Shown: positions 1-28,384 of the stretch, piece by piece | Position numbering within the stretch: position 1 is the stretch's first letter | How the letters are laid out: every line of letters starts with the position of its first letter | DNA from: a virus | Virus record (IMG/VR): IMGVR_UViG_3300050821_011222 | Location: 1 to 28,384 of that record | Direction: 5' to 3' (one strand) | Length of the DNA: 28,384 bases | Position numbers and translations under genes: made by a program | Notes under the pieces: model-generated | What the model was told of the DNA's origin: nothing | The model's database searches: none | The model's input: only the letters and a program-made list of their open reading frames with translations

Positions 1-493
1 GCCAGCCCTTGTGGTCGCGCGTAAAGGAGCAGGATCGAATGTTCGCGTCATCTGGCAGCGGGCGATGTAAATGAACCTTGAGACCGCTCGGCATACCTTT
101 GAAACGCAACCGCCGGCCGTCGAAACGGATGCCAGAGAACTGTGCGAAGCCGAAGCTGTCCCACCATCCTATACTGCGGAAACGCGGGAAGCCCGACTTG
201 CCATTCCGCGCCTTGAGGCGGCGAAAAAACGCCGAATAGGCATCATCCAATCGTCTGAGCGTCCAGCGCTGGAGTTCAACCGGAAAAGTCGCCATCTCCG
301 GAAGGTCCCGGCGACAAAGCGTTAGCGACTTAGTCTGATCAATATAAGTTCGCCCCCGGCCGGTCTTGCGGTAACAATCAATCCGTTCCTCAAGCGCCGC
401 ATTGTAAAGCTGGCGCTGCGATTCGAGGATTGACGCAAGAACTGCACGCTGATCCTTCGACGGAAGCAAACGATATTTATAGGTCAGGATCAT
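1..493 (-). CDS. tnpB: TnpB-like RNA-guided nuclease (IS200/IS605 OrfB), cut by the left window edge
   Basis: The reading frame opens at an ATG at 493 and runs off the left edge, giving 164 residues. The start (MILTYKYRLLPSKDQ), followed by a helix with RQLYNAAL and then RRLDDAYSAFFRRLK and GKSGFPRFRS, matches the N-terminal region of IS200/IS605 OrfB/TnpB proteins. The RuvC-type catalytic motifs and zinc finger would lie outside the window, so activity cannot be judged. TnpB proteins are guided by an RNA from the 3' end of their element and cut DNA. Codon use is visibly more AT-rich (CTT, TTT, TAT, AAA) than in the flanking phage genes, which suggests recent transfer. The start lies 21 bp beyond the stop of the preceding small gene. 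No TnpA is visible. Confidence 0.82.
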   Translation of the reverse strand, partial: MILTYKYRLLPSKDQRAVLASILESQRQLYNAALEERIDCYRKTGRGRTYIDQTKSLTLCRRDLPEMATFPVELQRWTLRRLDDAYSAFFRRLKARNGKSGFPRFRSIGWWDSFGFAQFSGIRFDGRRLRFKGMPSGLKVHLHRPLPDDANIRSCSFTRDHKGW

Positions 494-514
494 CGGTCGT
501 ACTTTTCCCTGTCT

Positions 515-781
515 TTACGATGGTAGCCCCTGTGTAATCATATTCAAGAGCGTATTGCGCGCCGCATCGCGGGCAGCCTCGATCTCCGCGATCCGGCCGG
601 AGCAGACCTTGTTGCGGTGCATCGCGTCGATCTCGTCCTGGCTCGACCCGATGACGTCGGGGCGCGCCCAGAACGACCACGCCGGCAGCGCCCTGATCGA
701 GACGCCGCCCTTCACCGGAACGAGGTCGCCGGAAATCTCAGCCATCGCCCCCGTTTTAGCACGGCCCCCGATTCCCGTCAC
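515..781 (-). CDS. Small hypothetical phage protein (88 aa)
   Basis: Not recognised. The GTG at 781 overlaps the stop of the 33-residue membrane gene upstream as GTGA. An ATG at 784 and an internal ATG at 745 (MAEISGDLVPVKGG, preceded by a G-rich stretch) are alternative starts. The middle (SIRALPAWSFWARPDVIG) looks folded, and the C-terminal half is a charged helix with EIEAARDAARNTLL. It is the last gene before the TnpB insertion, so its C-terminus could have been altered by that event; nothing proves it. Confidence 0.55.
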   Translation of the reverse strand: MTGIGGRAKTGAMAEISGDLVPVKGGVSIRALPAWSFWARPDVIGSSQDEIDAMHRNKVCSGRIAEIEAARDAARNTLLNMITQGLPS

Positions 782-879
782 CATCCCGCCGGGAAGACCG
801 TCGCGACGATGCCGGCGGTGACGAAGACCGTCAGCGCGAGCAGTACGGCGAACCATCCCAGCAGGGGTGCGGTATCCAT
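778..879 (-). CDS. 33-residue single-pass membrane protein
   Basis: ATG at 879 overlaps the MuF stop as TGATG. The product is 33 residues and almost entirely one hydrophobic helix (residues 5-30, LLGWFAVLLALTVFVTAG core), ending AGW. The couplings at both ends (TGATG upstream, GTGA downstream) are the main argument that it is translated. Tiny single-pass proteins of this kind recur through the window. Function unknown. Confidence 0.55.
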   Translation of the reverse strand: MDTAPLLGWFAVLLALTVFVTAGIVATVFPAGW

Positions 880-1679
880 CAGCTGAACCCCTTCACGATC
901 GGCTTCGAGACGCACCGGCAGTTGATGAGCTGCCCCGGCCATATCCTCGCCCTTACCTTGGGATCCGGATCGAACCAGCCTTCGGCGATGTTGTACCGCT
1001 TCCCGTCGTTCGCCAAGTGGGTCGGCCGCGGCTCTTTCCCAGCGTGCGAGTGCAGCCACAGCGCCTCGTCGATCCCGAGCTCGGTCTGCCGCGCCCGCTG
1101 CATCGCCGACGTCGCCATCTGGTTTTGCGTGAACGCGATCAGCGCGGCCCGCCGCTCCGTGACGCCGTACCGCGCCTGCAGCTCCTTCGACAGCGCGCCG
1201 AGGTCCCGCCCGGTCTGGACCGAGCGCATGACGAGGTCCTGGACCTGCGCGTGGTACTGCTCCGGGATGCTCTTGATCATGGCCACGTTGCCGGCGACGG
1301 TCGCGTCGAGGATGTCGCGCATCGCCCTGGTCATCTGGAAGTCGACCGTGACGCCAGCGTCCTTCAGGATCTTGCGCAGCGCGGCGTCGGAGCGCTTCCA
1401 CGCCGCTTTCGCGAACCATGCCGCCAGCGCCGGGGCGGCAGCATCGAAGTTCTTCCGCCACTGGACGCCGAGGCGTCGCAGCTCGCGCTCCAGCTCCTTC
1501 GCCGGCGATTCGTCCTGCGCCATGATCGGAGGAGTCCGGCGATACTGCGCCTTGAGGAATCGGTCATAGGAGGCCTGCATGTCCTTGATCAGCGCCCGCA
1601 GCTTCTTGCGGTAGATCGCCGCGATGCCGGCGTTAGGGAAAACCGCCCGCAGCACGCGCTCGCCCTTGCGCCGCCGCAT
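879..1679 (-). CDS. MuF-like head morphogenesis protein (SPP1 gp7/Mu gpF family)
   Basis: 266 residues. The C-terminal third holds the MuF signature: W208-LHSHAGKEPRPTH, then DGKRY, GWFDPDP and RIWPGQLINCRC (cysteines 254 and 256), ending KPIVKGF. The N-terminal two thirds are helical. In SPP1 and Mu relatives this minor head protein binds the portal and is packaged in the capsid. The ATG at 1679 follows the upstream stop by two bases. Unlike many phage MuF proteins, it has no extra toxin domain at its C-terminus. The portal gene, its usual neighbour, is about 12 kb upstream on the same strand. Confidence 0.9.
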   Translation of the reverse strand: MRRRKGERVLRAVFPNAGIAAIYRKKLRALIKDMQASYDRFLKAQYRRTPPIMAQDESPAKELERELRRLGVQWRKNFDAAAPALAAWFAKAAWKRSDAALRKILKDAGVTVDFQMTRAMRDILDATVAGNVAMIKSIPEQYHAQVQDLVMRSVQTGRDLGALSKELQARYGVTERRAALIAFTQNQMATSAMQRARQTELGIDEALWLHSHAGKEPRPTHLANDGKRYNIAEGWFDPDPKVRARIWPGQLINCRCVSKPIVKGFS

Positions 1680-1681
1680 GG

Positions 1682-1999
1682 TCAGTTCAGCTTCGGCGCT
1701 TCTTCGCCGACATCATCGCGGTGATTCTCGTCGCCGTGAGGCGAAGGCGAGTCGAGCCATGCCAGCCAAGCATCGAGCTGTTCGCGGGTCGCGAAAAGCT
1801 CCCAGTTGCTGTCGATCGAGCCGTCCGGTTTGATTTTCGAGATCATCGCCGAGAGGGGGATTAACGTCATCGTCGGCGGGACATGCTCGCAATGATCAAA
1901 CTTGACCAGCATGACGTCGGTCGAGATTTGCTCGATTACCTCGCCGGTCTGCGTGTATTCCTTGCCGCAATGGAAAAAGAACTTGCCGACGATGCTCAT
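1682..1999 (-). CDS. Hypothetical phage protein (105 aa)
   Basis: Start taken at the ATG at 1999 (MSIVGKFFFHCGKEY), which has TAGGAG seven bases upstream; the frame is open further upstream but reads as arginine-rich shadow. The N-terminal half alternates strand-like segments (KFFFHCG, TGEVIEQI, DVMLVKFD), suggesting a small beta fold. A helix with EQLDAWLAWLD follows, then an acidic tail. It lies two bases upstream of the MuF start, so the two are probably cotranslated. No family recognised. Confidence 0.75.
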   Translation of the reverse strand: MSIVGKFFFHCGKEYTQTGEVIEQISTDVMLVKFDHCEHVPPTMTLIPLSAMISKIKPDGSIDSNWELFATREQLDAWLAWLDSPSPHGDENHRDDVGEEAPKLN

Positions 2000-2057
2000 G
2001 GGGCTGCTCCTAGGATTGGAGAGGCATCCTACGCGGCTTCGGCGCCTTATGCCACGG

Positions 2058-2300
2058 TCAGGCCGTCGGCTTGGCGAGCTGCGCGGCGACCGCGCCGGCC
2101 CGCTCATAGGCGTCCCACGCGATCTTCATCCCGCGCGCGAAGGCGGCCACCGATTCGTTGGTGCTCATGGAGCCCGGCACCGGCGACTTGGCGCCGGCCT
2201 CGACGAGGTTGCCGATGAGGTTCCGGAACAGGTTGGCGACGGCCTCGTCGAACGCCTTGTCGAGTGCGTCCTGAGTTTTCTTCAGGTCCAGGCTCGCCAT
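2058..2300 (-). CDS. Small helical hypothetical protein (80 aa)
   Basis: 80 residues predicted mostly helical: DALDKAFDEAVANLFRNLIGNLVEAG, then a SPVPGS break, then ESVAAFARGMKIAWDAYERAG. The start is the ATG at 2300, four bases after a conserved-strand neighbour's stop. It belongs to the small-gene string upstream of MuF. No family recognised. Confidence 0.65.
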   Translation of the reverse strand: MASLDLKKTQDALDKAFDEAVANLFRNLIGNLVEAGAKSPVPGSMSTNESVAAFARGMKIAWDAYERAGAVAAQLAKPTA

Positions 2301-2306
2301 CGGCTT

Positions 2307-2588
2307 TTACGCGGCCTTGTCGCGCGACGCCTCGGCCGGCCGCAGGTGAATCCGCTCGACCGTCTTGCCGGCGGCGTTCTCGATGTAGGCCCACTGGAAG
2401 ATCGGGGGCAGGTGAACGTCCAGCGGCCGGTCGGAGTGCACGTCCTTGACGTCGACGCGCGAATCGCCCGCGGGATGGTGGATCGTTATCTCCGCCTCTC
2501 CGCTCTTGTTGTCCCGGAGGATCGTAAAGCTCTCGGCCTCGCGGATTACGCACCGACCGCCGTCCGTAAAACATTTGATCGTGAACAT
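2307..2588 (-). CDS. Hypothetical phage protein (93 aa)
   Basis: Starts MFTIKCFTDGGRCVIREAESF and continues with strand-forming segments (AEITIHHPAG, LDVHLPPIFQWAYIENAAG), so probably a small beta protein. GGAG lies about nine bases before the ATG, inside a repetitive GCAGAAGCAG leader. Similar short proteins occur in phage structural operons, but I cannot assign a family. Confidence 0.72.
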   Translation of the reverse strand: MFTIKCFTDGGRCVIREAESFTILRDNKSGEAEITIHHPAGDSRVDVKDVHSDRPLDVHLPPIFQWAYIENAAGKTVERIHLRPAEASRDKAA

Positions 2589-2623
2589 CTGCTGCTTCTC
2601 CTGCTTCTGCTGCTGCTTCTGCC
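2589..2623. repeat. CTG/CTT trinucleotide tract in a translation leader
   Basis: About 11 in-register units of CTG, CTT and CTC on the plus strand (GCAG/GAAGCAG on the minus strand), directly before the ATG at 2588. The tract supplies the only GGAG for that gene. Slippage here could change ribosome-binding-site spacing. Confidence 0.6.
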
Positions 2624-2668
2624 GACAAAGAGACGATTTTGTAGTTCAAATCGGCGGCCCCGACAAGG

Positions 2669-2914
2669 TCAGACGAAATGGCCGATGGTCACGATGGGAT
2701 GGAGCGGGTTGAGCACGGGGATGTCGAGCTTGGTTTCGAGATCGTAGCCCTCCTCCACCATCTTGCGGCACAACGCGATCGCCGCCTTCACCTCCGAGTC
2801 GCCGAACGTCGTGTACTTGACCGCGTTCGGTTTGCTCTCAATGCTTGCGACCGTCGCGGACTTGACGGCGGCAACGGTCGTCGTCGTCGCGTGGATTTTC
2901 GGGGGCGTGCTCAT
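2669..2914 (-). CDS. Hypothetical protein (81 aa)
   Basis: Start taken at the ATG at 2914 (MSTPPKIHATTTTVAAVK), which has GGAGAG upstream. The N-terminal 30 residues are Thr/Ala/Val-rich and look unstructured. The rest (KYTTFGDSEVKAAIALCRKMVEEGYDLETKLDIPVL) looks like a folded helix-strand unit. It begins a minus-strand run that diverges from the membrane protein at 3046. Function unknown. Confidence 0.65.
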   Translation of the reverse strand: MSTPPKIHATTTTVAAVKSATVASIESKPNAVKYTTFGDSEVKAAIALCRKMVEEGYDLETKLDIPVLNPLHPIVTIGHFV

Positions 2915-3045
2915 CGGCGTTTCTCTCCAGGCGCCGGGGATCGGCGCGTCCGCCACCTTACGCCATAGGAACCTTCTGTGCTATCGTCTGGTTGATACTG
3001 ATCGGCGCCCCTTTCCGCGCCGACCCTCCAGAGGAGGAAACGCCA

Positions 3046-3225
3046 ATGTCACGCGGTTTGCTTTTTTGGGTCATCTGGGTGATCTGCGTTTTGATTTGGG
3101 CCGGCGTCAATTTCGGGCATGTAGGCGGTCCTGAAATGTCTCACCTAGCTGGCGGCGGCGTCATCGAGTTCGTTTTGTTCGGGCTGCTGGGCTGGCAAGT
3201 GTTCGGCCCCGTTGTTCACGCCTAG
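3046..3225 (+). CDS. Small two-helix membrane protein (59 aa)
   Basis: A strong GAGGAGG seven to nine bases upstream fixes the ATG at 3046. Two hydrophobic segments are visible: residues 3-21 (GLLFWVIWVICVLIWAG) and 37-54 (VIEFVLFGLLGWQVFGP). The ending LLGWQVFGPxVH resembles, from memory, a small membrane protein often seen near phage head genes. It could be holin-like, but no lysis genes are in view, so this is speculation. Confidence 0.75.
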   Translation: MSRGLLFWVIWVICVLIWAGVNFGHVGGPEMSHLAGGGVIEFVLFGLLGWQVFGPVVHA

Positions 3226-3328
3226 CAAGGCGCGCCTGCTCTGGCTCGTGGTCGCCGTGGCGGCGGCCGCCTGCTTGCTGACCTGGCTCACCTCGCTGGT
3301 CTGGCCGCCCCCGCACCCGTTCTGGTGA
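3212..3328 (+). CDS. 38-residue membrane protein with TTG start
   Basis: Starts at TTG 3212 inside the end of the previous gene, overlapping it by 14 bp. The sequence is a short basic head (FTPSKAR), one long hydrophobic helix (LLWLVVAVAAAACLLTWLTSLVW) and a proline tail (PPPHPFW). It stops four bases before the end of the convergent minus-strand gene, filling the gap exactly. The positive-inside pattern suggests an inner-membrane protein with the tail outside. Confidence 0.5.
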   Translation: MFTPSKARLLWLVVAVAAAACLLTWLTSLVWPPPHPFW

Positions 3329-3331
3329 AAC

Positions 3332-3676
3332 TCAATCCCGCAAGTGCTCCGGCAGGTCCGGCAGCGGGACGCTCTGCCCCGCGAGCGCGTGCAGGCTGTC
3401 GCCGCAGAAGTTGATGACGCCGGCCGTCAGGACGTAGTGGCAGCAGTCTTCGACGGCGTTGCCCTGGGCGTCGCGAACCCACTCGCCGGTCCACTCGCCC
3501 CTTTCGTCGACGATGGCCTTCTTGCCGGTGATCTTGACGCTCGGGCTGAAGGTCGGGGCGTCGAGGTTGCCGTCGAACTGCCAGGAATCCGGAACGACGT
3601 GCATCTCACCGCAGCCGGGGCACCAGTGGGCATAGCCCTGCTCCGCGCGACGCAGCTTGGCGCTGACCTGCCCCAT
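3332..3676 (-). CDS. DUF6527-like cysteine-containing phage protein (114 aa)
   Basis: Contains HWCPGCGEMH (residues 18-27), then WQFDGNLDAPTFSPSVKI, CCHYVLTAGVINFCGDSLHAL and LPDLPEHL. This pattern of a CxxC near the start, PTFSPS in the middle and CHYxLxxGxIxFCxDSxH fits the DUF6527 family of small phage proteins, as I recall it. The cysteines probably bind zinc. The ATG at 3676 abuts the upstream stop with no gap, so the two are likely cotranslated. Confidence 0.75.
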   Translation of the reverse strand: MGQVSAKLRRAEQGYAHWCPGCGEMHVVPDSWQFDGNLDAPTFSPSVKITGKKAIVDERGEWTGEWVRDAQGNAVEDCCHYVLTAGVINFCGDSLHALAGQSVPLPDLPEHLRD

Positions 3677-4333
3677 TCAGGGCACCAGCTCGCCGTTGTG
3701 GAGATGGCCGTGCCACTTCCCGGTGTCGATCGAGCCGCCGCCGGCGGAGCAACTTGGCCCGTTTTTGTCGACGTGCAGGTTGCCGTCCTCGGGCCTGCCA
3801 TGGCGGACCCAGCAGAAGTGCGCCATGTCGTCCTTCATCGTGCAGTTGCTGGCGCGGCCATCGATCATCCACTCGTGACCATCAGGGCATTTCACGATCA
3901 ACGTCCGCCCGTCAGGCCCGACGTGATAGCCGGAGCCGCGCGGCGATTCTGGATCGCCTTTCTTCCCGCGGTGAAACCACCAGGCGTCCCAACACGCTCC
4001 CGGCGGCGCGTCTTCCAACGTGAAGCGCTCTCCGGTATCCGGCCGGACGTAGATCTGCCGGCCGAACAGCTGGTGCGGGTCGGCGGCGTCGAAGGGCTGG
4101 CCGCAGACCTCGCAGTTCGTCGGCCAGCGAGCGTCGTCGTCCGCCGGCTTCAGGTCGTCGCAGGAGTCGATGTAGCCCTCGGCGGTATAGCGGACGTCGG
4201 CCTCGCCGAGCTCGAACATCGCGTTGCAGTAGCTCCCGTTCGCCGGGCACTTGTGCTCCGCGCTCGAACGGTAGCGGCGCAACCAGCGCCGCTCCCTGTC
4301 GGTTGGTTCGATCCAGAAGACTTTGGTGCCCAT
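3677..4333 (-). CDS. Conserved cysteine-rich phage protein (218 aa)
   Basis: Recognisable as a conserved phage hypothetical: CEVCGQPFDAADPHQLFGR, then YVRPDTGERFTLEDAPPGACWDAWWF, LIVKCPDGHEWMIDGRASNC, HFCWVRHGRPED, VDKNGPSCSAGGGSI and WHGHLHNGEL. At least six paired cysteines and several histidines suggest a zinc-stabilised fold. A glycine-free insert (HRGKKGDPESPRGSGYH) replaces a linker. Biochemical role unknown. It sits between the MCDYSL-type gene and the DUF6527-like gene. Confidence 0.8.
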   Translation of the reverse strand: MGTKVFWIEPTDRERRWLRRYRSSAEHKCPANGSYCNAMFELGEADVRYTAEGYIDSCDDLKPADDDARWPTNCEVCGQPFDAADPHQLFGRQIYVRPDTGERFTLEDAPPGACWDAWWFHRGKKGDPESPRGSGYHVGPDGRTLIVKCPDGHEWMIDGRASNCTMKDDMAHFCWVRHGRPEDGNLHVDKNGPSCSAGGGSIDTGKWHGHLHNGELVP

Positions 4334-4336
4334 GCG

Positions 4337-4744
4337 TCAGGCGACGACGGGAACCCGCTCCTGTTGCTTCGCCTCGTCTGCGGTCCTCGGCGCCGCCGGC
4401 AACTGAAGAACGGTAGCCGTATGGCCGGAGGTCAGCGACGTCAGCAGCACCGTATTGCCGTCGGGGAACTCCAGCGCGTCGTGGTGGACTGCCATCTTGT
4501 CCTTGTTGATCTGCCGGAAGATGGCGACGCGGTGCGGGATGACCATCTTGAACCAGAGGAAAGTATTGCGCCCGATCTCCTGGTCGAAGGCGATCTCCGT
4601 GCCGGGGCGGACGCAAACCGCGACGTCGGCGGGGCCGGCCGCGGCCGCGAAGCCGCGCGTTCCGTGGCCGAAGTCGGTGACGACCAGCTTGTCGCCTGTC
4701 TCGGCGGGACGTGATTTGACCATCTGGAGGCTGAAGTCGCACAT
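4337..4744 (-). CDS. MCDYSL-type conserved protein (135 aa)
   Basis: Begins MCDFSLQMVKSRPAETGDKL, then TRGFAA and DVAVCVRPGTEIAF. This matches a widespread small family, in phages and bacterial chromosomes, whose members begin MCDYSL...SRPA..GD.L. Start chosen at the ATG at 4744, with AAGGAAAGGA upstream; the longer open frame has no signal. The middle (NTFLWFKMVIPHRVAIFRQINKDKMAVHHDALEF) is probably beta-rich. It is the first gene of the 4744-3332 operon leaving the AT-rich island at 4830. Function unknown. Confidence 0.78.
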   Translation of the reverse strand: MCDFSLQMVKSRPAETGDKLVVTDFGHGTRGFAAAAGPADVAVCVRPGTEIAFDQEIGRNTFLWFKMVIPHRVAIFRQINKDKMAVHHDALEFPDGNTVLLTSLTSGHTATVLQLPAAPRTADEAKQQERVPVVA

Positions 4745-4829
4745 CGCTCGAATCCTTTCCTTCGCTGATGGGAACCGGGCGCAGGCCCGATTCGCGGCAG
4801 GATACTCCTCGAACGATGGCTGCGGCAGG

Positions 4830-4885
4830 GGGATATTTATTGGATTAAAAAGGGGGGTTTTTATTCCCCGAAAATCCCCTATGAT
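4830..4885. promoter_or_regulatory. AT-rich island, probable divergent promoter region
   Basis: The 302 bases from 4745 to 5046 hold no convincing gene. Within them, 4830-4885 is conspicuously AT-rich with G and C runs (GGGG-ATATTTATT, ATTAAAAAGGGGGG, TTTTTATTCCCC), in strong contrast to the GC-rich surroundings. On the plus strand it ends in TATGAT (4880-4885), a near-consensus -10. On the minus strand it precedes the MCDYSL-type gene. No clear -35 was found for either direction. Confidence 0.4.
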
Positions 4886-4890
4886 CGCCG

Positions 4891-5041
4891 CCGCCGACAA
4901 CATCGTCGGCGTTCGCCATCCACCTCAAGCTAGGAGGGCAGCAAGGCGAAGAAGAGAAAGAAAGCGGCTGGTCTTCGACGATACTCGGAGATCGCGTCAC
5001 AAGCGGGGGCCGCGCCGGCGACGGTGCGGCCCTTCGTTTTT
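4891..5041 (+). ncRNA. Candidate small RNA ending at an intrinsic terminator
   Basis: A TATGAT box at 4880-4885 would place the transcript start near 4891. There the sequence folds into a perfect 6-bp hairpin (GCCGAC 4893-4898 with GTCGGC 4905-4910). A strong terminator closes the unit at 5007-5041. No ATG-, GTG- or TTG-started frame of useful length with a ribosome site fits in between. A GGAGGG at 4933-4939 is followed only by a frame without a canonical start. The unit lies antisense-free between two minus-strand genes. Alternative: a degenerate short gene. Confidence 0.4.
5007..5041 (+). terminator. Rho-independent terminator
   Basis: GGGCCGC (5007-5013) pairs perfectly with GCGGCCC (5026-5032) around a 12-base loop and is followed by TTCGTTTTT. 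The T-tract lies only on the plus-strand side, so it ends a plus-strand transcript although no plus-strand gene precedes it. Confidence 0.75.
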
Positions 5042-5046
5042 CCAAT

Positions 5047-5514
5047 TCAGCCGCCGCGCCTGACTAGGTCGTAAACCAGCCCGGCGCGGGGATCGTTGTT
5101 CGCCGCCAGCCACTCGGCGAACTCCTTCAAGGTCTTGTTGTCCTTGTCGTTGTTGCAAGGCCGGCAGACGATCAGCTTGTTGCCCTTCGCGAACGTCCCG
5201 CCCTTGCTGCGGGGTCTGACGTGATCGCGCGACGGCGGCTTCGAGGTGCCGAACCTCATCTCGTGGCTGCAGTACGGGCACGGCTTGCCGTCGTAGAGCG
5301 CCAGCTCGTTCGGGACGAACGCCGACGGCTTGCCGGGCAGCTCCGGCGTAAAGATCGGGTCGTTCGAGAAGTCGACGGCGTGGCCGAAACGGCGCAGCCA
5401 CTGGAGCGTCGCGGTCTGCGCCTTGTAGACAGGATCTCGCGCGCGACGCCTGTCAACGGCGGCGAGTTCGGCCCAGTAGACCTCCAACTCATGGGCCGTC
5501 ACCGGCTTGTGCAT
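5047..5514 (-). CDS. HNH endonuclease (155 aa)
   Basis: Start at the ATG at 5514, with AAGGAGG five bases upstream. Residues 79-82 (CPYC) and 117-120 (CRPC) are paired zinc knuckles. Between them lie the HNH motifs SRDHVRPRSKGG (D97, H98), N112 and N121 in CRPCNNDKDNK. The N-terminal 75 residues look like a helical DNA-recognition part. Phage HNH proteins of this size may be homing nucleases, packaging cofactors or host-attack nucleases. With TerL 17 kb away, a freestanding homing role is the simplest guess. It ends just before the convergent terminator at 5041. Confidence 0.88.
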   Translation of the reverse strand: MHKPVTAHELEVYWAELAAVDRRRARDPVYKAQTATLQWLRRFGHAVDFSNDPIFTPELPGKPSAFVPNELALYDGKPCPYCSHEMRFGTSKPPSRDHVRPRSKGGTFAKGNKLIVCRPCNNDKDNKTLKEFAEWLAANNDPRAGLVYDLVRRGG

Positions 5515-5556
5515 CTCCGCCTCCTTCGGGAAGATTTGTGCCAAAAAACAAGGGCG

Positions 5557-5820
5557 ATGGCCACCCCGGCCGAAGGGCCGTATGATTGGCCGATGGCCGA
5601 ATCCGCCAAGCCGCCGACATACGACGACCTGCTCGCCGACAACGCGAAGCTCAAAACCTACGCGCTCGGGCTCGAGGAGGCCATCAGGGGGCTGAACGCC
5701 GCCGTATCGGTACGCGACGCCGAGATCGGCCGGCTGACGCTCAAGGCAAAAACGAAGCCGCAGCGGGTACTCGACCCGAAGGCCGCCAGCGCCTACGACC
5801 GGCCCTACGACGGCCGGTGA
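5557..5820 (+). CDS. Small coiled-coil protein (87 aa)
   Basis: Plus-strand frame beginning ATG 5557, or ATG 5593 (MAESAKPPTYDDLL); neither has a good ribosome site. The core (YDDLLADNAKLKTYALGLEEAIRGL) reads as a heptad-patterned helix. The tail (KPQRVLDPKAASAYDRPYDGR) is basic. It diverges from the HNH gene by 42 bp and overlaps the end of the 53-residue minus-strand gene by 16 bp. Function unknown. Confidence 0.5.
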   Translation: MATPAEGPYDWPMAESAKPPTYDDLLADNAKLKTYALGLEEAIRGLNAAVSVRDAEIGRLTLKAKTKPQRVLDPKAASAYDRPYDGR

Positions 5821-5966
5821 ACGTGGACCGTCGGCAGCTTCATCGCCGCGACGGCGACGTCGCGGTCCTGCAGACAGAACTCCGCGATCGCGCGGCGCCA
5901 CTCCTCGGGGAGCAGCTTCCATGCGGCGCGCCATTGCGCGGCGATCTTTTGACTGTCGTTGGCCAT
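5805..5966 (-). CDS. 53-residue hypothetical protein
   Basis: MANDSQKIAAQWRAAWKLLP, then EEWRRAIAEF and CLQDRDVAVAAMKLP. This is an amphipathic helical miniprotein rich in tryptophan. A TTGACT lies about 30 bases upstream, but the matching -10 would leave almost no leader. It shares the strand of the DUF4262 operon upstream. No family recognised. Confidence 0.55.
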   Translation of the reverse strand: MANDSQKIAAQWRAAWKLLPEEWRRAIAEFCLQDRDVAVAAMKLPTVHVHRPS

Positions 5967-6004
5967 GCGCCCGAAATAAAGTCGGCCAGCGGCGAAGTCA
6001 ACTT

Positions 6005-6472
6005 TTACGACTGCAATTTTCTGTGGACCTTGACGTTGGCGTAGGGCTCCGCGCAGCCGGCGTCCCAGGGGAAGCGGCCCTCGCGGTCGCAGAACACGAC
6101 CTGCATCACGCGGTAGCTCGAGTTGCCGAGAACCTCCGTCGCCTGGATCGTGAAGTCGTCCTTCACGCTCTCCGCCGCCTCGACGAGGTAGGGCGGTAAC
6201 TTGCCGCCGATCTGCAGCGGCCCCTCGGCGAACGGGTCGGCGGCGTCCTTCAATTTTTCCGAGACGGCGTTCAGGATCGACATGCCGACCTCGTCGTAGA
6301 GGCCGATTACGAGCAGCTCCGGCAGGCCGACCAGCGAGTTGCCGATCGTATAGGTGAAAGCCTCGTTGGTCGGGTCCTTCGAATCGACGTCGGGAAAAAC
6401 GCCGATGCAACTGCGCCCGGTAGAGTCAATATCAGCGACGACATTCGCGTAGAACTCTTCTTTCTCGCTCAC
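6005..6472 (-). CDS. DUF4262 family protein (155 aa)
   Basis: Contains VADIDSTGRSCIGVFPD, then AFTYTIGNSLVGLPELLVIGLYDEVGMSILNAV, the hallmark FxYTIGLxxxGxPELLVxG of DUF4262, followed by the expected C-terminal VMQVVFCDREGRFPWDAGC. The start is a GTG at 6472 that overlaps the upstream stop as GTGA. DUF4262 proteins are widespread, small and of unknown function; they occur in phages and actinobacteria. It is the fifth gene of the operon starting at 7859. Confidence 0.82.
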   Translation of the reverse strand: MSEKEEFYANVVADIDSTGRSCIGVFPDVDSKDPTNEAFTYTIGNSLVGLPELLVIGLYDEVGMSILNAVSEKLKDAADPFAEGPLQIGGKLPPYLVEAAESVKDDFTIQATEVLGNSSYRVMQVVFCDREGRFPWDAGCAEPYANVKVHRKLQS

Positions 6473-6675
6473 CGGCAGCTCTCCCTCCGTTTGTCCAGCA
6501 GGCCGGCCCTCGCGTCGGCTTGTCCTTTGGCGTGGCTGCGGTCCCAGTCCAAGGCCAGCATAGCGACCTCCGGCGCCAGCGGGGCGGCGCCCTTGCGGTA
6601 CGGGTTCTCCGCGCGGTCGATGCCGACGTAGCCCGCCGTCGCGCCCTCATCGAACGGAGTTCTCATGTAGCTCAT
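6469..6675 (-). CDS. Small protein with RMF-like NPY motif (68 aa)
   Basis: FDEGATAGYVGIDRAENPYRKG is reminiscent of the ribosome-modulation-factor-like pattern (AxxxGxxxxxNPYxxG) found in small phage and proteobacterial proteins. However, the usual following WxxG is replaced by LDWDRSH. Overlaps both neighbours by 4 bp (ATGA and GTGA), so it is translationally coupled. If the resemblance holds it would bind ribosomes; this is weak inference. Confidence 0.55.
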   Translation of the reverse strand: MSYMRTPFDEGATAGYVGIDRAENPYRKGAAPLAPEVAMLALDWDRSHAKGQADARAGLLDKRRESCR

Positions 6676-7106
6676 GCGGCCTCCCGTCGCGTTTCATACT
6701 TCGCCTTGAGCCGCGCCAGCTCGGCGCGCTCCGCCTGCTCGACGTCGAGCGCGACCTGGACGCTGAGTTTCATCACCAGCCCGCTCTTGCGTACCCATTG
6801 GCGGCAGGCGTCCTCCGCGTCGGAGAACGGGGCGGCCGGATAGAACGGGTGCGAGAGGCAGCGCTGCAGGAAGTCGCGCCGCCGCCGCGTCGTCGAGAAC
6901 CAAGTCTCGTAGAAGCCGTTCCGGTTGAAGTGCGCGATGTGCCCGAAAGAGCAGGACAGCCGCCGGTAGAACCAAGCCGGGAAAACGGTCGGCTTGAAGC
7001 CCGACTCGACGAAGCGAACGAAATGGTTGGCGAAGTGCGCTTTCTCCTCCGCGGTGTATTGGTCGTTCGCGGCGAACTGCGACGGCTCGAACAGTTTGGC
7101 TTTCAT
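6672..7106 (-). CDS. Hypothetical phage protein (144 aa)
   Basis: Helical, aromatic-rich protein: FANHFVRFVESGFKPTVFPAWFYRRLSCSFGHIAHFNRNGFYETWF, then RRRDFLQRCLSHPFYPAAPFSDAEDACRQWVRKSG, and a coiled-coil tail with EQAERAELARLKAKYETR. I have the impression of a conserved phage family (the SFGHIAHFNRNGFYETWF stretch) but no function. Starts one base after the upstream stop. Confidence 0.75.
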   Translation of the reverse strand: MKAKLFEPSQFAANDQYTAEEKAHFANHFVRFVESGFKPTVFPAWFYRRLSCSFGHIAHFNRNGFYETWFSTTRRRRDFLQRCLSHPFYPAAPFSDAEDACRQWVRKSGLVMKLSVQVALDVEQAERAELARLKAKYETRREAA

Positions 7107-7107
7107 C

Positions 7108-7458
7108 TCACGCTCCTATCGCGGCGTAGTAGCCCGCCGCCTTGACCCGCACCTTGTTGCCCCGCTTGGCGTAGACTTCGAGCAGCGATCCGGTGAAGAA
7201 GACGCAGGCGTCGGAGCAGGCGTCGAAGTCGTCCTCGTTGATCCAGCAGTCGATCGGATTTTTCCAGTGACCCTTCGGCTTGATCTTGGCGAAAATCGCG
7301 GAGCGCATCTTCTGATATTCGTCGTACTTTTCCTTCGGCGCACTCATTTCCCAGAGGTCGATGGGTTCGCCCTTGGCGGTTCGCTTCGCCCGCGACTCGT
7401 CGGCGGACTTCAAAACCTCGTCCAGCGAAACGAAGACGTCTTCCGTGATTCGCGTCAT
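7108..7458 (-). CDS. Hypothetical protein (116 aa)
   Basis: Start taken at the ATG at 7458, overlapping the upstream stop as ATGA. MTRITEDVFVSLDEVLKSADES is followed by a long charged helix and a C-terminal half with DACSDACVFFTGSLLEVYAKRGNKVRVKAAGYYAAIGA, which looks like a compact alpha/beta unit. No family recognised. Confidence 0.72.
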   Translation of the reverse strand: MTRITEDVFVSLDEVLKSADESRAKRTAKGEPIDLWEMSAPKEKYDEYQKMRSAIFAKIKPKGHWKNPIDCWINEDDFDACSDACVFFTGSLLEVYAKRGNKVRVKAAGYYAAIGA

Positions 7459-7859
7459 CGCGCCATTTCCTCCTGCTTGATCGGCGTCGGCTTGATGTCG
7501 TAGCCGTAGAGTTTGTCCCAATCCTCGGCGGACAGATGATGCCGCCAAGCCTCGTCGCCGTGCGAGTCGTTCTTCTCGCGGCAGTCCTCGAAGCTGACGT
7601 TGATCGTCTTGCCGAAGCCGTAGTCGGAGCCCGGGTCGTCGTAGCCGTACGTCCCGATCTCGATCCCGGCGGCGGCGATCAGCTGCGTCACCTTGGACCG
7701 CAGTTCCTGACTTTCCCGCAGGTTCCGGGGCGAGTGCGCGATCTTGACGCTGACCCAGCCGTAGGCCGTCCCCCGCGAGCCCCTGACGCGGACCTTGCCG
7801 CGCCCGAAGGCCTGTTCCAGCACCTTTTTCAAGGCCCGGTTCCGCTTGGCGATTTCCAT
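7455..7859 (-). CDS. Conserved phage protein, first gene of a promoter-led operon (134 aa)
   Basis: KVRVRGSRGTAYGWVSVKIAH and GIEIGTYGYDDPGSDYGFGKTINVSFEDCREKN recall a small protein family shared by phages and integrative elements, possibly related to large-polyvalent-protein associated domains. I cannot name it firmly. The start ATG has AGGGGA upstream and lies about 44 bases after a good promoter (TTGACA/CATATA at 7938-7910), so it leads the operon that ends with DUF4262 and the 53-residue gene. Confidence 0.75.
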   Translation of the reverse strand: MEIAKRNRALKKVLEQAFGRGKVRVRGSRGTAYGWVSVKIAHSPRNLRESQELRSKVTQLIAAAGIEIGTYGYDDPGSDYGFGKTINVSFEDCREKNDSHGDEAWRHHLSAEDWDKLYGYDIKPTPIKQEEMAR

Positions 7860-7909
7860 CGGATTCCCCTGATTTAGGCCCCCGTCCAGGAGCCTTCCCC
7901 TTGACTCCT

Positions 7910-7938
7910 TATATGGGTATCCGTTGACAGAGTGTCAA
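7910..7938 (-). promoter_or_regulatory. Promoter with -35 inside a perfect dyad operator
   Basis: On the minus strand, TTGACA (7938-7933) and CATATA (7915-7910) are 17 bases apart. ATATAA, one base on, is also possible. The -35 is one arm of the perfect palindrome TTGACA-gag-TGTCAA (7924-7938), a natural repressor or activator site. It drives the operon starting at 7859 and lies 17 bp past the stop of the HTH gene. Confidence 0.68.
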
Positions 7939-7955
7939 GGCTTACAGCAGACAAC

Positions 7956-8507
7956 CTATGCCGCCCCAGCCTTCGCCCGGAACTTGTTCGGCGGCGCGTT
8001 CAGCGAAAGGTCCGGCTTGTAGGCGACCGGCTCGCCGGTGACGACCAGCGCGTAGTAATCGGCGCGGTCCTCGCTCTTGCGGGTAAAGCTGATCCCGCCC
8101 TCCAGCGTGCGGCGGGCCGATCTGACCTCGAACGTGAGCAGCGTCCCGTCCCAGGCCTCCGCGATGATGTCGTGGCCGCGGTTCGCCTTGACCGGCAGGT
8201 AAACGCGGAAGTCCCTCGCCATCAGGTCTGCGGCGACCAGGAACTCGGAGACCATCCCGACCACGCTGTAGCTGAGCGGTACGCTTACCCCACCAGTCAG
8301 GGCAACCCTAGCCTTCGGCGTCCCTTTGGCCGGGGCGGGGCGGCGCTGCGACGCCGGGGAGCCGAGAACGGGATGCGGGAGGGAGATGCCGTTCTCCTTG
8401 GCCAGCTGGTAGACCCGCTGCCGGCTGACCTTGACCCGGAAGGCAATCTCGCGGGCGCTGAAGCCCTCGGCGGCCAAATGGCTGATTTTCTTGGCTGTTT
8501 TGTTCAT
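7956..8507 (-). CDS. HTH protein with PD-(D/E)XK-like C-terminal domain (183 aa)
   Basis: Residues 8-40 form a Hin/resolvase-type helix-turn-helix (AAEGFSAREIAFRVKVSRQ, then RVYQLAKENG). After a proline-rich linker, residues 83-160 read like a PD-(D/E)XK fold: E88 in GMVSEFLVAADL, then VYLPVKANRGHDIIA with D113, then LLTFEVRSARR with E127 and R129. The usual E-x-K lysine is arginine, so catalysis is doubtful and the domain may only bind DNA. The gene is flanked on both sides by TTGACA-dyad promoters, which suggests it regulates them. Alternatives are a restriction-like or homing nuclease. Confidence 0.72.
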   Translation of the reverse strand: MNKTAKKISHLAAEGFSAREIAFRVKVSRQRVYQLAKENGISLPHPVLGSPASQRRPAPAKGTPKARVALTGGVSVPLSYSVVGMVSEFLVAADLMARDFRVYLPVKANRGHDIIAEAWDGTLLTFEVRSARRTLEGGISFTRKSEDRADYYALVVTGEPVAYKPDLSLNAPPNKFRAKAGAA

Positions 8508-8528
8508 GGGATTTTTCTACCCCTACCA

Positions 8529-8577
8529 TTGACACCATGTCTAGGTGACACTTATATATTGGTTGTCTCCCTGTCAA
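8529..8577. promoter_or_regulatory. Overlapping divergent promoters with dyad operator
   Basis: Plus strand: TTGACA (8529-8534), 17 bases, TTATAT (8552-8557), reading towards the gene at 8600. Minus strand: TTGACA (8577-8572), 15 bases, TATAAG (8556-8551), reading towards the HTH gene at 8507. The two -10 boxes use the same bases, so polymerase cannot occupy both. The plus -35 begins TTGACA-cca-TGTCTA (8529-8543), one base from the perfect dyad at 7924-7938. This looks like an autoregulated switch. Confidence 0.7.
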
Positions 8578-8599
8578 CCATGGGGAAGGGGAAAGCCCG

Positions 8600-9109
8600 A
8601 TGAAACTGGAACTCCGAAAGGTATCTTGGTCGAAGGCGCTGTCCGAGGAGACCCCCGCGTACTCCGCGCAGGTCTGGATCGACGGCCGACACTTCTGCGA
8701 CGTGTCCAATCACGGCCAAGGCGGCTGCGATTGCCAATATCCCCCGAAGGGGATGACCAACTCCGACTTCCGCCCGCTCCTCGAAGCGATGGAGGCGCGG
8801 ATCAAAGCGGAGTTTCCGCCCGAGACGGTCGACGTCGGCGACGGCGACGGCAGAACCTTTACGATGGAGCAAGACTTGGAAAGCCTCTGCCAGAAGGAAC
8901 TCTACCGGCTCGACCTAGCGAAAACGGTCAAGCGCGACCTCGCCAAGAAAGTAATGTGGTTAAAGGACGGCAAGCAATGGTCGGTGAAGATCGGCGCCGC
9001 GCCCTTGGACCAACTGATCCCGCGACTGAAGGCGAAGTACGGCATCGAGAAAACGCTCAACGAGATGACCCTCGACGAGGCCGTCGCCGCGTTGGAGAAA
9101 GCCGCATGA
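8600..9109 (+). CDS. Hypothetical protein, first gene of the plus-strand operon (169 aa)
   Basis: MKLELRKVSWSKALSEETPAYSAQVWIDGRHFCDVSNHGQGGCDC is a likely beta-rich N-terminal part. It is followed by a helical C-terminal half (LLEAMEARIKAEFP, KKVMWLKDGKQWSVKIG, DQLIPRLKAKYG). Similar proteins occur among phage accessory genes, but no function is known to me. AAGGGGAAAG lies before the ATG, about 45 bases after the -10. A seven-codon frame at 8580-8603 overlaps its start as ATGA. Confidence 0.78.
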   Translation: MKLELRKVSWSKALSEETPAYSAQVWIDGRHFCDVSNHGQGGCDCQYPPKGMTNSDFRPLLEAMEARIKAEFPPETVDVGDGDGRTFTMEQDLESLCQKELYRLDLAKTVKRDLAKKVMWLKDGKQWSVKIGAAPLDQLIPRLKAKYGIEKTLNEMTLDEAVAALEKAA

Positions 9110-9312
9110 CCTACAAACCGCCGACAGGAACGCAACTCGTCGGGTCGAGCGACCCCTTCGTCTTCAATGACGGCGGTCGCTGGTTCGTCGGGCAGAACTA
9201 CGACTACGAGGACCGCGACGGCAACATGGGCATGTCCACCGAGTACCTCGCCGACGCCGACGGCTACGCCAGCGCGACCGATGCCTACGCCGCGATGGAC
9301 GCGCTCCGATGA
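9106..9312 (+). CDS. Small acidic hypothetical protein (68 aa)
   Basis: ATG at 9106 overlaps the previous stop as ATGA. The sequence (PFVFNDGGRWFVGQNYDYEDRDGNMGMSTEYLADADGYASATDAYAAMDALR) is rich in Asp, Tyr and Gly and ends in a short helix. It may be a small domain built around a beta hairpin. Coupled upstream and downstream. Not recognised. Confidence 0.68.
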   Translation: MTYKPPTGTQLVGSSDPFVFNDGGRWFVGQNYDYEDRDGNMGMSTEYLADADGYASATDAYAAMDALR

Positions 9313-9497
9313 GCGCCAACGAGATCAAAATCCAGCCGCTCGCCGCCGTCACGCTCCCGGTTCGCGACTGGGCTCACGTCATCAACGCCGTCGAGTCATC
9401 CTTCCAGCGCAAGGTAAAGCGCGGGGACATCAAGGCGGCCGACGAGATGCGCCTGATTGATCTGTCAATCATCCGGCAAGTAGAGACGAGGAAATGA
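9309..9497 (+). CDS. Small hypothetical protein (62 aa)
   Basis: ATGA overlap with the gene before and after. MSANEIKIQPLAAVTLPVRDWAHVINAVESSF is followed by a basic turn and DEMRLIDLSIIRQVETRK. The strand-then-two-helix arrangement suggests a small DNA- or protein-binding unit; no family recognised. Confidence 0.65.
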   Translation: MSANEIKIQPLAAVTLPVRDWAHVINAVESSFQRKVKRGDIKAADEMRLIDLSIIRQVETRK

Positions 9498-9646
9498 AAC
9501 AGAAGTTGCCGACCTTCCTGGAGTTGGCCGAGAACAAGATCGCCCTGGCCGGGCCGCGCGACAAGGTCATCACGATCAAGGTCGCGATCAACACGGCCCG
9601 GATGATGGTCGAAGCCGAGAAAGCAAAAATGGAGAGCTCGAAATGA
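9494..9646 (+). CDS. 50-residue helical protein
   Basis: Short gene held on both sides by ATGA overlaps (9494 and 9643). MKQKLPTFLELAENKIALAG, then a PRDKVITIKVAINTARMMVEAEKAKMESSK helix. Its place in an unbroken chain of coupled genes is the best evidence that it is expressed. Function unknown. Confidence 0.6.
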   Translation: MKQKLPTFLELAENKIALAGPRDKVITIKVAINTARMMVEAEKAKMESSK

Positions 9647-10026
9647 CGACAAAGACGTTGGACGAAGCGGACCTGCGGCAGTTCACCGGCAGCGAGCAAT
9701 GGTACCGGCATGGGCTGGTCCCGAAAGTCATGTTTACCGACGGGGCGAAGCATGTCGCCGACGAGGGCGGCGCCTATTGGTTGCTCGACGAGATCGCGCT
9801 GGCGCAGAAGTTCGACAAGAAAGTAGCCGCCGAGGAGTTTCAGGTCTGGACGCTCCTCCGCGACGACGCGGCGCTCGGCAAAACCGGGAACGGAGCAACG
9901 CTGACCTGCGACGACGGGAACGATAACGTCGTCTCCCGCAAGCACATTGAGTTCACCGACTTCCCGCTGCCGCAGATCAAATTGTACTGCACCGGCAATA
10001 CGATCATGCTGCCGAGCGAATACTGA
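9643..10026 (+). CDS. DUF6876-like protein (127 aa)
   Basis: DLRQFTGSEQWYRHGLV, MFTDGAKHVADEGGAYWLLDEIALAQKF, EEFQVWTL and LTCDDGNDNVVSRKHIEFTDFPLPQIKLYC match the DUF6876 family as I remember it. That family has an FTGxxxWYRH start, a GGAYWLLDxIA core and an IxFTDFPLxxIxLY end. Found in bacterial and phage accessory regions; function unknown. Length is typical. Confidence 0.8.
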   Translation: MTTKTLDEADLRQFTGSEQWYRHGLVPKVMFTDGAKHVADEGGAYWLLDEIALAQKFDKKVAAEEFQVWTLLRDDAALGKTGNGATLTCDDGNDNVVSRKHIEFTDFPLPQIKLYCTGNTIMLPSEY

Positions 10027-10040
10027 GGGAGGGACGTGTC

Positions 10041-10379
10041 ATCTGGCTGCTGCTCAACGACTGCTGCTTCTCCATTGTCAGCAAGGACTGCCGGCGCGAC
10101 GAGCTGCTGGTCCGCGCCCGCCGCAAGGGGGACATCGAGAAGGTATTCGGCAAGGTCAAGGTGCGGCGCGACGCGAAGGCCGACTACCTCTACCGGGCCG
10201 CGATCAAGAAGAGCGCGATCGCCGAGGCGCTCAAGGGTGAGGTCGACCGGGTCACTTACCCCAACTTCAAGAGCTCGGTGACCGACGCCAAGCTGCACGG
10301 CGCCTACACGCGGGTCTGGAGTGCGCTCGGCCCGCTCCAGGAGAACTGGGACAAGTGGCCGATGTTCAAGGAGTTTTGA
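10041..10379 (+). CDS. Conserved phage protein with no standard start codon (112 aa)
   Basis: The frame reads (I)WLLLNDCCFSIVSKDC, then RDELLVRARRKGDIEKVFGKVKV, DYLYRAAIKKSAIAEAL and VTYPNFKSSVTDAKLHGAYTRVWSALGPLQ. This is a recurrent small phage protein whose relatives, from memory, begin Met-Trp-Leu. Here the Met position is ATC (10041), eight bases after a strong GGGAGGGA. No ATG, GTG or TTG exists in frame before GTG 10161, which would remove the conserved N-terminus; CTG 10023 is another candidate. So either a non-canonical start or a small sequence error. The previous gene stops at 10026. Confidence 0.68.
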   Translation: MWLLLNDCCFSIVSKDCRRDELLVRARRKGDIEKVFGKVKVRRDAKADYLYRAAIKKSAIAEALKGEVDRVTYPNFKSSVTDAKLHGAYTRVWSALGPLQENWDKWPMFKEF

Positions 10380-10381
10380 CA

Positions 10382-10495
10382 ATGGCTCACGAGCATTGCA
10401 CCATTTTTAGAGAACCGACGGCGGCGCTGCTCTTCGCCCTCGGCGAGGGCAAGGTCACCGTCGAGGACCTGGAGCGGTACGGGAAAAAACGGTGA
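10382..10495 (+). CDS. 37-residue hypothetical protein
   Basis: MAHEHCTIFREPTAALLFALGEGKVTVEDLERYGKKR. The ATG is two bases after the previous stop. An AAGGAG at 10366 provides the ribosome site. It is short but well formed, with a helix and a charged end. Function unknown. Confidence 0.5.
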   Translation: MAHEHCTIFREPTAALLFALGEGKVTVEDLERYGKKR

Positions 10496-10512
10496 TAGGT
10501 CGAGGGGCCACC

Positions 10513-11169
10513 ATGAACGACAAGCGTACTATTTTGGCGGAGTTTCAGAAGAAGGCGTCGGGCCGTCTCGAACTATTTTCCCTTACGACCTTTGAGGATT
10601 GCGGCGCCTATCTGTCTCGCAAGACCTACAATGTAGACTGGTCCAAAAGGTACGGCTATCTCTTCGAACAGACCGGCTTTGGAGGCGGCACCGAGGTAGA
10701 GGTTGGCGGCATCTACTTTTTAAGCGGACCCGTCGATGTCAAGATCGTAGAGCGCCCTACTACTTTGGTCAGCGGCGATGACCGCCCGCCCTGGCGGTCG
10801 GCGGCGACCAAAAAAATCCGCCAGCGCAACCGGACGAGGCGTCTCCAAAAACTTCCGAAAGAGTTTGCGCTTGAAGGCGGCGACCTGTTGGATTGGCTTC
10901 GGCGCAACGGCATCGAAGAGGATGGCGTCTGGTGCTCGGCGTGCAGAGATTACATGCCAGGCCAATCGCTTTGCCGGCACATTTGGTGGTGCGACGTATC
11001 ATGCTGGTACTCGACGCCAGAGGACCGCCCCTGCGCATCCTGCATCAACGGTCGCTGCCGAAACGACTTTGAGATGACGCCCGGAACTTATGCCTTCGAC
11101 GATGGGCCACTATGGTTTTGGGGCGGCCAGCCTGAGCTTACATGGCCAGCTCGTTTCCGGGCGGGTTAA
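10513..11169 (+). CDS. Cysteine-rich, probably zinc-binding protein (218 aa)
   Basis: Start set at ATG 10513, with GAGGGG five bases upstream, rather than GTG 10492. The N-terminal 100 residues look alpha/beta. A basic stretch (KKIRQRNRTRRLQKLPKEF) follows. The C-terminal 90 residues hold about ten cysteines in pairs (WCSAC, LCRH, WWCDVSC, PCASC, NGRC), consistent with two zinc sites. Base composition is more AT-rich than in its neighbours, a hint of separate origin. Not recognised. Confidence 0.7.
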   Translation: MNDKRTILAEFQKKASGRLELFSLTTFEDCGAYLSRKTYNVDWSKRYGYLFEQTGFGGGTEVEVGGIYFLSGPVDVKIVERPTTLVSGDDRPPWRSAATKKIRQRNRTRRLQKLPKEFALEGGDLLDWLRRNGIEEDGVWCSACRDYMPGQSLCRHIWWCDVSCWYSTPEDRPCASCINGRCRNDFEMTPGTYAFDDGPLWFWGGQPELTWPARFRAG

Positions 11170-11170
11170 A

Positions 11171-11740
11171 ATGACCTACCTGACCGCCAGGGCCAGACAG
11201 TTTGCCACCGCCGCTCACGAGGCGGTCGGCCAGTTGCGTCTGTGGACGAACGAGCCGTACATCGTGCACCCGGCCGCGGTGGCCGCCATCGTCGAAACGG
11301 TCCCGCATACGCCGGAGATGGTCGCCGCGGCCTGGCTGCACGATACGGTCGAGGATACCCGCGTCACGCTCGACGATGTCCGCGCCGTATTCGGCAACGA
11401 GGTCGCCAAGCTGGTCTGGTGGTTGACCGACGCCTCGCGGTCCAGCGACGGCAACCGGGCGACGCGCAAGGCGATCGACCGCGCGCACCTCGCCAAGGCG
11501 CCGCCGCACGCGCAGACGATCAAGCTCGCCGACATCATCGACAACGGCGCGACGATCGAGGCGCGCGATCCAGGATTCGCGAAGGTCTGGCGCGAGGAGA
11601 AGCGGCTGCTGCTCGCCGTGATGGACAAGGGCGACCCGACGCTGATGAAGAAAGCATTGGAGGACTTTGATGGGACGAGAACTCAGACGTGTACCGCTGG
11701 ACTTCGACTGGCCGGTCGGCAAGACGTGGGAGGGATTTGA
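11171..11740 (+). CDS. SpoT/MESH1-like HD phosphohydrolase (189 aa)
   Basis: The HD motifs of RelA/SpoT-type hydrolases are all present: YIVHPAAVAAIV (H33), AAWLHDTVEDT (H57, D58, E61, D62) and TIKLADIIDNGATI (K118, D121, N125). Such stand-alone proteins (MESH1/small alarmone hydrolase type) remove pyrophosphate from (p)ppGpp; others have different nucleotide substrates. Length is typical of the stand-alone class. There is no synthetase domain here, but a synthetase-like domain ends the portal fusion protein. The last 22 residues overlap the next gene by 71 bp and look unconserved. The start ATG is one base after the previous stop. Confidence 0.88.
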   Translation: MTYLTARARQFATAAHEAVGQLRLWTNEPYIVHPAAVAAIVETVPHTPEMVAAAWLHDTVEDTRVTLDDVRAVFGNEVAKLVWWLTDASRSSDGNRATRKAIDRAHLAKAPPHAQTIKLADIIDNGATIEARDPGFAKVWREEKRLLLAVMDKGDPTLMKKALEDFDGTRTQTCTAGLRLAGRQDVGGI

Positions 11741-12563
11741 AAATCCCCTTCATACCGCGACGAAGTGCGCGACGTGCGACGGCACCGGCTACTCCGGGAC
11801 GGCGAAGAGGCTCACCGATCTCTGGTACGGCCACGCGCCGTTCGTTCCAGAGGACCGCGGCAGCAAGTGGTTCCTGCCGAGCGATGACGTGATCTTCGAG
11901 CGCGCGAGGGCCAACGTAACGCGGGCTCCCGAGTATTATGGCCGCAGCAAGAACGCGGTCGAGGACGAGGCGCTACGGCTCTGCCGCCTCTTCAACGGCC
12001 AATGGTGCCACCACCTCAACGACGACGACGTCTACGCGCTGATCGTGGCAGGCAGACTGGTCGACTTTACCCACAGTTGGTCGCGGGAGGAGGGCCGCTG
12101 GCAACCGAGGGTGCCGTTCGTCCTGCCGACCGCGCGGGAGGTCAACGTCTGGAGCCTGTCCGGCATGGGCCACGACTCCATCAACCAATGGGTCTGCGTC
12201 AAGGCGGAGTGCAAGCGCGTCGGCGTCCGCCATACCTGCGTAGTCTGCGACGGCGAGGGCGAACATTGGCCCTCCGCCGAGGCGAAGCAGGCCTACGAGG
12301 ACTGGCAGCCGACGCCTCCGCCGGCTGGCGACGGCTTCCAGATGTGGGAGACGACGAGCGAGGGCTCGCCGATCTCCCCGGTGTTCGCCACCGCGCTCGA
12401 GCTGGCGCAGTACCTCGCCGCGCACAACCGCGGCATCGACAAGGGGACGACGGCCGAGACGTGGCTCAAGTTCATCGAGGGCGACGGCTGGGCGCCGACG
12501 ATGATAAGCACACCGGAAGCCGGCTTGGTGACCGGCGTCCAGGCCATCGCCGCAGGGTTCTGA
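11670..12563 (+). CDS. Conserved phage protein with two CxxCxGxG motifs (297 aa)
   Basis: Begins MGRELRRVPLDFDWPVGKTWEGF, the start of a widespread phage hypothetical family. Two DnaJ-type zinc motifs are present, CATCDGTG (C33, C36) and CVVCDGEG (C190, C193), far apart in sequence but likely paired in one site. Other conserved stretches are WCHHLNDDDVYALIVAGRLVDFTH, GHDSINQWVCVKAEC and QMWETTSEGSPISPVF. Start chosen at ATG 11670; a TTG precedes it. Role unknown. Confidence 0.85.
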   Translation: MGRELRRVPLDFDWPVGKTWEGFENPLHTATKCATCDGTGYSGTAKRLTDLWYGHAPFVPEDRGSKWFLPSDDVIFERARANVTRAPEYYGRSKNAVEDEALRLCRLFNGQWCHHLNDDDVYALIVAGRLVDFTHSWSREEGRWQPRVPFVLPTAREVNVWSLSGMGHDSINQWVCVKAECKRVGVRHTCVVCDGEGEHWPSAEAKQAYEDWQPTPPPAGDGFQMWETTSEGSPISPVFATALELAQYLAAHNRGIDKGTTAETWLKFIEGDGWAPTMISTPEAGLVTGVQAIAAGF

Positions 12564-12772
12564 TGCCGCCGCCCGACCTGAGAACGACCCGCACCTATTA
12601 CTGGACCTGGCAGGCCTGCAGCGTCGCGTTCGCGATCGGCATCGGCAGCATCGCGTACCTGATCCTGAGCATCGGCGAGGAGACGCCGGCGGATTCCCTG
12701 GCGATCGGCATCATCGTCGGGATCGTCGCGACGAGCACCTGGCACCGGACGAAATGGAAGGACGGCCGATGA
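12563..12772 (+). CDS. Two-helix membrane protein (69 aa)
   Basis: ATG overlaps the preceding stop as TGATG. After a polar head (PPPDLRTTRTYYW), two hydrophobic segments follow: about residues 14-34 (WQACSVAFAIGIGSIAYLIL) and 43-58 (SLAIGIIVGIVATSTW), separated by an acidic loop (GEETPAD), with a basic end. Immediately followed by another membrane protein; the pair could act together, for example in lysis or superinfection exclusion, but nothing shows which. Confidence 0.68.
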   Translation: MPPPDLRTTRTYYWTWQACSVAFAIGIGSIAYLILSIGEETPADSLAIGIIVGIVATSTWHRTKWKDGR

Positions 12773-12918
12773 TCTTACAGATCGAGGTGCTGCTTGGCTT
12801 CGTCCTGCTTCTCTGCGCCGGAGGCTTGCTCGTTTTCGGCCGGGTCCGCGTTGCCGGGTTCTTGCTGGTCGGGTCCGGCATCCTCCTGACCGCCGTGCAG
12901 ATCGCGGGGTTCCGATGA
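12769..12918 (+). CDS. 49-residue two-helix membrane protein
   Basis: ATGA overlaps at both ends. Two hydrophobic segments (residues 5-23, EVLLGFVLLLCAGGLLVFG, and 27-45, VRVAGFLLVGSGILLTAVQ) are joined by a tight basic turn (RVRV), so a helical hairpin. Partner of the preceding membrane gene by position. Function unknown. Confidence 0.6.
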   Translation: MILQIEVLLGFVLLLCAGGLLVFGRVRVAGFLLVGSGILLTAVQIAGFR

Positions 12919-13112
12919 CCCCGCTCGAACGCATGGGCCACAAGCTGATCGCCGAGCGCCGGCCGACGTACCGCACGATGATCCGGCTCCGCGACGACGC
13001 GATCGGGCGCGGACTTCAGGAACTGGCGATAACGTGCGGCTGGAGCGCCTGCCGGCTGGGCGACGAGGCCGTCGCGGAGCAGACGCGGGAGATCATAAAC
13101 AAATGCCGATGA
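12915..13112 (+). CDS. Small hypothetical protein (65 aa)
   Basis: ATGA overlap with the gene before. MTPLERMGHKLIAERRPTYRTMIRLRDDAIGRGLQELAITCGWSACRLGDEAVAEQTREIINKCR is basic and helical with two cysteines. Not recognised; kept because of its coupling and coding character. Confidence 0.58.
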   Translation: MTPLERMGHKLIAERRPTYRTMIRLRDDAIGRGLQELAITCGWSACRLGDEAVAEQTREIINKCR

Positions 13113-13507
13113 CCGAACTCGAACAGGCGCGGGCGTACCTGCGGGCTTGCCAAGCGAAATTGCGGTACGCGCGCGACGTCAGCGTCTTCATCGACGGCCA
13201 GTGGTACCCCGGAAACATGAAGGCCAACGCCGAACGCGCCGTTCTCGCCGCGCTCAGTTGGGTCTGGGACGCGCAGCAGCGCGACGAGGCGTGGCAGGTC
13301 TGGGAGGGGGCGCAACTACTCGTCGCCGCGATGCGCGAGATGATTCCAGAACCGCGAATGCTGTACGTCCGCGATACCCCGGAACTGCGCAAAGCGATGA
13401 AGGCTTGGCAAGGCGACTGGAGCCGCGGCCAGCTTACGTTGGTACGGGATGATCGGGGCGCTTCATCTCCTCGACGTCCCACTCGGAGAGCCGCTGCTCG
13501 GGCATGA
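13103..13507 (+). CDS. Hypothetical protein, last gene of the plus operon (134 aa)
   Basis: ATG 13103 (with GGGAG upstream) or ATG 13109 (ATGA overlap) are the possible starts. MTELEQARAYLRACQAKLRYARDVSVFIDGQWYPGNMKANAERAVLAALSWVWDAQQRDEAW is helical with a conserved-looking GQWYPGN turn. The last 25 residues (SSPRRPTRRAAARA) are basic and low-complexity and lie in the 74-bp overlap with the convergent gene at 13434, so the conserved part may end earlier. Confidence 0.68.
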   Translation: MPMTELEQARAYLRACQAKLRYARDVSVFIDGQWYPGNMKANAERAVLAALSWVWDAQQRDEAWQVWEGAQLLVAAMREMIPEPRMLYVRDTPELRKAMKAWQGDWSRGQLTLVRDDRGASSPRRPTRRAAARA

Positions 13508-13661
13508 CGAGGTCGGCGACGCCGATCGAGGCCTCCGAGCTCCACTTGCCGCCGCGGTTCGATACGACGCGCAAGCCGTCGTCCTGCCGCACTACCGCCG
13601 CCATGAACGGCTCGCCGTCCGGCGGCGTCATCTTGAAGACTCGCTCGACGTTCGCGCTCAT
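13434..13661 (-). CDS. Hypothetical protein (75 aa)
   Basis: ATG 13661 overlaps the upstream stop as ATGA. MSANVERVFKMTPPDGEPFMAAVVRQDDGLRVVSNRGGKWSSEASIGVADLVMPEQRLSEWDVEEM is a compact beta-then-helix protein. It is the end of the long minus-strand transcription unit that includes the portal fusion, and converges on the plus operon. Confidence 0.68.
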   Translation of the reverse strand: MSANVERVFKMTPPDGEPFMAAVVRQDDGLRVVSNRGGKWSSEASIGVADLVMPEQRLSEWDVEEMKRPDHPVPT

Positions 13662-13870
13662 GTCGCCTCCTCGGCGGAGCGCAGGCGCGCCTCGCATTGC
13701 CGGACCCGCGTCAGGCCGGCGCCGAGGGCCAGGATCGCGTTCTGCAGCTCGCGGTCGGCGCCTTGCAGCCTCTCGATGACCTCGGCGAGGTTCTGCCGGG
13801 CCGCCTGAAGCTCGGTCGTCGCCTCGTGGATCAAAACCCTGGGGGAGGGTGGCATCCCTGTCTCCGTCAC
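13658..13870 (-). CDS. Small coiled-coil protein downstream of the portal gene (70 aa)
   Basis: GTG 13870 overlaps the portal stop as GTGA; an ATG five codons on is the alternative. Residues 12-65 form one uninterrupted helix with heptads (EATTELQAARQNLAEVIERL, then ADRELQNAILALG, RVRQCEARLRSAEEA). By position it may be a small virion or assembly protein. Confidence 0.65.
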   Translation of the reverse strand: MTETGMPPSPRVLIHEATTELQAARQNLAEVIERLQGADRELQNAILALGAGLTRVRQCEARLRSAEEAT

Positions 13871-16800
13871 TTGCCCTCCATGCCCCAGTTGCCGTCGCCG
13901 TCGGTTTGGTAAGCCTTCTCGTAGATCGTCCGCGCCATCTCCTGGAGCTCGTCGAACGACTTGCCGGCCAGGCTGCCGGTGCGGATCGAGTCGTAGAGCT
14001 TGTGGCCCTGCTCCTCCTTGGCCTGCGTCATCGCCTTGCTGTTGAACTGCAGCTCAGCGACCAGCCCGCCGGGGGTGCGGAAGTTTACCAGGATGTCGCG
14101 ATAGCCGCTCGGCGATGAGCCGACATGGCGGTCCTTGACGCGCAGTACGTTGTCGCCCTGCTTGGCGATGAAGGCGGCCGCGGCGTCGCGCGTCTTCTCC
14201 ACCGAGTCCCCGACTACGGTGCCGCGCAGCACGTCGCGGAGCTTGGTGAAGTCGCCGCCGAGCTCGTCCTTGAGCTTCCGCTCCGACGATTCGCGCGTCT
14301 TCAGGATCGAGCCGCCGACCTCGGGGCCGAACTTCGGCTTCGATCCCGTAGCCTCCGCGATGTGCTCGACCATCGCGCGGAACGCCGGCTCCTCGGCCCG
14401 CGCCCGATCGTACAGCTCGTCGAGCGACTTGACGGGCTGCGTCGATTCCCCGAACTCGCGCACCATGTTCTTGCGGATGTCGGGCTTCGTCTTCATCGGC
14501 TCGCCCTTCTCGGCGTAGTCGGACAGCTTGCCGATCAGGAAGATGTCGCCGCCGAGGCGGTAGCCGTTGAAGCCCATGCGGTCGGCGATCTCGACCGCGT
14601 TGTTCTGGATGAACAGCTGCGGGGCTTCCTCGTCGAACTCCTCCTTGGTGACGCTCTTCGGCGACTTGCCGAGCCAGGCGCCGACGAGCCGCTTCGCCGC
14701 GTCGCTGTCGAAGTCGCCGAGGTCGACGAGGTTCGGCTGCTTCTTGACCTTGTACTTCTTCGGCTGGCCCCACTGCGCCGCGATCTCAGGGAAGGCGGAA
14801 ACATAGACGCCCTTGCCCTCGGCCATCCCGGACTGCTCCTCATTCTCGGGACCGGCCCCGCGGTAGACGGTATCCGGCATCCTCGGCCCCGAGTCGGCAT
14901 GCGGGATCGTTCCCGGCTTCGCCCAACTTTTCGCCGGCTGACCGACCGTGAGGAGCGGTTCTTCCTCGTCAGTCTTTTTTTTTGAAGCGCCGCCCGGCGC
15001 CGACGCGAACTCGCCGCCCTTCGTCGTGAACTCGCCGCTCTTGTCGCGGGGGTGCTTCGATTCCTCCCACAGCTCGTCGAGCGCTAGCGCGGCGTCGTGG
15101 GCCTGCTCCTCGCCGGTCTCCTCGACCGCGAGCAGCAAGAGGATCAGCGCGTCGAGCACCGAGTCGTCGCGTTCCTCGTCGCCGACCTGACCGGCCTTCT
15201 CCAGCTCGGAGATGCGCGCGGCGACCTCCTTCACCCCGCCGAGGACGTCGACGGCGTTGCGCAGCACCCCGCCGAGCACCTCCTTGGCGCCGCCGAGCGA
15301 GAAGTGGAACTGGTCCATCAGGTGGTTGACGGCGTAGGCCGCGACCGCAGTAGCGCCGAGCGTAACCCCGGTCATCCCGCCGAGCCCGATCGCGGTGACG
15401 GCATGCTCGACGATCTGGTGCACGGCCGGCAGCAGAATGGCGTCGGTGACGTGGAACTTCGCCATCCCGGCGGCGTGCTTGGCCGCGAAGTCCTTGACCG
15501 CCTTCGCGCTCGCCGCGCGGCCGCCGTCGGACGAGAAGAACGAGCGTACCTTGTCGACGTGGCCGGCGTGCTCCTTGCGCTCCTCCGACGTCGCCTTCTC
15601 CAGCGCCTCGGCGGTCGCCTTCTCCATCACCTTCGTCGCGTCGGGGCGTTTGACCTCCGGCGCCGGGGCGCGCCGCTGTACCATCGCGCTGCCGCGCGCC
15701 GCCGGCCGCGCCGGGCCGCCCGGCCTCCCCGCCGACGTCCGCTTCGGCGCCTGCTGCCCGCCGCCGCCGGAACCGAACTGCCCCTTGTTCTCCGGCTGGC
15801 CGCGGGGATGTTTGGATTCCTCCCAGCCGGCGTCGCCGATGAGCGCAGCCTTCGCCTTGTCGGCGGCGTCGGGGTCGACCTCCGCGAAGCGCTCCGGTCC
15901 GAACTCCAGCGGGCCAGCATAGGGCTCGACCTTCGACAGATCAACGTCGCCGGGATCGTAGGTGATCGTAACGTGCGGCTTGTAACCGGGCCAATCCCAT
16001 GATGCGCCGACTTCGCGGATGTCCTCCCATCGCCGCGTCAGGCGCGCCGATTCGAATCGCAGGACGACCGCCCCTTTGTCGCCGAGCAGCTCGACCAATC
16101 TCCCGCCATTGCCCGGCACGACGACCTTGGCCTCGCCGGTCCCGATGTCGGCCCACTCGACCGGCTCCTTGCTGAAGGCGACGGTGACGTGGATGTCCTC
16201 GGGCGGCAGCGTCTTCTTGATGCCGTTCGCATGCACCCACTTGATGAGGTCGCCGGCGTTGAGCAGCGGGCGGTTGACGTAGAGAGTACGCGGTCCCGGC
16301 GCCTCGTCGCCGACGATCTCCTTCGCCAGCTTCAGGTCGCGCTCGCGGTTGAGGAAGCCTTTCAGCTTCTGCGGCGGCGCCAGTACGACGCCCTCGCTCT
16401 CCGGGCCCGGCTTCGACGGGTCGCCGGCCTCGCGGTCCGCGAGGTAGTAGCGGGTCAGCGTAGCGTCGCCTTCCCGGTCGCCGGCGAGCCCGGTGATCCT
16501 GCCCTTCAGCCCGGTTTCCTCGAACGCCTCCTTGATGGCGTTGGCCTGCAGCGACAGGCTCGGCTCGACGCGGCCCTTCGGGAAAGTGCTGGAGTACCCG
16601 CCGAAGGCGTTCTTCGGCTGCACCAGCCATACCCGGCCGTCCTTCTCGCGGATGATCAGCCCGGAGGCCAGCTGCTTGCCCTTGGCGCTGTCCGGCAGCG
16701 GCGCCTCGTCTTCGATGTCGGTCTGGCCATCGACCTCGTTCCAGTCGCCGTCCGCCGGCGGCTTCCACTCCTTGAACGCGATCCCGTTCAGCTCCTTGAC

Positions 16801-19800
16801 CGGCAGCGCGTCGCCGGCGGGGAAGATCACGGTCGAGGTCTTCTTCTTGGGGTCGCCCTCGGCGCCGAACGTCTTGGCCCGCTTCGCGATGTCATTTTTG
16901 CGCGCGATCATCTTGTCGGCGAGCGCGTCGGAACCACCACGCGCCTTGATCACCTCGCGGATCTCGTCGTCGGGGATTGAGGTGACCTTGGCCGCCGACT
17001 CGCGGAACTCGGCCGGGGTGATGTCGCCGAAGATCTCGGAGGCGTCCGGCGCGATCTTCGGGTCGCGCATGGTGTCGATCTCGGTGACCTTGTCGCCGAA
17101 CGTCTCGCCCTTCGGGGCTCCCCGCGCCCGGTACTCCAGCGCGCCGCCGAGGTCGACGGAGAAGACGTCGTGGCCCGCTGCGACCAGGTTGTCGCCCCCG
17201 GTGCCGACCGCGTCGTAGTTCGACGTCCAGGCGTGGGCGAGGAAGTCGCGCTTCGCGCGGCGTACCTCGTCGTCGGACATCTCCGAGGCGTTCGTCTTGT
17301 CGAGCTTCTCCATCTCGGAGGCGACGTGCTCCCCGCCGGCGACGTCGCGGTAGCGCAGCGTCGGCGCCCCGGCGAGTTCGTAGAGGTCGGCTGCGGTCAT
17401 CTCGTTGCGGACGTGGTCCTTGGAGCGGCCCTGCTTGACGTAGAACTTCCGCCCCTTCTCGTCCTCGAACACGCCGCCGGGGTTGGAACCCATCTGCGGG
17501 CCGACCTTCTTCAGCTTCGAGGGGTCGAGCGGCGGTGGGGGAGCGCGATGGTACGCCTCGCCGCCCCCGGGCGGCAAGTGCAGGCCGAGCTGCGGCATCT
17601 GGAAGTGCTGCGCCGGACCGCCGTGCCAGCCGTAGCCCTTGGCCTTCGGCGCCGACGATCCTCCGCCGGTCGAGGCGAACTCGCCGGCGTTGCCGGGCTG
17701 GCCCCTCGGATGCTCGCTCTCCTCCCAGGCGTCGGCGGCCAGGCCCGCGAACAGCGGGTCAAGGTCGGCGACGTCCCCGCTGAAAGGGAGCACCGTGGCG
17801 TTCCGCCGCCGCGCCTCCCCCTCGTCGTGCGCCGTGACGGGGCGCGTGGAGACCGTGCCGATCGGCGCGCAGAGGAAGCGGTCGTTCTCGGCGTCGAGGA
17901 TGGCCACCCGCTCGTTGTCGGCGTCGTTGACGAAGCCGACGGCGCGCCCGGTGCCGGAGGCGTAGCGGACGCGGCTGCCGATCCGAAGCCCTTTCCTCGC
18001 GGCCTCGCCGCGCGCCGTCGGCGCGATCTGGTTGCCCGAGGCGTCGGTGGCCGGGATGTCGAAGCCGCGCATCCACTCGTAGCGGTCCGCCCAGGGCAGG
18101 CCGCGCGGCGGCGCCGGCTCGTCGAGCGCTTCATCCTCCTGGAACGCGGGGTCGTGCGCCTCTCCGCCCCCGCCGCCAGCACCGGCAGCCGGCTGCGGCG
18201 CCTGTCCACCGTGCTGCTGCTGGCCGGGCTCGCCGATGACCGCCTCGAGGCCCTTGCCGGCGCCCTCCGGCACCAAGCCCTGCATCTCCTCCTGCTTGAG
18301 TTCCGGCACGTCGTCGGGGTCGAGGTCGCTGTACGGCATCGCGGGGTCGTCGATGACGTTCTTGCGGACCTCCTCCGGCGCCAGCGCCCCCATATCGACG
18401 TAGATCTGGTCGCGCTCGCCCTGCGCCTTCTGGAGGTCGGCCTTCTCCTTCTCGCTCATCTCCCACAGCGGCTCGAACTCGAACGTGATCTCGGGATCAA
18501 CTTCACCCCACAGCGAGAGCTGGATGAAGTTGATCACCTTCGTCAGGTTCGGCCGCTCGAAGCGGTTCTGGTAGCCGGCGATCGTGTCGTAATAGGCGCG
18601 TACCTCGCTCTCGGCCGAGGCGTTGAGCCCCGCAGGCTGTAGCCCCGTAAACTTGATGAGCGGGATGCGTGCGGCCGACGCGACATGCTCCTGGGACTGC
18701 GCCTCGAGTTCGTGCAGTCCGCCGAGCGGGGCACTCACGTTCTTAAAGTCTTCGGTATTTTTGTTGAAAATAAACAGCCCCATGTTGTCGCGGAAGGCGT
18801 TGAAGGCGTCGGCGCGCGCCAACAGCGCGCCGGGCCCGCCGCTGGCGCCGGGCGCCAGGATGGTCTGCACGTCGGTGGCGAGGCACATCACCGAGAAGGC
18901 GTGGATCAGCTCGCCGACGCTGTCGCGCGTCCGCAGCCAGATGTCGACGTAGGGCAGCACCAGCTGCGACAGCGACAGCCCGCCGAAGCTGTACGCCGGC
19001 TTCAGCAGGTCCGGCACCGGATGGCCGACGAACGGCAGCAGCCGCGAGACGTGGATCTGGCGTCCCATCACGTACCAGTTCTGCGGGGCGTACCAGTCGT
19101 CGGCGAGCGGGTTGATCGCGTTGTAGGCCATCGGGAAGGTCCACACCGGCTCGATCGGCTTCACCGCGCGCAGCGGGTTGTCCTTGCCGACCTTGCCGCG
19201 GCTCATCTCGTCGCGGCCGTCGCCGATGTCCTTCTTCAGCTCCTCGTCGCTGTCGTCGCCGTCCTTCTTGCCGAACTTCAGCGCGAGGTGGGTACGGCCG
19301 AACAGGCCGTCGTCGCGGCAGATGCAGTACATATGGTCGCGCAGCGCCAGGCGGGCGATCTCGTCCTTGAGCGCCTTCACCTTCTCCATCTTGCCGGCGG
19401 CCTTGACCTTGTCGGCACGCTTCTCCGGGTCCTCGTCGGTAAAGCCGCGGCCGCGCAGCGCCGGCTCGCCCTGCTGCTCTTCCCCCTCCGGCTTCCAAGG
19501 CTCCGGCGAGAGGTCCTGGCCCGGCACCTTCGGCGCGGTGCCGCCGCCCTGACGCTCCGCCGAGACGCGGTCGCGCTCGGCATCGTCCTTCTCCTCGCGC
19601 TCCTTCTCGCCGGTGACCTCGAAGTCGATCCACTTCCGGGTGGCATCGTCGGCGATCGTCTCCGAGATGACGCGGTACTCGGTACGCTGCGCCAGCTCGG
19701 AGAGGAACGGGTAGCCGAGGAACTGCAGCCCCTGCGACGCCACGGAGTTGAACAGCGGTCCCAGCGCGGCCCACTGGCCGTCGGCCCAGGCCGTGGCCTG

Positions 19801-20106
19801 GTCCATCGCCATCTTCTTCCCGGCCTTCGACTCGAAGAAACCCTTCGGCACGACGCCAGGCGGCGGCTTCGGCAGCTGGAGGAACGGCGTGCTACGGGCG
19901 ACCTTGGCCCTGCCCTTGGCGGCGATCATCTCCGCCAGCGCCATCAGCGCCTTCGGGTCGCCCCAGGCGCCGGCCGGCGGCTTCGGCGCGGCGGGAACGG
20001 TGGCGTTGCCGGCCTGGCGGGCCAGCTTGCGGGCCTCCTTCACCTCGGGCGGGAGCGGCTTGCGGCCCGACCCCTGACGGCGGCCGCCGTGGCCCGGGGA
20101 GGTCAT
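13867..20106 (-). CDS. Portal protein fused to multiple enzyme-like domains (2079 aa)
   Basis: Domains in order. 1-50: basic head with GGRRQGSGRKP. About 90-625: DUF1073/Acb1-type portal (FLGYPFLSELAQRTEYRVISE, NWYVMGRQIHVSRLLPFVG, IPLIKFTGLQPAGLNASAE). 700-760: SH3-sized unit. 875-1080: kinase-like fold (K891, N963-D965, VDLGGAL 984-990). 1147-1265: Nudix (box 1178-1200, KEAFEETGL). 1273-1412: Acb1-type 2H phosphoesterase (H1306-T1308, H1378-T1380). 1483-1640: helical with a hydrophobic stretch. 1741-1865: ADP-ribosyltransferase-like. 1905-2045: RelA/SpoT-synthetase-like (D1958, GYRD 2001, ELQF 2018). WEES[K/E]HPR linkers at 794, 1428 and 1680 part the blocks. Typical portals are 450-700 residues. 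The ATG overlaps the upstream stop (ATGA). Portal and Acb1 calls are firm; the kinase and ART calls are tentative. Confidence 0.9.
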   Translation of the reverse strand: MTSPGHGGRRQGSGRKPLPPEVKEARKLARQAGNATVPAAPKPPAGAWGDPKALMALAEMIAAKGRAKVARSTPFLQLPKPPPGVVPKGFFESKAGKKMAMDQATAWADGQWAALGPLFNSVASQGLQFLGYPFLSELAQRTEYRVISETIADDATRKWIDFEVTGEKEREEKDDAERDRVSAERQGGGTAPKVPGQDLSPEPWKPEGEEQQGEPALRGRGFTDEDPEKRADKVKAAGKMEKVKALKDEIARLALRDHMYCICRDDGLFGRTHLALKFGKKDGDDSDEELKKDIGDGRDEMSRGKVGKDNPLRAVKPIEPVWTFPMAYNAINPLADDWYAPQNWYVMGRQIHVSRLLPFVGHPVPDLLKPAYSFGGLSLSQLVLPYVDIWLRTRDSVGELIHAFSVMCLATDVQTILAPGASGGPGALLARADAFNAFRDNMGLFIFNKNTEDFKNVSAPLGGLHELEAQSQEHVASAARIPLIKFTGLQPAGLNASAESEVRAYYDTIAGYQNRFERPNLTKVINFIQLSLWGEVDPEITFEFEPLWEMSEKEKADLQKAQGERDQIYVDMGALAPEEVRKNVIDDPAMPYSDLDPDDVPELKQEEMQGLVPEGAGKGLEAVIGEPGQQQHGGQAPQPAAGAGGGGGEAHDPAFQEDEALDEPAPPRGLPWADRYEWMRGFDIPATDASGNQIAPTARGEAARKGLRIGSRVRYASGTGRAVGFVNDADNERVAILDAENDRFLCAPIGTVSTRPVTAHDEGEARRRNATVLPFSGDVADLDPLFAGLAADAWEESEHPRGQPGNAGEFASTGGGSSAPKAKGYGWHGGPAQHFQMPQLGLHLPPGGGEAYHRAPPPPLDPSKLKKVGPQMGSNPGGVFEDEKGRKFYVKQGRSKDHVRNEMTAADLYELAGAPTLRYRDVAGGEHVASEMEKLDKTNASEMSDDEVRRAKRDFLAHAWTSNYDAVGTGGDNLVAAGHDVFSVDLGGALEYRARGAPKGETFGDKVTEIDTMRDPKIAPDASEIFGDITPAEFRESAAKVTSIPDDEIREVIKARGGSDALADKMIARKNDIAKRAKTFGAEGDPKKKTSTVIFPAGDALPVKELNGIAFKEWKPPADGDWNEVDGQTDIEDEAPLPDSAKGKQLASGLIIREKDGRVWLVQPKNAFGGYSSTFPKGRVEPSLSLQANAIKEAFEETGLKGRITGLAGDREGDATLTRYYLADREAGDPSKPGPESEGVVLAPPQKLKGFLNRERDLKLAKEIVGDEAPGPRTLYVNRPLLNAGDLIKWVHANGIKKTLPPEDIHVTVAFSKEPVEWADIGTGEAKVVVPGNGGRLVELLGDKGAVVLRFESARLTRRWEDIREVGASWDWPGYKPHVTITYDPGDVDLSKVEPYAGPLEFGPERFAEVDPDAADKAKAALIGDAGWEESKHPRGQPENKGQFGSGGGGQQAPKRTSAGRPGGPARPAARGSAMVQRRAPAPEVKRPDATKVMEKATAEALEKATSEERKEHAGHVDKVRSFFSSDGGRAASAKAVKDFAAKHAAGMAKFHVTDAILLPAVHQIVEHAVTAIGLGGMTGVTLGATAVAAYAVNHLMDQFHFSLGGAKEVLGGVLRNAVDVLGGVKEVAARISELEKAGQVGDEERDDSVLDALILLLLAVEETGEEQAHDAALALDELWEESKHPRDKSGEFTTKGGEFASAPGGASKKKTDEEEPLLTVGQPAKSWAKPGTIPHADSGPRMPDTVYRGAGPENEEQSGMAEGKGVYVSAFPEIAAQWGQPKKYKVKKQPNLVDLGDFDSDAAKRLVGAWLGKSPKSVTKEEFDEEAPQLFIQNNAVEIADRMGFNGYRLGGDIFLIGKLSDYAEKGEPMKTKPDIRKNMVREFGESTQPVKSLDELYDRARAEEPAFRAMVEHIAEATGSKPKFGPEVGGSILKTRESSERKLKDELGGDFTKLRDVLRGTVVGDSVEKTRDAAAAFIAKQGDNVLRVKDRHVGSSPSGYRDILVNFRTPGGLVAELQFNSKAMTQAKEEQGHKLYDSIRTGSLAGKSFDELQEMARTIYEKAYQTDGDGNWGMEGK
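15001..15069 (-). repeat. Linker repeat 3 in the portal fusion (WEESKHPRDKSGEF)
   Basis: Residues 1680-1702. Third copy of the WEES-HPR block, followed by a second GGEF (EFTTKGGEFAS), between the helical segment and the ADP-ribosyltransferase-like segment. Confidence 0.8.
15757..15825 (-). repeat. Linker repeat 2 in the portal fusion (WEESKHPRGQPENKGQF)
   Basis: Residues 1428-1450. Second copy, followed by a glycine run (GSGGGG), between the Acb1-type domain and the helical segment. Confidence 0.82.
17659..17727 (-). repeat. Linker repeat 1 in the portal fusion (WEESEHPRGQPGNAGEF)
   Basis: Residues 794-816. First copy, followed by ASTGGG, between the portal/SH3-sized part and the kinase-like domain. 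Confidence 0.82.
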
Positions 20107-20624
20107 CGGTCGGCCTCCGGGGGCGCGACGCAGGCGCGGAGGTACCGTTCGTCGGGAACGGGGGCGTGGCGGCGCCCGCGGCGATGCCGGTGGGCTTTCC
20201 GGTGCCGGCCTGGACCGGCATGCCTCGGCGGCGCCGGCGTGCCTGCGGCCTCGCCAGCGAGCGGGGGAACCGCGGCGGCGGGTTCCGGTTCTGGGGGCGT
20301 TACGGCGCCATCTGGCCGGGGTACGGCGCTATCTGGCTGAGCGGCGGCGGGAGTAGCTGGTTCCGGGGCGGCGGGAGGTTCCGGCGCGACGGCAGGCGGC
20401 TCTGGCGCAACGGGAGGGGGTTCCGGCACAACGACCGGGGGGTTCGATGCAACGACCGGCGGCTTTTCCGCCTCGGTCTGGACCGCGACCGGCGCGGGAG
20501 GCGGAACCTCGCGGAGGCGGCTGTGGCCCCAGATCACCACGACGACGAACATCACGAGGATGACGAGGACCACCGTGATGACCGTCCCGAGGCTGGACCG
20601 CCCGTCGCCGCTGTCGTCGGCCAT
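20103..20624 (-). CDS. Membrane-anchored proline-rich protein (173 aa)
   Basis: A short polar head, one transmembrane helix (residues 12-33, LGTVITVVLVILVMFVVVVIW), then about 100 residues of proline-, alanine- and glutamate-rich repeats (PEPPPVAPEPPAVAPEPP). A histidine/arginine-rich segment (RHRKAHRHRRGRRH) and a tail with one cysteine follow. This TonB-like stalk would span periplasm or cytoplasm without folding. ATG overlaps the preceding stop (TGATG) and its own stop overlaps the portal start (ATGA). Low-complexity GC-rich DNA makes it easy to mistake, but couplings and the clear TM helix support it. Confidence 0.68.
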   Translation of the reverse strand: MADDSGDGRSSLGTVITVVLVILVMFVVVVIWGHSRLREVPPPAPVAVQTEAEKPPVVASNPPVVVPEPPPVAPEPPAVAPEPPAAPEPATPAAAQPDSAVPRPDGAVTPPEPEPAAAVPPLAGEAAGTPAPPRHAGPGRHRKAHRHRRGRRHAPVPDERYLRACVAPPEADR

Positions 20625-20857
20625 CAGGTCCCCACCGGGCGGTAGTCGTTGGGGCGGCCGGGCTCGAACTGCACCAGGATGCCGACGCCGAAGGCGCCGT
20701 CGCGCTCGTCGATCAGCGGGCTGGTCCTGGTCACCGGGACGAAAGTGCCGTCCTTCCTCAGCGCGCCGCGCTTGACGTAGCGGGTGTTGCCGCCGGCGAC
20801 GCCGATCGGTCTGTAAGTTGGATTGGCCTCAAGCCACGCCTTCTGCTCGTTGGTCAA
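20624..20857 (-). CDS. Hypothetical protein, probable TTG start (77 aa)
   Basis: The frame is open from about 20896, but the best start is TTG 20857 with GGAGGG four bases upstream, giving TNEQKAWLEANPTYRPIGVAGGNTRYVKRGALRKDGTFVPV, then SPLIDERDGAFGVGILVQFEPGRPNDY. Looks like a small beta protein. Its stop overlaps the next ATG (TGATG). Not recognised. Confidence 0.65.
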   Translation of the reverse strand: MTNEQKAWLEANPTYRPIGVAGGNTRYVKRGALRKDGTFVPVTRTSPLIDERDGAFGVGILVQFEPGRPNDYRPVGT

Positions 20858-20944
20858 CGCGCCCTCCGCCGATCTTGAAAAAGGAATCAAGATCAAGACG
20901 TACCAGCAAAGCGGGCCGCTGTCACGCTGGCGGCTCGTCGGCGG

Positions 20945-21178
20945 TTAGTCGGCTTTGCATTTCGGGCAGAGCGTTCGTTTTGCGCCCCTAACATTCTTGA
21001 CCTGCCAGCCGGGGAAGCAACGATTTGCAATCTCCACGTCTGACGCCTCGTGCTTGTAGGGCTTCCTGATAAAAAGCCCGCATCCCACGCAATTCACGGC
21101 AACCGTTCTAACGCTGCGGCCATGATCCAGACAAACCGCGCGACGTTCTTCGATTGAAAGATAGGGAACTGACATCAT
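20945..21178 (-). CDS. Zinc-ribbon-like small protein (77 aa)
   Basis: The ATG at 21178 overlaps the preceding stop as ATGA; a second ATG follows directly. Cysteine pairs CVGCG and CPKC lie about 45 residues apart, with single cysteines at VCLDHG and RCFPGW. A zinc ribbon or rubredoxin-like knuckle is likely. The sequence SIEERRAVCLDHGRSVRTVAVNC is more AT-rich at the DNA level than the rest of the window. Role unknown. Confidence 0.68.
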   Translation of the reverse strand: MMSVPYLSIEERRAVCLDHGRSVRTVAVNCVGCGLFIRKPYKHEASDVEIANRCFPGWQVKNVRGAKRTLCPKCKAD

Positions 21179-21351
21179 GGTTCTCCCGACATACGTCCTG
21201 CAACCGCGCCGCACGGGTTGCCGTTGATCGTGTTCCGGCACTCCCTTTGCGGCTCGTGGGAGTGGACCATCGCGGCGATGACGCCGAGGGCGGCCATCGC
21301 GAGAATCAGGCGGAAGATCGCGCTCCAGGTCCAGCCGGACAAATGTTTCAC
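21175..21351 (-). CDS. 58-residue membrane protein with two outer cysteines
   Basis: The GTG at 21351 overlaps the preceding stop as GTGA. A basic-aromatic head (KHLSGWTW) leads into one hydrophobic helix (residues 9-29, SAIFRLILAMAALGVIAAMV). A 28-residue polar tail with two cysteines (ECRNTINGNPCGAV) follows, which could form a disulphide outside the cytoplasm. Coupled on both sides. Confidence 0.65.
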   Translation of the reverse strand: MKHLSGWTWSAIFRLILAMAALGVIAAMVHSHEPQRECRNTINGNPCGAVAGRMSGEP

Positions 21352-21839
21352 GGGAAACTCTCCGCGATCTTGGGGAGGCCATTGAATGCTTCGACGCAAG
21401 AACGGCTGCCTTCAAGGTCAAGGGTTGGGGGCTCCAGCGCCTTTAGGCCTTCCTCCGGGAAGGCGACGCCAAAAGCGACCATCGCATCGGCGATATATCG
21501 GATGACAAGCCAGCCGCTCGTAGGGGTGCTGTAGCAGGCCTCTTTCGCGCCCCAGGCCAGTTGCCCAAGGCAATGCGAGACCGGGTCCGTTTCCTGCCCG
21601 CCGATTCCCCAGCCTTTGTGATCGAAGCACCAATGCGAAACGGCCACGCATCGCCCAGGCGACCGCTGCCCGGCCCTCCATTCCGCAGCCCATTCGAGCC
21701 ATTTTCCGGAATGCTCTTGATAAAAGGGTGTCGACAGCTTGGGGATGATCTGGTCAAGCGCATAGTCCAATAACGCTACCACGCGCGGGTTTGGATTTAC
21801 TCTCATCGCGTCGAGTTTTTCTCTCATTTTTTGGCTCAT
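21348..21839 (-). CDS. Helical hypothetical protein (163 aa)
   Basis: The ATG at 21839 overlaps the preceding stop as ATGA; the longer open frame is shadow. MSQKMREKLDAMRVNPNPRVVALLDYALDQIIPKLS starts a helical protein whose centre (SHCLGQLAWGAKEACYSTPTSGWLVIRYIADAMVAFGVAFPEE) reads like two packed helices with a conserved AWGAKEAC. No family recognised. The AT-richer DNA of 20945-22042 suggests this cluster was acquired together. Confidence 0.72.
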   Translation of the reverse strand: MSQKMREKLDAMRVNPNPRVVALLDYALDQIIPKLSTPFYQEHSGKWLEWAAEWRAGQRSPGRCVAVSHWCFDHKGWGIGGQETDPVSHCLGQLAWGAKEACYSTPTSGWLVIRYIADAMVAFGVAFPEEGLKALEPPTLDLEGSRSCVEAFNGLPKIAESFP

Positions 21840-22042
21840 TGCTTTCGGAAGACTTGGACGCCCGAAGCGAACGGCGGGTCCAGGCTTTCGAGAATCCGCG
21901 CCATCTCGTCGGTGCGTATTTCCGCCGAGAATGCGGTGATCTGGAAGTGACATCCGGGATTTGCGGCGTCGAAATCCCTGATGTGTTGCAGCCATGCTTG
22001 CGCCAGCTCGTCGGGCAACTCGGCCTTGATCTGTACCATCAT
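21836..22042 (-). CDS. Small hypothetical protein (68 aa)
   Basis: Starts ATGATG at 22042, six bases after the previous stop. MVQIKAELPDELAQAWLQHIRDFDAANPGCHFQITAFSAEIRTDEMARILESLDPPF has a beta-alpha-beta-alpha look, like a small ferredoxin-type or DNA-binding unit. Not recognised. Confidence 0.7.
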   Translation of the reverse strand: MMVQIKAELPDELAQAWLQHIRDFDAANPGCHFQITAFSAEIRTDEMARILESLDPPFASGVQVFRKQ

Positions 22043-22048
22043 TTGCGC

Positions 22049-22177
22049 TCACCAGAACTTGTAGATGAAGTGGAAGGCGACGTAGCCGACGCCGCCGAAG
22101 AACGCGACCGCGAAGATGCCGACCGTCCAGATGATCCGGTTCTCGATCTGCTCGGTAGTCGCTGGCTTGCGCGTCAT
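22049..22177 (-). CDS. 42-residue membrane protein
   Basis: The ATG at 22177 overlaps the previous stop as ATGA. The polar head (TRKPATTEQIENR) is followed by one hydrophobic helix (residues 15-37, IIWTVGIFAVAFFGGVGYVAFHF) ending IYKFW. Aromatic residues cluster at the end as in many small inner-membrane proteins. Function unknown. Confidence 0.65.
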   Translation of the reverse strand: MTRKPATTEQIENRIIWTVGIFAVAFFGGVGYVAFHFIYKFW

Positions 22178-22578
22178 GTCGGGGTTTCCCTGACCGGCGG
22201 CGGCCGCTCGAAGACCCACACGCGCTCCAGTACGGTCCCGCCGGTCCAGTCCCATTGGCCCATGTAGCCCTCGTAGCCGGAATACCGGATGCAGCTGGCG
22301 CGGTTGATGCGGGAGAAGCGGACCTCGTGCGGCTTCGGGGGCGCGTCGCCCTGAGCGACCCGCTCCATGACCGCGGCCTTGCACGCCTCCAGCGTCTCGA
22401 ACCGCCCGTCGGTTCCCTCGGCCCAGTAGCCGCCGTACATCTCCCAGCCCCAGACCAGCTTCTGCTGCGGCGGGATCGGAACGACGTCTGGAGGGCCCGG
22501 CAGCAGGACGGCAGCGGCGACCCCCATGATCGCGCCTGCGGCCATGCCGGCTACGCCGACGAGCAGCCTCGGTACCAT
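22174..22578 (-). CDS. Membrane-anchored hypothetical protein (134 aa)
   Basis: Start set at ATG 22578, with GGAGGAAAA upstream; a GTG at 22596 is possible and adds six residues. Residues 1-27 (MVPRLLVGVAGMAAGAIMGV, then AAVLLPG) form a signal anchor. The rest (LVWGWEMYGGYWAEGTDGRFETLEACKAAVMERVAQG, ASCIRYSGYEGYMGQWDWTGG) is tryptophan-rich with two cysteines, suggesting an exported small domain of the type that pairs an xxWxxC-helix with a C-terminal strand. Lies just downstream of TerL. Confidence 0.68.
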   Translation of the reverse strand: MVPRLLVGVAGMAAGAIMGVAAAVLLPGPPDVVPIPPQQKLVWGWEMYGGYWAEGTDGRFETLEACKAAVMERVAQGDAPPKPHEVRFSRINRASCIRYSGYEGYMGQWDWTGGTVLERVWVFERPPPVRETPT

Positions 22579-22643
22579 GGGGGGATTTTCCTCCACTTGA
22601 AAAACTTGATTCCTTCCGTGCTCCGAAATTCAACCGCCGTCAA
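22551..22643 (-). CDS. Possible 30-residue peptide with IKFFK motif
   Basis: TTG 22643 overlaps the TerL stop as TTGA. The frame reads TAVEFRSTEGIKFFKWRKIPPWYRGCSSA and overlaps the next gene. The GIKFFK part is encoded by the 17-bp repeat also found at 26049-26065. It could equally be noise in a leader; kept because the same peptide recurs. Confidence 0.3.
   Translation of the reverse strand: MTAVEFRSTEGIKFFKWRKIPPWYRGCSSA
22597..22613. repeat. 17-bp exact repeat, copy 1 (TTGAAAAACTTGATTCC)
   Basis: Identical to 26049-26065. On the minus strand both copies encode G/I-K-F-F-K in the frame noted and lie just upstream of the start of the next minus-strand gene. Confidence 0.7.
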
Positions 22644-24334
22644 CGCCCCCGCCGGCGGCGCATGCCGCGCTGCCGGATCAGCGCGACGAGCTCCTGCGTA
22701 TACTCCGCCGGCGGCGCGTCCTTCGGGGCGAAGCGGATCATGCAGGCGTCCGCCAGGTTGGGGCTCTTCGTCTTCGGCGGCTTCTTGTTGATCACCATCT
22801 TGCCGACCCCGTTCGGGGCGAACGTCGGCTGGCTGAGCTCGGCGACCAGTTTCCTGTGGTTCGGGCACTTCGAGGAGATCGAGACGATCTCGTCCGGCGA
22901 ACATTTGACGCCGTCGACTATCCATCGGTGCGTCTTCTGGAACCGCCGCCGCAGCGCCCACCAGCCCTGCGCCTTGCGGTTCAAGAAATAGTCCTTGTTC
23001 AACCGACCTTTGTCGCCGTCGCGGCCGATGGTGCCGTCGACGATACCGTCCGGGTCGACCACGCCCTCCGAGCTGCGGAAGCCGACGGCGTAGATCGGCT
23101 TGGCGCCGAGGGCGCGGCGGTTCTCGTTGATGACGCGGGCGTCGCCGCGTACCCCGGCGCCGAGCCCGTCCGAATCGTAGTCGAAGGCCGGGTATCCGTG
23201 CAGGTCGCAGAAGTCGAACGCCCGCTGCACGGTGTCGAAGATGTCGGCGCCCTTGCCGCTCCACTCCTCGCTGCCCTCGATCAGGATGCCGCGCGACCGG
23301 CAGATCGCGTTCTTGTCGATGCCCTCGTCGGCCACGTCGAGCGACATGCCCCGTGCGCCGGTGAGTTCGACGTTCAGCCTTACATGGGCGTCGATCGCGC
23401 TCTCCACCCACACGCCCGGAATGACGATGCCCTCGACCGACGCGGAGTAATTGCAGTCGACCTCCTGCGCGATCGTGACCGGGTCCATGCCCTTGCCGCC
23501 CTGATCCTCCGGGAGCGGCAGCTTGTCGTACCACTCCTGGTCCTTCCTCGGGTCGTCGCGCCAGTGGAACAAAAAAACGTCGATCTTGCCGCTCCAGCGG
23601 TTTTCCGCGAACTTGTTGTTGCGCCCGTTCACCGACGACAGGTCGATGCGGCAGTTGGTCGTGAACGAAAGCGCGTGCTCTACGCTTTCCGCGTTCTCCA
23701 GGTAGGATGCTTCGTCGACGAAATAGATCGACTCACGATCGCCCCGTCCGATCTGGTCGCCGCCCTCGCCGATGATGATCGAGCCGGTCTCCGGGAACAT
23801 CAGCCGCATGTAGGGGGCGTCGCGCTGCTCGACCCATCCGGCGCGGAACTCCTCCGGCAGGTACTTCATGAACATCCGCGCCTTCGGCAGCAGCGGCTTC
23901 ATCGTGTCGAGCTTGTCTACGTAGTCGACGAGGCGGGAGCCGTAGCCGATGGCGAGGCTGTCGTTGAAGATGCAGAGCGTGCAGCCGAGCGCGGTGGAGA
24001 GCCAGGACAGGCCCATGTCGCGCGACTTCTCCGTCAGCCCGCGCTGCCGGGCGCGCCAGTGTCCGATGACCCAGTCCACCCATTCCCGCTGCCGGTCGAA
24101 CAACACGAACGGGATCACCGTCGGCAGGCCGATGTCGGCGTTGCGGGGGTCGAAGGTTACCCCGAAGTCGCTTATGAAGTCCGCCGGATGCTCGCGGTAG
24201 TGATCCTTGAGGTCGTCGAGCGTGGTGCGCGTCGCCCCGGCGGCGATCTCCTTGTCGACCTGCGCGCGCAGCAGCTCGAGCGATTGGCGGCGCTGCCAGA
24301 AGATTTCCTCATAATCGGGGTTTTTCCAATCCAC
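22640..24334 (-). CDS. terL: Terminase large subunit (564 aa)
   Basis: DNA-packaging motor ATPase and nuclease. Start set at the GTG at 24334 (VDWKNPDYEEIFWQRR), one base after the upstream stop; the longer frame is cysteine/arginine-rich shadow. The Walker A-like motif is KSRDMGLS (103-110), a deviant form seen in many phage TerL proteins. Walker B is SIYFVDEAS (202-210, D207, E208). The coupling motif is SSVNG (233-237). The RuvC-like nuclease acidic residues are D333 (SLDVADEG), the 385-389 DYDSD cluster and D529 (NLADA). Length is normal. TerS-like and a 66-residue gene precede it, forming the packaging operon. Confidence 0.95.
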   Translation of the reverse strand: MDWKNPDYEEIFWQRRQSLELLRAQVDKEIAAGATRTTLDDLKDHYREHPADFISDFGVTFDPRNADIGLPTVIPFVLFDRQREWVDWVIGHWRARQRGLTEKSRDMGLSWLSTALGCTLCIFNDSLAIGYGSRLVDYVDKLDTMKPLLPKARMFMKYLPEEFRAGWVEQRDAPYMRLMFPETGSIIIGEGGDQIGRGDRESIYFVDEASYLENAESVEHALSFTTNCRIDLSSVNGRNNKFAENRWSGKIDVFLFHWRDDPRKDQEWYDKLPLPEDQGGKGMDPVTIAQEVDCNYSASVEGIVIPGVWVESAIDAHVRLNVELTGARGMSLDVADEGIDKNAICRSRGILIEGSEEWSGKGADIFDTVQRAFDFCDLHGYPAFDYDSDGLGAGVRGDARVINENRRALGAKPIYAVGFRSSEGVVDPDGIVDGTIGRDGDKGRLNKDYFLNRKAQGWWALRRRFQKTHRWIVDGVKCSPDEIVSISSKCPNHRKLVAELSQPTFAPNGVGKMVINKKPPKTKSPNLADACMIRFAPKDAPPAEYTQELVALIRQRGMRRRRGR

Positions 24335-24335
24335 G

Positions 24336-24536
24336 TCACTGCGCCCGCCGGCGCCCGAGCTTGCCTGTAGATTTGCCGTCAACTTTGATGAGCATCTGCG
24401 CCGCGATGCGCTCTGCAGCCCGTTCAACGTCGACCTTGAACCCGAGCCGGTGCAGGAAGCCATACCAGCGCAGCAGCGCCTTCGCGCGCCAGCCGATCTG
24501 CAGCCCAAGATTCATCATGATCTCGTTCGGCGCCAT
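24336..24536 (-). CDS. 66-residue protein between the terminase genes
   Basis: The ATG overlaps the TerS-like stop as TAATG, and its stop is one base before the TerL start, so it is an integral part of the packaging operon. MAPNEIMMNLGLQIGWRAKALLRWYGFLHRLGFKVDVERAAERIAAQML is helical and basic with a KLGRRRAQ end. Perhaps a packaging accessory protein, by position only. Confidence 0.65.
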   Translation of the reverse strand: MAPNEIMMNLGLQIGWRAKALLRWYGFLHRLGFKVDVERAAERIAAQMLIKVDGKSTGKLGRRRAQ

Positions 24537-25069
24537 TACGCGCTCCTCTTCGACGGCGGCGGCAACACCTTCTGCCGAGGCGCCAGCATGAACTGCTGGT
24601 AGGCCCGCGACGCCGCCGTGGCGCTGCCGAGGCGCACGACCTTCTGCGGGCCGTCTTGATGGACCGGCATGTCCGGCGGCGGCGGAACGTAAAGCTGCGC
24701 CTTCAGGCGCGGGTCCTGGAAGTCGGCCGCGCTGTCGCAGACCTTGTGCAGCAGCTGCAGCCAGCGCTCATAGCGGTCCCACATCGCCGGGCTGAAGGCG
24801 TCGGTCCCCGGCGCCATCGTCAGCGCCACCTGCTGGAACTGCGCGACGTGGCCCTTGACGACCGGGATCAGGTCGATGAGCTCGTCCTTGGCCCGCACCC
24901 GCCGCGTTACCGGCTGGAGCGCGGCGTCGCGGAGCTTCGGGTTGGCCTCAATGATGGCCTCGACCTTCTCGGCGACCTTCGCGTCGAGCAGCTTGGCGAC
25001 GGTCGCCTTGTTGGGCGTGCCCTTCTGGCGGCCGCCGCGGCGTTCTCCCGGCTGTGATCTCTGCGGCAT
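24536..25069 (-). CDS. Terminase small subunit candidate (177 aa)
   Basis: Begins with GERRGGRQKGTPNKATVAKLL, the GGRxKGTPNK pattern common in phage proteins next to terminase genes, followed by a helical core (EKVEAIIEANPKLRDAAL, DELIDLIPVVKGHVAQFQQVAL, PAMWDRYERWLQLLHKVCDSAADF). The C-terminal 45 residues are proline-rich (LYVPPPPDMPVHQDG) and may contact TerL. Small subunits recognise packaging sites and regulate the motor. Position immediately before TerL and a terminator just upstream make it the first gene of the packaging unit. The pattern is also found in DUF5681 proteins, so the role is probable but not certain. Confidence 0.68.
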   Translation of the reverse strand: MPQRSQPGERRGGRQKGTPNKATVAKLLDAKVAEKVEAIIEANPKLRDAALQPVTRRVRAKDELIDLIPVVKGHVAQFQQVALTMAPGTDAFSPAMWDRYERWLQLLHKVCDSAADFQDPRLKAQLYVPPPPDMPVHQDGPQKVVRLGSATAASRAYQQFMLAPRQKVLPPPSKRSA

Positions 25070-25120
25070 CAGGTGCGGCTATCTTCGGAGCTTATCGTCG
25101 CTACTTTAGCGGGGCGCCGC

Positions 25121-25158
25121 GCAAAAGGAAACCGCCGGCGGCGGGGAGCCGTCGGCGG
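25121..25158 (-). terminator. Rho-independent terminator before the packaging operon
   Basis: An 11-pair stem with one mismatch (25132-25142 with 25148-25158, five-base loop) is followed on the minus strand by TTTCCTTTT. It separates the 28384-25267 transcription unit from the terminase genes. A second, weaker hairpin (AAGGG/CCCTT, 25203-25218, then TTTGTTTG) lies upstream of it. The remainder of 25070-25266 shows no gene. Confidence 0.7.
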
Positions 25159-25266
25159 CGCTTCTCATCGCGGAGGGGCGTCCGCTACTGATGTCGCAAA
25201 CAAAGGGGGCAAGCCCTTCTAGCCCGCCGTTCATCGCACAGGTCGGGCGGATTCGCAACGGAAATT

Positions 25267-25800
25267 TCAGTTGTCGAGCACCGCCGCGAACAACTTGTCC
25301 TCTACGACGGCCTCGATGATCACCTGCAGGAGTACCTCTACGGTCATCTTGCGATCGTGCGCCTCGGACTTCAGGAACTGCTCAATGTCTGGCGCAAACG
25401 TCAGGGCGCGCTCGTTGCGCCGCTGCAAGGCCGCGCGCAGCTTGCCGGTCATCTCGTCGAGTTCGCGCTGGAGCGCGGCTACGCGGCGGTCATCAGCTCG
25501 CGTCTCAAGGCGCTTCCGCAAGTCGGCTATTTCGTTTCGAAGCGCCCTGATCTCCAACGCCTGCCGGTCGCGCTGCTCCGCCCGTTGCGCCTGAAGCTCG
25601 CGTCCCGACGGTCCCTTGAGCCCGCGCTCGACGATGTCGGCCATCATGTCGACGGGCGTCTTGCCCTCGGCCGCCGCCTGCGCGACCAAGCGTTCGGCCA
25701 GTTCGCCGGTCAGCTTGGTCGTCGTCTCGATCTCCAGTATCTCTTCGGCGACGGGCGTGCCGAGCAACGGATCGATGTGGCGCAGGTGCGGCTCGGTCAT
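25267..25800 (-). CDS. Coiled-coil protein with RHH-like ends (177 aa)
   Basis: Start at ATG 25800, overlapping the preceding stop as ATGA. Residues 20-60 (EILEIETTTKLTGELAERLV, then AEGKTPVDMMADIVERGL) resemble a ribbon-helix-helix DNA-binding unit. Residues 62-130 form a long coiled coil (LQAQRAEQRDRQALEIRALR, NEIADLRKRLETRADDRR). Residues 140-175 (FAPDIEQFLKSEAHDRKMTV, then LLQVIIEAVVEDKLF) again look like strand-helix-helix. A dimeric DNA-binding or regulatory protein is plausible. Last gene before the terminator. Confidence 0.7.
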   Translation of the reverse strand: MTEPHLRHIDPLLGTPVAEEILEIETTTKLTGELAERLVAQAAAEGKTPVDMMADIVERGLKGPSGRELQAQRAEQRDRQALEIRALRNEIADLRKRLETRADDRRVAALQRELDEMTGKLRAALQRRNERALTFAPDIEQFLKSEAHDRKMTVEVLLQVIIEAVVEDKLFAAVLDN

Positions 25801-26039
25801 ATCGGCTGGCCTGTGCCCTTGGCGCCGGGCTCGTCCGCCCACTCGAACTCGAAGAGCAGCTCGGTACGCGGCTTGCAGGACAGGACCTCGGTCGCCCCGC
25901 GCATCTCGGCGTGCGCGGCGTCGAGGCAGGCGACCAGCGTACGGTAGGAGTGGGTTCTCGCCGGGCTTCCGGCCGTCGCGACGCAGCCGCCAGCGTGCAT
26001 CGCGCAGATGACCCAGACGAGGACGGTAGTGACGGTCAT
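25797..26039 (-). CDS. Small exported or membrane protein with cysteines (80 aa)
   Basis: The N-terminus (MTVTTVLVWVICAMHAGGCVATAG) is a signal-anchor-like hydrophobic stretch. The body (SYRTLVACLDAAHAEMRGATEVLSCKPRTELLFEFEW) has a pair of cysteines around a helix. Resembles in outline other small exported phage proteins such as that at 22174. The ATG overlaps the IKFFK gene stop. Confidence 0.65.
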   Translation of the reverse strand: MTVTTVLVWVICAMHAGGCVATAGSPARTHSYRTLVACLDAAHAEMRGATEVLSCKPRTELLFEFEWADEPGAKGTGQPI

Positions 26040-26158
26040 TTGGCCCCTTTGAAAAACTTGATTCCCAATCCTACGCCGCCAGCACGTCCCGCGCCACGTC
26101 CCCTGGCGTAGATGCCGGCCGAATCAGCCTCATCGTACTGGCCTCGGCTTCTTGCCAC
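26036..26158 (-). CDS. 40-residue glycine/arginine-rich protein ending IKFFKGAK
   Basis: GTG 26158 lies inside the end of the preceding gene (29-bp overlap) and the stop overlaps the next ATG as ATGA. The frame reads ARSRGQYDEADSAGIYARGR, then GAGRAGGVGLGIKFFKGAK. A glycine/arginine-rich middle and a hydrophobic-basic end suggest a nucleic-acid-binding peptide. It fills the only gap in the operon, and its end is encoded by the 17-bp repeat. Tentative. Confidence 0.45.
   Translation of the reverse strand: MARSRGQYDEADSAGIYARGRGAGRAGGVGLGIKFFKGAK
26049..26065. repeat. 17-bp exact repeat, copy 2 (TTGAAAAACTTGATTCC)
   Basis: Same sequence as 22597-22613. Both copies lie upstream of a minus-strand start and encode IKFFK. 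Confidence 0.7.
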
Positions 26159-26465
26159 GCATCATGCGCCGGCGCCAAGCCGCCGCGAACTCTTCGATCA
26201 TCTCGACCGAGGCGTCGAGGTTGTCAAAGTAATCGTCGAAGACGTCGTCAATCATCGCCTCCAGTGCTCGGGGATCAACGCCGCGCTGCGCGATCTGGCC
26301 GAGCCACAACATGCAGGATTCGAATACGTCCGTTTCGTGCTGCAACGCGCGTAGCGCCCGCACGCTCTCGGTAAGCCGCGGCGCCGCTTTCTTCTTCGGC
26401 GGCGCCGGGCGCTTGTAGGACGCCGGGGTCGGCCGCGGCTTGAACTTGATGATCTTCGCGCTCAC
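26130..26465 (-). CDS. Hypothetical protein (111 aa)
   Basis: GTG 26465 (SAKIIKFKPRPTPASYKRPAPPKKKAAPRL) overlaps the preceding stop as GTGA and gives a sensible start. A basic proline/lysine head precedes a helical body (SVRALRALQHETDVFESCMLWLGQIAQRGVDPRALEAMIDDVFDDYFDNLDASVEMIEEFAAAWRR). The basic head could bind nucleic acid. Not recognised. Confidence 0.68.
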   Translation of the reverse strand: MSAKIIKFKPRPTPASYKRPAPPKKKAAPRLTESVRALRALQHETDVFESCMLWLGQIAQRGVDPRALEAMIDDVFDDYFDNLDASVEMIEEFAAAWRRRMMRGKKPRPVR

Positions 26466-27220
26466 AGCATCGCCGCCTGCGGTTGGGGCTCCAGCAGCGT
26501 CTTCGGCAGCCACTTCGGCGCGTCGGCACGTATCTGCTTGTAGACTACCGGGTGCTGGCGCTTGAAGCTGGGGAAGTGTTTATCCTTCACGTAGCGGCCG
26601 TCCTCGACCTTGAGCCAGCCCTGCACTACCCAACGGCGGTGGTCGACGCGGTGGTGCGCGAAGTCGCGGCGGGTCAGATGTTTCCGCAGCTCGAGCGTGA
26701 CGGCGAGCTTGATCGCCTTGATCTTCCAGTCGGTAAGCTGGAGCGGGGACGGCGCGCCGGCGGCGACGTCCGGCACATATTCCGGGAGCCGGTGGCGCTG
26801 AACCGTCGCGGTCTCGTGCCAATCTCCCTCGCTGTATCTGTCGCCGCGTGTCGGAAGTCTCGGGCGAAACGTCCAGCCCCCGCCGACAGCGCCGACCTTG
26901 ATGACGTTGAGGCCGAGGTAGTCGCATATCTTGCCGAATCCCTTGTCTTCCGCTTCCGGCACCAGGACGGCGCGGCAGTCGGGGTTCGGGCCGGCGACGG
27001 TATAGCTCCAGCCGCCCTCGATCGCTTGGTTGATGACGTCGACGCCGAACCGCAGCTTGGCCTGTACGCCGATCTGGAAGCCGTCGACCTTGCGTACCAG
27101 CAGGACATCCCAATTCCCCGTCTCTGCGTATGCGATCCAATCCAGACCGATCGCGGCGATGAAGGCCGCGCAGAGGGCGGCCTCGGTGGGGAAGGGTTTC
27201 GGCTTCTTAGTAGCCGGCAT
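26462..27220 (-). CDS. Possible PD-(D/E)XK-like nuclease or DNA-interacting protein (252 aa)
   Basis: The N-terminal part (EAALCAAFIAAIGLDWIAYAETGNWDVLLVRK, then FQIGVQAKLRFG) has the layout of a PD-(D/E)XK nuclease: helix with E33, then WD (D38), then Q-x-K (Q53, K55) on a strand. Here glutamine would replace the second acidic residue. The next 100 residues include LVPEAEDKGFGKICDYLGLNVIKVG, reminiscent of Holliday-resolvase or restriction folds. The C-terminal 90 residues (KLAVTLELRKHLTRRDFAHHRVDHRRWVVQGWL, RYVKDKHFPSFKRQHPVVYKQI) look like a separate helical domain. No database check possible. Confidence 0.6.
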   Translation of the reverse strand: MPATKKPKPFPTEAALCAAFIAAIGLDWIAYAETGNWDVLLVRKVDGFQIGVQAKLRFGVDVINQAIEGGWSYTVAGPNPDCRAVLVPEAEDKGFGKICDYLGLNVIKVGAVGGGWTFRPRLPTRGDRYSEGDWHETATVQRHRLPEYVPDVAAGAPSPLQLTDWKIKAIKLAVTLELRKHLTRRDFAHHRVDHRRWVVQGWLKVEDGRYVKDKHFPSFKRQHPVVYKQIRADAPKWLPKTLLEPQPQAAML

Positions 27221-27232
27221 GTTTTACCTCAG

Positions 27233-27331
27233 TTAGTCGGCTTCTCTGAGTGCGGCGATTATAGTTGGAGCCACGACAAACAGAATGAAAGCCCAAACCG
27301 GAGAAAGGGCAAGGATCATAGCCGCGCTCAC
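27233..27331 (-). CDS. 32-residue membrane peptide
   Basis: GTG 27331 overlaps the MazG-like stop as GTGA. SAAMILALSPVWAFILFVVAPTIIAALREAD is one hydrophobic helix (residues 5-27) with an acidic end. The overlap and the gap it fills before the ATG at 27220 support it. An ATG four codons on is the alternative start. Confidence 0.5.
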   Translation of the reverse strand: MSAAMILALSPVWAFILFVVAPTIIAALREAD

Positions 27332-27678
27332 AACACGTCCTGCGCTTGGGGCGCGTGTTCCGCGTCTGGGTGTGGCGGCTCTGTTTGCATGTAGCGCGCA
27401 AGCTGTGCCAGCTTCTTTCGGCGTAAGTCGATCAAGGCTATTGTTGGCGATAGCCCAGCTTCTTCGGCCAGTGTTAGCATCGTGCGCAGGTCGCCAATTT
27501 CTTCCGCTAGGCGATAGGCATTCGTCCGGGTCAATCCGGGCTGTATTTCATCGCGGCCAAATCGCAGTAGCTTTGTGGCCCGCTTTTGTACTTCCGCGCA
27601 TTCCTCAATGAGGATCGTCAAAAGCTCGCGCTCATAAGGCGTCGGCAGCGGACACGGCGTGATGTATCGGTCTGTCAT
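27328..27678 (-). CDS. MazG-like nucleotide pyrophosphohydrolase (116 aa)
   Basis: LIEECAEVQKRATKLLRFG (E25, E26, E29) and RLAEEIGDLRTML (E60, D63) give the EExxE...ExxD magnesium site of the all-alpha NTP pyrophosphohydrolases. Phage MazG-like enzymes hydrolyse dNTPs or NTPs, and some have been linked to alarmone levels. Here the loop between the two motifs (RDEIQPGLTRTNAY) is typical of the phage short form. The C-terminal tail (PPHPDAEHAPQAQDVL) is polar and likely disordered. Confidence 0.82.
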   Translation of the reverse strand: MTDRYITPCPLPTPYERELLTILIEECAEVQKRATKLLRFGRDEIQPGLTRTNAYRLAEEIGDLRTMLTLAEEAGLSPTIALIDLRRKKLAQLARYMQTEPPHPDAEHAPQAQDVL

Positions 27679-27714
27679 TATGGTCCCTGTTAAGCAGAAG
27701 CAAGCGCGCGCTTT

Positions 27715-28384
27715 TTACGACGCCATCCTCCGCGCCTCCTGGCCGATGCCGAGCTGCTCCAGCGCGCGGCCGATGCAGGCCTCCGGCGGGAAGGTCGACC
27801 TGAACTTGGCGAGCTGCGACTGGTAGACGCCGCGCCACATCGCGCGCACCGCCATCGCCTCGTCGAAGAACGACTCCTGCGTCTTCGAGAAGCGGACGAC
27901 GTCGCTCCACGGGTAGGCAAGGTCGTGGGGCTCCGCGATCACCGGCCGGCCGATGGCCAGCGCCGTGTTGCAGCGACTCGAGGAGACCAGCCCCATCTCG
28001 TCGAACTTGCGGAGCTGCAGAATCACCTTGGCGCGCCGCATCTCGTTGTCGCGGCTGGTCCTGTCCGCGAAGTCGATCACCGTAACGATCGCCTTCGGAT
28101 TGTTGGTGACCCTCTTGGCGAGCTTTTTCAGCAGCTTGTGCCGGCGCGGCGTCAGCGAGCCGAAGAAGCCGAACTCGTAGTCCGGCTCCGTGATGATCTT
28201 CTGGACGACGCCGTCCTTGTTCTTGACGGCGATCGGCGGGTTCGGCTTCCGCATGATCTGCGGCGACCAGCCGAGCTCGGTGTAGGCCGCCGGCGCGAAC
28301 TGGCCGTACCAGCGCGTGACGTGGTCGCCGGGGACGAGGTGGACGATGCCATCGATGTAGGGCGCGATCAGCGGGAAGACCTGT
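27715..28384 (-). CDS. Glycosyltransferase-like protein, 5' end beyond the window
   Basis: 223 residues visible; the frame is open to the right edge. The visible part reads like the C-terminal half of a GT-B or CgeB-type glycosyltransferase: YEFGFFGSLTPRRHKLLKKL, AKVILQLRKFDEMGLVSSSRCNTALAIGRPVIAEPHDL, VVRFSKTQESFFDEAM. A region after the edge (HLVPGDHVTRWYGQFAPAAYTELGW) may belong to the acceptor side. Phage glycosyltransferases can modify DNA or surface sugars. Moderate confidence in the fold; substrate unknown. Confidence 0.6.
   Translation of the reverse strand, partial: QVFPLIAPYIDGIVHLVPGDHVTRWYGQFAPAAYTELGWSPQIMRKPNPPIAVKNKDGVVQKIITEPDYEFGFFGSLTPRRHKLLKKLAKRVTNNPKAIVTVIDFADRTSRDNEMRRAKVILQLRKFDEMGLVSSSRCNTALAIGRPVIAEPHDLAYPWSDVVRFSKTQESFFDEAMAVRAMWRGVYQSQLAKFRSTFPPEACIGRALEQLGIGQEARRMAS

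Follow-up and report, generated by a model that had tools for sequence, protein, structure and literature searches.

A phage portal protein carrying a train of exchangeable effector-like modules, with a recurrent header motif as a candidate loading and processing signal

For most phages, the identity of the injected proteins and the means of their selection and release are little settled. Passages of the polyvalent-protein account of Iyer et al. (2017, PMC5512222) describe 2H, PBECR and inorganic pyrophosphatase domains fused singly to portals, and proteins of phages and conjugative elements with several effector or counter-defence domains per polypeptide. Parts of a second account (PMC9503650) describe single fusions of Nudix, 2H and ADP-ribosyltransferase (ART) domains to the portal, to MuF or to the head protease, for which packaging and injection are proposed. 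In the isolates Pseudomonas phage psageB2 and Synechococcus phage Yong-M2-251, a Phage_portal_3 domain is fused directly to Acb1. In P1 and T4, short N-terminal signals load injected proteins into the head (P1 DarB and the T4 internal proteins), and the heads undergo proteolysis (PMC9024508). In the MuF-Apk2 toxin system, the Aph1 immunity protein hydrolyses the (p)ppApp that the toxin makes (PMC12226406). Single-effector portal fusions are already known; the portal described here carries many modules, and multi-module portals of this kind recur in many environmental phages.

The gene comes from a virus record of 28,384 bases, analysed as a whole and referred to below as the window. A single ORF (13867..20106, minus strand) encodes a protein of 2079 aa and 224.5 kDa, made up of a portal and an effector train. 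It starts with ATG and runs without interruption for 2079 codons, and GC3 is 0.86-0.95 in all of its segments, so that it reads as one gene. One unbroken frame of 2079 residues was what the sequence-only reading, in which no strand was named, had claimed, and this was borne out. That reading had named a frameshift or a misassembly joining separate genes among the findings that would tell against the claim; both are ruled out by the co-linear relatives L004 and L155. Translation of the modules from internal starts was also rejected, since no start codon with a Shine-Dalgarno-like site was found within 60 codons upstream of the tested borders. The tail beyond the portal amounts to 156 kDa per subunit, or approximately 1.9 MDa for 12 subunits. 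Elsewhere in the window are an IS605 OrfB-type HTH domain at the window end (5-493, minus strand), an HNH endonuclease (5047-5934, minus) and a DUF6527 protein (3332-3676, minus; PF20137 E=1.1e-9) that adjoins two genes, 3677-4333 and 4337-4903. The DUF6527 family is found beside bacterial ubiquitin-like operons.

The portal domain occupies aa 90-625 (18232..19839, minus). Residues 236-567 match Pfam Phage_portal_3 with E=1.9e-65 (221 bits against a cut-off of 33.8, model positions 33-356 of 357) and the PHROG 146 portal profile matches the domain with E=3.5e-94, so that both collections call a portal. The limits of 90-625 given earlier are reasonable. A MuF-type head morphogenesis protein is encoded approximately 12 kb downstream of the portal gene (879..1679, minus; phrog_324 E=3.1e-74). 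In L005, Orisa01 and PhiXhv-5 the head/MuF gene directly follows the portal gene, unlike in the window, where the gap between the two (1.7-13.9 kb) is partly filled by opposite-strand genes (8600-13112, plus). A candidate large terminase of 622 aa is encoded at 22640-24508 (minus); its profile match is weak (phrog_5989 E=0.006). In 385 alphaproteobacterial genomes, full-length portal_3 frames are mostly 462-495 aa long; two are longer, at 1087 and 1256 aa, and the 1256-aa frame belongs to the genome used to seed the search.

The first recognizable module of the tail, aa 862-1090 (16837..17523, minus), has no Pfam match, and its relatives are numerous in viral contigs. In an alignment of 37 sequences the ATP-binding Lys, the helix-C Glu, the catalytic N-x-D and Asn, and the metal-binding Asp are all invariant. 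An AlphaFold model of the module has a mean pLDDT of 94.9, and the nearest solved structures to it are CtkA (Z 15.2, rmsd 3.4, 210/227 residues) and HipA (Z 10.7). By its predicted fold, the module is a CtkA/HipA-like kinase. It is followed by a Nudix module at aa 1145-1248 (16363..16674, minus; Pfam E=2.5e-11, score 44.1 against a cut-off of 21.1). Its version of the Nudix box G-x5-E-x7-R-E-U-x-E-E-x-G-U reads GRVEPSLSLQANAIKEAFEETGL, in which the metal-binding EE is present, the first E is replaced by L and the R by K. Next, at aa 1273-1416 (15859..16290, minus), is a module of the anti-CBASS 2H phosphodiesterase Acb1, matched by Pfam with E=3.3e-37 (127.8 bits against a cut-off of 27) and containing both H-x-T catalytic motifs, HVTVAF and HVTITY. 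A helical module at aa 1480-1675 (15082..15669, minus) is shared, among the collected loci, only with L004 and L155.

The chain ends in a Tas1-like RelA/SpoT (RSH) alarmone synthetase module, aa 1906-2079 (13870..14391, minus), assigned by its match to Tas1 both by profile (E=1.6e-14) and by fold (Z 13.0 over 162 residues). The synthetase residues K, D, GYR and ExQ are invariant in a four-sequence alignment, and in NCBIfam the module weakly resembles the C-terminal part of XopAD-type effectors, at a score well short of the cut-off (E 0.004). With a single-sequence query, no close relatives of the C-terminal 345 aa were found in viral contigs. Between the helical module and the synthetase, aa ~1740-1905 (14392..14889, minus) had been proposed as ADP-ribosyltransferase-like. 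This segment had no match in Pfam or NCBIfam, and no significant BLASTP match to an ART-PolyVal module; in the predicted model it is mostly below pLDDT 50. The call is therefore unproven, and the label is better dropped until a fold or an activity supports it.

The sequence-only reading is thus supported in part, and is right as to a portal with a polyvalent train. Its Acb1 unit is firm by Pfam and by its two H-x-T motifs, and its Nudix unit by its Pfam score, with a box that departs from the pattern at two positions; its kinase-like unit is supported by alignment, model and the CtkA match, and its RelA/SpoT-like unit by the profile and fold of Tas1. Its ADP-ribosyltransferase unit is unproven, and the placement of such units on the portal proved less exceptional than it had thought. 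Judged by its predicted domains, the 2079-aa protein fits the description of a polyvalent protein, with kinase, Nudix, Acb1 and RSH units on one chain in a head-gene context. It resembles the polyvalent proteins in the passages of PMC5512222 in carrying several such domains, and differs in that a single portal bears four recognised effector units as well as a helical module. The domain types are those that the parts of PMC9503650 used here place on head proteins; the fusions there are single, whereas here there is a train with repeated headers (described below). The psageB2 and Yong-M2-251 fusions are approximately 600 aa long, with one effector and no header.

A small alarmone hydrolase (HD_4, Mesh1/SpoT-NTD-like) is encoded at 11090..11740 on the plus strand, convergent to the portal gene and 2.1 kb from the synthetase end. 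It matches PF13328 with E=5.5e-15 as well as SpoT and Mesh1 PDB chains, has the HD and ED residues in place, and is a candidate antidote gene. The other record with a portal-borne synthetase of this family (G011/L276) has a diverged relative of the portal gene (4476-9821, minus) and a related hydrolase, again convergent, one gene away (3499-4038, plus). The hydrolase gene was found in none of 12 portal records of at least 30 kb without the synthetase, a comparison of small numbers; one 29-kb record (G007) has the synthetase without the hydrolase, and in the record G023 an HD_4 gene occurs but no synthetase. By analogy with MuF, the pairing suggests that some portals may be toxin carriers accompanied by an antidote gene. 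The closest precedent for such a pair would be MuF-Apk2 with IapK/Aph1 (PMC12226406), in which a RelA/SpoT-fold domain, there a toxin, likewise ends a phage head carrier and an HD hydrolase gene is linked to it. In our phage, however, the portal takes the place of MuF as carrier, the synthetase, a putative toxin, has Tas1 as its closest match, and the hydrolase gene converges on the carrier gene instead of following it in one operon.

Comparison with related loci shows that the modules are exchanged. L004, another environmental phage, encodes a 2407-aa protein that is co-linear with the window protein to aa 1696 (approximately 1,700 residues), with 67% and 62% identity in two long blocks; beyond its third header copy the sequence is unrelated and forms a different C-terminal module. 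The portal chain of L155 also ends in another module, and a header-led Tas1-like synthetase, 46% identical to that of the window, is found in the next gene, the start of which overlaps the portal gene end. The L155 portal ORF (4302-11999) has in addition an intein-like insert that interrupts the portal domain at approximately aa 634-876, starting CLTGDTLIEADQG and ending VHN ahead of SSEGE. L168 has an unfused portal, beside which Nudix and kinase are encoded by two separate genes, each header-led. When loci were annotated with the profiles built here, reshuffled trains were found on at least 15 other portals, in orders that include portal-Acb1-kinase-Nudix, portal-Nudix-kinase, portal-motif-kinase-Nudix-motif and portal-Nudix-RSH-motif. 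Cultured phages and a prophage have shorter versions: the 703-aa protein of Pseudomonas phage Orisa01 (PP179329) reads portal-FDENKHPRSDDGKF-ART, that is, portal-motif-ADP-ribosyltransferase; Xanthomonas phage PhiXhv-5 has portal-motif and then another module; and the version in a prophage of Helicobacter pametensis reads portal-motif-LPD3.

The header is a motif of 14-17 residues, about which the sequence-only reading was silent. In the window it takes the form W-E-E-S-[KE]-H-P-R-[DG]-x(n)-G-[EQ]-F and occurs in three copies, all at module borders: WEESEHPRGQPGNAGEF at aa 794-810 (17677..17727, minus), WEESKHPRGQPENKGQF at aa 1428-1444 (15775..15825, minus) and WEESKHPRDKSGEF at aa 1680-1693 (15028..15069, minus), the last being the copy after which a different module follows in L004. 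It is absent from all other frames of the window. The more general consensus is [WF]-[DE]-E-x-x-H-P-R-[DG]-x(n)-G-[KRQE]-F, usually followed by a Gly-rich linker. A strict scan used only the first nine residues, W-E-E-x-x-H-P-R-D, as degenerate DNA, so that G-x-[FWY] was not in the query; in viral contigs G-x-[FWY] followed in frame in 31/31 copies, and in 257 Gb of bacterial and archaeal genomes in 4/13. Strict and relaxed scans together gave at least 226 header copies in at least 180 distinct ORFs from at least 137 loci, and at least 32 loci have two or more header-bearing ORFs. In the 180 canonical copies among the matches listed, 177 have E at position 3 and 124 have S, A or G at position 4; H-P-R and G were demanded by the search pattern, and their fixity in these copies is therefore no evidence. 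Variants were seen as well: QPRDxxG[RK][FW] in L141, L032, L064 and L120, and a likely one, HNPYHDQKGRF, in the 1087-aa portal frame of an alphaproteobacterial genome (L262). The header family is thus wider than its canonical form.

Among the matches listed, 48 copies lie within 40 aa of the protein start and 1 within 40 aa of the end, copies in the same protein are at least 106 residues apart, and the 20 residues after the header are Gly-rich. At least 8 positions of the header are fixed in the protein sequence, yet across unrelated phages the synonymous codons at fixed positions vary freely; this codon variation rules out a DNA-level recombination site. Together with the positional distribution, it indicates that the header is a protein-level signal, belonging to the module downstream of it and present on separate proteins of the same phage. 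A Pfam scan of 146 post-header segments found ADP-ribosyltransferases, topoisomerase IB, zeta toxin, GNAT acetyltransferases, S-adenosylmethionine lyase, PBECR1 nuclease, RelA_SpoT, 2H RNA ligase, MuF-C and others, so that the modules behind the header are, by family assignment, those of the polyvalent-protein repertoire. Loci fetched through the header are necessarily biased toward it, but of six distinct long portals found through kinase or Nudix instead, five have it. Some fused modules have no header directly in front, namely Nudix and Acb1 of the window and Acb1 of psageB2 and Yong-M2-251. P1 Dar proteins were considered as header carriers and rejected, there being no header match in P1 bases 1-50,000. 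The motif was not found in the passages of PMC5512222 drawn on here. Nor was the header string, a paper on capsid-targeting motifs in injected effectors, or one treating DUF2213 together with the portal found in the literature searched; most subscription journals lay outside that search, so this absence is weak evidence. Within that literature the header motif appears to be undescribed.

The C-termini of portals point into the head interior. The tail, with its exchangeable kinase, Nudix, Acb1, helical and alarmone synthetase modules, would thus be packed inside the head with the DNA. As the portal stays with the empty particle, fused enzymes would reach the host only if cut free, and since no internal start with a Shine-Dalgarno-like site precedes the modules, release would be by proteolysis. 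The best candidate for a processing or loading signal is the header, which lies at three of the module borders. We suppose that it is read during head assembly, serving as a loading tag on stand-alone cargo and, inside a portal chain, most likely as a site for the head maturation protease, with cleavage probably after the near-invariant Glu (E|S/A/G). Cleavage would divide the chain into predicted pieces of 86, 68, 26 and 44 kDa; the portal ring would stay in place, and the pieces of approximately 68, 26 and 44 kDa would be free in the head, to be ejected with the DNA. In the host, Acb1 would then degrade the signals of CBASS, and Nudix those that are nucleoside diphosphates. Host proteins would be modified by the kinase, and the product of the synthetase would be (p)ppApp or (p)ppGpp, from which the HD hydrolase encoded near the portal gene would shield the producing cell. 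It counts against this scheme that some modules have no header in front, so that only a part of them could be released individually.

Several observations bear on this proposal. The P1 capsid protein is cleaved at E120|S121 (PMC9024508), and the SPN3US protease cleaves after A-X-E with Ser favoured next (PMC10052503); the header, in which a near-invariant Glu precedes Ser, Ala or Gly, fits such known head-protease sites by analogy. The position of the header at the very start of stand-alone cargo suggests a loading role similar to that of the DarB and T4 internal-protein signals, with the difference that here the signal also repeats within one chain. For the N4-like Yersinia phage fHe-Yen8-01, the depositors mark the homologues that bear the kinase and the Nudix as particle-associated, and for at least one phage this supports the packaging of such modules. 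On the other side, the header is longer than a protease site needs to be, which points to binding as well. A DUF2213 protein, named head maturation protease in PHROGs, is present in all 13 of the other portal records that reach 30 kb and was not seen in the two shorter records, the window and the 29-kb G007. It speaks against the proposal that header phages outside the portal_3 group have no DUF2213, and that in four of them Peptidase_S78_2 scores above cut-off instead, so that no single protease accompanies the header. Peptidase_S78 (PF04586), considered as a common protease, was found in 0/20 records. As in the parts of PMC9503650 cited above, Nudix occurs on capsid-processing peptidases: the DUF2213 protease of the L004 phage (L245:19-2064, plus) has an N-terminal Nudix and a degenerate header, LDDEYRRDAKGEF, before the protease domain, and another DUF2213 protein (L240:811-2970, plus) has a seemingly recurrent phage sequence, GKPQRQAVAIAYKQA, ahead of its Nudix, possibly another module marker. 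Taking these points together, we judge the chances about evenly balanced that the portal carries injected cargo and that the header serves both for loading and as a signal at which the head maturation protease cuts. We put forward more tentatively, as somewhat less probable than that, the wider proposal that the header is a phage-wide cargo signal for head loading and protease release, common to many unrelated tailed phages, whose toxin and counter-defence modules swap freely between portals, stand-alone proteins and other head proteins.

Three other explanations were weighed. The header could be a docking tag only, which binds a head component and is never cut, with the enzymes staying with the particle or acting in the producing cell; fused modules would then retain it because motif and module move as one cassette. 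The 48 N-terminal copies among the matches listed agree with this, since they stand at the extreme start of stand-alone proteins where cutting would remove few residues, and any cut at E|S would fall ahead of the invariant H-P-R and G-x-F; the N-terminal capsid-targeting signal of P1 DarB, for its part, spans 30 residues or fewer (PMC9024508). Fused modules would nevertheless need no tag of their own, yet the header stays intact in diverged portals while the surrounding linker drifts, and an uncut portal would be unable to deliver cargo into the host; we consider docking without cutting unlikely. Less probable still, to our minds, is that the full-length protein is never cut and that the modules, rather than being injected, act late in the producing cell while carried on surplus unassembled portal, against targets such as CBASS signals or competing phages. 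The annotation of homologous kinase and Nudix modules as particle-associated in the N4-like phage speaks against this, as do L168 and L155, where the same modules are separate header-led genes, an arrangement not needed for action in the cytoplasm. It must be set against these points that the portal gene is a late gene with an abundant product, that fused Acb1 and Nudix could act on small molecules, and that the portal-Acb1 fusions of isolates have no header. Finally, that the header is a functionless, neutral linker spread by recombination with the modules is highly improbable and already disfavoured: among the matches listed it does always lie in linkers with Gly-rich sequence after it, but its protein sequence is held fixed against freely varying codons in unrelated phages, and it is retained at protein starts, where no linker is needed.

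Should the header indeed serve for loading and cutting, the injected effectors of environmental phages could be recognised directly from sequence, new counter-defence enzymes and toxins among them. It would also account for the way in which a portal present in 12 copies can carry so many enzymes that nevertheless reach the host.

Follow-up and report, generated by a model that had tools for sequence, protein, structure and literature searches.

An Acb1-family phosphoesterase domain embedded in a phage portal polyprotein

A portal polyprotein of 2079 amino acids, encoded in a viral sequence of 28,384 nucleotides (IMG/VR record IMGVR_UViG_3300050821_011222; the whole stretch is hereafter called the window), contains a real and well supported domain of the Acb1 family. 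Its identity, predicted fold, catalytic residues, insertion as a cassette and fusion to a head protein are directly supported by the data presented here, and the domain probably serves as a virion-linked anti-CBASS enzyme. Portal-2H fusions and the idea that they act on immune nucleotides are already known, and a relative is found in the portal of cyanophage Pam3. What this analysis adds is the assignment to Acb1, the comparison of the insertion site and the richer architecture, with kinase-like, Nudix, Acb1 and Tas1-like RelA/SpoT modules. The polyprotein represents a more complete instance of an arrangement that had been predicted before.

The open frame of the polyprotein exhibits a GC content of 0.69/0.46/0.93 at the three codon positions, similar to the other coding frames of the window. 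Its modules are arranged in the order portal core, linker, kinase-like module, Nudix, Acb1, linker, helical module, linker and RelA/SpoT-like C-terminus (Table 1). Two features of polyvalent proteins are present, i.e., several conflict-type domains in one chain (kinase-like, Nudix, Acb1 and RelA/SpoT-like) and a link to a head or packaging protein, here the portal core in the same chain. The HPR..G.F motif of the linkers occurs three times in the polyprotein in comparison to 0.008 copies expected from shuffled sequences, and it sits at module joints in relatives too. A longer pattern, D..[WF].E..HPR...G.F..GGG, recurs at the module joints and is also found in many related phage polyproteins. 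The HPR-type linker may serve as a flexible spacer or mark a position at which the chain is processed. An initial annotation, made from the letters of the sequence, had described the Acb1-type domain as embedded between a Nudix domain and a WEES linker, in a layout unlike that of simple portal-Acb1 proteins. Both statements hold, as PF00293 matches upstream at residues 1145-1248, HPR follows downstream at residue 1433, and most relatives carry Acb1 at the extreme C-terminus of a portal of ~600 residues. A MuF-type minor head protein is also encoded in the window (879-1679, minus strand; PF04233, 50 bits).

Table 1 Features of the portal polyprotein and their positions in the window.
Feature	Position	Strand	Basis
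Portal polyprotein, 2079 aa	13867..20106	-	Open frame, coding-type GC by codon position
DUF1073-type portal core, aa 236-613	18268..19401	-	PF06381 Phage_portal_3 221 bits; phrog_146 portal 318 bits
Linker 1, aa 791-818, WEESEHPRGQPGNAGEFASTGGG, WEESEHPR	17653..17736	-	HPR..G.F motif
Kinase-like module, aa 860-1076	16879..17529	-	Predicted model and conserved residues
Nudix domain, aa 1145-1248	16363..16674	-	PF00293 46.8 bits, cut-off 21
Acb1-family 2H phosphoesterase domain, aa 1273-1416	15859..16290	-	PF23474 134 bits; fold match to 7t26/7t27
First HxT motif, H1306-V-T1308	16183..16191	-	Aligned to T4 H44/T46
Second HxT motif, H1378-V-T1380	15967..15975	-	Aligned to T4 H113/T115
Linker 2, aa 1425-1452, WEESKHPRGQPENKGQFGSGGGG, WEESKHPR, glycine-type, HPR at 1433	15751..15834	-	Same linker in L110
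Helical/hydrophobic module, function not assigned, aa 1481-1640	15187..15666	-	Common to L042 and L110
Linker 3, aa 1677-1704, WEESKHPRDKSGEFTTKGG, WEESKHPR	14995..15078	-	HPR..G.F motif
RelA/SpoT-like domain, aa 1901-2079	13870..14406	-	phmmer to Tas1 and SaSAS

A Pfam profile search assigned residues 1273-1416 to PF23474 (Acb1) with 134.2 bits (E 4.8e-41; curated cut-off 27 bits), and the same search gave no PF23474 match in 14 named control genomes. The name 'RNA ligase', as carried by PHROG family phrog_755, was rejected because the Acb1 profile scores far higher than the other 2H profiles (LigT 27 bits, 2_5_RNA_ligase2 19 bits); the LigT/RNA-ligase family is thereby ruled out as the best name for the domain. 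Searching the PDB with phmmer returned only two significant matches, the Pam3 portal (8hds, E 6e-19) and FBB1 Acb1 (7t26, E 2e-9), so that the match to Acb1 is far beyond chance. A fortuitous pair of HxT motifs is likewise ruled out by the profile and fold scores. The proposal of an Acb1-type domain inside the portal polypeptide is thus borne out by profile and by best fold match, which is again FBB1 Acb1. Of the span first proposed, 1273-1412, the start was correct, while the domain extends further, to about residue 1416.

To obtain a fold, residues 1115-1425 were modelled with AlphaFold using 51 aligned sequences. The pLDDT values were mostly above 85 across the Acb1 part and low across Nudix, because few aligned rows cover the latter, and therefore only the Acb1 part of this model was used. 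Foldseek ranked FBB1 Acb1 as the top match (TM 0.83 by target length). VIA-align placed 7t27 (Acb1 with 3'3'-cGAMP) first with a Z-score of 16.8 and 1.9 Å over 135 residues, followed by 7t26 (Z 16.2), the Burkholderia phage phosphodiesterase 9q2y (Z 14.6) and LigT (Z 10.8). The check suggested with the initial annotation was whether superposition would reveal HxT motifs that do not oppose one another as a 2H fold requires; the predicted model superposes as a 2H fold, and the pairing of the motifs, read from the sequence alignment, puts both on the catalytic tetrad. The Pam3 portal 8hds was absent from the best 50 fold matches listed, though its sequence holds an Acb1-type domain; possibly this domain is not built in the 8hds map.

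The active site was compared in T4 Acb1 numbering (PMC9117128) over an alignment of 90 relatives including the window. Both HxT motifs had been called intact at 1306 and 1378, and residues 1306-1308 and 1378-1380 indeed read HVT, with H1306/T1308 and H1378/T1380 aligned on the T4 tetrad. Similar to T4 and FBB1 Acb1 (PF23474; 7t26, 7t27), the domain combines the 2H fold and the HxT/HxT tetrad with Tyr12 and an aromatic residue at column 107, the two being base-stacking positions; Y12, H44, T46, H113 and T115 are kept, and Trp stands at the F107 column. Y12, H44, T46 and H113 are invariant (90/90) and the T115 column holds T in 85 and S in 5 sequences, although only Y12 and the second HxT pair are free of bias, as most relatives were found by a pattern containing the first HVT. 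At the F107 column, 77 of the 90 carry an aromatic residue (Trp, Phe or Tyr). By sequence, catalysis looks intact and cleavage of cyclic nucleotides is likely.

The base pocket differs from that of T4 and FBB1 Acb1, whose base-stacking W74 and lid W147, which a match to the Pfam model does not require, are not kept in the window. At the W74 column the window carries Glu, the residue of 72 of the 90 sequences, with Asp in another 12, and Trp is absent throughout the virion-linked group; column 71 is Arg in all 90. The W147 column is Ala in the window and Trp in 70 relatives. For E141, which contacts adenine N6, the register is uncertain by one column: the window shows Ala with Glu one column on, and among the relatives E occupies 53 of 90 positions at this column and 79 of 90 at the next. 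Since W74 and W147 are not kept, the CBASS substrate is a prediction, and bases may be recognized in another way than by the T4 enzyme. From the changed pocket one would predict that the virion-linked group may act on a range of nucleotides different from that of T4 Acb1.

Comparison with three other loci locates the insertion. In IMG/VR contig 3300037452_000118 (L042, 128.8 kb), a polyprotein of 2407 residues carries portal, linker, kinase-like module, Nudix, Acb1, linker, helical module and linker in identical order, but ends in other C-terminal modules, ART-like where the window has RelA/SpoT-like. In L110 (2558 residues), portal, kinase-like module and Nudix are followed by a WEESKH.RGQP.N.GQFG linker without Acb1 between, and in L111 Nudix is directly joined to the linker, also without Acb1. 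As Acb1 is present in the window and L042 and missing at the same joint in L110 and L111, it is a removable unit there, a mobile cassette at the Nudix/WEESKHPR joint. Between the window and L042, amino acid identity amounts to 85% for the kinase-like module, 83% for Nudix, 77% for the portal and 65% for Acb1. The corresponding NG86 dN/dS values, from one sequence pair with strongly GC-biased codon use, are 0.23, 0.24, 0.37 and 0.44, so that Acb1 is under constraint, though weaker than Nudix or the kinase-like module.

A tblastn search with the Acb1 domain matched 992 phage records, every one below 60% identity, of which 85 cover at least 80% of the domain; relatives are present on no fewer than 582 viral contigs, and bacterial loci with relatives belong chiefly to Alphaproteobacteria and Gammaproteobacteria. 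Among 116 labelled proteins, 92 are DUF1073 portals, 9 PF04860-type portals and 2 Mu-type portals, next to 3 DUF2213 proteins, 2 S78 prohead proteases, 4 further large proteins and 4 stand-alone forms. As this sample was ordered by resemblance to the window and contains near-duplicates, the proportions are not unbiased. A quick tree requires at least 14 changes of partner, versus a mean of 23.7 after shuffling. This suggests repeated capture of Acb1 by head proteins but does not prove it, because most deep branches are weakly supported. The 'prohead protease' gene of Roseobacter phage DSS3P8 (L004:4989-5441) is a stand-alone Acb1-type gene of 150 residues whose label looks wrong, and it therefore gives no evidence for a protease fusion.

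The neighbouring modules were characterized as well. A Pfam search of residues 860-1076 gave no match; the model of this kinase-like module (mean pLDDT 90) found CtkA as best Foldseek match, together with other kinase-fold enzymes, and the residues Lys, Glu, N-Y/W-D, DN and D-x-GG are conserved. Some 300 viral relatives of the module were found. For the RelA/SpoT-like domain, phmmer against the PDB gave Tas1 (6ox6, E 2e-11) as best match and SaSAS (8vx3) at E 0.004. Tas1 is a secreted effector that makes (p)ppApp. The portal chain thus bears an alarmone-synthetase-like module, and a pattern search of viral contigs for relatives of this C-terminal region returned none.

Several known systems come close to this arrangement. 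T4 Acb1 is a stand-alone protein of 152 residues with 25% identity to the window copy, which is embedded in the polyprotein. The Pam3 portal (8hds) likewise has a DUF1073-family core followed by an Acb1-family domain (PF23474, 105 bits), but comprises 621 residues with Acb1 at the C-terminus and without other effector modules, and its second motif is HxS. In passages of their 2017 paper, Iyer et al. described fusions of 2H domains with MuF or portal domains and suggested that the 2H domains could degrade nucleotides of counter-invader systems (PMC5512222), and a passage of their 2022 paper restates both the fusion and the proposed degradation of immune nucleotides (PMC9503650). The polyvalent proteins in these passages resemble the window in having 2H on portal or MuF and Nudix, kinase and RelA/SpoT domains as parts. 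The domain is named there as a member of the 2H superfamily rather than as Acb1, as the 2017 paper predates Acb1 and the 2022 text does not use the word; the module order of the window, the HPR linkers and the comparison with empty sites are likewise not in the descriptions given in these passages. Among mainly open-access papers, searches listed none with a title or abstract that reports testing a portal-fused Acb1.

Portals are dodecamers, and the C-terminal end of known portals faces the capsid interior. In the proposed mechanism, the effector modules would be strung after the portal core, joined by flexible HPR-type linkers, with Acb1 as one intact module among them. Once a cyclic di- or trinucleotide alarm had bound to the two His-x-Thr pairs, the ribose 2'-OH would attack the 3'-5' bond and the ring would open without metal, and CBASS effectors would consequently stay off. 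Owing to the fusion with a head protein, Acb1 would be available wherever the portal protein is, i.e., in the particle, in up to 12 copies that are possibly ejected or released with the DNA, and also, in late infection, at the sites of assembly. We infer that the domain is enzymatically active, that it acts on CBASS nucleotides and that it is delivered, and we likewise infer any processing that the polyprotein undergoes. Portal rings normally remain in the spent particle, and ejecting a portal-borne domain would need cleavage or passage through the channel.

Several lines of evidence favor a virion-linked anti-CBASS enzyme. Acb1 comes first by profile and fold, well above other 2H families, the second HxT pair is kept (H in 90/90, T or S in 90/90), and the domain is under constraint in the comparison with L042. 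Presence and absence of the cassette at one joint is clean, relatives are fused to DUF1073, PF04860 and Mu portals, S78 protease and DUF2213, and the neighbouring modules are conflict-type enzymes. T4 Acb1 and nine homologues cleave 3'3'-cGAMP and cAAA, though it is not stated whether a portal-fused type was among them (PMC9117128). Against this stands the pocket, which by the aligned residues is not T4-like throughout (W74 to Glu/Asp, W147 to Ala). Another reading is that the same enzyme acts late, co-expressed and co-located with the late structural proteins that can trigger CBASS and working from new portal subunits in the cytoplasm, with no need of injection. Such late action is a variant of the virion-linked reading, the probabilities of the two overlap, and we consider it a serious contender that falls somewhat short of an even chance. 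Late timing is suggested because a phage prohead protease interacts with a CBASS sensor and induces growth arrest (review PMC12409349), and because T4 Acb1 activity is seen from about 15 min of infection, in step with late CBASS onset (PMC9117128); relatives also reside on prohead protease and DUF2213, both assembly proteins. However, kinase-like and RelA/SpoT-like modules are of the kinds that passages of PMC5512222 propose for polyvalent proteins injected at entry, and the P1 Dar proteins are co-ejected head proteins (PMC12810830), both of which fit arrival with the DNA. The present data fit both timings and do not separate them.

Alternatively, the domain might be a 2H phosphodiesterase with a different nucleotide substrate. 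This could be a 2',3'-cyclic phosphate at an RNA end, a cyclic phosphate of ADP-ribose, a 2'-5' oligonucleotide or some other cyclic nucleotide of immunity, and the domain might act in sequence with the neighbouring Nudix domain. The group-wide change at columns 71 and 74 and the directly adjoining Nudix domain point in this direction, as do the RNase or 2'-5' oligoadenylate roles proposed for portal-fused 2H domains in passages of Iyer et al. We nevertheless regard this as unlikely, with profile and fold favoring Acb1 widely over LigT, CPDase, Usb1 and viral 2'-5' phosphodiesterases, Y12 invariant and column 107 mostly aromatic. Very improbable is a non-catalytic structural leftover of Acb1, serving merely as head filler or DNA binder. 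Loss of the lid tryptophan and the faster evolution of Acb1 relative to the Nudix and kinase-like modules would agree with decay, but at an identity of 63-65% with the nearest relative every catalytic residue remains, as does the stacking tyrosine, dN/dS stays under 1, and the absence of the cassette from L110 implies that the portal itself does not need Acb1.

Acb1 has been known as an enzyme produced by T4 in the course of infection. If the virion-linked anti-CBASS reading is true, such an enzyme would arrive with the particle or assemble on it, and widespread portal-fused Acb1 would mean that many phages carry or attach an anti-CBASS enzyme to the virion, shifting the timing of the CBASS block. 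Only tentatively, and as rather doubtful, do we extend this to Acb1 as a plug-in repeatedly captured by unrelated head proteins, with the portal as a preloaded device that also holds kinase-like, Nudix and alarmone-synthetase-like modules. The collinear portals with Acb1 (window, L042) and without it (L110) represent natural test pairs. In L110, the DUF1073 portal is interrupted at residues 661-870 by a match to the Pfam intein splicing domain, which at 27.6 bits scores below the cut-off of 35.8.
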